The notes beneath the pieces are model-generated. The model worked only from the letters and a program-made list of their open reading frames with translations, did not search any database and was not told the origin of the DNA. Positions 1 to 64,000 of a DNA stretch of 64,000 nucleotides are shown here, one piece after another (the stretch's first letter is position 1; each line of letters begins with the position of its first letter). Made by a program: the position numbers and the translations under genes. The stretch comes from Leptodontidium sp. MPI-SDFR-AT-0119 (lineage: Eukaryota; Ascomycota; Leotiomycetes; Helotiales; Leptodontidiaceae). Location of the stretch: NCBI GenBank assembly GCA_020726505.1, contig JAHLEZ010000015.1, positions 186,001 to 250,000 on the forward strand. Direction: 5' to 3'.

Positions 1-1300
1 TGAAAGGGAGAGCCCTTTAGAGTAAGAGTAACAAGGGTGTGAAGTATTTCAAGATTATACGGGCTATTTGGGGTATCTATTTTTCAGGTGGATGCATGTA
101 ATGGAGTCACGAAGCATTGGTTGGTGGTTGTCAGTCTGTCCAAGACACAAAGTAAACACCAAAAGGTCACTTGAGACTTCCCCAACAGAGAAAATCAATC
201 AAAGCACAGAAGTCAAAATGCGGACTCCAAACATTGCTCGCAGAATGGTTGGGTTTATATTGGCCGTGGAGAACAAGTGAAACTGCGAGGCAAGGTCGGC
301 CTCTGCATCTCTTGGTCTCGAAGTGATGTATACCATAATCATCTTACCGCCCCTCCCTCGGACAATAGCCAGTACACCAACAAGAGAGTGGAGAGGTATG
401 ACAGAGTATCCTATGAAATGTAAGTTTTGATACTTGAAGCCTGCGGTACTGAAAACACGACTTACTAAATTCGTAAGTGGCCGAAACTGCGACCTTCAAT
501 CCTCTAGTACGAAGAATTCAGAGAGGTCCACATGGCAGTAATCTTTAAAGTCAGTCTTCATCATCTCATCTTAGCCTTCAGTGTTCATACATCGAATGAT
601 ATCCAGGAGCATTTGAGGTGGAAAATAGTCCGGATATTTATCAAACGTGACATGTGTCATACCGAAAACCGCAACTTCAATTAAGTACTGTACTTTCGGA
701 GAAGACTTCTAGAAGAAGTGAGGATATACACGTCTTCAAAGGAATAAGCATGGAAGAGTGAATGCACTTTCCAAAAAGATTTGGCAGCAGGCTGGTGTTA
801 AAAAAGATCATTTTGAAAGAAGAGAAGCAGGCAGTAGTGAATGTGCGATCAGGAACGAGGAACTCCGGGGGTGGGAGAGGGTTACTTTTCATAGAACGAA
901 AGTAAACTTGCTTCTATTTAGTGTGCTGTTCACAAGGTCTTGTATTATTCAGTAATGAGACATGAGAAGCACGAGATGAGGTCATGACTTGGAAATGTGT
1001 TTGTGTATCTTTATTCCGCCGTTGACGTAGATACAATCTCCATAGCTAAGCCCCTATTGCACATGTGCTGGAGATTTGCTCTTTGATTCGAGATCCGCAA
1101 GTGGAGGAGACAGCCGACGAGATATTGGAGCTTGTCATACGTGTTTGTTGAGTCGTTTGTGACCTTAATCCTCCAGCCCCCCTGCGTGGTAAATTATCCC
1201 CAAGCCAACAGACCTGAATACAAACAAGGCTTGGTACCATTAGCAATGCGATCTTTGTGGTTGGGGAAAGACTGGGAAATACCATTTGTGATGATCCACC
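1..1300. other. Left edge, no gene recognised
   Basis: Only short, overlapping open frames with no recognisable domain and no convincing splice pairs. The right part would hold the 3' untranslated region of the minus-strand BTB gene that ends at 1301. I see no RNA gene or repeat. Confidence 0.5.
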
Positions 1301-2128
1301 TTACTTGACATGGAAGTCAGAAGCCTTAAAATTGGCTGGATCATTATCTCTCTTGTCTTGCAGGATTTTCAAAGCCATGTTGAACAACAAATCGCGAGGG
1401 AAATGTGCGTGACAAGCAATCAAAGTTTCTGGAGGTACGTACTCCAGGCACACTTTGGTTGTGTACTTGCGCAAAGGACTGCCCACACACGTGTTCTTGA
1501 AAATGTACTCAAAGGCGTATGTCGGTATTCTGCCTGTAGGAGACATGAGGATCAAATGCATAGCATCGAGAGCAGCATTTTGCAGCACCGGCATCCGAAA
1601 TTTGTCTGCTAGTACCCACAACTCCACTAGACTCATGCCCTCCTCCTCTTCCAGCTTATCTCTTTTGTCATCAGTTTCACTGATACTTTCATAGTCAGGA
1701 CGAGTCTGCGTCAGCTTAAGCTTCTGGGAGTACAGCCACTGCATGAACAATCGGAACGCCCGAGCAGTTGTATCCTCAAGTCGATAGGTTTGAGTCTGGC
1801 CTTCAATGAGACTACCATTGAAAGCAGCGGCGAGCACATCCGAATGGAGGCAGACGACTTCCTTGTGGACCTGGAATTCGATTGGCGTAGGGCCTGGTCC
1901 GACGAGGAAGGTGACGAGGGACTTCCCATCACTGGCCCAAGTCAGTATCTGAACCACTCGAAGCTGAGTTGCAGGTTGCCGTTGGCAGAAGGGGGTTAGA
2001 GTGAGGAGATCTTTTGAGACTTACAAGAATGTAGCCAACTCAGTCTTCTGCTTCTTGCTGACCTGTTCATCTCTCGGAGAGCGTCGCCACTTTGTCGCAT
2101 CTGTGGAAGCTGAACTGGAGTCTGCCAT
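1301..2128 (-). CDS. BTB/POZ domain protein (paralogue A)
   Basis: Two exons, 2128-2025 and 1931-1301, give 244 residues. The 93-nt intron is phase 2 (GTAAGT...CCAG). Exon 1 encodes a Ser-rich head ending in a basic patch SKKQK, possibly a nuclear signal. Exon 2 opens directly on the BTB fold with GKSLVTFLVGPG, then VHKEVV, an alpha/beta core and EGQTQTYRLED, FMQWLYSQ. The C-terminal half (LVELWVLADKFRMPVLQNAALDA) resembles the helical extension common in fungal BTB proteins. BTB domains mediate dimerisation and can recruit Cul3, but no second domain (MATH, Kelch, zinc finger) is visible, so the target is unknown. Paralogues with the same architecture lie at 24715, 35256 and 45917. The ATG at 2128 was chosen because it joins in frame. 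The gene looks intact. Confidence 0.85.
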
Positions 2129-2964
2129 GATGATCTGCTGAGCGAGTAGCCTGTACGAGAGTATCGATCAGAATTTTGAGCAACTTTTCGAGTCAAGGGC
2201 ACCACTTACACGCACGGCTTCTCGTACTTCTGCAAATGTGGCTGTCGATGGACCATCGAGATGGCGATAGAAAAAGTTGGAAAGAGTCAACTTGAACTTG
2301 AAGCTAAGGCAGACCAACTTGCCGCCAGTACGGTTCATAAATAATTCACCTAAAACACTGAGAGCTTTGCAGTTCAGCTTCTGAAGTTCCACGTAAATTC
2401 GATCATATACACGTGATGTATGTAAGGCGCTGCACGTGATTATCGATTCCTATCAGGTACCTTCTTGGTAGGTAGGTAGGTAGGTAGATCGGACTCGAAG
2501 GTCGAAGAGGATCTAAATATCCAGATACTAGGAATATTGCCTGGCTACAGAGGCAAACACAAAGCGATAAACGATCAGCTGCTGCTCGGCACTCTCTTCT
2601 GCGTGCTCATTCCCTGGACTGAAGTTTTGCTGTCCTCTGATCTTTCAAAGCCCTTCCCTCGTTACAGGAGAAAGCCCTTCAACTCTGTTGTTCCAAAGAT
2701 GTTTAAAACTATACAAAAACTGCAATATAGGAACAAAAAAAAGGCAGATGCAAAATTCAAATTGAGTAAATGAAACTCGAGAATCGCTGTCTATGAAAAC
2801 GCTGATAAAATCGCTAGCAGAGACAAACAATGCAATAGATACACCCTCGGATCCCAACCCGCGCATGAAAAACCGCAAGACAACAAGAAATGTAAAATAC
2901 ACCCAAACATCGCAATGTCCTCCAAGATACACTTTCATCCAACCCCACTCCAACTCGACCCCCC
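2129..2964. other. Intergenic, between two minus-strand genes
   Basis: Holds the promoter of BTB paralogue A and the 3' flank of the Arg/Pro-rich gene. A tetranucleotide run lies at 2467-2486. No gene recognised. Confidence 0.5.
2467..2486. repeat. (GGTA)5 microsatellite
   Basis: Five perfect GGTA units. Similar short GGTA/TACC runs recur near 4097, 14183, 15175, 15487, 16779 and 22558, always between genes. Confidence 0.9.
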
Positions 2965-3665
2965 TCACGGCCTTCGATAATACTCCTTCCTCCTCCCATC
3001 ATCCTCAATAACCACCCTCTCCCTCTCCGTCAACCTCCCACTGGCCCTCGGATTACTCTCATACGTGATACTCCTACTTCGCCTCCTCTGGATCTCCTCC
3101 TGGAGGGGCGGTTGTTCCATATGCCCACTCCCATGCACATATCTATAAGTCTCGAATTCGTCCCTTTGCTTATCCACAGGCGGTAACCGCACCCTCTCCC
3201 TCTCGCGCTCGATATACACCTCCTCCCCGCCACGGCTTCCATGCCGACTCTTTTTGTGCGTGGTGACGCTGACTCTGCTTCCGCGCGGGCTGGCCCGCCG
3301 AGTATCTTCCTCTACGCTGACGAGCTCGATGCGGGCTGGTGAGGGGGGAGAGGGCGCTGGTATGGGTGCGGGGGAGGGCGCGGGTTTGATGACTACGGGT
3401 GGTGGAGTGGGAGGGGCGGCGATGACTTGTTGGGTTGGTCGTGAGGTTATGGTTGTTTCGCTGACGACGCGGCTGCGGCGGCGACGATGGCGGCGGTTTG
3501 CGAAGACGACGTCTTCTTCCCAGTCAGGACGGCGCGCTGAGAGCAATAGTTAGTATAATTCTTAAACCATCCGACACCCGCTCCGTCTGATGTGCTGGCT
3601 GTGGTGCACTGCCAATTGATAGATGGGACGATGGGAGAGCGGGGGTACTTACAGAAAAGACACAT
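2965..3665 (-). CDS. Arg/Pro-rich protein of unknown function
   Basis: A 13-nt first exon (3665-3653, ATGTGTCTTTTCT) is joined by a 116-nt intron (GTAAGT...CTAAC...CAG) to the main exon 3536-2965, giving about 194 residues starting MCLFS. I do not recognise a family. The protein is low complexity and highly charged: an RRHRRRRSR block near residue 22, a proline-rich stretch near 40-75, a second basic/Ser block, an RERERER run and an acidic-basic tail ending EYYRRP. It is probably largely disordered. The tiny first exon is supported by a consensus donor, a branch site and exact frame continuity. There is no upstream ATG in the main frame, so without it the gene would have no start. Confidence 0.6.
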
Positions 3666-4705
3666 TTTCGCAATCGCTGTACAGTATACTCGCTGATGTT
3701 TCGTACAAAGATAATAAATAATCGCAAGACGTGCGTTATCGTAGGTATCGTTCGTTGCACAGGTACTAATGTAGAGCAGCGAGTACTGGCGCAAGTAATC
3801 AAGCTATCAATTCAACTCAATCAATCATCCAATCAAGTGGGAAAGGCAAGTAAGCAGACGAAGAAGAAGCGCAAGGAATCAAATCGCAAGAGAAAAGGCA
3901 ACGCTATAATATATGTAAGATGAACCGCGGGTAATGTACTCGAGTAACTAATGCGATAAATGCTTTGCGATACGATACAAGCCCGGAAACGCCGTAAGAG
4001 AAGGAAAAGAAGTAAAAAAGTATCGCAGGGCGGCCTGGTCTGACCTTTCCCAGTGGTGGAGGTTGGTTTGGTTTGGTTTGGTTGGGCAGCATGTCCACCT
4101 ACCTACCTCCCCTGCCATGATGACGAGTGGTGATGGCGGGGTTTTTCCTTGGTGTTGTGATGGACGAAAAATCAAGGCCAGGGATTTGACAATGCCAGCC
4201 CAGCCTTGCCAGGTCTTGTCTTTTCCTTTGGCAGGGTTGGCAGCTTCTCGTTGGGCGATTGGGCACAGCTGGAACTGGCACGGAAAAGAGCGACCGAGCT
4301 GAGTGAGGCGAGGGCAGGGGTTCAGGGATGGGGATGATGTCCTGGTCAATATGACCTTGGCGATACACACGTGATGCCATGAATAGGGGGGACTAGCGAG
4401 GTTTCGGTAAGGTGTTTGGACTGGGGCGAGGGAAGAGTGAGGCGCGCGGTGGAAGACTGGTGGACAGACAACACGCAGAAGCGATGGGACATGGCAGGAA
4501 AACGCATATATCAAGTAGACAAACCACTCTTGTTGCAATGGGATCTACTTGTCCTCTCCGCAATCTGACCCTCATCCCATTTTTGTGTCTCTGATCATTA
4601 ACTAATTCCGTCAATCTGCAGCCTCAACTCAGGATAATGAATCCTTCTCACAGACAATCTGTCCGGCGATCTCAGCCTCGCAACAATCTGCTTGTCCACC
4701 TCCCA
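3666..4705. other. Intergenic, about 1 kb
   Basis: Promoter region of the minus-strand Arg/Pro-rich gene and 3' flank of the F-box gene. It contains short GGTTT and TACC runs (about 4060-4110). Open frames here are short and compositionally biased; none is supported. Confidence 0.5.
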
Positions 4706-7700
4706 TCAGTGTATCTCCAGGTCTATCCGAGCAATGCCAGTCAATTCCTCCACAAAGTCTCTGTACGACCGCCTCGTCCAAGTCTCCGTTTGATATCGCA
4801 CTTCAATACCTTGGGGATCAACAATGACAGCCTCGACAATTTCTTGCTCCGGCGTCTTGTACCTCGATGTGGCACGCCGAGGCGGCAAATCCGCCATCAA
4901 GACATCTCCATCAGAATCGTAGTGTACTGGTTGCTTTTGAGAACTCTGGATTGACCCTGTACCGTCAAACTGACCGGGCTGGACAGGTAGTTGCGAAGTC
5001 TCTGGCGGTGCATCGGTCATTTCAATGTCCACCCCATTTTCGCTGCATTCAATTTCACGAATTGTGCCATCTCGGACTACCACCAGACTTTGTATACCCT
5101 GGATCTGGCCATCGTCGAGCTTCCATACCGTAGCAATACCCGATCTGCTGAATGCCCAGACCGTCATATGTGGTCCAGAATCGATGGCCAGATCAACGAG
5201 ACCCTTACAAGTGCCGATCATCTGGCCTCGGATCTTGACAGGCCACACCCTTCTGGAGAGGATACCAGGGGCAGGCTCCGGGGAATTGTGAAGCCATTGC
5301 TGCAGCTCGTCTTCCGGCCACCAGTTCATCCACTCTTCGCTGGGCTTTTCCTCGCTGGATGATGCTGCTTTGAGCCAGTTGGCAGTAGATGAAACCTGTT
5401 TGGTTTGACTCGCCCCAAAAATGTCGGTTGGTACCGAGAACAACCAAATACTTTGCTCCAGTCCAGTGCCAAAGGCTGCACAGACTCTTACTCCATGGCT
5501 GAGATCTGAGCCGGCGGCATATGCAACGGGTGTCGATGTTGCCGTGGTCGATGATCCCATTGCTGAATTTGACTCTGGACAATGAAACCATATCTTACGT
5601 AGTAACTTAGTTGGTCCACCCACAGGTGCATCACTGCCCAGGCAGAGGAGTCCAGACGCCGGATCAGTGAACAATATGTGGTAGCCCTAGGGTAAAATGA
5701 GCCATCAAGTGTCAAAATAGTACGCAGAACGTTAAATTGACCACCTACATCGCTCAGCGGTATAGCCCGGTAATGATCCGAGCAATCCATCCGGCCGATT
5801 AATGAGCTCCTACTTGCGTCAATCCGAAGTCGAGTCAAGATTCCTTGCGCAGCCCCAGGCACATGACCAGTAACATCCTCGGGGTAGTCAAAGTGGCTCA
5901 ATCCCCACCCGAATCTCTCCCAGAATGGACTGGTCCTGGCTCGGTGTCCAAAGGCTCTTGAGGACATTGAAGGTCGCTCGTTGGGACGGCTGGCACTGCT
6001 AATAAGCCGAAGTTTCTTAGCTGAATGAACACTCTTCCGGGGCGGTAAGAAAAACAAATAGTCGCTTGGTGCTGTAAGCGGGAACCATCTATTCAAATCC
6101 TGACCTGTAAGAGCATCTACCCAGTGCAATTCAAGTCCCGAAGAACATCCAAAAGCAACACATCGTCTCTGAGGGCAAATGGCGACTGATCTGGGTGGGT
6201 CATCTTCGGAACAGAGGTTTCTGTATAAAGACCTGGGGCCACTCTCTACCGGCATAGAGTTGTTGCCCCGTTCTGAGCTCAGGTCGGGACTTTGTTGTCC
6301 AAGATAATATCTATTGGGTATATCACCCTGGAAAACGTCCTGCCATACGGACTCGTTCCCCTTGATAGGTAAACATATGCCCCCACAGAAGACGAGAGCG
6401 TCGAGCTTACCTGTGCAGTGGAGTACAACAATGAAGTATCCGAATCTCGATGTCTGAAATGTCTCTGTTCCTCTGTTGTGTTTTTTGAAGGGGGTGGCGG
6501 TGTGGAAGATTGATTCAGGACAGTAATGTCACATACCAAGCCCATTCGTCCATCAAGCAAAATAGCTATCGCATACCGCTGAGAAGAAGTATCCATGCTG
6601 CAAGCCAGAACCCTTCTGGGGCATATAATGCTTGTCACAGGGCGTAGAAGACCTGGAAAGCAGGCAGAGCCAGCAGAATTGCGAGAACGATTCAGCTCGT
6701 ATACGTAGACCAGACAACCGTTCGCTGCCATAAGGAACCTACCACAGCTGCTGACCGTGAATATAGTACTGGCCAAATCGGGACCGGGGTAATGCACCTC
6801 GATTTCTGTAAAATCTATCGTGGAGATTTGGCAAAGCGCTGAGTTAGTTCTGGAAAATCGTGAGACGTCGGGTCCCAAGGCACATTCTCGGGCAATCCGT
6901 TTGCTCATGAGCCATTCTGTGCTCATTGTCCGAAACCCGCTTAGGGGAACATTGGTGTCATCTTGGATGCCGTCCGAATATCCTATCCGGCGAAGCATTG
7001 TGATGAGTAACTGATTGTCTAGTGAGCTATTGAACCACAAACGGCATGTATGTCGAGCCGAGTTGAAGTCCCCAGGTGCGAGTTGGTCATAAATTTGCTG
7101 TATGATCTCGGTGGGTAACTGTACTATAATCGTCAACTACATGAAGGTTGGAGGTCTGCGGACATTGCTAACTTACATGCGGCAGATGGGCGGACTTTAG
7201 AGAGCGAATGAGGAGGATCTGACCATGGAGAAGATGACTTCACAGCCATGTATTCCAGGTGCTCGGTTTTTAGATTCGGTTGGGTGCTTTTGTCGGGAGG
7301 AAATGTTGGCGCCGGAAACAATGGTCGACAGTCGCTGAAAGCCGTAGCGATCGTATGTTCAGGCTGAATCTGAGAACTTTGGGATGCCATATCAAGTGAG
7401 CGTCTCAGCGCTGAGTGAACACCAGCAGATGTGCTCCTCTTCCCACTAAGAATCTCGGAAACAGAGCTACATATTGGAGCATGAGGGCAAGGTTCGAGCA
7501 AATCATCGTCAAGAGCCGCGCGAGGATCGTTGGGGTTTTCGAATAATATACTACTGCGACTGAGAGTGCGTTTCTGCATGCGTGTAGTCCCGGTGTTCAT
7601 GGCCGATTGTGGCAATGGCGAGCATTTTGCTGTTGTGCCATCGGCTTGCTTTGCTTTCCCCATACCGGCATCTACACCATCTAGCCCAGAAACATCGCCA

Positions 7701-7843
7701 GAAGCGGCGTTTCCAACAGTCATGAAATGGCTCGTGATTGACTCGAAAACCGACGTGACCAATGCCGGGCCTTCGAGGTGAGCGGAAGAAGTAGTCTTAT
7801 CTGGGTCTGCAACTCCTCTTGAGAGGAGAATTTGCGAAGACAT
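4706..7843 (-). CDS. F-box protein with long C-terminal region
   Basis: Four exons: 7843-7177, 7123-6411, 6327-5749 and 5686-4706, with introns of 53, 83 and 62 nt whose phases all agree; 979 residues. Residues 1-222 are Ser/Pro-rich and probably disordered. An F-box follows at about 223-265 (QLPTEIIQQIYDQLAP, then CRLWF). The F-box binds Skp1, so this is probably an SCF ubiquitin ligase substrate adaptor. The remaining 700 residues have recurrent short beta-like segments with WD-propeller character (GRFLMAANGCLVYVYEL, ILTLDGSFYPR, GLLCLGSDAP), but the repeats are too diverged for me to count blades. The first ATG in the frame is at 7843; an earlier exon cannot be excluded. Such fungal F-box/propeller proteins are poorly characterised. 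Confidence 0.75.
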
Positions 7844-8122
7844 CACCAGCTGAAAGGTCGCTTCGATGTCGTCCTGAAATCGGCTCAGGACATTTGAGGG
7901 GACAGCATGGGTATGGTAGGACAATCGGACGGAAATAAGGATAGTGAAAGATGTTTGGGGAGGAACGGAATCGAGCGATGGCGAAGTGGTATAATACGCA
8001 GAGGTATGCAATTTCAGGAAGGGACTATGGGTATATGTGCTAGTACAGAAACAATACAAGAAGGTGCGATCCTTGTCGACCTCTTTAAAACACCATCAAT
8101 GCCATGACCGCCGGTAAGAATG

Positions 8123-10842
8123 TTATACATTTGCGTCTCCATTATCTCGCCAGATATGTGTGTCTCCCAGACTCACAGAGCTTGTTGCGCTGTCTTCTCT
8201 GGTAATGTCGGCTTCAGATACGTCTCCATTCGACTGATTAGAATCGGATCCGTTGTCGATCCAAAGTTTCCCCAATCTAGAAGTAAAAAAGTCAGCCAGA
8301 AACTCAAATTGATGGCGCTAGAGAACTTACGGCCCTGTAAGACTCGGGTTTATAAACTTCAAACCCTCCTCTCTATGCTCATCGATTGTCGTGCTCGCTC
8401 GTCGGGCAAATCCTGGTGGGCGATTGATCCCGACGTATTCGTCTGCAATGTTGATCTCCACATTGCTGTCTCTTCGAATGGACCTCAGAGCGATGAACTT
8501 CATCAGAGGCTCGTAGGTACGACCAAAATAATAGCTATACCATATCGTAAAGGGGATCAACGGAACGACGAGTGCTGCTGGCGTCAAGGCGGACTTCAAG
8601 GCGATGATCCCAGCCATCACTACCTGAAACACTCCAAGGCCGAGCATAATTCGATAGCAGATCATGGGCCAAGCCCCACCGGTCGCGTGCTGCGGATGAT
8701 CCATTGCGTAGAGCAGTTGGTACTTGTAGGTATAATACCCAAAGACGAAATATATGAAGCCGAAGAATAGAACCATGTAACCAGCAGGTTGTATGCTGTA
8801 TACCATGCAGAGGATGTATATTAGAATAGCGGTAGGAAGATAAAAGCCGTACTTGAAGATTGGAGGCTCGACAAGCTCTGCAAAATCTCTCGGTGTTTTC
8901 GATCCTAATCGCATGATAGGGTATAGTGCAACACTGCCGAATTCCAGTAATCTGAATGGGAGGAGACCCACTGCCTGAAGGAGAATAAAGTTCACGTAGA
9001 AAATTGCAAACGCTTGTACTGACCCTGCCAGCTTGTACGCAATTTTTGTTGTATCCTTCAGGGATTCTTGAAGCATGGGCCAGAATTTGCTTGCAGTTCC
9101 GAACGCTGTGAAGACTAAGAAGACGTTGAAAAATGTAAAGAAGAAATTCTTCGATATGACGGAAAGCTCAACGTCGCCCTGGGATATCATCCCTTGGTAG
9201 TTCGCTAAGTAATCGTATAGGAACGGGACTGCGATGTTAAGCAGGGAAACAACTAAGGTTGGTAAACCTGTTTGAACCAAGGCTTTTGCGATATCGTGCC
9301 TTTCAAGTAGGTTCGCAAGTTGTGGCCAAACCTGTTGAATGGAGCAGAGGTCTACCAATCCAGCGAGAGCGACAACCGGAATAAGCCAGAAAATCGTCAG
9401 CAAGATAATGAAGGCCGTGATTGTCCATGATCGGATCATGCGGCGTGAGCGTGGTAAGTATGTGTTTTGCCAAACAACATCTGACGGAGCTGGGGCTAAT
9501 TTGGCCAGCAGCTGCATTGGTGAGGGATCCAAGAGAGCTTGGACGGCCATTTGACAAGCCGGTATCGAGTCCATGGTAACAAAAGCGAGAGGGGTCGGTG
9601 TGTACTCTTTCTTTCTTCCCGCAACAATTTTATCATCTATCTTGCGCAACTGCTCTTCGTAGTAATCAATGGCATCAACCTTCCTACTCTGCAAGTTCAG
9701 GAACCCGTACCAAATCCTAGTTGTAGGACGAGGCTTTTCATAAGCAGTAACATGACTGGCACCCATCAGGTTGTCACCCTCGTGATTATTGGTCTCTTCG
9801 TCGTCATTGGTAGTACCCGAGGCTAACGGCTCTGGTGCGCGAATGGTTTTGGTCTGGCTCCTTCCGAGATGTACTGCCCAAGCTTCCTCCAGCCTTCGTA
9901 GGATGTAAGCTCTATCTTCCACCATTTTGTCCAGTTTCTTCCAGTCACGACAAAGGGTCACACTCTCAACCTTGCCAATCTCCAGCTTCTCTAGGAACTC
10001 CTGAATGTCTTCCTCTGATCTCAACTCCGGGGGGATGCCTGACAGCTTGATTGTTCGGTCCGTAATCGTAGACTGACTCCCGAGATAGTCCTGGCGAATC
10101 TGTATTATTTTTCGAGTTTCCGTAGTCATGAAGAAGATAGCAAGAGCCGTGAAAAAGTATGTGAAGATCAAGTATGCCCATAAGTAGCTTGTATCCAGTG
10201 GCTTCTTGTCGTCCTTCCCCATCGCCATAATGTCCTGCTCGTAACTCCAACTATCAGGCGTGAAAATTGTCTCAAATATAGCATTCGGTCCGTTCGGATT
10301 ATCAGAGTTGCCTGGGGTGGGAAAGTAGTCAAAATGGTAGTTGATCGGAGCGAGGATGATGCATGCGATGAGAAACATCGTCCCGAAGAGTCTTATAGAC
10401 ATCTTGAAGAATGCCAAAAACTTGGAGACTTAGCAGAGATCGATAACAACATGGTACTCGCAGACTTACCACATACGCATCAAGACCTGCTGAAGCCAGC
10501 ACTTCTTGTTCCGTCACTTTGTATAACACAGGCATCCATCCAAAGAAGCTGTCTGGGAGCTCGGGCAAACCTGCAGCAGCATCGGCTTGCCTCTTGCGTG
10601 CAGCATAAAGACTCTTCCATCTTGGGCGAAGAAACTGCAGCTGTCAGTAAGCTGTAGAAAGCTGCTAGCATTTTGGGGGAGCTCACGCAGAAGCCCAAGA
10701 AGGCTGACAGACCCAAGGCGAGGGAGAGGACCAGTTGAACATATATCTGCTTCTGGCCATTGTTAGGATCTGTAGGATCCTGCACAGTGCATTTCTTCAC
10801 CATCGTGGATGACTGCTGGAGGATAATAGATGGCGGAGTCAT
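8123..10842 (-). CDS. CSC1/OSCA-like (RSN1/DUF221) cation channel
   Basis: Four exons: 10842-10687, 10634-10470, 10420-8331 and 8276-8123; introns of 52, 49 and 54 nt; 854 residues, normal for the family. Exons 1-2 encode the N-terminal membrane region and linker (YVQLVLSLALGLSAFLGF, then RPRWKSLYAARKR). Exon 3 encodes the cytosolic domain with an RNA-recognition-like fold (TIKLSGIPPELRSEEDIQEF) and the C-terminal 7-helix channel region (segments around IRSWTITAFIILLTIFWLIP and AGYMVLFFGFIYFVFGYYTY). Family members (yeast Csc1, plant OSCA) are plasma-membrane, hyperosmolality- or mechanically gated, calcium-permeable channels. The acidic, Ser-rich C-terminus in exon 4 is likely cytosolic. The gene looks intact. 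The exact paralogue (Csc1, Phm7 or Rsn1 type) cannot be told by eye. Confidence 0.9.
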
Positions 10843-11656
10843 GTTTGCGAACTTGAAGCTTCACTAGATTCCTAGATGCTCGATGACGCCAGACGCCGTC
10901 TTTACGCGGCGCCACCTTGATGCCCGTCTTGGCGACAGGGGTGGTGGGAAAGGAAAGGTTCCAAAAGTGTGACTTATACCTAGGTAGCTATGAGCAAATC
11001 TTAAGTAGGCCCACCAATATTGTTGTTAAAATTCATTTGGAATGTATCCAGCTGGCATAGAAGAATTTGAAAATGACAATTGTTGCCCACTCGGGCCAGC
11101 GCCAACTCTCGAGAACATGATCCCTGCTCACGTGACAGTCCGCGAATTCTCTCGTTTTGAGGAGGGACGGCGATTTTAGATGCCCATGATCTCCTTACGG
11201 TGTAAGCTATACCCACCGTTAGGTAAAATAAAAATAAATGAGACACCCTCGATACCTACTTGCTGCGTTGGGCCGTTTCACGGGATTGTCAACAGCTCCA
11301 GCCTCCAGACCAACTTCTTCTTGATGCTGCAAAAGGCACTTTCCTCTGTCAGAACATCTATATTCATTGACATGATGCAAATTTCTACAAGGAGCCTCAT
11401 AATTGCCTTCTTGAATAAAAGTCCCCAGGGTTTCACCTTCTCCTAAACACCTCACTTCATGAGAAAGCCTCTCAGATGGCTGTCAACAACTCGCTTAGTT
11501 CCCTGGGCTCGTTCGGTCTTTCCCATGTTCCTGTTCCTTCCTTTCCTGGCTGGCTCAAATGCATCTTCAAAAACTCTTCCATCTATCCTCCTCATCATCA
11601 CCCTCACCATCACCCTCATCACCCTCGTCACCCCATCGCCATCAACATTGGGCAAC
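10843..11656. promoter_or_regulatory. Divergent promoter region, CSC1-like / PCH2
   Basis: Separates two divergent genes, so both promoters should be here. An in-frame ATG at 11459 precedes the chosen PCH2 start and would shorten this interval. The 198 nt between the two ATGs are C/T-rich with (CATCAC)-like repeats, more like a leader than coding sequence. Confidence 0.5.
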
Positions 11657-13676
11657 ATGTCTCGAGCAGCCTCTCCGTCTGAAAGCAGCCTCCTAGATGG
11701 AGAATTCATCGAAGTCCCACCTGCAACAGAGTCGCGCAAAGGCACGCTCTTTATCGAGGCGAGGCTGAAAGATGGGTTGTTGGAGAGTGGCACCATGACA
11801 TTTGAAAGCTGTGAGACTGTGAGAACTCTTTCGTACCCTCGTGAATGAACATCATTAACAGCCTCGCAGTATGCGAAAGTTCTGGAGGCCCAATTGGCGA
11901 AGAGTGGCAGTACTTTCGATATGCTAGAGGATATTCTCGAAGATGAAGATAGTGAGTTGACAGAATGGTTCGGGCGCGCTACTACTAATGCTGGAGACCA
12001 GATGCCGTCTTCAAGCTGAGATCTGAATACGAGAAAGCAAATGCCATACTGCAATGTCTGAAGGTCGTCGAGCATGTTGGGCCGGCAACGCTCTTATCAT
12101 GCTTTAAAGCCTCGACTGTAGAGCTGAAAGTCCAAGTATTCCAGCTATACACCAACGAGTCATCTGACAGCAAAGAAAATGAGGACGGACAACTGGGGGA
12201 ACTCATTACCATGCCACATGCGAGGTTCGAGGGTGTGTGGGATGAGTACGTTGCCATATCCCAGCGATTACGGAATACTGACCATCGTCAAGACTTGTGT
12301 TTCCCCACGACTTGAAGGCTGATCTTATCTGGATGATGACCAACATTCGTACGTTCTCCCACATCCCATGTTTGGTGCCTCACATTCTGATCTGAGTAGT
12401 CCGGTTCTCCAAAGCCTTCGCAGCACACAGGATACGACGCAAACTCAACCCTCTGATCCTTCTTCACGGTCCGCCAGGAACTGGGAAAACAAGTCTCTGC
12501 CTCGGTCTCGCACAAAAGATCTCCATTCGCCTCAGCGGTACCTACAAATCTACCAAACTAGTCCAAATCAAAACAGCCATTCTCCTATCCAAATACTTCA
12601 GCGAGAGCGCCAAGCACGTAGATGATATCTTCAATCGTGTAAGCACAATGTGCGAGGATAACCCAGAAGGTTTCGTGTGCGTACTGATCGACGAGGTGGA
12701 ATCCATCGCCTGCTCAAGAGAGTACAGCACCAAGGAGGGGGAAAGTCATGATTCGCTGCGTGCCACAAATGCATTGCTCACTGGTTTAGATCGAACCGCC
12801 AGATATTCGAACGTCGTGTTTCTGTTCACATCCAATATGTGCGATGCATTAGAACCGGCTTTTCTTGACAGGTGCGGTTTAATGGAATTCGTTGGGCCAC
12901 CAAACATGGCAGCACAGTACGAGATCCTGCGAAATTCCTTGGAAAAGTTGATCGGTTGTCAGGTAGTCCAACCAGCTGCCGAAATACCCACTTACGACGA
13001 TGCCACTATGGAAGCGACGGTTGGCACCGAGAAGAGAGATCATCCCGGACCCAAACTTCTTGAGATTATCAAGCTCATTCACGCCTCTACCAAGAATGTC
13101 GGAACACAAATAAGTGGACGCAGTCTTGGTCAATTACCCGAGAAGGCGCTTATGAGATATCTCAGAGGAGAGGACTGCGATCTTGATGCAGCTTTAGGGT
13201 TCTTACGGAAGTGTGTTCTCGAAAGTGTGAAGGTGGAAAAGACTAATTCCAACGGCGCCAAAGATGCGATGGAGAAGAACGTTGCGGCCGAGTCGAAGAA
13301 GCTAGATTGGAGAGATGCAAGTGAGATTCTTTATGAGACAGAACCAGATTTTGTCGATGACGAACCCAAGATCTGGGATCTCGAAAACGACCTTGTCAGC
13401 ACTCCCGACATGAATACCCGAGAGAAGCAGCTGAATACAACTGATGAGGTTGAGTCTCTCGATGAGACGGAAACGGAGTGTATCGATGAACAAATTCATG
13501 ATTCCGACCTGGACAGCCTGGAAAGCCAACTTGATAATACTGCCGCCATTGAGACTGGGGGGAGGAAGCGCAGCTTTTCACAATTCCGAGAGGTTCCCAA
13601 AGAATCAATTGTCACAGTCAGTGAGACGTACGATGAAGTTACCTATCGAAAGCCTGATAAGAAGAAGAAGATGTGA
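11657..13676 (+). CDS. PCH2: Pch2/TRIP13-type AAA+ ATPase, meiotic checkpoint
   Basis: Five exons: 11657-11818, 11870-11951, 12002-12245, 12293-12348 and 12400-13676; introns near 50 nt; 606 residues. Family role: a ring ATPase that remodels HORMA proteins (Hop1, Mad2), acting in the pachytene checkpoint, crossover control and spindle checkpoint. Visible signatures in order: LVFPHDLKADLIWMM just before the ATPase, Walker A GPPGTGKT, Walker B VLIDEVES, the segment SLRATNALLTGLDR, sensor-1 TSN and FLDRCGLMEFVGPP. An acidic, Lys-tailed C-terminal extension of about 150 residues after the ATPase is longer than I would expect and appears disordered. The start at 11657 was chosen because the stretch upstream in the same frame (from 11459) is repetitive. 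A second meiotic gene, MSH4, lies 26 kb to the right. Confidence 0.9.
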
Positions 13677-14298
13677 AGAAGGATTCGTTTATGGGGTTGC
13701 TTGTTTGCTTCGGAGGGTTGAGTTTAGCGGGTGGAGGATATCACACGTTTCACATAGCGCTGGATTTGCTACAAAGATGGATGTATGTATTTTACAGGGA
13801 GGATAGTTGGCTGAGCTTGTCGCATGAATGATAGCTAATTATGAGATCATACCTGATACTCTGATAAGAATGTGTGTGGCGTATACCTGGAAAGTAAACA
13901 ATCAAGCTGTGAGAATTTTGTAATTCCAAAACTTGAACTCTGCGAATACAAACCAACACTTACATACCGCATCAGAGCTCGAACATCAGCTATGACGAAG
14001 CTTATTCGATCACTTACAGGGTTGAGAGTCTCAGAAAACAAAACGAACCTGAACATCTTTTCCCTTTCATTGCTTGGTTTGTGTTGGCTTGTCGACCTAT
14101 AACTTCATGTCACATGAATCGGAATCATCTCGGCTCTTACATTTATTACTGGAGCTCTTCGTTCTATTTAGGTAAGACAAGGTAGGTAGGTAGTATAGGT
14201 AAGCCCTAAATATCCAAGAGTAGGCAGGTACTGGAAGAAAAACTTATGATGTATAGATGCTGGTTCAGACAATGGGAATTTGTGAGCGAGTGAGTGGC

Positions 14299-14334
14299 TA
14301 GGGTAGGGTAGGGTAGGCTAGGGTAGGGTAGGTA
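14299..14334. repeat. TAGGG-type short tandem repeat
   Basis: Six to seven imperfect 5-bp TAGGG units with one TAGGC variant. It is internal and pentameric, not the fungal TTAGGG telomere hexamer. Confidence 0.8.
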
Positions 14335-16999
14335 GTTAGATATTGGAAAAGGGATAGTGTGTTCTATAATTAGCTTGGCTGGGATTAGGTATAGGGACAA
14401 GTACTGTACAAAGAAGGGTATGTAGGGGGATTTGTAGCTATGTATCTATGTATCTACTTAATTGGGTGGGTTGGTTGGTGAAGGGGAAAGGGGAAGGAAG
14501 GGGAAGTCGGCCCTCCCTTCCAGAACATAGCGTAGAAACTATCTTCCTTAAATCCGATCGATGTGGTGGTTTGATTTTGAAACAAAAACACCGAGGACCG
14601 AGCGAGTACAGATAAATCGGGAGAGCTGACATTCTTTTTTTTTTTTTGTCTTTCACTTTGTTGCCTCTCTGTCTGGGGGATTTCCTCTGCCCCAGATCAC
14701 AATTAGAGTTTTTCGGTGCTGGCATCGCATCGCATTGCATGGTATGGGAGGAAGGGTTCGTCGGCATTTCTTGCTTCCGCATTGCATTTGCATGTTTACT
14801 GCATGCATGTCTGTAGGTATGTATGTATATGTATGTATCTGGGTACGTACATGCAGCTAAATGGGGACGGGACGGGATGTTCGGTAAATATTTAGGGAGA
14901 GAGGAGAGCGGATTTACCACTTGGCAGTACAGTTCTGTAATGTCAATATCATGCGTTATGCAATGATGTGATATAGTATGGTATGATAGGATCGGGCCTG
15001 TTCTTTTTTTGGTGAGGTTAGGAGAGAGTAAGAGAGGATGGGAGGACCAGCTGGATGAGATGAGTTGAGATGAGATAGATCCTTGCAATGCCGATTATTG
15101 ATGATGAAGGGCATGTAAGTTGGGCATCAAGCTGTTCCTTCGAGCGTAGGTGTGTAAGATAAGTAGGGTAGGGAGGTAGGTAGCCACGATTCTGCACGGG
15201 CTGGAGGCTCGCGCGTGATTCCAGATCACGTTGCACCACATGGCCCTTGGGTTTGTTTGGTTCGTTCGGTTATCAGGAATGGCCCCCCTATTTTTGCGTT
15301 TTGGGATCTGGGGTTGGTTTGATACAATAGGCGAGACCAGTTGAGTGGGTGTGTGGGAATACGGGGTTGGCCACAGCATTCGCCTCTTATCCCTTAGAAA
15401 GAGAGACAGGGGATTTTGGATGGATGAGAGAAAAGAGACGAGCACGGCATTCCCATGGCAGGCTCGAAACGGCCCGTTCTTAGTGATAGGTAGGTAGGGG
15501 GTGGGAAATGTGATATCTGATAAGAAGAGGCGATGGTGCCCAACCTGACGGGTTGGTGATGAGCGTAGGTGGGTGAGATAGGTCCGAAAGAGAGGTTGGT
15601 AGGTTAAATGGACGGATGAGAGTATGGTAGGTGGGTGAGGGATTACAGAGTGATTGATAAAGAAGGGGATGCAGGCGAGGTGAGGTGTCTTGTTGACGTC
15701 GTCGTTGTCGTTGTCGTCGTCGGAGTTGGCACGCACGCACCATTCAATGCACCGAGATGTTGAACGTGTTGTTGAAGGGACCAAAGAGGGGTAGATTGGC
15801 ACATGCAAAGCAAACAGGGTGGGTGAAGGCAGTTCGTCGTAAGCAATCAATCAAACCTCAGCTTACGAAGTTAGCTATTGGCAGGCTTCTACAATAGACA
15901 AGACAAGGAAGCTGGAGAGTTTTCTCCTGATCATGATGTGATGCGATGTGATGTGATGGCTGCTGCTCGCGTTCAATCGGAAACGGTCGGCTCAAAGGCC
16001 GAGATTCCCTGGGCTGGCTTGGTAATTGTAGTGGTGTTCGTGGTTGCTTGTGAGGTAAGAGAGCTGTTCGCGCTTGGATGTGAGTTTAGTGAGGTGGTGT
16101 TGTGGAAGTGGTAACGGTAGGGGTTATCTTTTGGTTGTACGAAGAGGATTGACGGATGGATGGATGGATGGATGGGTTTTCCCGAGGATGCTGAAATCGC
16201 CGTGTCCAGCTCCGTAGGGTGATAATTGGTGTTAAATCGAAGTAGATGTGGATGTTGATATCTTGCTTGGACATGGTTGGCGCATCGTCTTTTGTCCCAT
16301 GCCAGATTATGCTGTACCACAAATACATGCCTACATCCTTCATGTACTGGGAACGGCTGTATCCAGTCAAGTACCGCACGCGTTCGAGAGAGACACCTGA
16401 ATGGAACGGGGACGGCGTAGTGAAGTGAGCGAGGAGGTGAGGTGAGGTGAGGTGGAGGTGTGGTGTGGTGACGGAGTGTTGGGCCTCCGTAGCGCATCTG
16501 GGAAGCCGTCACTTTCGTTGGTGGGATCGACGGCGGGAGCTAGAGAGATCCCTGCAAAGGCGGTGAAGATGTGGCTGGTGAGTGGAAGAGGTGGACGAGG
16601 AGAGGAGGGCTGAGGGGGGAGAGAAAGTCTGGAACTATTATGATTAGGTAGATTTACTGCAAAGGAAAGGCACCCCTTTTACTGGATGCAATGCAAAGAT
16701 CTGTAAGGTAAATGCAGATGGAATATCTTCCATTAGTTACTGCCACGTATTTTACAGGTAATCATTGCATCCCTCGGTAGGTAGGTAAGTAAGTACAGTC
16801 AGTGGTAAGTAAACAACACCGCTTGAACACTCTTCACTCCAACAGGCAATATGAGCGATATACTTAACAATACATTGCTTGCTATGCGCTCTTGTCCTGG
16901 CTTACCTACCTACCTTACCTATGCTATGATTCGGCATGTCAGAATAGGATATGCAGGTGTTTCAAGCAGCCAAAGCCAAACTTAGACCTTGGGCAGCAT

Positions 17000-17023
17000 C
17001 CCTCCCTCCCTCCCTCCCTCCCT
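17000..17023. repeat. (CCCT)n pyrimidine tract
   Basis: Five to six CCCT units within a strongly pyrimidine-rich leader/promoter region of the trehalose gene. Confidence 0.8.
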
Positions 17024-18267
17024 TTTCATCCCAATCTATCTCTTCCTTTTCTTCCTCGTCTCTTGGTAGGTGGTAGGTACTCGTACATTGCCGAGTTGAT
17101 GCTATCCCAACCAAAACAACACACTCCCGTCTCGGACTTTCTTCCCTTCATTCCAGCCCTTCCTTCCATCTATCTCCCTTCTTTTTCTCCTTCCCTTGTC
17201 TCTCCCTCAACAACCCGACTATTCCCGACTGACTCGCCTCATCCTCATCTCACTCTCTGCCCTTCTCACGCATTGACTGACGGATGCATGCCTGTGCCCA
17301 AGTTGCACTCCCTCCCTCCCTCAATCCTGACAGCTACAGGGCTAAAAAAATGCCTCGTACTGGCTCTTACCCTCCTGCTTTTAGCCACGATTGACCGACG
17401 AATATCCTGCCAGTCAGAGGGCAGCCAGCACCTTCTGAAGCGTCTTGGTGTGTGTGGTCTGGCCCCCTCTTGACTGTTCTATTCTTGCCAGGATCTCATC
17501 GCTTTCTGCCACAGCCATTTCTTTGCTTTGGCCCACACCCGCCCGGCCTCCCTGCCCTGTGCTGTGCTGCCTCCCAAAACCTGCATCTCATCCCCGCCGC
17601 CACATTTTTCATGTGCCTGACGTATGGGAAAAATAGAGAAAATACCTCTCTGCCCTGGCCATGTCCTCCCCTGCCCTGCCCTGCCCTGTGTCCACTCGGG
17701 AAGATGCGACTACGACCGCGACTGCGACTAAGAATTTTTGTTACCTCACTTTGTCCCGATCAAGGAATTCCGTGAAGCAGTGCTGAACACCAGTGACAGA
17801 TGACTACCTATGTGTAACCTCCTCTTCCTCCTCCTCAATACCGCACCGTTTTCTACTTCAATACAGCGGCATCCACCTGCCTTCGACTTCGAAATCTAAA
17901 ATTCGAGCTGCCTCAAACGCTCACGGGCCCTCTCTCGCCTAAGAGCCTCCAAGTTCCTGCGTCCCCAGAGTTCAAACTTGCTTCGACAGAAACCTTCTCC
18001 CGGTGTTGTCGTCGCCAGCTTACCCGACGAGCTTGACAAGTCGCTATCCCATCCTGTACTGTACCACAGTGGTGAACACAGCCATTCTCAGCCAACCTCA
18101 GCCCACCTCTTGTCCCGGTAGTGTCAGCGCACTTCCCCTCCTTCAACGACCCCTCTTGACTGCTCTACAAAGTCCATGATTGCGCAATTTCCACTTCCCA
18201 ACCCAAGTTTCTCTGTTCTCCCCTTCATACTGCGACCTGGCCTCGAGCTTCCGCGCAAGCTGTTAAG

Positions 18268-21200
18268 ATGACCGTCTTTGTGGTATCATTGTAAGTAAAC
18301 CCCACCAAGAGCTTCAACAGCAGAGCTCCAGAAGATTTGTCTACCCGCAGCTCCTCCCCAGTTCTTTCTAGAATGCGGGGAGAGCTTGTCATATGTTTTC
18401 GATATCCCTAAGCAGCCAATGCACGGCTTGTCTCCACCTCTGTTGTCACGCCATGTATTTGCAGTGCTCTAACAGATCTCTTACAGGTTCCTCCCCAATA
18501 CCATCAACTTCACACTCCCTACCAATGCCTCAAGAGGTCGATCATCCCCTCCAAGACGAACCACACGAATCGATACCTCTGGCAAGCCAAGTCTCTTCGC
18601 CCAACAACGAGATCTTACCCCTCCACAAACCCCAACTGTGGACGTAGACAACGATGGCTTCTTTTCTTCGAACGAGAACCCAGACCTGCGAGGGCACTTC
18701 CCCAAGCAAGAGAATCACCGTTCTATAATCGCTCCCAGCGATCCACACTCACCCGCTTGGGGTTCTGGTCGCCTATTCACCCAACCTCGATCAAGGGCTA
18801 GCTCCCCTCCTCCAGCGGATATATTGAAGCACAACAAGACTATAGCTAAGGCGAGTGTTTTGGGACGGGCAGGCGTCAAGCAGCCACAGCTCGGGAGAAG
18901 TGACAGTCATGACCGTGTCTTTGCTCATGCGGATTGGACTGTGGTACCTGCAGACCAGGGTAATGGTGGACTTCGCAATGCTGTTCAAGCTGCTGTGAGG
19001 AATGGAAATCTGCACGACAAGATCTGGGTGGGAACTCTTGGAATGCCTACGGATGCTCTTGAGGACACACAACAGAAGCAAGACATTGAGGATCGACTAG
19101 CCACCGAGTACGACTCTTTGACTGTATTCTGCAAGGACAGCGATTTTGATGGACACTACACGCACTATAGCAAGCAGATTCTCTGGCCAGTATTCCATTA
19201 TCAGATCCCTGATAACCCAAAGAGCAAGGCATACGAGGACCACTCGTGGATTTACTACGTGGCTGTCAACCAGGCCTTTGCCGACAAGATTGTCAAGAAC
19301 TGGAAGCGGGGAGATATCATCTGGGTACATGACTACCACCTTCTCTTGGTCCCATCAATGGTACGAAAGAAGCTCCCAGATGCCAAAATTGGGTTCTTCC
19401 TCCATGTTGCATTCCCCTCCTCCGAGGTGTTTCGATGCTTGGCTGTACGAAAGGAGCTTTTGGAGGGTATGCTTGGAGCCAACCTCATCGGTTTCCAGAT
19501 CCACGAGTATGCTCGCCACTTCCTCCAAACCTGCAGCAGATTGCTCTGTGTTGAGGCAACGAATGACGGTGTTCAACTCGAGGATCGTTTTGTCGATGTC
19601 ATCAATCTTGCCATCGGTATTGACCCAGTCGCATTGGACATGAACCGTGCCGATCCAGATGTTGCTGAATGGCTTCAAACCATGCAAGACCGATATCGTG
19701 GCAAGAAGTTGATTGTGGCAAGGGACAAATTGGATCACGTGCGTGGTGTTCGACAAAAGCTTCTGGCTTATGAGTTGTTCTTGAACAAGTATCCGGAATG
19801 GAGAGACAATGTTGTCATGATTCAAGTTGCAACTTCAACAACCGAACAGGCCGAACTGGATGCTACTGTCTCGGATATCGTTACCCGAGTCAATTCCTCG
19901 TGGGCAAATCTTGCTTATCAGCCCCTGGTCTATCTCAAGCAAGATATCAGCTATCCTCAATATCTGGCCTTGTTGACTGTTGCCGATGCTTTGATGATTG
20001 CGAGTCAACGTGAAGGAATGAACTTGACCTCTCACGAGTATCTGTTCTGCCAAGACGGCAAATTCAAGGGACACAACAAACACGGCTCTCTCATTTTGAG
20101 TGAGTTCACCGGTAGCGCATCAGTCTTTGGCGGCAATGAACTTTCTGTCAATCCATGGGATTATCGACAATGTGCCGATGCTATCAAGCAAGCTTTGGAG
20201 ATGGATGATGAAGAGAAGAAGACTCGGTGGGACAAACTGTACGAGGCAGTCATGCATCACACCGCTGAGCATTGGTTTACTGCTTTCTTGACAAGACTTG
20301 ACAAAGTCTATGATGAGCAACATCGAAGAGGTACCACTTCTGTTCCTCGGCTATCGATCAACCAGCTTGGACGACAATACCAGCAATCAGAACGAAGACT
20401 CTTCATTCTTGACTATGAGGGAACTCTTGCTTCATGGGGTTCGCCTAATGACATCATCCTCACGAGTCCACAGCGCACCCTTGATGTCTTGAATGATATT
20501 CTCCAAGATGAACGAAACACCGTCTATGTCATGTCAGGTCGTCAGCCAGAGGAACTCGACCGACTTTTCAAACGTGTACCAAATCTAGGACTTATCGCAG
20601 AGAACGGCTGCTTCCTCAAGGAATTCGGCAGCTCAAAGTGGGTTGAGATGGCCGATCCCGAACAGATGCGTGCCTGGAAGGAATCTGTCGAAGGTATCAT
20701 GCACTACTATCATGAGCGTACCCCAGGTTCATGGGTCGAGCCAAGACACTGCAGTCTCATTTTCCACTACAAGAGCTGTGAGGATCAAGAGAGTGCAAGT
20801 CGTCAAGCTGGTGATTGTGCTAGTCATATCAATGATGCATGTGAAGAGCAGAGAGTTCGAGCTATCCCAATCGAAGGTTTGTTCCACCCACGAAATTTTT
20901 CGTTCCTAACTAACATCAAAAGGCGCCGTCATTGTCGAGCCAATTGACTGGTCCAAAGGCACAGCTGCCATGCAAATCTTCGACGGCCTCAAGAAGAATA
21001 TGGCACCCAATCTCGACTACGACTCACCAGTTGACTTCCTGATGGTTGCTGGTGATGGTCGTGACGATGAGGTTATCTTCCGTTGGGCTAATGAACTTGG
21101 GCGTGATGGTACAGTTAAGAATGTCACGACTGTTAGTCTGGGGAGCAGGAATACCGAGGCAGGATGTACACTCACGCAGGGTGTTACCGGTATGCTTTAT

Positions 21201-21287
21201 TCTATGCCAAGGTTGATCATGGGACCAAGACTAATATCTTGAACAGGTGTTCTTACGGTTCTTCAAAAGCTCGCAATGATTGCTTAA
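18268..21287 (+). CDS. Trehalose synthase complex subunit, Tps3/Tsl1-like
   Basis: Four exons: 18268-18290, 18487-20876, 20923-21189 and 21247-21287; 906 residues. A 23-nt first exon encodes MTVFVVSL, joined in frame to FLPNTINFTLP, an N-terminus typical of the family. Residues 100-120 are Ser/Pro-rich. A GT20 trehalose-6-phosphate synthase domain follows (VWVG-type strand, WVHDYHLLLVPSMV, GFQIHEYARHFL, SQREGMNLTSHEY). Then comes a HAD-type trehalose-phosphatase domain (FILDYEGTLASWGS, YVMSGRQPEEL, AENGCFLKE, VAGDGRDDEV). The phosphatase signature is DYEGT where active enzymes have D-x-D-G-T, so the general-acid Asp is replaced by Glu. This suggests a regulatory subunit rather than the Tps2 phosphatase. 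The protein should act in the cytosolic trehalose synthase complex. Tps2 remains an alternative. Confidence 0.82.
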
Positions 21288-22810
21288 CTCGCTGGCTTCA
21301 AGCGATGAGTATTGATTCTCTCCGATCAGCAACGTTCTTTAGCGGGTTCTTTCGACGCTTGTCTGTCTGTCTGGTGTTTTTCTTGGCCGCGAGGTATTTG
21401 ATGGGTGCAGCAGTACACGAGCACACGTGGTACAATTGTAGTTTTCCTACTTGAGGATAAAGTAAGCATAGCAAGGGCGTATCATGGGATCCTTTTTTCT
21501 TTCTTTTCCTTTTGGCATGGAATGGAAGCATACGATATCTCAGGGTGTATGGTATGATATGATATGTTATGATATGATGCGGGGAGTATGCTATGATAGC
21601 TAGCAATGCAGCATATGAACTGACTGCCTTTCGAGGGAGGAAGGGAGGGAGTGAGTGAGTGGGATAGATACATCGAGGTGGAAAGTAGCTAATGGGGGAG
21701 AGCAAAGCTCACTTACACTTACTTACTGATGAAAAATGAACGAATGAATGGATGGGATGGGATGGGATGATTGAAGATCTCTTCTCTTCTCCTAAATCTC
21801 CTCTCATTTATATTCTTTTCAATCCACTTTTCACCTCACTTGCTCGCTTTTCTCTTGCCCCCCTCTCCTGATTTATCTTCTCCAAGGCACCATCTGGGGC
21901 GATACATCTTTGACCACACCCAGCCCAAGCGTCTCTCCTCTTCACTCACGAAGTGTATGCAAGCTGACTAATCCGTCACCTCTGCCAAACTCCACAATCC
22001 TGACTGCCCTGCAAGTCCACCCTGGCCCCAGCCAGCCAGCCATCGACGTCATCCCGCATCTACAGCACAGCATAACCAGAACATCGTCATCCAACCAAGC
22101 TTCTAGAGGAGGGAAAGCAGGAAACGAAACGAAACGACCGTATTGGAGACCGCTATTTGTTGCAGGTGCAGTTGCGGGTGCAGGCGAAGGTAGGTATGGG
22201 TATCGCGTGATTTGATGAGGGCTTGCACTGCCTCCTTTTCTTAAGGTGGGAGTGTGTGTGAGGCGGACGTGTTTATGGGCCGCTGTCAGAGAGGGGAGGG
22301 GGGGATCTTGGTATGTCGAGCCGGGAGGGTTCCAGGACTTTGGTTTGGACTGGAAGGAATGGACTGGAGTTGTGATGAACCGTTGATTTTACTCGAAGTA
22401 AGTAAGTATCTAGTTGGGTTGCGGGATAGGATTGGAGAGGAGTGGAGGCTTGTGGATCCAATGGAACAAGTGGGTGAGTGAGATGTTCCAATGGCCGGCT
22501 ACTGTGCAATCTAGTGCAGGTTTATTTAGATTTTGAGGGGTGGAGGTGGGGTGGATAGGTAGGTAGGGGTTCAGATGGGAAAGACAAGGATGGAAGCTTG
22601 ATATGTATGTATGTATGATGGTATGGGCTGGGCTGGGCTGAGGAAGGCCGAGTACAAAGAGTGTTGTTTACCCGCGTTGATGTTTCATTTTGCTTTATAT
22701 TATATTTACTTACTCTTGTTTACTCGATATTACTTGAGTTTAGATTATATACAGCACTGTACAGCATCCCGCCACAACCAACCCACTTCACCACCACCGA
22801 TTACCCAACA
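21288..22810. other. Intergenic, 1.5 kb, low complexity
   Basis: 3' flank of the trehalose gene and promoter of the CAP gene. It contains ATGAT-like runs (about 21545-21585), GGGAT runs (21743-21768) and GGTA units (22557-22566). No supported gene. Confidence 0.5.
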
Positions 22811-24035
22811 ATGTCTCCCTTCACATTAATCCTCCTCTTCGCACCAGCTCTAATCACAGCCCAAACCACATCAACAATAACCGTCTCCGCCGCTCCCCTC
22901 CCCACATCACCATCCTACACCGACGCCGACACCTTCCAGAAAGACATGCTCACAGCGCATAATTTCTACCGCGGCGAACATGGCGTGAAGGACTTGGTGT
23001 GGAATGAGACGAGTGCGGACTTTGCGAGCGATTGGGCTGAGGGGTGTAGGTTTGTGCATAGTGTGAGTTCCACCCTTCTTTTCTCTCTTTTCTTCGAAGG
23101 GATCTGCCTCAAATTCTTAGGGGCTAGAGTGAAATGGGGGGTTGAGGAAATGACTTCATGTTTTTTTTTTCCCCCTAGGGGAAGGCTGGAATTTTCCAAA
23201 CATGAGAAAAGCTCAACTCACTTTTGTAATCTTACCTATTAAGAAAAATCCCATCACTGACTCGTTATTTCCCAAAAAACAGGGCGGACCGACAGGCGAA
23301 AATCTTGCAGCAGGCTACGCCAATGCTACAGCTAGTGTCGATGCGTGGGGTTTAGAGAGGAAGATGTATAATTTCAAGAAACCGACTGGATTTAGTGAGA
23401 AGACGGGGCATTTTACGCAGTTGGTTTGGGGCAATACGACGAGTGTTGGGTGTGCGGTTAAGAGTTGTCAGGGGGAGAATGGTGAGTCTTTTTTCTTTTC
23501 TTTTGAGGGTTTACTTTTGTTTTTGGATTGGATTGGATTGGATTGGATTGGGTTTGTTTGGGAGAGGGAAGGGAAGGGGAGAGAAATGAAGGGGAATGAG
23601 AGGGGTTTTGAGGGCTGGATGATATATTCAGCGTGGAAGGAATCTCAGCCAGAGAAGTCTTCTTTAGGGATTCTAATTCCCGTGGAGGAAATCTCTCGGA
23701 GGACGAGCTGAACCTGAGATTGTCTCTCAAAAAGTGGTTGTTGGATCTGTTATTTCCGCATCATTTAGAACCGAGGCGCGTTAAAATCTGTGGAAAAATC
23801 ACTAACTAGAGATACAGATACACCAGGTTTCTACGTCGTCTGCGAATACTACCCACCCGGCAACGTGGTAGGGAACAACAACCAGTACTTCAAAGACAAT
23901 GTCCTGAAGCAGGATAAGGGGAAGGATACGGATACGGTGGAGAGTGGTGTTACGAGTATCGCGACGAGAGATGGGGTTTGGGCTGTTGGTGTTTTGGGAA
24001 TGGCGGCTTTGGTTGGTGTTGGGATGGGGTTGTAG
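22811..24035 (+). CDS. Secreted CAP/PR-1 superfamily protein, possibly GPI-anchored
   Basis: Three exons: 22811-23062, 23283-23481 and 23818-24035; introns of 220 and 336 nt are unusually long for this window; 222 residues. A signal peptide (MSPFTLILLFAPALITAQ) is followed by a Ser/Thr/Pro spacer. The CAP fold shows HNFYRGEHGVKDLVWNETSA, the central His in FVHSGGPTGENLA (split by intron 1), the second His in TGHFTQLVW, then GCAVKSC and FYVVCEYYPPGN. The last 20 residues are hydrophobic after a small-residue site, suggesting a GPI anchor or membrane tail. Fungal CAP proteins (yeast Pry family) bind sterols and fatty acids and may export lipids or protect against antifungal compounds. N-glycosylation sequons are present (NETS, NATA, NTTS). 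Confidence 0.88.
23525..23551. repeat. (GGATT)5 tandem repeat inside an intron
   Basis: Five GGATT units within intron 2 of the CAP gene; they help explain why that intron is 336 nt long. Confidence 0.9.
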
Positions 24036-24714
24036 ATGTAGATGGCTGTGGAGGGAACGTGGAGAGAAAGGGGAAGGAAAGGGGGAGGAAGAACAGGGGG
24101 AGGAAAGGAGCAGGGGGAGGAAAGGATGGTTATAGATACCCTTTTGCTTTTTCTTGTGTATATTTTGAGCCATGGCATTAGTATGAAGTCATGAATTTAT
24201 GATTATCCTCATAGAATTTATCAATATCTTTCTGTCAGTCTTTTCTCTCACCTTGCTCGCTTTTTGTGTGGTTTGGAGTGTGTTGTATATTGCTACTTGC
24301 ATTATTTGATATGGTATTCGGAGTTCATAGAGCACTTCTGGTCACTGGCTATTAGTCTCAATAGGTCAAAGATTGGGGTTCGGGACGAACATCTGAGTTT
24401 GGCGTTCACCTTCAGTATGCTATTAACCTTCAACTCTTGCAATGTTCATTATCTTCATAGGTGAATGCACAATCTCGGTCTGTCTAGCGTCATTCCCCAA
24501 CTCTTTCGAGAGCAGCCACAAAATCTCAAACAACTCGAGACTCTCAACAACATCCTCGAATCCAAGATCGACTTTTCCATCGCCAACTCGAGACATCTCA
24601 ACTACCGCCCATTCCCAGCTGTGGATATCAGTGTAAGTCATCCAATGCCTTGGAGCTTTCGATTTTTGAGATCGAGAGCTAATTTTCTTTATTTAATAGG
24701 CTGTTCACTTTGCC
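24036..24714. other. Promoter/leader of BTB paralogue B
   Basis: Contains a likely leader intron: donor after 24632 (GTAAGT), acceptor TTTAATAG at about 24700. The frame upstream of that intron, open from an ATG at 24465, joins in phase with the BTB frame. The protein could therefore be about 60 residues longer, or this may simply be a spliced untranslated leader. Confidence 0.45.
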
Positions 24715-25515
24715 ATGGCTGAAAAATCATCACTCTCGGAAGACCCGGAGAGATCTGGTAGATCAGATGATCAACATGCAAGCAAGAAGCAGAAGAAAGA
24801 GATCCCCGATTTCTAGTATGTGACCCCCACCACCCCAGCCCACTCCTTTCGGATTAGTATCAATTACTCAGTGGAAGATTGAATACTAATCTCTACTAGT
24901 AATCCCAAATCACTCGTAACTTTCCTCGTCGGCCCAGGTTCCACCGAATTCCTGATCCACAAGGAGGTTGTTTGGCTTCACTCGGACATCCTCAGCGCAG
25001 CGTTCAATAGTGGATTTACAGAGGACCAAACACAAACCTACCGTCTGGAGGATACATCCGAAGGCACCTTCCGACTCTTCATGCAATGGCTCTATTGTCA
25101 AAACTTCAAGATAATTCAAGGCCCCGAGCACATATATCCCGAAAATTGCCCTCTGGAATGGGCCGAAGACACGGCTCTAGTCGAGCTCTGGGTTTTAGCC
25201 GACAAGTTCGTGATCCCCCGTCTCCAGAACTTCATCATCGACACCATGCAAAAGATATTCGAATACTCCAACTACATCCCAGTCCATACGTTCCACTACC
25301 TGTACATAAACACTGCTATGGATAGCCTGCTGCGCAGATACATTGTCAGACTCTGTGTGGTGTTCGCTCACAAAAGCCTGTATGACAAGTTTTACCAGTA
25401 CTTTCCTCACGATATGCTGGTCGATATTGCGATGGAGTATGCATCCCGAGCGGAGACTTTGGACAGGCCTGGACTTTCCGTTGCGGACTATCATGTCGAT
25501 ACAAGCATCGGCTGA
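24715..25515 (+). CDS. BTB/POZ domain protein (paralogue B)
   Basis: Two exons, 24715-24815 and 24900-25515, 238 residues. The 84-nt phase-2 intron sits directly before the BTB domain, exactly as in paralogues A and C. Exon 1: acidic/Ser-rich head ending ASKKQKKEIPDF. Exon 2: NPKSLVTFLVGPG, LIHKEVVWLHSD, DQTQTYRLEDTSEG, FMQWLYCQ, LVELWVLADKF, IPRLQNFIIDTM. A later segment (YHYLYIN-type, HDMLVDIAMEYA) marks the shared C-terminal region. It probably acts as a dimerising adaptor; no catalytic or DNA-binding domain is visible. A longer start at 24465 is possible through a leader intron. The 3' end lies only about 75 bp from a decayed GST fragment on the other strand. Confidence 0.82.
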
Positions 25516-25589
25516 TTTTGGAGACCGCCTCAAAGCATCGGGGCTGTTATGTTGCTTTCATCAGTTGGTCGCGAGCGCTCTGCTCAGCT

Positions 25590-25953
25590 GAAAACGCCTT
25601 TTATGCTAATGTTAGCAATTAAGCCCAACCCGTCATTCTATTAGCATTCTTACCTGCTCGAACAATGCGTACGCCTTGAAGTCCCCATTATTAGGATGCA
25701 ATTTTGTTGCTTGTCCTGCGTACTTCTTGGCGATATACTTGGCAATTGCTCTAGATTCGTAGACGAAAAAGCCATCATCTTAGAGCACTGGGATACGATC
25801 AAATGGTTGGATTTTGAGATGTTCGGGCTTGGTGAAGTCACCGTTACCGAACTCGAGAGTCACCTGCTCAAAAGACACGTTCTTCTCGATAAGGACCACA
25901 GCAACACGCTGGTTGCAGGTCGAGTGGGGGTTGCCATAAAGCTTGATGGCCAT
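25590..25953 (-). pseudogene. Truncated glutathione S-transferase pseudogene
   Basis: From the ATG at 25953 the frame reads as a GST N-terminal thioredoxin fold (MAIKLYGNPHSTCNQRVAVV, then FTKPEHLKIQPFDRIPVL). It hits TAA at 25782-25780. The same frame then continues with good GST sequence (GFFVYESRAIAKYIAKKYAG, FKAYALFEQ) to a donor-like GTAAG at 25653. Only about ten more codons can be added beyond a plausible acceptor, so the C-terminal helical domain is missing. Both a nonsense change and a 3' truncation argue for a dead gene. The stop probably replaces a Gln or Asp codon next to the substrate site; CAA to TAA would be a C-to-T change as in repeat-induced point mutation. Confidence 0.75.
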
Positions 25954-26998
25954 TGTTGCTGTGAAGTTGATTGAAGTGAGGTTGGATGTATTGGAGATAT
26001 AAGAGTGCAGAGGAAATGTTCTAGGGGAACGGCTACCTTTTATGGCGCTTCCTTCATGGTTCCGCTCTTGCTTCACGAGATCACATCTATTCGCTTATGA
26101 AATGATCCGTCAATATTGACTCAGTACTTTTCTCCTTCACCTCTCTGTTTCAAGGCAACACACTCCCGGGTTTATGAAATGCTTAGACTATGCTGACCGA
26201 ACAATGAGAGGTGTATGTTAGAGTTTTAGAGTTTTATAAACACGAGTTTAGAGGCTATGCGAGAACCTCCTTCCAGACTTGTCACCAACTCCACTGCTGA
26301 GTCAGCCTCAGCTACTTCAACCTTCTTCCAGTAGGAGAACTCTAGAAAATACAACCTCATTCCTACTACAACCCCCCCCCCCCCCCCCCCCCCCCCCTCC
26401 CCCCAACTCTTGATCTCAAATATCCCAAGACTTACTCCAAACACCGTGATTGGCTTCCTCTGATCCCGGAGATTATCTCCACCAGCTCTTTGGCCGGAAC
26501 TCAGTCCAAGATTCAGCGTGTGCCAACCGGCCATTCAGCCAGGATTAAGATCGGACGCCCACCGGGCTCTTGGAGAGAATTCCGACCGTAGTCTTGAACA
26601 GCGAAACAATAGTGACTAATGGATTAGTAAAATAAGAATACTTCACTTGGCATCGCCTAGCTCTATCACCCTTGTCACCTAGCTCCATTACTCAGATTGG
26701 TAACGAGATAGTACTCAAGGTTATACGTAGTGCGAGGTGCTTGGTACTCGTACTTCGATTGGGGTTGTCGTGTTTTGTCAGAGGCTATTACGATTATAAA
26801 TGAAATCTCAAATCACTAAGCGCTTTTCAAATAATAAATTATACTATTCCAGTACCTCTATTACTAGACATCTAAACAAAGCACATCAACTCGTACTCTC
26901 CCTCTTTCTTTGCTTAACGTGGTCAATCTTATCAACCTCGTCCATCTATCTAGACCTTCCAGTTTCACAGTTACCTCATAAAATCAGCTTCCTTCCCA
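25954..26998. other. Intergenic with long C homopolymer
   Basis: AT-rich flanks, a C26 tract at 26372-26397 and no supported gene. The right end should contain the old promoter of the NmrA-like pseudogene. Confidence 0.5.
26372..26397. repeat. C26 homopolymer
   Basis: Twenty-six consecutive C residues, then T and another six C from 26399. The length could be an assembly approximation; such tracts are hard to sequence. Confidence 0.85.
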
Positions 26999-27963
26999 AT
27001 GGTTACCATCAAGAATGTCGCGGTCGTCGGTGTAAGTCCAATGTCTTTCCAACACGTCATTCGTTTTTATCAAAGCGCCAGCTGATTATCTCTAGGCCGC
27101 TGGTGCTCTGGGAGAGCCAGTACTCAACGCTCTAATTGCCTCCTCCAAATTCAACCTCTCGGTGCTCACCCGTTCAGCATCTAAGTCCACCTACCCATCT
27201 TCTGTCCGAGTCATTCCTACCGACTTTGAATCTCTCGACGCTCTCACCGCTGCTCTCGTCAGCCAAGATACCTTGGTCTCCACCATCGGCACAGATGGTC
27301 TCCTTGGCCAATCACTCATCATCGATGCTGCCATCGCCGCAGGTGTAAAGCGTATTCTCCCGTCGGAGTTCGGCTCTGACCTCACCATCCCCGAGACGGC
27401 TGCTCTACCTGTCTTTGGGTATAAGGTTGCGGTCTGTAAGCACATTGAGGAAAGGGTTTTCAAATGGTGCTGAGATCACCTACACATACATCGTCAATGG
27501 CCCATTTCTCGATTGGGGAGTTGCCCATAACTTCATCATCAATTGGAGCGATGGGAAGCCACCTCTCTTCGACGGTGGTGAGCGTCCTTTCAGCACAACG
27601 TCTCTCGCCACCATCGGGACAGCTGTGGTCGCTGTTCTGACGAAGAGACAAAGGACCGAAGTGTATATATCCACGATATTGCCCTGACTCAAAAGAAGCT
27701 AATTGAAATCGTTCAAAGGATCAAACCAGAAATGAAGCTCGAGCCGGTCACTGTGTCTCTTGCGGATATTCGAAAGTCGGCATATGAGGAACTGGCGAAC
27801 GGCGACTATCCATAGCTTTGCAGTTTTAGCAAAAATTTTGTTGCTGGCTGTTTTCGGGGAGGGATATGGGTCCAAATTTGACGGGGCTGATAATATGCTT
27901 CTGGGCATTACGGAGAAGAGCGAGGACGAGGTTGGGGAGATTTTGAAAGCTGTTGTTAATTAG
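26999..27963 (+). pseudogene. NmrA-like / isoflavone-reductase-like oxidoreductase pseudogene
   Basis: Exon 1 (26999-27031, MVTIKNVAVVG) splices to 27096, completing the NAD(P)-binding glycine motif VVGAAGALGEPV. The frame continues well (VIPTDFESLDALTAAL, GQSLIIDAAIAAGVKRILPS, EFGSD) until about 27450. There one extra base moves the family-like sequence (NGAEITYTYIVNGPFLDW) to another frame. A second shift, a two-base gain in TATATAT near 27664, moves it again (ALTQKKLIEIVQRIKPEM). A third lies near 27812 (AVLAKILLLAVFGEGYGS follows). Three independent indels mean the copy cannot make a full enzyme. Members are NAD(P)H-dependent reductases or redox-sensing regulators of secondary metabolism. 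Confidence 0.8.
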
Positions 27964-28355
27964 ATATAGCTATAATCAACTCCGGATTCGTAAACTTGAT
28001 CTAGATTAAGAACTATCAGTCGTAAAGGGTTACAAGCACTACCGGCGTTCGAACTCATCACAACGGAATCTTGCGGATTACGCTATGATTGATTTGATTT
28101 GATTTGTTCCTATTGGCTGTTCAGAAATCAACTTTACGGAATACGAATACAAATGGCAATTGCTGGCGAACAATGGCCATTGAGTCTTGGGCCATGAAAT
28201 CTGGTAGAAGCTGTATTATGGAGCTATGAATCCCCTTCTCAGGAACTCGTCATCTATGCAACTATTGAGTCGTATCCCGAGGAAGCTCTATGAGTTAGCG
28301 CCTCCCAGGCTCACGCTGATCATCCATCTTGTCATCCTCCAGAAGCCCACCATAC
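27964..28355. other. Intergenic, 392 bp
   Basis: Between a plus-strand pseudogene and the 3' end of a minus-strand gene; contains a TTGATTTGATTTGATTTG run near 28092. Nothing else seen. Confidence 0.5.
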
Positions 28356-29500
28356 CTAGAAGGTTCTGCTGCTGTCGTCTGTGTTGTATGATGGTGATGC
28401 GTCCGAGTTACACCTGGAGTCTTTGGGCACGGCAGTATTGTCCTGGTATTGTGATGTGCTGCCATGTCGTCTGTACCACATCCGGGTGATGCGCCATCGA
28501 GACTGATGCGAAACGTCGTTGGATGAAAAATTACCCAGTTCCCTTGGGATATTATGAAATCCGGGGAAGCCTAGTTGAGAGAGAGCTCTTTCAACGAGCC
28601 CCTTCAGGAGAGGAGCGCAAGAGGCCACTATAAGAGTAACCTGCTCCACTAAACACCACGTATATATCGGAAGAGTAACCCGCAAGGCATTGGCGGAGTT
28701 TTGCAGCTTGTTTAACAAAATCAGTGTTGTGATTGCTGCTGCGGCCGCACAGAGACCTAGTGCACTAAGCACCGAAAGAAGACAGCGTTCCAATTTACTC
28801 CGGCTGAGGTCCCAGATAAGAAACAAGGGCATTATCGAACATAACAGATCACCAAGGACCGACATCCCTATCGAGAATTAATGCTAAATTCGGGTGGCAA
28901 AATGCCCTTGCTCTCTATAATCTTACCAATAAAAGTGTAGGCCATTGTTCCCTCCCCGCCATCATCAGATCCATCCCAGTTTGCTGAGATCGGATGGACG
29001 TGTAAGAACTTATACAGTATAAGAGCAAAGAGACTGGCCACTTCTAAGGCGACAATGCCCCAGAGGGCTGCCTTCCACGCTATCGCCGTGCTAAACGGAA
29101 GCAGTTGCAACGCTATCGAGAACCTGATCAAGGTTACTCCAGAGTTGCCGAAAAGCTTCATGAAAAACAAGAAGCGCCATATATTAACAATATTTTCATA
29201 CGTGAGAAACTGAAAGTGACGTCCGTACCCCTCATGGAGGCTTGCCACGAATAGCGAGTATGCCACGATGATTAAGGCCTATTCTTACCGTTAGAACTGC
29301 CATCGCTTCTTCAATCGGGCCACAGATCCCATACTCACCACTGCAGACGCGTTTACATAGTCGGACGCACTTAGCCGGTATGTTGGGATGATTCGTGAAA
29401 GGATTCTTGCTGAGAAGCAAAGGAGACCGAGAACAAAAACCGGAGTGATACCGGCGAGGCAGCGCAGGCCTTGCGAATTATCGTCGAGAGACCTATCCAT
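28356..29500 (-). CDS. Rhodopsin-like 7-TM integral membrane protein (fungal)
   Basis: Three exons: 29500-29339, 29278-28927 and 28867-28356; introns of 60 and 59 nt; 341 residues. About seven hydrophobic segments: GITPVFVLGLLCFSARIL, ALIIVAYSLFVASLH, an MKLFGNSGVTLIRFSIALQL region, AALWGIVALEVASLFALILY, MSVLGDLLCSIMPLFLIWDL, LSALGLCAAAAAITTLILL and LVEQVTLIVASCAPLLKGLV. The order, the D-L-x-x-x-x-x-P-L-F-L-I-W motif and the polar Ser-rich tail match the large fungal family loosely called rhodopsin-domain or PTH11-like. Members are thought to be surface receptors, but ligands are unknown for nearly all. An apparent frame break near 28870 is removed by a 59-nt GTAAGA...TAG intron, so I regard the gene as intact. 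It sits among pseudogenes. Confidence 0.8.
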
Positions 29501-30578
29501 TGTAATAGTTGGTGACCAACATGTGGCTATGAATTAGAAAAAGGACGAGAAGGTTACCCACACACGTACGAGGACATGGTCGGTTTAAGGTTAGTCGCTT
29601 CATGACTCGCCAGGCGAGGCCACCATGCAGCCACGTCCAATATCGATAACGCTCCTAGTATTCTGCGACCGCTGTGATGAGACGGGACCAATGATTTTCT
29701 TCCTATGTCATGACCCATCCGGTGCGCGAATTATAATTTCACGTCAGTGTATGGGGAAGCTAGTGGGTAGGTGCCTCTCAGACATATAGTTCAAACCCAA
29801 TCAGGTAACAACACTTATCTTCCAGGTAAGCCAGGTGATCCTGCTCATCGAAAAGAGGAAATATAAGAATCAAAAATGATCACGATTTAAGGGACGTTCT
29901 GTTCTTAATAGTACATAGGGCGCTTATTGAGAATATTTCGTATGAGATCGACATCGAGAAATAGCAGGCAACGGCTCAGTAAGAAGGTTTGTTTAGGCAC
30001 GCTTCGATCTGACAATTGAAAATATGAAACTAGCTCACTGACTCACTGCTCGGGGTTCTTAGAAGATTTCAATGCTATTCTTTGAGCAATCCTGGTTTTC
30101 TGCTACAAAGTAAGCCCGAAGATCCAAGTAAGCTTTCGGGAGCGAGTCGTGTGTCATGGCGCTCTGTTATCTTCCCTGACGCAACTTATGTCTCGGTCGC
30201 TGCTCTCTCTTAAAAGTCTTTCATTCGCTTCAAGTTCCTGGAAAAAATCGAATTAAGACTTTGGACCGTTTCAGAGCTGAGTAATTGGCTAACGCAACGC
30301 ATGAAAAGCTTCTTTCCCCAGCCTAGATCAGACCTTGAATACTGGGTAGTCATTTTTACCTAAGAAGAAACTTTCCAAGTCGGGATGGTGTTCCCTTCGT
30401 CCTGGTCTTGAGACTTAAAGCGCGGTAGTTTTTTCTGCAATGTCCACTGTAGCTTTATTATTTCGAACCTAGGTGGTTCAATACCTAGATGTCAAACCTC
30501 TATTCTTTCAATACTCGACTGTTCCTGATAGACAGGATTTCGGGCTTTTGATATATTGACGTGTGTTATTTCCTCAAG
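29501..30578. other. Intergenic, no gene recognised
   Basis: About 1.1 kb, AT-rich, many stops in all frames, no repeat seen. It may be decayed sequence. Confidence 0.5.
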
Positions 30579-31200
30579 ATGCTTACGCCAGCTGGTGTCT
30601 CCGAGAACTTCGTCCTGGAAAAGGCCAGCGGGCTCGACCTCCAGATTGCTTCACTAGTATAAAGTATCACGCTTGGTATAGGGTTTCTCACGACGTGGAC
30701 GGCAATCAAACAGACGACGAGCATTACACGACGATATGGCTCTTCGAAGCTCAAATCTCCCTATATGGATGATTTGGGTGGAAATATTTTCTTGTCTTGG
30801 CTTCTTCATCATGTCGTGGCTGTACCTGAATCGATATCTGCATCCGAGGTACGATCAACTTCATTTCCTCCATCCACGCTATATTTTTCTCGCTAAGCTG
30901 GTTCTCTGTAGTTTCTTGTTTTCCTTCATTATACGTAAGTGTGAGTGAACACTTTCCTGTTACATATCTAACTCCATCAGTTACACTCGGGACGCTGTAA
31001 ATACAAATGCTTTTCCAAATACTCATTAACCGAATCTCGATTCTCCTGACCGACCGTCGCAAAGCCACAAAGCTGAAGATAGGAGTTTTGGTAACATGTC
31101 TCAGCGTATCAGTTTATTGTGGATGGTGAGCTTCTCGCTTCTCGTGGACGTCCTCATCATTAGTATGATGAGCTTGAAGAACTTGTTTGCGTGAGTACTC
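30579..31200 (+). pseudogene. Decayed fungal integral membrane protein gene
   Basis: The ATG at 30579 opens a frame MLTPAGVSENFVLEKASGLD that meets TAA at 30660-30662. The same frame continues with sequence typical of a fungal multi-pass membrane family (SITLGIGFLTTWTAIKQTTS, then RRYGSSKL). Near 30760 it shifts by one base into IWMIWVEIFSCLGFFIMSWL. After a further break a characteristic segment appears (about 31008-31125: QILINRISILLTDRRKATKL, then a hydrophobic helix ending VSVYCGW). The family's remaining helices are not visible downstream. At least one nonsense change, one frameshift and a 3' loss indicate a relic. Function of the family is not known to me. Confidence 0.6.
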
Positions 31201-31465
31201 TCATAGCTACTATTATGTTAAACTTCTAATATGTTTGCGGCTACATGCAATTTCACCCTCTTGCCCGCCAATTGATATCAAGCGAAAAGTGTAAAACCGC
31301 GACTTTTCGCGACACGCGTTTCTCTTCCCCTTTACAACTACAACAAAAATACTACCTCAACGTACTCTTCTTACTGCGACATCTGGGAATCGGGGAAAAG
31401 AATGCGAACTCTCTTTATACTTACGTGGATAAATCCTTGGATAAGCTCACATATACATAAACCCG

Positions 31466-31693
31466 TATAAGATCACGAGGGACCTGAGACTTAATTACAA
31501 TATTGTTAAATATATTATTAAGCAAGAGCTATTACGCGACGATGGAAAGTCCTTACCTCGTAAACCAAGAGGCAAATCGTATATAATTACTAAAGAAAAA
31601 AAACTCCTACGATTATCACACAATTATGCGCTATTACGGCTTTCAAGGAATATCTTGGCGACATTTGTCTTGGCTAGAAGAAGCTTGCATTAG
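31466..31693 (+). mobile_element. Tc1/mariner-like transposase fragment
   Basis: A 75-codon open stretch without a start. It reads as a helix-turn-helix DNA-binding head (ITRDLRLNYNIVKYIIKQEL) followed by LLRDDGKSLPRKPRGKSY and ITKEKKLLRL. The spacing resembles the N-terminal paired-like domain of fungal Tc1/mariner transposases, where a basic KSLPR-x-GR-x-KSY-like linker precedes a second helical domain. No D-D-E catalytic region, terminal inverted repeats or TA duplications are visible nearby. The DNA is TA-rich, consistent with ageing or repeat-induced point mutation. Confidence 0.45.
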
Positions 31694-31820
31694 AGGTTGA
31701 ACGCCTGCATTGATGTTGTGCAAGCACGACCAATGCCTATCCGGCATTTGCACAGCCCCATTGACTCACACGCTGCATATATATGCGCATCTTCCATTTC
31801 TCCTAGATACGCTCTATTGG

Positions 31821-31857
<37 letters not shown>
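31821..31857. repeat. T26-A11 homopolymer junction
   Basis: Twenty-six T directly followed by eleven A, about 90 bp upstream of the HET gene ATG. It can fold on itself and could be a relic of a poly(A)-tailed insertion or an assembly-sensitive tract. Confidence 0.85.
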
Positions 31858-31944
31858 CTCCCGCCAGTGAGCCGTTGCGTTCAATTGTATAGACGCCCTC
31901 CAATTATCAATTATCGCTGTTTTCGACTCACGTCACCAGGAAAC

Positions 31945-32980
31945 ATGCGGCTTGTAAAAGTCGACGCCGGAGAAAAGTTGAGTTTGATAGAATTTTTTGG
32001 GAACAACATTCCTCCCTATGCTATCCTTTCACACACCTGGGGATCTAATGGCGACGAGGTCAGCTTCAAAGATCTCGTGAACCAAACCGGCAACGACAAG
32101 ATTGGCTATGCCAAGATCGAGTTTTGCGGCCGACGAGCTTCTGCCGACGGTTTACAATATTTTTGGGTCGACACCTGTTGCATCGATAAATCGAGCAGTG
32201 CCGAGCTCACAGAGGCTATCAATTCTATGTTTCAGTGGTATCGGAACGCCGCCAAGTGCTATGTATACTTATCAGATGTCTCGATATATGACTTCAACCA
32301 GGCGGACCGCCTTCGGAAGTCAGTTTTCCAACAGTGCAGATGGTTCTCTCGGGGCTGGACACTGCAAGAGCTTATCGCTCCAACAGGAGTAGAGTTCTTC
32401 TCACACGAGGGCGAACACTTGGGCGATAAAAAGTCCTTGGAGAAGGAAATCATTGAGTCAACCGAGATCAATGTCTTAGCTCTTCGAGGCTATCCTTTAT
32501 CGAACTTTACCGTTGCTGATCGAATGTCATGGGCGGCAAAGCGTACGACTACACGAGAAGAAGACAATGCGTATTGCCTGCTTGGGATATTTGGTGTTTA
32601 TATGCCACTCATCTACGGTGAAGGTAGAAGAGCCTTTACCGGCTCATCGAAGAGATCAACAAGTCTTCGAAAGGTCAGTTTATTGTTTCTCATTGGGAAT
32701 TTTCTTTTGGCTTTACATGATTATATTTATCACTTGACATTGGCTAAATAGTGATTTCTAGACGAGTTTCAACTCTTGGGAGCTGCTTCAGATGCTGTCT
32801 CGCCTTCATCCTCACAAGCACTTCAAAGACCTGGTCAGTACCTTCTCAATCAGACGTTACTATCACCGCAAATTATTTACGAGACGAAAACCATATCTCT
32901 TCCAAGACTCAACTGTCTTTTCTTTTGGCACAATGCTGACAGGAAACGTTAAGAACTGGATCGCGCCGAGCTTGTTCAAT
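31945..32980 (+). pseudogene. HET-domain gene, broken after the HET domain
   Basis: The ATG at 31945 starts MRLVKVDA and a full HET (heterokaryon incompatibility) domain: YAILSHTWG, YFWVDTCCIDKSSSAELTEA, INSMFQWYRNAAKCYVYLSD, RGWTLQELIAP, REEDNAYCLLGIFGVYMPLI, YGEGRRAF. At about 32637-32640 one base is missing: the expected continuation lies in another frame (RLIEEINKSS) up to a donor-like GTCAGT at 32675. Beyond the acceptor-like CTAG at 32761, the frame that leads toward the NACHT gene meets TAA and TGA (about 32951 and 32980). HET domains trigger cell death in non-self recognition, and the intact neighbour downstream suggests a former HET-NACHT-ankyrin protein. If the missing base is an assembly error, the linker stops would still separate the two parts. 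Confidence 0.7.
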
Positions 32981-32982
32981 GA

Positions 32983-34919
32983 ATGAGATCACATAATCCT
33001 TACACAAACCATTTAGCAGCCCAGCGGAAGAAGCAGGCGCATACAGAGTCATGGTTTCTTCGCGGAAACCAATACTCTCAATGGAAAGGCGGATTAACTC
33101 CCTTGCTTTGGGTAGCTGGCAGCCGTATGTTTCCAATCTTCATATATTTGATTTCAACTGACTATTACAGCTGGTTCTGGTAAGACTGTTTTATGGTAAG
33201 TGATCACTTCGCCTTCTAAAAGTTGTTACTGATCAATAGCTCTACAATCATCGAAAATCTACGCGAATACTCCACCATGGATACCTCGGCGATGATGGCG
33301 TATTACTACTTCGATTTCAGCGAGGCAGACAAACTAACGCTGGACTCATTCATCCGATCTATCATTTTGCAATTGACTGCCAATCTTCCAGAGATCCCGC
33401 AAGATTTGTCCAGCCTGCATGCAAGCTGCAAAGAAAGCAAACAGGAGCCGCCAATGGAAAGCTTGAAGCAAGTCCTCCGTAACATATTGATGAGAAGTTC
33501 CAAAACTATTATTGTTATTGATGCTCTGGATGAATGCTCTCAGTCTGAGGAGCTTGTGCAATTCATTGGAGAAATGATCTCCTGGGGAGGCTCGAAATTA
33601 CGACTGCTGGTTGTAAGTCGACAGCACTTCGAAGGTGCGGATGCCTTGGAAGAATTGCGGCCCAGTTACGTTTCTATCCAAGATGAAGTTGCCAATAACG
33701 ACATCTTGACTTTCGTGCAAGAGATCTTGAGCAAAGATGTCAAGCTCAGAAACTGGCCGCCTCAAGTCAAGAAGGAAATTCAGACGGCATTAGTTTCGAA
33801 GTCCAATGGCATGTATGGAATCTCCAGTCAGCTTGCTTTCAACACAGTAGTAACGCGCAAAACAGGTTTCGATGGGTAGCATGCCAGACCGATATGTTGA
33901 AAAAATGTCGGAGGCAACAAGACGTCGATACCGTTCTTCTCAGCCTTCCGCCAACCTTAGAGGAAACTTACGATCGCATTCTTGATGCTATCGATGATAC
34001 CTTCAAACAGGATGTACGAGCAGTGCTTCAATGGCTAGCCTTCTCCGAACGACCATTGCGGCTGGAAGAAGTTGTGGAGATCGTGGCATTCGACGGACCC
34101 GATGTAGCCTTCGACGTGGACAGGCGTCTTTTGAACCCCCAAGAAATTTTGACAATGTGTTCTTCTCTCGTTGTGTCGAACGAAACATACTATTACGATT
34201 ACGAGCGTAATAATGTGTTGGGGCACGAAAGGGCCCCCATCACAGAGCTGAGGCTTGCTCACTTTACCGTCAAGGATTATCTTCTGTCGCCAAGTCTCAA
34301 AGAATCGCGGCATTCGTACTATAGCATAGAGGAGAAAACATCAAGCTTGCAGATCGCGAAATCTTGCTTGTCGTACTTAACTATGGATGAATTTTCATCC
34401 GGCTTCCAAGGCAGAAGAATACAGGATCGCCGCTTGAATCAATGGCCTTTGCTAGATTACGCAGCAAATTTCTGTGGGGTCCATCTGCGAAACGTCGAGA
34501 ATGATCTTGACGTCACCACTCGAAATCTTATACAAAAGCTGATGTCGTCGCATAAGTTACCAAACGGGGGAAACTTCGGGACTCTTGTTGGAACAAAGTG
34601 GCGCTTCGCTCCTCCGGATCTAATCCAGACAACAGAGCCTCTTTACTTCGCCTCGTCTCATGGGCTCGTCTCCGTGGTTCGACTATTACTTTCTGATGCG
34701 GCGTCTGTTGATATAGAAGTAAAAGGGGGACGCTATGGCTCAACCTCTTTGCAAGTTGCGTCATATCGAGGGAATACGGATTGTGTGAGATTGCTATTGG
34801 CAGCGGGAGCTGACCCTAACGCACCCAATGACCTGGGCGAGACACCACTGCTTTGGGCAAACAAGATTGGAGCGGATGAGATTGTGCATTCTTTGCTTAG
34901 GTATGGTGCAAGAAGGTAA
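32983..34919 (+). CDS. NACHT-ankyrin NLR-like protein
   Basis: Four exons: 32983-33124, 33171-33195 (25 nt), 33240-33812 and 33866-34919; all phases agree; 597 residues. The tiny exon 2 supplies most of the P-loop: the spliced product reads LLWVAGSPGSGKTVLCSTII. The NACHT domain follows (TIIVIDALDECSQ as Walker B, LLVVSRQHFEGADAL), then LPPTLEETYDRILDAID, WLAFSERPLRLEEVVE and LRLAHFTVKDYL, all typical of fungal STAND proteins. Three ankyrin-like repeats end the protein (TEPLYFASSHGLVSVVRLLL; LQVASYRGNTDCVRLLLAAG; GETPLLWANKIGADEIVHSLL). NLR-like STANDs oligomerise on ligand binding to trigger defence or incompatibility. The usual N-terminal effector is absent; a broken HET gene lies immediately upstream. 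The ATG at 32983 is the first usable one but may be an internal residue of a longer ancestral gene. Confidence 0.8.
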
Positions 34920-35255
34920 CACGAGTTTCATAGACTTGTGACTTATACATCGTATCAATATTGGTTTAGCAGAGCTGCTTCGGCATGAATGGAAAGGTTT
35001 GCACTGCCTTACTAATTACGATTGGTAGTTTTATAACCCCAAACAAAACTTGAGGGGCATAAGTGTGCAATGCTTGAAAGAGGTTGGGTGTTGGTGGCGC
35101 TGTGCTGCGGATTCGGTACTATTGCTTAGGAGTCGAACACGCTCGCCGCCTCTGGCTCCGAAGCCTCAACGACTTGAGTATGTATCTCGAGTTTTGAACC
35201 TCAACTGAACTTTACTGAATACTATTCTTCCCAGCAGGTCATCACATTCACAACA
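34920..35255. other. Intergenic, promoter of BTB paralogue C
   Basis: 336 bp between co-oriented genes. Nothing else seen. Confidence 0.5.
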
Positions 35256-36094
35256 ATGTCGCCCTCCAAGCCAGACGATTCCACGAATCGCGTCGCGAAG
35301 ATCTACCCAACAAGAAGTTCAAGAGGGTCTCAGCTTCATTCTCGGAAGTCTTCGTGCGTCTTGTCGGCTTTCTAGTACTTCCCTTGGATTATGTTTCCGA
35401 TTTTTCCCTGCTTTCTAGCAGTTTCTTCAACATTAATCCTAACGGTGTGACAAGGGACCCAAAATCGCTTGTCACCTTCATCGTCGGTTCAGAAGGCAGC
35501 ACCAAAGAATACCTCGTCCACAAGGAGATTGCTTGCCACCATTCGAGTGATCTAAAAGCTGCTTTCAATAGTGAGTTCATTGAAGGCTCCACTCAGACTT
35601 ATCGTCTTGAGGATGTCAGCGAAGCCTCCTTCAACTTCTTGATGCAGTGGCTGTACTCTCAAAGCCTCAATTTGCTGGCCGATGACCCAGATCATGTGGT
35701 GAACATGAACGATGAAGGAGAAGATTTCGACCAAGACATGCATTTGGTAAGTGGAGCCAACATATTACACTAGACTGGGCATAGCATTGTCTATCACGAT
35801 AACTTAACTGACCAGAACTAGGCTGAACTATGGATTCTTGCGGACCTATTGGCAATACCAAATCTACAAAATGCCGTCATCGATGCATTCCACAGTATTT
35901 CCCCTTCACACGACTGTCTCCCTTCCTATTATACCTATCATTACATCTATCAAAACACCACCACCAGCAGTGAGCTCCGGAAATACATATGTGCACCTTT
36001 TGCCAAGCATATTGGCCCAGGCTTCATCAAAGGGTACGCTAAGCTCTACCTGTCTGAGATGCTGGTTGATATAGTAGAAATGCTCCTATCGTAG
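35256..36094 (+). CDS. BTB/POZ domain protein (paralogue C)
   Basis: Three exons: 35256-35353, 35419-35746 and 35822-36094; 232 residues. Intron 1 is phase 2 and lies just before the BTB domain, as in paralogues A and B. An extra phase-0 intron (35747-35821) is unique to this copy. Exon 1: MSPSKPDDSTNRVAKIYPTR with Ser/Arg-rich tail. BTB: DPKSLVTFIVGSEG, LVHKEIACHHSSDLKAAFNS, STQTYRLEDVSEASF, FLMQWLYSQ. C-terminal region: AELWILADLLAIPNLQNAVI. The donor GTGCGT of intron 1 is weak but frame and architecture support it. It appears intact and is slightly shorter at the C-terminus than the others. Confidence 0.78.
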
Positions 36095-36419
36095 CGTAAC
36101 TCTGAAGACACATGGGATATTTTGCTGGAGGATTACTACATCAAAGAAGATACGTAGAGGGTGGTGGTTCGGGTTATCAGTGAGTCATATCTGCCAAAAG
36201 CGCAGGGCATGGAATCCAGCTCAGAGAGGACTTATCAAAGATTGACATGAGGGTCTCTACCTGCTGAGATTAGGGGCAATCCAACTTCCCTCACGCTATC
36301 ATTCCCTACACTTTATGTGACTTATACGGAAGTATGGAAGAGATTGACGTGCCAGCAATGCTATTTCGACTTTTCCTCATTAACTATATTATTCGGTGAT
36401 GGACCCGTCCATACGTCTA
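36095..36419. other. Intergenic, 325 bp between convergent genes
   Basis: 3' flanks of the plus-strand BTB paralogue C and of the minus-strand pseudogene. Nothing else seen. Confidence 0.5.
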
Positions 36420-37476
36420 TCAACAGTTGTGTAGCATGTACCCCTTCTCGTTCTCGGAGCAAGGGCACTCTTTGCATTTCTTCGCCACTCTAGGAATTCC
36501 GTTCTCCGTGTCTGCCACGTCAAGAGTACTCACACCCATGTCCTCACTCTCCCCTTCCCCAAGCGAATCCTCCTCCGTCTCATAATCTTCCTCATCAAAG
36601 TCCATATCGGCCTGCGTCTGAGCATCAGAATATTCTGGCGCAAGCTCCTCGGTTTGGGTCCCTCCATCTTCCATTTCGACCTCAGAATCAGAAGTTTCAC
36701 TCTCAGTTTCATCATCCTCGTCCTCATCCTCATCCTAATCATAAAGCGGACCAGACCCATCTTTCAAATAACAATCCTCCCCATTCGGATGATCATGAAA
36801 AGCGCAATACCGCAAAAGATTATGCACAAACGGTATCTGAATCATGATTATCCGGCTATAGCGAGCAATCACACCCGGAAAGTTGGAAACGTTCCTTGAC
36901 AACTCCGGTATATCAGCTGCGAGGTCTGCATACGCATCCACTGTAGCGGAATCCCAGCAATCCTTTATCGAGAGGGCTAAAGCGATAGTGATAGCGCAGT
37001 ACGTCTGCATTTTGCTATCCACCGCTATCCTGCTGAGGATATCTATCATAGAGTGTGGATTAAAGGGTTCTCTCATCAGATGTCCTTTATCGTACAGGGC
37101 ATCCATGACCTTGTTCTCAAAATCCACGAGATTCTGCATTTTGGCATTGTCGTAAACCTGTAATATCCGATCCTCTACATTCTGAATGTTATCGGCTCTA
37201 ATACCGGGATGTCTGCCAGCTGCAATATCCGGGAGTTCGGGGATGGTGAATGTACCGCGATGGACCCATTCGAAGAAAGCTTGCCAGCCGAAACGCATGT
37301 CGAAAGCTACATCGTCCTGAATGACAGTAATCCCATGGGACGTGGCTGTGTCGTTCTTCTCTTCGAGAAAAGCTTCCATCATTGGAGCTCGAGAGCACAG
37401 GAGTCTTCTAGATATTCTGAATTCTGAGGTGCGAACCCCGGTGCAACCGAAAGATGGTCATTTGGTCGGAAGACAT
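36420..37476 (-). pseudogene. Second-type BTB protein gene with stop and frameshift
   Basis: A different BTB lineage from the A-C set. From 37382 the frame reads MMEAFLEEKND, AFDMRFGWQAFFEWVHRGTF, then helical sequence, to TAG at 36737-36735. The same frame continues without interruption into an acidic tail (DEDEDEDDETESETSDSEVE) and a Cys cluster (KKCKECPCSENE), ending at 36420. Upstream of 37382 the BTB start (ISRRLLCSRAP) is open but has no ATG. An ATG at 37476 (MSSDQMTIFRLHRG) leads toward it in another frame, so one base seems to be gained near 37415. One shift plus one in-frame stop argue for a pseudogene. Readthrough of the TAG or an alternative start at 37382 would be the competing view. 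Confidence 0.6.
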
Positions 37477-38308
37477 CTTGTTGTAATGCGAGAGTTGATC
37501 GGTTTCTTCGAGTTTCTCGGAGGTGTATAGCCAGGATCCAGGATTGCCCTGTGCAATAATTTACACGGCTCGGTGGAAGCCAGGTGAGTCAAAAAATCTG
37601 TTTTTTTACGATTTTGACAAAGTTGTGCTGATAATTAATTTTTCTTCAACTAAAGCTAGCTAATATCGTCATACCTGGACGCTAGGAGATAACCAAATTT
37701 GGACTTAATATGTTCTTAAATAATAATTTGGTGTTGCGCTGGTGAACGCCAAAAGCGGAACCGAATGTTACTACCCTTCAGATAAAGCTACGGTACGTTG
37801 GATAACATTCAAGCCCCATAGTTGAAGGCCCTCAAAAGTCCTTAAGACTTGAGCATCATATGTAATAACTGTAGTTATGATCTAACATTCGAATTAAACT
37901 TGAATATTCTCTATCAATAGGACCAATGCAGCACTATATTTCAGCTACACTACGAACCTAGGTGGATTATTTGTTATCTCTGGCTCGCTTAATTAAAGGG
38001 GAAACTAAGCTGGTGTTCCCGTCGACGGACGTCTATGGTTTCAAGTCGCTGGTCGTTCTCGCTGCCAGACCTATGTTTGTTTGGGCCTTATGAAAGCACA
38101 CACTAATGACATGTTTATAAGAAATTCAGGTTTAGCCTTCAGTAGTTCACTTTCGAACTAAAATTACAGAAAATATTTTGGAGGACCTTGTCTCTTTGCA
38201 ACTGTCACCTTCGAACTGTCATTTTTCTTACACAACCTCGAACTGCATTCACCACCAAGAACGACAACGGATCCCTTTCTTGTTAATAGGACGCTGCATT
38301 GCAACGTG
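37477..38308. other. Intergenic, AT-rich
   Basis: 832 bp between divergent genes, marking the passage from the accessory block back to conserved genes. No gene recognised. Confidence 0.5.
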
Positions 38309-39441
38309 ATGGAAGCTGGAGCAATGGCGACTCGTGAGTTTAGACCGAAGGTCTACATTCATCTCATCAGACACGCACGAGTGAGTTTCTCATTTTTATT
38401 CTCTTGACACAGATTCTCTTTACTCTATTTCGAGCACCATTTAGACCCAATTCAAAGTGTGTTGGTACACCAGAGTTTCTCCTTTCTTCCCAGCTCGCAC
38501 TTCCTTTCACTGCCTCGTCCCCTCCCAAACAAAACCAGAACTAATCAACTCAGGCCCAACACAACTACGACCCCAAAACCGCAACCCCCGCTCAGAAATC
38601 AATCCACCGAGCCTTCCTCAATCCCAGCCTCACACCCCAGGGCCGAGCCGAAGCTCTCGATCTCCTCTCCCGCTTCCCTTACATGCACCTCCTAACCCAC
38701 ATCCTCACGTCCCCCCTCCGACGCACCCTCGAAACCACAATCCTCGCTCTCGAGCCCGCAATCCGGAACGGAATCCATCCCATCGTCATCGAAGAGCTAC
38801 GAGAAGTCGGCATGGGCACGACTAGTACCGGAACAGAGATCTCGGGAGTATTGAGGGAACTGGGGGAGTTGGGAGATTTGGTTATGACGGATACTTTAAA
38901 GCCGGATTGGGAGTTCAATCTCGAGCAGCGGTATGAGGCTGATGAGCGAGCTGAGAAGGCGAAGTGTATGCTCAAGGAGCTGGGAGATATCCTCAGTGGT
39001 CAAGTTGGCGGTACGGGTTATGGTCCAGACAATGAGGCGGGAAGGTTGTGGAATGGGTATTCGTTTGGTACTTTGCCTGAGGGAAGGGATGTGCATATCG
39101 CGGTTGTTTCTCATGCGTGTTTCTTGTGGAAGATGATTGGTGAAAAGACGAGTGGCAATTTTGGCAATGCAGAGTTCAGGACTTTTCAGTTCAGGGGGGA
39201 TGAGGGATGTTTGGAGAGGGGCCAGAAGAGTACGGATTTGATCGAGACGCAGGAGAGTTGGGGTATGTCTCATCCGTCGACTACGAAGGCGGCTCTTGCT
39301 GAAAGGGCGAAGGCGAGAGAGTTTGGAGCACCTGGCGTTGAGGTAAATGTTGCCGAAATGAAGGGTGATAGAGTTGAGCATCTGGAAAAAGTTGACAGCG
39401 GCTTGGACATGTCTCTATTAGATCCTGAGCTCTTCGTGTAA
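38309..39441 (+). CDS. Histidine phosphatase / phosphoglycerate-mutase-like protein
   Basis: Two exons, 38309-38380 and 38554-39441, 319 residues; intron 173 nt, phase 0. Exon 1 ends in the catalytic motif IHLIRHAR, with the phospho-accepting His. Exon 2 continues AQHNYDP, then LTPQGRAEALDLL, TSPLRRTLETTILALEP, the charge-relay-like ELREVGMG and the second catalytic His in VSHACFLWKM. This is the branch-2-like fungal PGAM-superfamily layout seen in phosphatases of unknown substrate, not glycolytic mutase, which has different flanking motifs. The C-terminus after about residue 250 is Lys/Glu-rich. No signal peptide, so probably cytosolic. It appears intact. Confidence 0.85.
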
Positions 39442-39759
39442 AGTAGCATGAGATTAGAGTTGAAGGAAAGGGGACTTTGTTTTGTAAGATATCATTTGGA
39501 AGAGAGAGACGCACAAGACAAGGCACTTTTTTGGTCGTCCAATCGTGATTTACGACCTTGCTATCCAACAAGACATTCGAGATTCATGCCAGATAGTATA
39601 CCATTCAGCAACATGACATCTTTGTAATGGAATTTTTGAATGCAAGAGCTTGATTTGGACTAGTTATGCCATAAGCACATGGGAGAAGATGGATGTTACA
39701 AAGCACCAAGCTACCTGCATCAAAATAGACAGCAAAATGTAAATCACCCTCAGTTCAAC
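39442..39759. other. 3' flank between convergent genes, 318 bp
   Basis: Convergent 3' ends of the histidine phosphatase and MSH4. Nothing else seen. Confidence 0.5.
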
Positions 39760-42700
39760 TTACAGCAGACTGCCGTCATCGTCACCATTGATTTCTCCAT
39801 CAAGCCGCTCCTCATTGTCTGGAATTTCGCTTATGACCCCACCTTCGTCGCTAAATAGCGAACGTTCCTCCTCGCCATCGCTGCTTTCCGCGTCGTCGTC
39901 GAGAGCATCCATGCGTACAATGAACTCGTTTTGCATTCGAACTAGCCAACTGGCCAATGCCTTATCGTTTAACGAACCACTTGCTGCATGCTGTAGCTGC
40001 TCCCTCAGACTTTTGATAAGTTCTCTTCTCCTCGTCAACGCCTGGGATTTTGAGGATCGTCGCTTCGCCGTAGCTTGGGCTTCGATAGCATTCGAGACCC
40101 TCTCTGCTACCTGCAGAACATGTGGCGGGAGATCTACGATACGGGCGAGTGCGAGACCATAGTGCTGGTCCTGGACGTAGCCGTTTTGAATCTTGTAAAG
40201 CATTCTCATGGTGTCTTCTTCACTGAAGTCAACCTCAAGGCGCATGTTCACGACTCCCTCCTTGTGTTCCAAAATTTGCGCTGCTGGCAGTTAGAAAACA
40301 TCCACTATAGAGGTGTACATTCCAAACCAAGCTCTCGAAAGTGTGTTGCGAAGAAAACGAAAGCTCCGCTAGCCACCAAAGCTTCCGAGATGCTCAACGA
40401 AATTGCAAGTCCGTCTCGGTGACTAGTACCACGACCGAGCTCGTCAATGATAGCAAGACTCTTGTTGTCGATATTCCTGGAAGCATGGCGTTAGTGAAGT
40501 TCAAGTATTTCAGTGTGACAGCTGACCTCAAAATGAATGCAGTTTCTCGCATCTCAGATGCGAAAGTTGAGACATTGGCCTCAATGCAATCATCCATTGA
40601 GACTCGAGCAAAGAGCTGACTGATCAACGGAAGGATGGCTGATTCGGCTGGCACAAAGCTACCGACTTGTGCCATCACACACAGCAGGGCAACAGATCGA
40701 ATATAGGTACTCTTTCCACTCATGTTGCAACCAGTGATAATTTGGAAGCGCTTCAGCTCACTTGCATAGACGTCGTTAGGCACAAACTTTTCCTTGTGAA
40801 TCTGCGAGAAAAGCATAAGCCTCGGCTAAATTTCATGGGGGCGAGGCGCAACTGCACCAACCTTCTCTCTGATCGGATGGCGACCCTGTGCAATGGCAAT
40901 ACAATCAGTGATTTCTGGCCTCTTGTACTCAGCTTGAGCGCCGTTGATGGTGGCAAGCTGTGCGAACGAAGCGATCATGTCCAGCATCGCGATGCTCTCA
41001 CAAACCCCGAAAAGAACCGGAATCTGTCCACGGATATCATCGATCAACGCTTGGATGGTCTGATCACTCATCAAAACAACTTCCTGGTGAGATCCTTCTA
41101 TTCTTTGGTTCAGCTTCACGAGGTGTAGTGTTTGACACTCGATAATGCCTTTCTTCCGAAATCGGTTAATGAGAATGTCGGGAATGGCCCGATTTTCAAA
41201 GTCGGTCTCGCGAACATGCAAGAAATAGCGACGAGAATTGTCATATCGGGTCTCCGCAATCATGTTGAAGCGCTCTGAGATTCGATTAGCATTGCGTTAA
41301 CTTGATATACCATCGAGGTGACGTACGATTAATATCTGTGACATGTTGATGCACATCCTCCGTACTTTCCTTAAAGGTCTGGCGAGCAACATCAAGAAGG
41401 CCACTGACTCCTGACTAGGTATGACTCAGCGTATATTCAAGGTGGGAGAGGGCCCGAATTACCTTCACAGCATAGGTTCTCTGATTTCGCAAGTCCAAAG
41501 GCATTCTCTGATACGTCACATCGTCATTGATAACATTCTTGATGAAGTCCATCGTTGGGACAAGTTTTGCTGGCTGGAAATTTTCCCTGATCATACAAAG
41601 TAGACCGGACCGAGCACCAGCAAGTGCTTCGAACAACGGGGTTATGGACTGAACGAAGCTTTTGAGCATCAGGACTTTATTGATGGACTGTTCCGACTGT
41701 TGTATATCTGGCCGAGTAGGGATGATGATCAACTATAGCTGTCAGCTATCACAAGGTAAAGCTGCTTCTCGCCTGGATGCTTCCCAAAGCATACGTACAC
41801 TACTAAGTAGCTTCTCGACATCTGGAATTGGGCGAAGAGCTGAACCAAAGGTCAGCAAAATGAAGGCACTTGAAAGAGACGCTTGATAGGCAAACCTTCT
41901 CGTATTTGACGGAACATATCTTCTTTAGTAGATAGTTCCTCAACTGAATCATAACGTGGCGTGAGAACATCAGCTTGTGTTGAAGGTTGCAATATGTTGC
42001 TCCGGAGTAGACGTGATCCCATCGGCGTACATGTTTGGTTCATTATTCCGTATAGACAAGCCCCTGACTTGGCGTTCTGGAGGTTTTCTATGAGCTCCAA
42101 CGATCGAATGGTAGCAAGGTCAATCATCATAGAGCCTTCGGAGGGTTGGAACTTCACACGGAGAGAATGGAACGCGAAAGAAAGGGACATGCTCGAAGAA
42201 ATGTAGTTCAAAGCCTGGGGTTTGACTATTAGAAGGGCTCAACATGAGAAAAACTGCTTCACTCACCGCGGCGAAGCAACAAGTTGCAAAGTAATTACCA
42301 CCTATTGCTACCTTGATTGCGCCAATATCCTCCGTGAAGGCTAGGTCCTTGATGAAGTCAAGTCCAGCTGCCTCTGACCAGTACTTGCGATCAACAGGAA
42401 TGATTTTGGAGCCAACGAGATTTTCTTCCACAACGGAGTACATTTTTGACTTCGGATTCGGTGGACTACTTGTTGAGACAATCAAAATTTCGGTAGGGTC
42501 GAAGACATGTAGTTTGTTGATGGTCCTCGCATAGAATTGGCTGTCACATATCTGACTGAGGACTGCCTCTCCAGTAGTAATGTTCACGAATGCAAGTCCG
42601 ACGGTTCGAGAAATCCCTCTACCTTCACTGATAGCACAAATAATTTGCTGATTTTCACCACCGCCGATAGTGGATGCGGCTCTTGACCTGGGTCGTCTGC

Positions 42701-42884
42701 TGGCACCTGGGCGAGCAGTGCCTGGCCGGCTGGGGTATGTTGAGCTGGGACGAGCAGTGCTTGGCCGTGTTCCGTAAGGAGTCTGCGAAGTCCCATAGGA
42801 AGTCGGCGATGCTGATGCTTCTCCTGCAAGTTGATATGAAGTGGACGCATAGCTCAGAGAAGTAGGGGGCCTAGAAGGAGGCAT
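39760..42884 (-). CDS. MSH4: MutS homologue MSH4, meiotic crossover factor
   Basis: Nine exons: 42884-42267, 42214-41896, 41839-41799, 41732-41463, 41414-41327, 41274-40862, 40801-40527, 40476-40328 and 40283-39760; all junctions phase-consistent; 898 residues. The first 75 residues are a Ser/Thr/Pro/Arg-rich disordered head with repeated RPS and RPGTAR. MutS connector, core and lever regions follow (MSLSFAFHSLRVKFQPSEGS, GSRLLRSNILQP, IADV-type segment RPIPDVEKLL). The ATPase has Walker A ITGCNMSGKSTY, Walker B LAIIDELGRGTS and ATHFREL. An acidic tail ends the protein. There is no N-terminal mismatch-binding domain, as expected: Msh4-Msh5 stabilises Holliday-junction intermediates and promotes interfering crossovers in meiosis. 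It is divergent from NLE1 across 412 bp. The presence of HKEKFVPNDVYASELKRFQI and QNGYVQDQHYGLALAR fits MSH4 rather than MSH2 or MSH6. Confidence 0.93.
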
Positions 42885-43296
42885 CTTGCCCTGGGTGGGT
42901 GGATGGCGAGTCTGGAATATACTGTTAATGAACTGAGAGGTTAGTCAAGGTATCAAATTCGAGTATATCAAGATGTCAGCACGGGCTGGGCTGGGCCGGT
43001 CTCCTCTCCGAATTGAGAGTGAAGCATTGGGGATGCTGAAGAGAGAAGGTTGAAGGTTGGATGAAAGTTGGAGATGGGACGAAAGGCTGAGAGGGCACGG
43101 GCCAACGCCAAGCCACGAGGCTGAGAGATCTCTCAAAAATATTTTGGAGAACTTTGCGCCTCGCATGCCCAGTCCCCCGCCTCAAAGCCAACCAGCACCT
43201 CAACCTCCAGACAGCACGACACAGTATCGAAGTACTGTTGATACAATACAAATCCAAGTTCGACTTCGTTATCGTAATCGATCTGCGCAATTCGCA
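42885..43296. promoter_or_regulatory. Bidirectional promoter region, MSH4 / NLE1
   Basis: 412 bp between two divergent ATGs must hold both promoters, one meiotic and one housekeeping. An in-frame extension of NLE1 upstream of 43297 is open to 43057 but lacks family-like sequence, so I treat it as leader. Confidence 0.6.
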
Positions 43297-44965
43297 ATGG
43301 CGACAGTTCTTCCCCCACCAAGCAAGAGGCAGCGGACCGATGCCGCGGAGAGAGCGAGGGAGCAGCAGGATATTGAAGAAGTCCCAAGTGATGCAGGCAG
43401 TCTGCGCATACAATTCTTCGACGAGACCACCGGTTTACCTATAGGGCAGGGTCCTGTCCTTGTTCCAGTTGCAGATGCGACGCCAAAGAACCTCGAGCTT
43501 CTTTTGAACGCTCTACTGGCACATGTGAGCCTTGACGAATCCGCTCTCTAGCACAACACTAACAAGATTCAGGATCCGTCCGAAACGATTCCATATCGAT
43601 TTACTCTCCCAGTTCCAGACAAGAAGACCTCTGAACCGATCACGACAGCCTTCCCAGCAAACGTATGGAAGACATTGATCAACCCAGGATTAATTAGCAC
43701 AGAACAGGTCCAAAATATATCAGCAGCTCCCCAAGCCGTTTTCAGAGTACAGGCAGTCTCAAGATGTGCTTCGACGATACCAGGTCACGGCGAAGCTATC
43801 TTAGCGACCCAGTTCTCCCCTAGATCTTCGTCGAGAATGGTTTCGGGAAGTGGAGATAATACGGCCAGGATATGGGATTGTGATACAGGAACACCCGTCC
43901 ATACTTTGAAGGGGCATACCAGTTGGGTGTTAGCTGTCAGTTGGTCGCCAGATGAGTCGAGGATTGCGACGGGGTCTATGGATAACACAGTGCGGATGTG
44001 GGATCCCAAAACTGGAAAGCAGCTCGGAAACCCGATGAAGGGCCATTCGAAATGGGTGACGAGTCTTGCATGGGAGCCATACCATGCTCAGAAAGCGGGA
44101 GAACCTCGATTGGCATCGGCGTCGAAGGATGCTACAGTTAGAGTTTGGGCGACAAATCAGCAGACGATCGAGTTGGTATTAAGTGGGCATAAGGGTTCGG
44201 TTTCGTGTGTAAAATGGGGAGCAACTGGATTCATTTATACGGGATCTCATGACAAGACTGTAAAGGTCTGGAATGCCAAGGATGGAACTCTCGCACATTC
44301 GCTCAATGCACATGCACATTGGGTAAATCATCTCGCATTATCAACGGATTTTGTAATTCGTACCGCATACCACGATCACACTGGGAAGATACCAGCAACC
44401 GATGAAGAAAAAGTTGCCAAGGCAAAAGAGCGGTTCTTGAAGGCAGCTACCATACAAGGTCAGGTGGTGGAGAGACTTGTTTCTGCAAGTGATGACTTTA
44501 CGATGTATCTATGGGAACCAGCAAAAGGCACCAAGCCAGTAGCGAGGATGCTGGGCCATCAGAAGCAAGTCAACCACGTCACGTTTTCTCCTGATGGGTT
44601 ACTTATTGCCTCTTCTGGATTCGACAACCACACCAAGCTCTGGAATGCAAGAGATGGGAAGTTTATCAATACATTGAGAGGTCATGTTGCGCCAGTCTAT
44701 CAGTGTGCTTTCAGCCCAGATTCGAGGTTACTCGTTACTGGAAGCAAGGACACCACACTCAAGGTCTGGGATATGCGGACGCAGAAGCTATCTGCTGGTA
44801 AGCTGCTTCTTCCATCTATACTCAAGCTTTGGAACGCAATACTAACGCATGTCTATAGATCTTCCTGGGCATCAAGATGAGGTATACGCAGTAGACTGGA
44901 GTCCCGACGGGCAAAAGGTTGGAAGTGGAGGAAAGGATAAAGCTGTGCGTATCTGGAGGCATTAG
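43297..44965 (+). CDS. Notchless homologue NLE1/Rsa4, 60S ribosome assembly factor
   Basis: Three exons: 43297-43524, 43573-44797 and 44859-44965; 519 residues, the usual length. Start MATVLPPPSKRQR. The NLE ubiquitin-like domain lies at about residues 35-120 (RIQFFDETTGLPIGQGPVLV, LLLNALL, IPYRFTLP). An eight-bladed WD40 propeller follows with clear repeats (GHGEAILATQFSP, SGSGDNTARIWDCDTG, GHTSWVLAVSWSPDESRIAT, GSHDKTVKVWNAKDG, TGSKDTTLKVWDMRTQ, GSGGKDKAVRIWRH). In yeast the ubiquitin-like domain is pulled by the AAA+ protein Rea1/Midasin through a conserved Glu to release factors from pre-60S particles in the nucleus. Everything needed is present and the gene looks intact. Confidence 0.95.
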
Positions 44966-45916
44966 AGTAGAAGTAATCCTAGACTTCATTTTCATCTTGC
45001 ATTGTATCCATGATTCTTGCCCCACTGTCGTCCACCCATGCGGAAAGCTCAATCTGCAAAGGGTAGCAAAAGATTGATACGGCGGTAGGATACATCTACA
45101 TCGAGAACCATTGAGCCCAGGTATTCTCAAGCCGAAGAATTCAATTCGATTAATACTTCCGCGTCCTCCTTGTTAAATAAAAAGTCTCTTTTCGGGTGCT
45201 TCTCTCCGTACTGCGATTGATCATCACGTTAGCAGCTGAACACTCCCAAGGTCACCACTGCATACTGCTACTCGACTTCCTCAGAGAACAAGCAACTCCC
45301 TCAGACTCCGTGCTGGGCTTAAAAGTCAATTGTCTAAATAAACTTCATCCCCTCATCGTCTCTCTATCATCTCTCTAGCCTACTCCGGCTGCTCACCTTC
45401 CAGCTCCGAATGAATCAAATTTCGTGAGACGTCAAATTCACCTCCGCTTGAAAAGAAAGAACATTGACTGCTCAGCAAGGACTTTCCTCCTCCAAGACTT
45501 GGCTCTTCTAAAGGACTATTTGATCGCCACTCAGTATCAAGAACTTCTTACCATCAGCTTTCGACCAAAGGAACCTCACCTTGACTCCTTCGCAGCGGTG
45601 TCCCTCCCTCGTCCAAGGCTCCGCTCTTCTCCAACACTACTTCTAGAAAACACAACGTTAAGAACTTCTTGCCATCGCGCTTCGAACTAGGGACTCCCGA
45701 ACCGGCAGGCAGGTATTCTTGAACGCCATACGTCTTGAACATATCTCAGATAGCTTCGAAAGAGTTTCCACAGTTACGAATATTCGCGAACAAAGCACTC
45801 AGCGCTTTCTCACATTTCAACCTACCTTCTACGACCTGACCAATTCACCTCTGAAGATCAAGTTTCGTCATTTTGTCATCTCCAGTATTCCCCTCACCCA
45901 TACCTCATCACGATCA
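44966..45916. other. Intergenic, about 950 bp
   Basis: 3' flank of NLE1 and C/T-rich former promoter/leader of a BTB pseudogene. Two related 30-40 bp stretches occur near 45540-45590 and 45655-45690 (AAGAACTTCTT-CCATC-GC-TTCGA), suggesting a short duplication. Confidence 0.5.
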
Positions 45917-46701
45917 ATGTCAAGCAGCGCCTCACAACCAAAGGTGGTGTCAAATATGGTCGAAAAGTCCATCCGCAAAGAGCGCCCAGAAAAGCAGAGC
46001 TGCCAAAGCCAAACTTTACGTAAGATCCCATTCCCCTGCAGACGTTCCAAGCCTGTTTACCTTACTAACTTGTGGGCCTGCAGTGAACCTGCAACTCAAG
46101 TCACCTTCCTCATCGGACCCGGCGATGATCCCGTCAAGTTCCTTGTTCATAAGGAATTCGCATGTTACTACTCAAGCGTCTTGAATGCAGCTTTCAATGG
46201 CAACTTCGTGGAGGGACAGACTCAAACTTACGAATCGAGGATACTTCGCCAGGCGCGTTCAGGCTCTTTGTGCAATGGCTGTATTCCCAGAAGTTGGTTC
46301 TCTGCCAACTTGCGGACACGGATGAGCTTGAAGTCATGGATGTTGACGCCGCTGCTGAAGATATGAATCTTGCGGAGCTCTGCGTACTTGCAGACAAGCT
46401 CGCAATTCCTAAATTGTAAAACTTCGCCATGGATTGCATCATCAGGATTGCAAGTGAAGTCTGGGTTGCAATAAAGCCATTCAAGTACATATATCAGAAT
46501 ACTGTTTCAGATAGCCCCTTGCGGTCTTTCGTCATCCATCAGTGTTTGTACCAGGTCAGCCCAGACGGGTTTGAATTCTACGCTGAATGTTTTCCTCACC
46601 AGCTTCTGATTGATGTGGCCATCTACTCCGCTAGGAACTTGAGGAGAGAGGTCTTGGATGAACCTTTCCCTTCCCACAAGTTCTATGTTCTGGAGAACTA
46701 G
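45917..46701 (+). pseudogene. BTB/POZ paralogue D, pseudogene
   Basis: Same two-exon plan as A-C: exon 1 from ATG 45917, intron about 46020-46080 (GTAAGA...TGCAG), then a BTB exon (ATQVTFLIGPGDDPVKFLVH, KEFACYYSSVLNAAFNG). Three lesions stand out by comparison with the intact copies. First, the exon-1 frame that starts at the ATG is not the one that splices in phase; one shift is needed near 45985. Second, after EGQTQTY one base is missing near 46232, moving IEDTSPGAFRLFVQWLYSQK to another frame. Third, TAA at 46417-46419 stands where A, B and C all have Gln in the LQN motif, consistent with CAA to TAA. The frame then runs on to 46701 (DCIIRIASEVWVAIK, YIYQNTVSDSPLRSF). It cannot encode a full protein. 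Confidence 0.78.
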
Positions 46702-47331
46702 GCGTCGAGGATCTGAGCCTGGTGACGACTCCGGTATATTTCACATTCAACCTTTAGTCCCCATAGATTAACTAAATCTCGTTCCAGGTTTCTTACGAAG
46801 AATTCTTGAGCGGCAATTGTTTGTTGGTTATGAGTTTGGGTGGTTTACAGATCATCGCAACAAGCCGGTGCTCTCCACAGCGTGCTAGCCTTCAAATGCT
46901 ATCTAACAACCTTTGTATTTTCCTCTCAGTATTTTTTCTTGAGTCACAATGCACCCGAAATTGAGTGTCATTTGGGTTATTAATTCAGTGTGTAACAACG
47001 GAACGCTAGCAGTTGGTCTTGCAGCTTCACTAAGCTAGCCTCTAGATTCAGCATCTAGGTCATAAGTTACCACAACATCCAAATTCGGCTCCATTAGCGT
47101 GCACTCACTACTTCCGAAGGCTATTTGCATTTGAACTGGCTACAACAATTTTTTGCGTATAAAAATTCGATCCTTCCCAAATCTCCTGGCTTCAATATAC
47201 TAATAATACCTAGATCGTCAGCGACGAGGCCTCATCTAGTTCAAAGATCACCACTTTCAACTATAAACTTCCTTCTCTCTACCACCTCAAACCCAGAGAC
47301 GTTAAAAAAAAATTGTAAACAACTTAGAAAA
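46702..47331. other. Intergenic, 630 bp
   Basis: Nothing recognised; the right end is the leader of the unknown gene at 47332, with an A9 run at 47305-47313. Confidence 0.5.
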
Positions 47332-48222
47332 ATGGTTTCCTACAGATCTCTCGATCCTAACGGATTCACAGCAAGAGCCAAGCGCTCCCGCAGAGTAAGT
47401 TGCTCCTTCCTTCAAAGACTCTGGCCACGCCACTACATTCCCTCAAGAGACCTCACCCCCAGTTAATGCAATAGCACTGACAATAACATCTTACAGGGCA
47501 ACCGCGCAGACAATGACAACAGTCTCACAGCGCCAGTCCCATCAGCACCCAAATTGAGACGAAAAATATATAATATCTTCCTCTCAGGCCCAGCACTAGA
47601 AGGAGATATCCGAGAAGAAGAATGTGTAAATCCCATCCATGCATCACCCCTTCAAGAAGCCCCCAAAACCAAATTCTCTGACATCAATCTAGGCCTTTCA
47701 AGAAAGGCACGCCAGTAGATATCTTGTACGGCGATCCATGTCAACCGACATGAAAATAAAAACGGCAACACATTTCGCAATCGAGCATAAACTCCATGGA
47801 AAGTTTATGAGACTAGAATTCTGCACTGAGCAGGGCGCTAAGTCAGCCTATAAAGTTCTGATGGGGCCTGGGATTTGTTACGGTATCATTCCCGAGAGCG
47901 GGAAAGAGATAGACGTCACTTTATGTATCAGTGAACTTCATGTACCGACAGGCGTAGATAAGTGTTTGTGTTCTACGAAGAAGCTGGAAGCTGAGGTTGA
48001 AGGCAAGTCGTCTCGTGACGCAGGTGAATTACATCGACTAACTGTGAGATAGACCTTGCAGATGTACTTGGTGGATTGAATGTTGAGAAGAAGGATGTCG
48101 ATATGCAGGAGGAAATGGTAGCACCAATCCCTAAGCCAGAGTTGGATATCAATGGTCTCGTGGGAGCGATGCAGAACTGGGGAGCTACCTTCGGGGATAA
48201 TGAGGATTCGGAGATGCTCTGA
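47332..48222 (+). CDS. Unknown protein, 230 residues, four exons
   Basis: Exons 47332-47394, 47497-47625, 47693-48023 and 48053-48222; all phases agree and introns carry CTGAC or CTAAC branch sites (the last is only 29 nt, shorter than usual, so that junction is less certain). I recognise no family. Residues 1-55 are basic and Arg/Ser-rich (ARAKRSRRGNR). A probably folded centre follows (DMKIKTATHFAIEHKLHGKF, MRLEFCTEQGAKSAYKVLMG, ELHVPTGVDKCLCS). The acidic C-terminus contains LADVLGGLNVEKKDVDMQEE and ends GDNEDSEML. No signal peptide or membrane span. It lies between a BTB pseudogene and a decayed gene, so it may be lineage-specific. Confidence 0.55.
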
Positions 48223-48482
48223 GCCCATTATAAAGTTACCCTTATAATCCTTTCATACCATTTCATTTACCCAGATTCAATCAAGAACTCGTTTCTATTA
48301 AAGTGTTTAATCACAGCCAACTTAAAGTGATGCCAAGAAGCAACATCTCATAGCGGATAAATGCTTTTGGTATTCGGTCTAAGAGCAGACTGATGTGAGC
48401 GGGCACTCACTTAATTTCACACTATCGATACATAACACCTAGCCACCTACCTACACATATTACATACTAACCCACCACCCAG

Positions 48483-49330
48483 GCTCGAAATCGTGGACTT
48501 CGAACTCTACATCAGAGACTAACGCAATCCCGACGCCGAAAAGCTAAGCTTACTAAACCTGAAAGACGCGAAAATTATGATTAATATGGTTCGGCAGATT
48601 ACATAAGGCTACTGAGAAGATTAGAAGGACGTTTAAGAGTGCGGAGCATTGTAGGAAGTAGATAGGAGAGGAGAGGTTTGAGGATGCGGTGGAGGTGAAA
48701 ATTAAGGTATATATGTGTGTGTGTGTGTGGTGAAGGGCTTGGTTGTTGGTTCTCGGGGGTCCCACCTCGTTGACGGGGGGAGGAGGAGGAGGTGCTTGAG
48801 TGAGTTGAGAGCCGAGAGTTGTGAAGTGAGAACGGTTTGTTTGTTTGGTTTGTCTACTATGCTGGAACTGGACGGCGGAGGTTGGAGGACAAAGTGCAAC
48901 TCGATATACTGACAACACGCAGGTTCCCTGGGCGAAAAACCGCCGCCAGAAAGAAATAGGTCTTTACCAGCAACAAGTCAGTAAGTCTCCCACTCTCTTA
49001 TCTGGCTCAACCCTTCCAACCTTTAATTCCCTCTCTCCTCCTCTCCCCCTCTCCCCCTCCCCACTTTCCCTCCACAGCCCACCCCTTCCCACACAAACAG
49101 AACAGATAGCAATAACCTTCTCACTACACAGTGCTCGACGTATCCTGTTCCTACAGCGTCGCGCATTTCACCCGCGCATTAAGCTGGACGGCCGAGGAAT
49201 TCGAGGTGCTAAGTGCCGGCGTCAGACATGACTTAAAGAATAAGACGTTGCAGCTTTATTCGAATATGTATGTAATTTATAGGAGAAATCAAAGGGGGAG
49301 AAGGAGGGGTAAGTTGAGATGCATTAGTGG
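48483..49330 (+). pseudogene. Decayed gene of unknown family
   Basis: Starting after an acceptor-like CACCCAG, the sequence reads LEIVDFELYIRD, TAA (48520-48522), RNPDAEKLSLLNLKDAKIMI, then a one-base shift near 48604, FKSAEHCRK, TAG (48659-48661), GEERFEDAVEVKIK. A GTATAT donor at 48707 and an ACGCAG acceptor at 48922 join it in phase to VPWAKNRRQKEIGLYQQQ. A second intron (GTAAGT 48981 to ACACAG 49132) joins MLDVSCSYSVAHFTRAL, WTAEEFEVLSAGVRHDLKNK. Intron positions in phase argue that this was a real gene; two stops and a shift argue that it is dead. I do not recognise the family. Confidence 0.45.
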
Positions 49331-49797
49331 GATGGATAGGTGGGGTGAGGTGTTGGGAGGGGGGAGTGTGGGGAGTGGAGGGGAGGTTGGAGGGATGCCA
49401 ATCGCTATGGGATAAAGTGAAATGATCTTAAAGAAATGGTTGGCCTTGTACTTTGGCTGCGAGACCTGTCTGAGTATCAAGAGATAGAAATCATCGCTAT
49501 TAGCATTTCGTGGGCACTGAATCGAGGCGGGACTCATGATCAAGAAACCTCCATAACACCCCATCAAAAGTCAATTTGGGAAACAGTTCCATAGAACAAC
49601 GAGGAAGTGAGCAAAATATCATATGTATTAAGGACCTGTCTATGTTTTGTAGTCAAAAACCATCATATGATCGCCATCAGCACTAAAGAATAAATACATG
49701 TATACGAAGTAGACTAAGATTTTACATCAGAATATTCAACTAGTAAGACAAGCGCTGAATACCATCTATGAACCGGATTATGCAAGCATAAGAAAAT
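49331..49797. other. Intergenic, G-rich then AT-rich
   Basis: Contains a GGGGAG-rich stretch (49340-49400) just after the decayed gene and the 3' flank of the minus-strand kinase. No gene recognised. Confidence 0.5.
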
Positions 49798-52700
49798 TTA
49801 CATATAATCTACGAGGTCTAAGAGCGAGAGTACAAGTCGAGAAGAGTACTGAGGTCGAGGTCGAGGTCCTCCACTCTGGCAAGTTTCACTGTCTACAGAT
49901 GGTCGGTCAGTAAGATAGTCTTGTCTCCAGTCGCGATTTGAAGACTCACCAAGTACTCGCCGCAGCTCTCCAAGTCTGGCGACTAGTATCGACCCCGACG
50001 AGGTGCGAGCAGCTCTCCGGCTCCGCATGTTGGTGCTCATGGGTTGGTATATGCGACAGAACACGATATCCTCCACGTCGCGCTTGTAGTCATGCAATTC
50101 CTTGATCATAGCGGCCTGAGCTTCCGTCAATCTTCCCGAGCCCAGCGAGAGCTGTACGTTTCCCAAACTTGCAATTTCCACACGTTCAATCAGGAAAGCT
50201 AGACACATGGAGATGAAGAGGCAGGACGCCCATGAGTTCGGGAAGCCGTTTAGGAGCCCGAGGCCGGTGAGTACTTGCTTCAGTATTCTGCATTGGAGCT
50301 TATGGAAGGCCACTTTGACTTGGAGATGGAGGAGTATAGGTGATTGAGGGTGCCAATCGCTGTAGCGATGCGGCTTGATCTGACTCCCAAATGTGTCGTC
50401 TTTAAACGACTCAGGTAGCTCATCCAATAGCAGTGCTTGCGATATAACCCTGTGACTGGCGATGAGCTTGATGGCACTGCGCATAGTGACGACTTCGCGT
50501 TTGGGCATCTGATAAAGTCAACAATCGCTACTAAACAACATTGGGCCAGAGCATGCTCACATCATCTTTATGGTCATGAAACCATCCAAACATGCGGTAC
50601 AAGACTTGGCTAGACTGATCACTCGCGCAATATTGCAGCAGAAATGGTGTACATTCTACCAAGTGGTTGTCCACAATGTCATCGAGATAATTATTGAATG
50701 TTTCAGCCATTACTTTGATATCGACATCATGCAGACCAAGAGGAAGGGGGCTTCTGAAGTCTGTGGTTGTACCAGGGTCTCCCTGGAGCGACATAAGGTC
50801 ACATGAGGGCGAGAACTTCCGCAGAGTCAGAGGTAGTGGTCGACGTGGGATGCACGATAGTGTGACGTCCACATCTTGGGATTCCCATTGGCTATTCAAG
50901 ACGATTGATTCGGTGAAACCATTCAGATATGTGTTCGTGAGATGTCCAATAATTAAATTCGGAAAGAAAGAAGACATGATGCATGGCACAGGCCAACTTC
51001 CGGATGAAGATACGAGACTACGACAGAGATGGCGAGAGCTATAAATGTGCTTGCACTGAGGGCATATGGTAGCACCAAGAAATCCCTTACAGAATAGTCA
51101 GTAATGATACGTTTCTGGGGAAAGGTGGCTTCTACGCTACTCACCTCTTTGCCACAGCCTCCGCAGACAGAGGTCCTGGTGAGAGTTTGATCGGGCGTCT
51201 GACAACATCTTCCAAAATAGGGGCTAGGTTCAGTCGCGGATTTATGGTCGTTGATGAGTTCGACGAGAGTTGCAGCTGACGGTCTCTCTTCTCGATTTGG
51301 GTTGAGCATTTTACAAGACCAAGAGAATGGTGCATTATCGAAGCTTGACAGATCAGCCATTTCCTTGGCCCAAGCAACGATCCCGGACTCATTGTTGAAG
51401 AAGTATTGATTATCCGCTCGCTTAATAAAGAAGTTTCGTAACTCGGAAACAGGCTTCCGCTTGAGTACAGTGGCCATTTCGAAGAATACACACCCGAGGC
51501 TCCAAATGTCGGAAGAAGAGTCGCGTTTCTTGCTCATTATGACCTCGGGGGCTGCATAGAGTCGAGTGAATCCACAGAGGGTTGATGTGGTAGAGCTTTT
51601 GGCATCCTTCCAATCCCAAGCAAGTCCGAAATCCACTAGCAAAACCTGTTGTTGATGCACTAAGATATTGGCTGGTTTTATATCGCGATGTCTGATTCGA
51701 TTCAGGTGCAGATAGCGAACCGCTGTAGCGAGACATCCGAACCAATGTCTTATTGGAAACAATACATTAGGTTCTAGAGAATGGCCGGCTTCGAGGAGAT
51801 AGTTCTTGAGGTCTGAATCGGCGATTGGAGACATGACTAGGACTAAAAGGCGTGAGGTAGTATAGCTTCCAGCCTGATTTTCATGTCAGATGTACTTCAC
51901 GACTCATGAGCACGGACAAGGTGTAGGAATTCGAAGACAGGATAAACTGGATGGCGGATGGGAGCTTGAATGCCACCACGTGACTATGGGCAGCTAGACT
52001 CAATGGAAAGGAGGGATGAGCAGCTATGAAAAGATGCGTCCTTACAATTTTGACGCAATGCCTGTGCCTTATCCGACTTAATGCATGTAACTCGCGTTGA
52101 AATGCCTGAACACGACTCTTATTGATCAAGACACAACTTGTACGCCGGATGCTCTTCCTGGCATAAACCTGGCCATCGGTGAGACACAATACTTTCTCCA
52201 CAGTACCGAGCGAGCCTTCTCCGATATGTCGAAGAGGTTGGAATGGTGGGTGACTTTCAGGTGTAAAGTGGCCATGGCTGCTTGCATACCCGAGATGGAA
52301 ATCTGCGGGTCGGCCACAAACCAGTTGTTGAGCCTGGATGAACTGAGGCTGTACGTCTTTTGGGATGAGCATTTCGAGCATGGACTCTGAAGTAATTGGA
52401 AGCCACAAATCATCGACGCCCACTCTATTCAGTTCGTCAAGCAGTGATAGCTTGCCGATGTCTTGAAGGATGATGTAGAGCCTAGGACTCTGGCTCCATA
52501 TCAGATGCCCATCTTGAAGAAGGACAGTGGCGACTCGATCGACATAACATTGGCTGTAACGGTTGTTGTCTTGCATCGCAGGTTGGTCCGGAACGACCAT
52601 GCTTCCAGTGGTCGCCAGTTTTTCGGTGTTATGAGGTTCGACTGCTCAGTATTGATAGTTAGTCTCGGATTTGGTGATGCTTGCCGTCGGTACGAATCCA

Positions 52701-52799
52701 CGGGAGCGGGAGCAAAACCAGAGACTTCGGGGTGTTTGTTCCACAGTTGTTTCTTGGATGATTACCGGGAGACGATGATGGGGTGACAAAGATACTCAT
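49798..52799 (-). CDS. Serine/threonine protein kinase with zinc-ribbon-like tail
   Basis: Six exons: 52799-52766, 52641-52046, 51873-51145, 51085-50561, 50508-49950 and 49892-49798; phases agree throughout; 845 residues. N-terminal 150 residues unknown. Kinase domain about 152-420: glycine loop IGEGSLGTVEKV, Lys in YARKSIRR, helix-C Glu in FQRELHALSRIRHRHCVKI, catalytic RHRDIKPANILV, DFGLAWDW, LYAAPEV, SSDIWSLGCVFFEMATVL. All catalytic residues are present. After the kinase comes a Cys cluster spread over the exon 3/4 junction (SVCGGCGKE, then ATICPQCKHIYSSRHLC) that could bind zinc. Then about 390 residues without a recognised domain. This kinase type is common as expanded families in moulds, sometimes near incompatibility genes; the substrate is unknown. 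The last intron (57 nt, in frame) could be retained. Confidence 0.82.
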
Positions 52800-54118
52800 A
52801 ACTGCGAATCTGGAGACAAGCGCGGATGTTTGGATTCGAGATGGCGGTCAGGGATCGTCGATCGTCTTTCACCGCTGGTCTGGTCCTAAAGTTTATCGAC
52901 CTGCGACCTCTCATATGCTGATTTGACTCGCCTAATTTGAGGCGTTTGCAAGTTCACGGCTGTAAGGGGGAGAAAAAAGTGGCGGATTTTGGCGAGTCGC
53001 CGGAGTGCGAAGTTGTCGTGTTTCTACTCACAACCGTCTAATTAATTCTTATAGAAAAACGGCAAAAAGACTTAATAGCTATTTTTGGAGTATTAATAAA
53101 GATGGATTAGATTTTGATTCATTTTGTATTGTGAAAATTCGTGGTTAGTACTTTACTTATTGCAGCACAGGATGGAGGAGTGTACTGAGTGACCGGGCGG
53201 ATTCGAATCAAAATGCGGCTTGGCATGCTGCAGAATGACCGTGAAATCCAATGAGAACGAATGTCTGACTCGGCGATCAGAATTGCAATGGGGCGGAGTA
53301 GCCACCGAGGCTACATCAAGTAGGAAGCACATCCCATCGATCTTCTGAATAGCGAGCAAAAGAGAGACATGCAAAGAAGCACGCAAGAACAACGAACAGG
53401 ACACTAGGATCTCAAACCCTTAGGAGGCTACTAGCCCACCCAAGTACTCTTCATGTTTGCGGATGCTAAGGAGGCGGAGGAGGTGGTGGCTGAGGAGAAA
53501 GCCGAAAGTGAGGCAAAGCAAAGGCAAACAAAACAAAACAGGAGGCAGCAAGGCCGACTGTGCCTTTGGAGTCGAAACACGTATGCCAAGACCGCTGAGT
53601 CTGCGGAGAGTCTGCACGCGATGCTGCACGCGATGCTGCATGGAAGCGGGTCAACAGTCCCTACTAGTCTTCCCGGCCAATATCCACATCATAGATCTAG
53701 ATAGGAGCTTCAAAATCCATTTTATTCCATTCAACCATCAAACCCTTCCAAGTCGACGTGCCTCTTCCCAGCAAAGGGAATTCATTGTTGTTGGTCGGCG
53801 AGGAGGGATCCGATCCCCCGGCAAGTAAATTTTTTGCTTTCCTCAGGTAATGTGCGCTAAGCCGAGAGGGGCTGCGCCCGGTTCGCAGATGGGGAGGGAT
53901 GTATCAAAAACTTGAGGACAACTCACGTTCAACGAACAGTTTCTTTTTCGCCCCTTTCCGTATATTCCTCTTCATATCGCTCTCTGTTTCCTGCGATTCA
54001 ATCTGCGAGGTTGATATCTCTTTACATCTCAACTTTGTCTGCGCCTCAGTCCAGTCCAACCCGCAGAAAAAAGATCGCACTCTCGAGCCCCTTTCCCACT
54101 CCTCGAAACATTCAGGAC
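52800..54118. other. Intergenic, 1.3 kb
   Basis: Promoter of the kinase on the left, an AT-rich patch at 53035-53155 and a 12-bp repeat (GATGCTGCACGC, about 2.3 copies, 53618-53643). A C/T-rich leader region (53920-54115) precedes the microgene. A tRNA-like stretch at 53785-53870 was considered and rejected. Confidence 0.5.
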
Positions 54119-54266
54119 ATGTCCCACGACGACAAACCTCCTGAGAAGCCCGTAGAGGTTGCCCCTCCGGACCCTTGTGAGTCTACAATTTTTCCCCCCC
54201 CAGTCCAGGCACCTGCCGGAGAACGCTTGCTGACAAGTCGTTGCAGTCTGGGGCAAAGGCCGATGA
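54119..54266 (+). CDS. Spliced micro-ORF, 25 codons
   Basis: The ATG at 54119 follows a long pyrimidine-rich leader. Exon 1 (54119-54176) joins exon 2 (54247-54266) through a 70-nt intron with GTGAGT donor, CTGAC branch site and TTGCAG acceptor. The product is a 25-residue Pro/Lys/acidic peptide beginning MSHDDKPPEKP and ending PFWGKGR. Splice signals are among the best in this window, so transcription and splicing are likely; whether the peptide matters is unknown. It could instead be an upstream ORF of a longer transcript running right, but I see no larger downstream frame. Confidence 0.4.
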
Positions 54267-56961
54267 GCAGTTATAACTTCACAACAATGCGAGAAGAATA
54301 GATCTCATGGGCGAGATCTCCTATCCCTCGAATCTTTTCGAACGTTCCCTTTGATCTCCGTCCCTTTCGAAACTCTCCGAATAGCGTCTTCCAATGCTAC
54401 CGCAGCCTCGATACGACTTGTTTCCCTCGACATCGACATTAACAGCGCACGCGCTACTTTTCTTCATTCGACTTGTTTCTGATAACAACTGTTTTTCTTT
54501 GGTCAGCACATAAAAATGTACTTCTAGTCTGCAAGGACATGTTCGGATGGAACCACAAAATAGAATTGTATCAGGCGTCTCTCGAGAGCATGGATGCTGC
54601 CATTTCATTTGGAGAAGGTAGAAAAAAAATATGGGATCTCGCAAGAGAAAACACTGTGTACTGTTCGATGTCAAGACTAGATGGTTGCCTTTGGTTAGGA
54701 TAGAAAGTCTACCAGCGAAGTTTGCTTTTTGTACGGTTTTGTTTCGATTGTGTAGAACATGTTTTAGTATTGCTTGGATCTTGTCTGATAGGAATGATAC
54801 GAGTATTCATGGTGCGTAAAGTTAAGCCTCTCTCTTATACCGTCTACGCGTAGCTCTATCTGATGATATTTGCGTGTCTTATATTTGCCATAGCATGCTT
54901 GGCATTGGGGATACTTTGACACCGAACCGTGACTTCCGGCATTTTTCGGGAAGTGCACAGCGAATTCTGGCGCTTCTCATTCGCATCTTCATTGTATAAC
55001 ATGAACAGTATGAACTCAACTTTTTCAATTGGGCTTGAAATAAGCGAGCATAAAAAACAAGGTAAAATGAACAAAACAACCCTGGACGAGACCTAAAAGT
55101 AGACAACTTTAAGCAAAGGAAATCTCTCTTCTGCCCTTCATTTCCTTGCCGACAACGAAACCGAATGGGCAATGAACGCTTAGTCATTCAGGATACTGAA
55201 GTGAAGTCGCTTGAAGTTAAGAACTACGGTATTATTCTGTCTGTCGAAGGAACTGCAAATGATCCTGCTTTTCCGAAAGACGAGAAAATCCAGCACCCGT
55301 CCTGGATGACAAGCCTACACCATCATAGGTCCTGGTTCCACATCTGTCTCGAAACCAGTCTACCGTAATCCTCAGCCAAACTTTCGGCTTTGATCCATGT
55401 CGCCACAGGCGCAAGACTTGATCTTAATGACCACTATGATAGAACTTCCAGTTCCAGGTTTCGTCCTTGGTGTTGAGATATGGGGATGTAAAGTGAGATA
55501 TTTGTCTACGGGGCAAAACAAGATCAAAGAGCTCTACAGTACGCTAGAATAGCCGCTTCCATTAGGTATCAACTCGACAAGAAGCATTGCCAGCAGTAAA
55601 ATCCGGTTCCACAAACAAAGTTTAATCGCTCACTTTGGTCCAAGATTTGTTACCCCTGAGCATACAGGCACATCTCTCTTAGAATTAACTTCTAACTCCA
55701 ACTGAGCCTTGAAAGATCTGTTGAAAGATGCTACCAGCTAGTAGCAAGACCTCTGACGCAGCTTAGTACACCAAAGCATCTGCTGCTTCTTTGGCCAAAA
55801 CAAAACAGATTCAAATGCTGAAAAAGACAACAACCTAAATATTAACCACAAGAATAAATCAATCATTACTGTTTTCCATCCTTGGACGCAACATTTCAGA
55901 AAGCATACGCCTATTTTACATGTCTCTTTCTGATACCACGTGATCGCGACCTAATTTTCCGATCATGTCGTCGCCTCGATCCTCGCTCATCGTTTCCACA
56001 CAACAACATCCCACCTACCAAAAACACCAAATATGAAAGAAGTACGCCTTCCAACTGGAGTCTCCGATCCAGTAACTTTCACATGCATCTGTTCAACATC
56101 AAAAATCAAACGATGGTCTCGTCCTTCTCTTCTACCGATATTTCAATGCCATTCGCTACGCACCCACATTAAATAATTCAATAAATATTTTAAAGTACCA
56201 TAACGAGCGATTTGAAACATTACTGGTAGTGTCACTATTCCAAACTAGACTGCTTCGGAAATCGGTATCGTTGTATTCTATAGACATATAATAAAAGATT
56301 TTCGAGATTTTAGGTTGAGTCTTCACAGAATTTGTGCATAATCTCTCACGATTGTCTTTACCAGGAGAGAGGAGATCTTCAATTAAAGAACTGAGAATAT
56401 AGTCCCAAGGGAAAGTAACACAGGACAAGCGAATAAAAAGGAGAAGGAGTTGTAAAATATTACAACAGAACAACAGGACAGCACACACATAGAAGCACGG
56501 CGTTCAGGGAAACATTTCGACTTTCAGCAATGTTTTGGCATTTTCTGTGGAATACGACTTGGTTCTCAACAAACCTCAACTGATCCATTCAGTTCGTTGG
56601 TAATCCCAATTCTGGGGCATTAGAGTGTGTCATTTGTATGGTGAGGTTCTTTGATATATTGGCTCTTAATCTGAGTATCTGTTTTAGGACCTTTTCATCT
56701 ACATTATAACACAGAAATCAACTTTCCTTTTCCACAGAGCGACTCAAAACCGAAATCCGGGAATCACTCTTGCTAATGTCCCACAACAGACCAATCGGTT
56801 GGGCACTCAGAATGCAAGCATACTTTCTTACATCTATGTCTCGCCGTGCAACATGTGCAGTATGCGACGGATGACCGAAAACCAAACCTCGAAACAGCAT
56901 CAATAATTGCGCTATTGGCCTGCATGCTTTGAGGAATCTGTTCCCTGTTAGACAGTTCAAC
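54267..56961. other. 2.7 kb without a supported gene
   Basis: Only short frames in all six readings, none with domain-like sequence or good splice pairs. AT-rich, particularly 55700-56500. It may include long 3' flanks or decayed DNA; no repeat was recognised. Confidence 0.5.
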
Positions 56962-57843
56962 TCAGTTCACGAACATGAAAAACGTACTAGGAGATAACTT
57001 GAAATTACTCTCAACCCCCGAGCTCAAATCCAAATTCTTCAAGTCGAGAATACCCTCACCACCAAACTGAGGACGAAACCCTCGCTGAGGATCAAGTAAT
57101 CTTGTATACTTCGCCTCTCGCCGCGATATTAACTTTCGTGAAAAGCTCCCTGCCCCAACTTCCGCCTCTGTCTTGAAAGTCGCAAAAAAAGGACCATCAC
57201 AAGATACAATGACCGCAAAAGAGCATGTATGAGGTAATCCCTCCCTCACTAGTCTCTTTTCACTCAATGTCCACCACACAATAAACGGCTTGGATGGGGG
57301 TCTGGTCGCCCCCTGGATAATCATCTTGTGTTCTGCTGTGTAGCTACTTGATTTCGATATGGTGAGGTTCACTTCAGGAGTTACTGGTGCTAGTGGAATA
57401 CTAGCCGTGGCTCCAGTGGAGAGTTCCCAAGTTCTCTTTTCTTGAGTGATCTCGCCAGTGGCATATATGGGTACATAAGACAAGATACATGGTCGCGAGG
57501 AGTGTGGGATAATATCCGTCTGTTTTTGGAATCTGATCTCGAAGCTGGCGTTCTTGAACCGGTATTTCTGCGGTGAGTACGGTTGGAGGACGACATCAAA
57601 GACAAGCAATGAGGATTGAGAATCGTTGTAGGTTCCTGGCTGGATCGATCGAAGACGTACGGTCATGTATGATTTGGAGATGATGAGCTCTAGCACCCCT
57701 TCTTGGTCTTCTTCCTCTCCTCCTTCCAGTTCGGGGCCTTGTGGCCCAGCAAGTGACATAGCTGAGACACTTTGACCCAGGGTCTTTCGTCTGACCTCCA
57801 AGGCTTCAAACTCGAGCAGGATAAGCTCATCTTGAGGATCCAT
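56962..57843 (-). CDS. Unknown protein, single exon, 293 residues
   Basis: ATG at 57843 (MDPQDELILLEFEALEVRRK), uninterrupted to 56962. Residues 1-45 are acidic with a possible coiled-coil start. The rest alternates short beta-like strands (LELIISKSYMTVRLRSIQPG, SSLLVFDVVLQPY, PEVNLTISKSSSYTAEHKMI, CSFAVIVSCDGPFFATF) and suggests an all-beta, immunoglobulin- or C2-like fold. There is no signal peptide or transmembrane span. I do not recognise the family. It is divergent, over 335 bp, from the TPR-CHAT gene, which is worth noting given the cell-death theme of that locus, but no functional link is shown. Confidence 0.65.
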   Translation of the reverse strand: MDPQDELILLEFEALEVRRKTLGQSVSAMSLAGPQGPELEGGEEEDQEGVLELIISKSYMTVRLRSIQPGTYNDSQSSLLVFDVVLQPYSPQKYRFKNASFEIRFQKQTDIIPHSSRPCILSYVPIYATGEITQEKRTWELSTGATASIPLAPVTPEVNLTISKSSSYTAEHKMIIQGATRPPSKPFIVWWTLSEKRLVREGLPHTCSFAVIVSCDGPFFATFKTEAEVGAGSFSRKLISRREAKYTRLLDPQRGFRPQFGGEGILDLKNLDLSSGVESNFKLSPSTFFMFVN

Positions 57844-58178
57844 GGTTGTCTTGATAGAGGATTCTGGTCCAATGGTTATTAGGAAAGTACAGAGTTGAAG
57901 CCCTTTCTGTCAAACAGATGAAAGTAGCATGATTTCGTGGACGATGTGGAAACATGAATGGAGCAGGCAAGCCATTCATACTTCATATTTGGTGAGGCTG
58001 AATCACCTCTTGAGCAGTAATCTCGTGTCAAAATATTACTGGCTGGGCTTCCATCGCTTGTCCTCGGCCCGGGTGGACCTCAGCAACGTCGTGCAGCCTA
58101 GCCTTATGATAGTTCATCAAGTCTTCACTCTTTTCTTTAAGTACCAGATTTCCAAGATTCTGTTCTCAATCTCCAAAG
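57844..58178. promoter_or_regulatory. Divergent promoter region, unknown gene / TPR-CHAT
   Basis: 335 bp between two divergent ATGs; contains a C/T-rich stretch close to the TPR-CHAT start. No specific site recognised. Confidence 0.5.
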
Positions 58179-61100
58179 ATGGGTGAACGACTCGATATTT
58201 ATGCCAGTCACCTTCTCAGCAGCGTCACCAATGATAAGGACCAGAAGCTCCTCCTCAAAGCAGCTGAATTCCAAAGTAGCGGTCGCCTTTATGACGCGGC
58301 TCGTCAATACGACAGTCTCCAAGATTCTCGCGACATTCAAGGTGTCGTCATCTACGAATCTCGGCTCCTGCTCATGAAAGGAGACTTTAAAAAGGCATCT
58401 TTAACACTTGACAAGATAATTGGCCCCACTACAAGTATCATATCGTCTCCAATCGACGCTCTGATACTACTGATGAAGGCACATTGCAATTGTTTTTTGC
58501 GCCTTCATCTCCAAGAAGCGGTCGATGCCGCGCGTGCGGTGCGGCAGACGTGGTTGGAGCCAGAAGTGGCCGATAGAGCGCCGTTCACGGACACTTATGT
58601 ATGTGCCCTGGAAGTCGTGGCGTATAGTTGATTGATGGCTTGAACTTTGATTTGGTTGTCTCTGACCTTGATAGGTTCTGCTTGAGTATTATTATCAAGG
58701 CATCATCACCTTGAAAAGTATGCTCCAGGAGCGTCTATTTGTTGAGGCGGAGCAACCAACGGTTCTCAAGCAACGAAGAGAACAACTTTACAATACCCTG
58801 AAATCACAGGGCAGGCTCTATGAAGCTTTTGAAGTAGCCAGAATGGAGATGAAATTTGGAGAATCGAATTTCGAGCAGTTGCGCATCTTCCAGGGCTATC
58901 TCGAGTTGTTTGAGATAGTAAAGTGACCGCCCAACTGACGGTAGAGATTCTGTGCCTAACCTCGTTATTCAGATCCTTTGGTGGACTCTGGAGAGACTAT
59001 GCCCCATTATTTACTGAGCCTCTATGGATATTCGAAGCCAATATGTGCAGCTCACATTCGTATATCGATTGGCAAAACCCTTTGCAAACTTGATCGTCAA
59101 AACGAAGGGGCGGAAAGTTTCAGAACTGCACTCGATTTATTTTCGGAACTCGATTCGATTAATGGGCAAGCACTCGCCCGGCTGCAGATTGCTCTTCTAG
59201 ATAAAGCGGCAATGACTGCCCCAATGAAAGTCTGCGACGACTTCCAAAGTCTAGTAGACGATCTCATTGGCTGCAAAGATTGGATTGGGACAGCTTCAGC
59301 TCTGAGTGAACTCTCGGAAATGCTTCAGTGCGGTCCACCCTCTTTTCAACCAAAATTTCAAGCTTGCCAGCGAGAGATCAAAAAGCTCTATGACGAAACG
59401 GGGAACAAATTCAGCTTCTGGCACATGCAGTCACAAGTCTGGCAGCTCGAGTTCATGAAGCCATCTTCTTTTGGAAAGGGCATTGAGATGTGTGAAGCTT
59501 TCTTCGACGACGAGCTCAAGCACCCTTCCTCAAATCGACTTTTGAAAGAAATATTTGCAACTATGCTAATGGTCGCCTATGAAGCAATTGGAGACGACTT
59601 AAAGGCAGAGGAGAATGCCGCGCGTTGTCTGTCTCTAACAAAAGAGGTCGGCGACAGAAAGCTCATCATAGCCAACGAGATATCGGTTGCTGGGCTTCGT
59701 CGGAAGCACCTGAAAGTATCTGCACCTATTTCAGAAATCGAAGAGAGTATAATATCTCTGGGCGAGCTCTTCCATGAGAGTAGTGGTACCGACGGCAGAC
59801 AGCGGCTTGCTGAATATCACCATCTAGTTTCCTTAACTGTTTATCTAGCAGATCTCTGGATTACACGATGGGATAGATGCAGTATCGAGGAGCATCATAA
59901 GGAAAGCTTCTTGGAAAATGCCATTCAATGGACCGAAACCGGACTGACTCTTATGCCACACGTACACACCGATGTCAGGAGCTCATCCCGAGGAGCTCTC
60001 GATTTCGTCCACGCGGAAATTCTGCGACGCATGGATCGAACAGCGGAGACTATACGGCTTTGCCAGGAAATGCTTTCGCTCCTGGACGAGAAGACGCCAA
60101 CGAGAGATAGAGCCAACACTCAACATTTGCTAGCCTCTACGCTGATGATACAAGGTGCTCAGAATCCCTCTTTGGAGAACTTTAATGGTGCCAAAGTCGC
60201 ATATCTTGAAGCCATAAAGGCGGCACGGGAGCTTGGAGATATGTTAATGGCCGCTGGATGCCTGAAAGCACTGGTCAAAATGTCTGCTGGTTGGCCCCAA
60301 ACCTCAATTCCCACTAGCCTTTCTCGGGCTGATGTTCTGGGCTGGATACAGGAATGGGATGAGATATGGGAAGAGATACTGAGCGAGGCTTCTACCTACC
60401 GTGGATTACAGGGATTAAATGTTCGGCAAAGAATGCGACAAAACAACTCTACTGATCTCTACAGGGTTGCTATCGAGCTTTGCAGAAACGACAACGAAAT
60501 ACTCCAAGCTTGGAACTGGACGCAAAAGGCAAAGGCGAGAGCAGTTGCAACATCACTGGGGTTGAGTCGCTTGGTACCCTCCAACATGTCGCATGGCTTA
60601 TCGCAGAAGTCTCTCACACTGCTTGATCGAGAGCACGATCTTCTGAACAATATAGAAAATTCGGCTCAGAGTGGAAGATTTCACCTGAGGATGGAGCATC
60701 TTAATGTGCGCAAGGAAATGAACTCGATTCCGGAACTGCGCCCTATTCAAGCAATTCGGCAAGGTGGAACCCTTGATATTAGTGATCTAGAATCCATGTT
60801 CGGGGGAAGGAAAGATGTACTCTGCGTCGATTGGGTTGAGCGAGAAGATGGAACCTACCACATCATTACAGTCCGTCCTGGAGAGCTTCCACGATACTTT
60901 GCTACAGATGTCACTGCAACTGAAGTTCGAAAATGGTTGGAGTGTTACATTTACGCTGAAGATAGTATGAAAAAGCTGGAAAATGCAACCCTCGAAGAAC
61001 TGGAGGTACTGGAGGGACTCGTTTCTCCTCTTTCCGATATGGCGGCTGAAGGCGAGCTTCTACTTTTCGTACCCACTGGCCTACTTTGTGCTGTCCCTCT

Positions 61101-61257
61101 TCATGCATTGAATTCGACAAGAGAAGGAGTCACCCATCCAATTATCGAATGGAATCCGGTCGTGTACAGCAATTCGTTAAGCTTTTATAGAAAACGGTCA
61201 CAAAGCTTGCAGATATTTGATGCGTCGTGGCGAGGACACTTGGGAAGCCACATTTGA
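58179..61257 (+). CDS. TPR-CHAT protein, truncated in the CHAT protease domain
   Basis: Exon 1 58179-58598, exon 2 58675 to about 58922, exon 3 58973-61257. The first junction is clean. At the second, the acceptor (TTCAG, 58972) leaves two bases while available donors leave zero or two, so a one-base indel or unusual donor is implied. The protein (about 980 residues if joined) is almost entirely helical with TPR-like repeats (YDAARQYDSLQDSRDI, AESFRTALDLFSELDSI, AIQWTETGLTLMPHV, AAGCLKALVKM), typical of fungal TPR-CHAT proteins. The start of the CHAT domain is present (LLLFVPTGLLCAVPLHALNS, then WNPVVYSNSLS), but the frame ends about 25 codons later at 61257, before the catalytic His and Cys. 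From about 61185 on, the DNA encodes a different CHAT gene on the opposite strand. CHAT proteins are caspase-like cysteine proteases. This copy cannot be catalytic. Confidence 0.72.
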
Positions 61258-62410
61258 CAAACGTTCTTGCGAGATTGATCTGAACGCCCGAGGCGGAAGC
61301 GTTCTCTCCAATAGGATGATTGTTCGCCGTATCTTGCGAATGCTCCTCGGCTGGCAACTTTTGAGCTGCAAGTGGATCTTCTCTACCTGTCTCACAGGTA
61401 TTTAGGGCTACCGTGAGAACACCAGCCTCTCGAAGCAGCGTGCCAATGTCCTGCGCTGGCACGAAGACTGTCTTTCCAAACCTTGCACGATTTGGTCGTG
61501 ATTCCGACGAGAGAAAGTACAACCCAGCCCTGTAAATTTTATAACAGTCGGCAAAGATCACGTTCCCATTTTTTTCCTGTCGGTTGCTAGTGAACAGACC
61601 CTTTAGATTGATGTATAGCACCGTGCAGATCAAAATGGGCCAGGTCATAATATCCTTCCCCCTTTGCCGCTAATAAACCTTGGAAGGACCTCCAGCTTCC
61701 TGGTCGACAGACTTCGAGACGTACATCAAGACCTCCGGATAGTTGCTCTATAGCTTCTAGTAAGGGCTCAGAAACCAGGAATGGGTCAATGTCTGGGGGG
61801 TGGATTGTTCGATTCAGATGATTCGCTTTCCTGTGGTTCTGAGTCTTTCTCTGTATCAATTCGTCTCGCAACAACGAGTAGTATCCTGAAGAAGCTCAGT
61901 TTGATATGAATCTGCTGGCTGATCATAGGCTCAGTACCCATCACATTATAGTCGACTTGTTGATCCTATACGACACTTCGTCTTCCATTGGATTGATAGG
62001 ATCTTGTGAACGAACTGGTCCCAGTGTAGTCTAAAGATGTTGGAATTCGCTACCTCATTGCTCCGTTCGGAAACATCGATGATGATAGTATCTATGCCGG
62101 GAGATGTGCCAATCTCATGGGGAATTGCTAATTGACGAAATATCCCAACCGCATAGTCACTAATTTGCTTCTGTACTTTGGAGGCCTCTCGGAACTTCCA
62201 CGAGGTTCGAGTCGGGAACCATTCCAGATACCTCCGGACATTTCTTTCGATTGACATGTTGAAAGGGTACAAAATCGAGATCTGGGACCCGACCACCTGA
62301 TCGTTTTGGTGGTGCCCCTGAACAGCCACGTGCCAGCCACCTGACTCATCCTCAAGTTCACCCGACTGTGTGGGAGCGCAGTCTATAAGCCGTAACGTGT
62401 AATTGCTCAT
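61142..62410 (-). pseudogene. Second CHAT-domain (caspase-like) gene, broken and 3'-truncated
   Basis: ATG at 62410 (MSNYTLRLIDCAP). Motifs appear in order on the minus strand: a leader ending FRLHWDQ; the strand ILLVVARR after an acceptor near 61890; FLVSEPLLEAIEQLSGGLDV; the catalytic His region YYDLAHFDLHG; AGLYFLSSESRPNRARFGK after a probable 70-nt intron (61605-61536); the catalytic Cys region LTVALNTCETG; and LARTFVKCGFPSVLATTHQI. Breaks: one base missing near 62010 after HWD; one base gained in the C6 run (G6 on + strand, about 61794-61799). The homology also stops at AAGCTT (61179-61184), beyond which minus-strand reading is just the antisense of the TPR-CHAT gene. Catalytic His and Cys are both encoded, so it was once a potential protease. 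It is divergent from the gasdermin-like gene. Confidence 0.72.
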
Positions 62411-62744
62411 GACCACGAGTGTATGAACGAATAAAAACCTATAGAAATCTCAAAGAATGGAGAAATTGAAACCGAATTGAATGCAGCAACCTGGGCTGAA
62501 GCTGCCAAGCTGGGGCTGAGCCCGCGCTGTGTGGCTTATGGTAGGACGTTTCAAATGTGACACTACGGATACTTCGTTGATTCGTCTTCCTATTCTTTGC
62601 TTCGTGCATTCTCATTGAGCTACAGCTTCACAGAAAACGTGGACTGAATATGCAAGGATAGTTGTGCTAGCTATCTTCCATCAGTCTTCTATCGTGAACA
62701 CATAGATCGACTTTACAACACCACTACCTATCAGCGAGGACAAC
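62411..62744. promoter_or_regulatory. Divergent promoter region, CHAT / gasdermin-like
   Basis: 334 bp between two opposite ATGs (62410 and 62745), so the two genes could share control. No specific site recognised. Confidence 0.5.
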
Positions 62745-63606
62745 ATGCCACCTACTGACTCCAAGCTCTTGCTCTTCCTTGACGAGACGCTTCCCGCCGA
62801 CGAGGGGGGATCGCTCCTAAGGACTTTCGTAGCCGACGTACGATGTCCTACAAACCGCTACGAGCCCAAAAGCGCAAGCAATCCACGGCAGCACCCATTC
62901 CTAAAGCCAGATGATATTCTAAAACCTTACGTCGAGGATAGAACTATCACTGCTGGGACCAGTAGTGGCCGTGCTTTTGAGACAGGGTTGTTCAGCTTTA
63001 TTTCTGGCAATACCAATTCCAGCAATTCTCGCCAGGCAGAACTCATCTCGAAAAGCATCACCACCTACAGTCTCCGCTCACCGGATGATGTGTTCAACAA
63101 AATTCGCAATGATGAGAAGTACTGGCAACAAGTTGAGGACCTACCTCATGCGGACGAGCGGCACAGAAAAGCTGTACTTTATTCGTGGCTAAAAAATCGC
63201 TACGAATCCTGTCATTACTCTCCAGACATCTAAGAACCGATCTCACGGCGGAGAGCTGACGCTGCCACTGATTGAGGCTGCGACTGGCGGTCTAAATCTT
63301 CCCGCAGGCATCATCATTGGAGATCCACGCCTTGTAGCATCATGCGACAGAGGAACATCGGCTTCACAGAGCGGGCTGGTTGAAGGCGAGCGGTTGTTTG
63401 CTATTCAATACTGGGCCCTCGTGAAGAAACGCCAGACAGAGCGAAAGCGGAAAGGGAAACACTTCAAATGGCCGAAGTCTAAGAGGACGGAAGGTATCCA
63501 AGCGAGACCGCCACGAGGAAAGCATATCATGTTCCATGGTAATGATGACTCCTCAAACGATGGCGACGATTCTGACGATAAGGCCGAAGAGGATCAGGAC
63601 AACTAG
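62745..63606 (+). pseudogene. Gasdermin-like (RCD-1/HET-Q1-type) pore-forming protein gene, broken
   Basis: ATG at 62745, single exon, about 286 codons end to end, the size of fungal gasdermin-like proteins. The N-terminal part has an early strand (LLRTFVADVRCPTNRYEP) and a loop rich in Ser/Asn, then FNKIRNDEKYWQQVED. The C-terminal part has LTLPLIEAATGG, a Gly-rich stretch, GERLFAIQYWALVKKRQ, a strongly basic region and an acidic Asp-rich tail. These features and the neighbouring protease genes are what suggest the family; it is an inference by eye. Breaks: a one-base gain in an A run near 63160-63166 changes frame, and in the frame of the downstream half there is TAA at 63190-63192. Family members are inactive until a partner protease removes the C-terminal tail, then form membrane pores and kill the cell. 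This copy should be non-functional as written. Confidence 0.55.
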
Positions 63607-64000
63607 GGCATCGTGGAATGTAGTATAGATGCTCTTAGCATGTAGAAACATACAATGCGTGTCGTACCCATAAACAAAGAAAGAAAGTCAAGTTATATTG
63701 GCTTGGCCGTTTTCCGCTCTAGACCCTTCTGAATGCCATAATGCTTCCCATTTGTCTGAGTGAGACATCAATTTCCGCTTCTAAAGGAGATCAACAGAAG
63801 AGGCGTGACATAATAGCTGATGATGGCCTTGTGGAATTTTAGGAATTATGTAAACGAGGCAACGCCGCAGTAGGAAAGAGTGGTTCGAGTATAAGAATAG
63901 AACAATAGTGGCTCAGAAAGAAAAAAAATCAAGCTTTGCTAACTAACTGCAAGTGGGCGGAGCGTCATCACATGACCGGAGCCCACTATTATTTTGTTCC
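63607..64000. other. Right edge, no gene recognised
   Basis: AT-rich 3' flank of the gasdermin-like gene. Nothing recognised before the window ends. Confidence 0.5.

What the first reader, a model, noticed from the sequence alone, without database searches (positions are those of the whole stretch)
61142..63606. Candidate gasdermin-like / CHAT-protease cell-death cassette, all members broken
A gene with gasdermin-like features (EAATGG, GERLFAIQY, basic then acidic tail, about 286 codons) is divergent, across 334 bp, from a CHAT protease gene that still encodes its catalytic His and Cys motifs. It is known that fungal gasdermin-like genes often neighbour subtilisin- or CHAT-type protease genes whose products cleave and activate them. 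Seen here: both genes carry frameshifts, the gasdermin-like gene also a stop. Inference: a dead haplotype of an allorecognition locus, expected to be polymorphic, with intact alleles in other strains.
Basis: partly seen in the sequence, partly recalled or inferred. Interest (0 to 1): 0.9.

Follow-up and report, generated by a model that had tools for sequence, protein, structure and literature searches.

The report
Broken fungal gasdermin and CHAT cluster
This stretch of a fungal genome holds what look like the remains of a self-killing gene cluster (a gasdermin-like pore protein and caspase-like CHAT proteases) in which the pore gene has lost its reading frame and a small inversion seems to have cut two protease genes in half, a kind of system already known in fungi.

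Summary
Four relatives with open frames lie in the same 77-Mb genome, three of them divergent from a CHAT protease gene. Profiles of the family, with or without the window pieces, hit Neurospora gasdermin RCD-1-1 first among 177,635 PDB sequences (E 0.0048-0.011). The window gene carries a frame change and a stop inside a conserved motif. The divergent CHAT gene (CHAT2) is also broken, but one of its frame changes is probably an intron. CHAT1 has its own neighbour, an unnamed 315-aa gene at 56965-57909, whose relative again sits divergent from a close relative of CHAT1. This cluster type and its pseudogenisation are known in fungi; allorecognition and strain polymorphism could not be tested. 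A new, inversion-broken member of a known kind.

The parts
56965..57909 (-). Gene X: 315-aa open frame with no Pfam match, divergent from CHAT gene 1; candidate conserved partner of CHAT1
   Evidence: no Pfam family at E <= 1; 23% identity over 255 aa, E 2e-17, to the gene divergent from the CHAT gene of L018; 5 places in the genome at E <= 1, window's own included
58113..61182 (+). CHAT gene 1 (CHAT1), 5' part: TPR-like region and first part of the CHAT domain; first ATG 58179; textbook intron at 58599-58674; 765-aa open frame 58960-61254
   Evidence: TPR_12 E 2e-4, below Pfam cut-off; 43.6% identity over 55 aa to the CHAT start of L018, 24.8% over 129 aa to L025; intron GTATGT..CTGAC..ATAG, best of 23 candidates; similarity ends at 61182
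61185..61190 (.). Estimated left inversion junction; the 6-mer TTATAG recurs in reverse complement near the right junction (L012 6744-6749 = 64744-64749 beyond the window)
   Evidence: one search found no inverted match over 9 bp between L012 2900-3700 and 6000-7300
61191..62410 (-). CHAT gene 2 (CHAT2), 5' part with the His and Cys motifs; frame-broken; its 3' end is on the other strand at about L012 6742-6993
   Evidence: matches L029 nt 4453-4572, E 0.028, and 4685-4858, E 0.003; the opposite-strand tail matches L029 4871-5026, E 5e-9; frames
61530..61599 (-). Probable intron of CHAT2 (70 nt), otherwise readable as a frameshift
   Evidence: frame-restoring GT-AG, score 7.9, fourth of 13 candidates at this junction; C2 relative L029 has a GTGAGT..CAG stretch at the same place after the His motif, same phase; my reading
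61385..61402 (-). CHAT2 cysteine motif NTCETG
   Evidence: motif meaning recalled
61620..61637 (-). CHAT2 histidine motif HFDLHG
   Evidence: motif meaning recalled
62411..62744 (.). 334-bp divergent intergenic region between CHAT2 and the gasdermin-like gene
   Evidence: first ATGs 62410 minus and 62745 plus
62745..63606 (+). Gasdermin-like gene, about 286 codons, broken: frame change between about 63117 and 63163 and a TAA at 63190-63192 inside the conserved Y..G[LI] motif; acidic C-terminal tail
   Evidence: no second copy found by DNA search of the genome
63942..64000 (-). Start, within the window, of the inverted 3' part of CHAT1 (continues to about 64749 = L012 6749): CHAT profile positions 88-285, 282-aa open frame with HYHGH and VACKSG motifs
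   Evidence: PF12770 E 2e-23

Best explanation
The locus is the wreck of a fungal pyroptosis-like cell-death cluster. Inferred order before decay: gene X and CHAT1 diverge; after CHAT1 comes the gasdermin-like gene, on the other strand and tail to tail with CHAT1; then CHAT2, divergent from the gasdermin-like gene. In a working cluster of this kind a sensor bearing a CHAT (caspase-like) protease cuts the short C-terminal tail from the gasdermin, whose N-terminal domain then makes pores in the cell's own membrane (reported for other fungi, inferred here). Supported by sequence: the gasdermin-like gene is a divergent member of a family related to RCD-1, and has a frame change and a premature stop. 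Shown by alignment: each of two CHAT genes is in two complementary pieces on opposite strands; one inversion of about 3.56 kb (61185/61190 to 64744/64749, estimated) accounts for all four pieces. Inferred: no working gasdermin or complete CHAT protease comes from this locus, and the inversion is the younger lesion, because both CHAT1 pieces are still open frames while CHAT2 and the gasdermin-like gene have decayed.
For: Family: relatives found beside CHAT genes and by genome search (E 1.6e-18; E 0.0012); the profile of four relatives alone finds both window pieces (11.1 and 10.6 bits; 0 of 656 and 0 of 732 scored shuffles reach them). RCD-1: best of 177,635 PDB sequences in 3 of 3 searches with family profiles, which share most of their sequences; a control profile of family X (5 sequences of the same genome) finds no RCD-1. 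Inversion: CHAT1's first part aligns to L018 up to nt 4716 and its opposite-strand part from 4762; CHAT2's first part aligns to L029 up to 4858 and its opposite-strand tail from 4871; Pfam CHAT positions 88-285 on the opposite strand; TTATAG near both breaks. Lesions. Open CHAT1 pieces: no internal stop against 36 and 32, and 17 and 12, in the other frames. Biology of fGSDM-CHAT clusters: passages of PMC10197012, PMC12881547, PMC10989679.
Against: RCD-1 E-values are modest (whole sequence 0.0048-0.011; best single stretch 0.034 and 0.064), a phage decoration protein comes second (E 0.096, 0.071), and single-sequence searches found nothing. In one search a 54-aa frame (L029 3715-3876) scored 10.7 bits, level with the window pieces. 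No gasdermin Pfam or PADLOC family is hit. No structure model could be made. Frame changes near runs of six A or six G (63191-63196, 61795-61800) could be read errors. CHAT2's pieces are not recognised by Pfam and its first part matches L029 only weakly (E 0.028, 0.003). Which lesion came first is not testable here.
Confidence: 0.8

Rival explanations
1. Allorecognition idiomorph: this is one allele of a polymorphic incompatibility locus, kept by selection, like het-Q1/het-Q2; other strains carry the un-inverted cluster or an intact gasdermin.
For: Rearranged, half-pseudogenised fGSDM-protease loci are proposed as a source of allorecognition (PMC10197012 passages); het-Q1/het-Q2 are idiomorphs (PMC12881547 passage); a CHAT protease idiomorph acts as a het gene in Aspergillus fumigatus (PMC11138114 passages). 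CHAT1 pieces are still open.
Against: No second strain is held; four other fGSDM-type genes with open frames exist in this genome, so loss of one is cheap; CHAT1's catalytic piece lacks the first 87 of 289 CHAT positions and an evident promoter (inference).
Confidence: 0.15
2. Sequencing or assembly error: the genes are intact and in order in the real genome.
For: Two of the frame problems lie at or near single-base runs of six.
Against: A TAA inside a conserved motif and complementary opposite-strand pieces of two genes are not homopolymer errors; no inverted match over 9 bp was found between the flanks, so there is no evident repeat to misassemble through; DNA searches found no second copy.
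Confidence: 0.08
3. The small gene is not a gasdermin but another CHAT-associated beta-rich protein family.
For: Modest E-values; no Pfam gasdermin hit; the genome does have another CHAT-neighbouring family (gene X).
Against: RCD-1-1 ranks first in 3 of 3 profile searches and RCD-1-2 third in 2 of 3; the matched parts of RCD-1-1 and RCD-1-2 carry YM[IV]TG where the relatives have [YW]...G; divergent pairing with CHAT genes is a known fGSDM layout.
Confidence: 0.12

Closest known systems
Fungal gasdermin-CHAT two-gene clusters (about 19% of fGSDMs near CHAT genes; PMC10197012 passages)
   Same: Gasdermin-like gene divergent from and within 0.4 kb of a CHAT-type protease gene; a TPR-like CHAT gene in the same cluster
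   Different: Here broken; two CHAT genes flank one gasdermin-like gene and both are cut by an inversion; a third gene, X, accompanies CHAT1
het-Q1/het-Q2 of Podospora anserina (review passages)
   Same: fGSDM about 280 residues with a short C-terminal tail; protease partner; rearranged, partly lost state
   Different: HET-Q2 is a subtilisin-like S8 protease; polymorphism and killing are reported there, untested here
hetB of Aspergillus fumigatus (CHAT idiomorph; PMC11138114 passages)
   Same: Large CHAT protease gene at a locus with an alternative form lacking it
   Different: No gasdermin shown there; tested het locus there, no population data here
RCD-1 of Neurospora crassa (PDB 8JYZ)
   Same: Sequence-profile relative
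   Different: RCD-1 works by pairing of two alleles and lacks a C-terminal inhibitory domain (PMC11760362 passages); the family here has a further acidic tail

Membership tests
Fungal gasdermin (fGSDM) | Sequence homology to the gasdermin N-domain of RCD-1/HET-Q1 | tested here: met
   RCD-1-1 top hit, E 0.0048-0.011, in 3 of 3 profile searches that share most sequences; window pieces belong to the profiled family. HET-Q1 itself not compared. Met with modest E-values
Fungal gasdermin (fGSDM) | Gasdermin N-domain fold | not testable with these tools
   Structure prediction switched off
Fungal gasdermin (fGSDM) | Short C-terminal inhibitory tail removed by a protease | tested here: inconclusive
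   The four relatives and the window gene have 13-21 acidic residues in the last 60; cleavage not testable
Fungal gasdermin (fGSDM) | Genomic pairing with an S8 or CHAT protease gene | tested here: met
   Window gene and 3 of 4 relatives are divergent from a CHAT gene; the fourth follows a C14 caspase gene and lies about 4 kb from a CHAT gene. Three of the four were found by looking beside CHAT genes, so the count is biased
CHAT protease (PF12770) | Match over the Pfam cut-off | tested here: met
   CHAT1 3' part: E 2e-23, 83.7 bits, cut-off 24. CHAT2 pieces: no Pfam match; similar to the L029 region, which is a PF12770 match over the cut-off
CHAT protease (PF12770) | Catalytic His and Cys in one complete protein | tested here: inconclusive
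   CHAT2: motifs in different frames, joinable if 61530-61599 is an intron, but the gene is frame-broken further upstream and lacks its 3' end. CHAT1: both motifs in the 282-aa piece, which lacks the first 87 profile positions
Allorecognition (het) locus | Polymorphic alleles or idiomorphs whose co-expression kills | not testable with these tools
   One genome of the species only; fungal protein search switched off

The most novel reading that the evidence does not exclude
The locus is a compound of two CHAT modules: CHAT2 with the gasdermin-like gene, and CHAT1 with gene X. X belongs to an unnamed fungal family and is a so far unrecognised, non-gasdermin partner (substrate or executioner) of CHAT proteases; the pair recurs in divergent layout at a second site in the same genome.
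Probability: 0.2. Interest if true: 0.6.

Novelty: new member of a known kind. Interest (0 to 1): 0.38.

Why it matters
It shows how a fungal gasdermin-protease cluster can decay: small lesions in the pore gene and one protease gene, and an inversion that separates the sensor part of another protease gene from its catalytic part. Reviews propose that such rearrangements are how some allorecognition loci arise (PMC10197012 passages), so a strain survey of this inversion would be a direct test. The same genome offers four relatives with open frames beside or near protease genes as references, and points to an uncharacterised neighbour gene of CHAT proteases.

Tried and rejected
Searches that led nowhere: single-sequence PDB searches with the window pieces and with two relatives gave chance hits or none. 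Pfam and PADLOC have no model for the gasdermin-like family. DNA searches of the own genome found no second copy of the gasdermin-like gene or of the CHAT stretch. Family X has no Pfam match in the window member and only chance-level PDB hits (best E 0.33).

Considered and rejected: that the gasdermin-like gene is intact with an intron. The best frame-restoring candidates of 11 would remove the conserved Y..G motif that one search shows to be coding. That repeat-induced mutation killed the genes: no second copy was found and the TpA/ApT ratios do not exceed that of the whole window. That all CHAT2 frame changes are introns: the plausible frames between 61800 and 62000 change more often than one intron explains (my reading of three-frame translations; the ILLVVAR linker motif behind it is recalled, not from a call). 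At the intron I prefer in CHAT2, three candidates have a better splice score but would remove the histidine motif or put it out of frame. Whether CHAT1 has a further frame change at 58918-58995 is undecided.

Full report
What was claimed and what is there. The window lies at C7:186001-250000 of a 76.97-Mb genome in 69 contigs. It is fungal by content: a HET-domain frame (E 1.7e-13) followed by NPHP3-type and ankyrin frames at 31849-34919, and a fungal rhodopsin domain frame (E 1.8e-10).

The gasdermin-like gene. Two overlapping plus-strand frames, 62706-63233 and 63193-63606, have no second copy by DNA search, and each finds only itself in the own genome with a protein search at E below 0.1 (the C piece has one further match at E 0.45). 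I fetched the surroundings of 15 of the 16 CHAT matches (the sixteenth, C7:250104-250715, lies just past the window end, in L012) and searched them with the two pieces at relaxed thresholds. Among many chance matches, two centred on GERLFAIQY, at L022 (E 2.5) and L030 (E 0.16). The L022 match lies in a 345-aa open frame divergent from a 1228-aa CHAT frame (E 1.7e-31; TPR matches below cut-off). That frame found a 306-aa relative on C15 (E 1.6e-18). A 329-aa frame divergent from another CHAT gene (L016/L035) found a 388-aa frame divergent from the CHAT gene on C23 (E 0.0012). These four relatives (C15:178k, C16:102k, C23:1724k, C15:680k; the last without its first exon) align with the two window pieces over most of their length.

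Is it really this family? A profile of the four relatives only, run on 2880 open frames of the window and fetched loci, gave the window's C piece 11.1 bits and N piece 10.6 bits (E 0.026 and 0.036). Above them were only the three relatives present in that set and a decayed copy at L030 (15.9 bits); one 54-aa frame at L029, beside a CHAT gene, scored 10.7 between them. Of 1000 shuffles of each piece, 656 and 732 got a score, none as high. Reading the second frame 60 bases further upstream, with X at its stop, raises the score to 21.3 bits because KLYFIRG-X-KI falls on the conserved [YW]...G[LI] motif. So the gene has a frame change upstream of that motif and a TAA inside it. The splice-site search offers no good intron that keeps the motif.

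Is the family gasdermin? Profiles with and without the window pieces have Neurospora RCD-1-1 (8JYZ chain A) as best of 177,635 distinct PDB sequences: E 0.0069, 0.0048 and 0.011. RCD-1-2 is third (E 0.25, 0.46), behind a phage decoration protein (E 0.096, 0.071); an RCD-1-1 fusion construct is second (E 0.13), which does not list RCD-1-2. The three profiles share most of their sequences and are not independent. A control profile from another five-member family of the same genome gives no RCD-1. Single-sequence searches give nothing. The four relatives, like the window gene, end in an acidic stretch, 13-21 acidic residues in the last 60. No structure model could be made. I hold the gasdermin assignment at about 0.85.

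The inversion. The CHAT genes tell a larger story. A plus-strand gene starting in the frame 58113-58631 has a textbook intron at 58599-58674 and a 765-aa open frame with TPR-like and CHAT-start similarity that ends at 61182. The rest of a CHAT domain, positions 88-285 of PF12770 (E 2e-23), lies on the minus strand at L012 5942-6787, that is 63942-64787 and mostly past the window. With L018 as reference the first part ends at nt 4716 and the opposite-strand part starts at 4762; with L015, L017, L021 and L025 the order is the same but less of the pieces aligns, so the gaps are wider. The minus-strand CHAT2 next to the gasdermin-like gene behaves the same way: with L029 as reference it ends at 4858 (E 0.003), and the missing tail, on the plus strand at L012 6679-6993, starts at 4871 (E 5e-9). 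At the left junction the aligned ends lie 8 bp apart (61182 and 61190); at the right one 48 bp apart (L012 6697 and 6745). The 6-mer TTATAG lies in opposite orientation at both (61185-61190 and L012 6744-6749), and I take it as the break, which gives about 3.56 kb. One inversion accounts for all four pieces. No inverted match over 9 bp was found between the flanks, so repeat-driven misassembly is unlikely. Both CHAT1 pieces are free of internal stops (against 36 and 32, and 17 and 12, in the other frames), so I infer that the inversion is young or the pieces are still kept.

CHAT2 frames. Its motif-bearing frames switch several times between 62000 and 61590 (my reading), so it is broken apart from the inversion. 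But the switch after the histidine motif is probably an intron: 61599-61530 restores the frame, and the C2 relative has a GTGAGT..CAG stretch at the same place and in the same phase (my reading of the sequence). So at least one of the apparent CHAT indels is probably not one.

A further partner. Gene X (56965-57909, 315 aa, no Pfam match) is divergent from CHAT1, with 335 bp between the first ATGs. A relative (23% over 255 aa, E 2e-17) is divergent from the CHAT gene of L018. L018 is CHAT1's best CHAT match for the 3' part (E 3e-17); for the 5' part L025, which has no X neighbour in the 9.9 kb fetched, scores slightly better (8e-8 against 6e-7). The genome search gives 5 X places at E up to 1, the window's own included: C15 (1.1e-11), C1 (5e-11), C8 (0.008), C11 (0.2). 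Near the last three there is no CHAT match in the list; the C11 one has an ankyrin-like frame nearby (by eye). So 2 of 5 sit beside a CHAT gene.

How it works. In other fungi a protease-bearing sensor, S8 or CHAT, cuts a short C-terminal piece from its gasdermin, which then makes pores; about 80% of fGSDM genes are clustered with a protease gene and about 19% with CHAT genes (passages of PMC10197012, PMC12881547, PMC10989679). A P. anserina TPR-bearing CHAT protease was reported to activate its gasdermin (PMC12881547 passage). By anatomy the window cluster was such a system, and no longer is. Its decay may be neutral loss in a genome with other copies, or the making of an allorecognition allele, as proposed for het-Q1/het-Q2 (PMC10197012) and as tested for a CHAT idiomorph in A. 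fumigatus (PMC11138114 passages). No data here decide between these; I favour plain loss.

Novelty. fGSDM-CHAT clusters and pseudogenised forms of such loci are a known kind. My five paper searches (20 of 313, 12 of 180, 3 of 3, 10 of 111 and 8 of 600 papers listed), read only as listings and, for five papers, passages, showed no paper describing an inversion that splits two CHAT genes around a gasdermin, nor a named partner like gene X; subscription papers are mostly not held, and the primary paper on fGSDM proteases is not held.

Noticed in passing
56965-57909 (-); L018 791-1681 (-); L043 1189-2325; L044 1063-2172; L045 1312-2277: Unnamed family X, open frames of 297-379 aa, no Pfam match in the window member, two of five members divergent from a CHAT gene.
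   Followed up: partly
L034 5140-8708 (C15:175.6-179.2 kb): A gasdermin-like relative follows, on the same strand, a C14 caspase-domain gene (PF00656 E 3.5e-16), a protease type other than S8 or CHAT.
   Followed up: partly
L030 about 4914-5156 (C15:283.4 kb): Another decayed gasdermin-like copy with stops (EQIFAVEY), 15.9 bits to the relatives' profile.
   Followed up: partly
L029 4400-5060 (C2:2271.4-2272.1 kb): A CHAT gene related to CHAT2 in broken or spliced frames, with a short frame nearby (3715-3876) that weakly matches the gasdermin-like profile.
   Followed up: partly
31849-34919 (+): HET domain, NPHP3-type NTPase and ankyrin repeats in successive frames: a NOD-like receptor type gene, spliced or broken.
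   Followed up: no
1304-2020 (-), 24883-25512 (+), 35219-35770 (+), 45662-46363 (+): Four related BTB/POZ-type genes (45-60% identical over matched parts) scattered through the window; three match Pfam BTB, the fourth by similarity only.
   Followed up: partly
50953-52645 (-): A protein kinase domain gene in two overlapping frames, spliced or broken.
   Followed up: no
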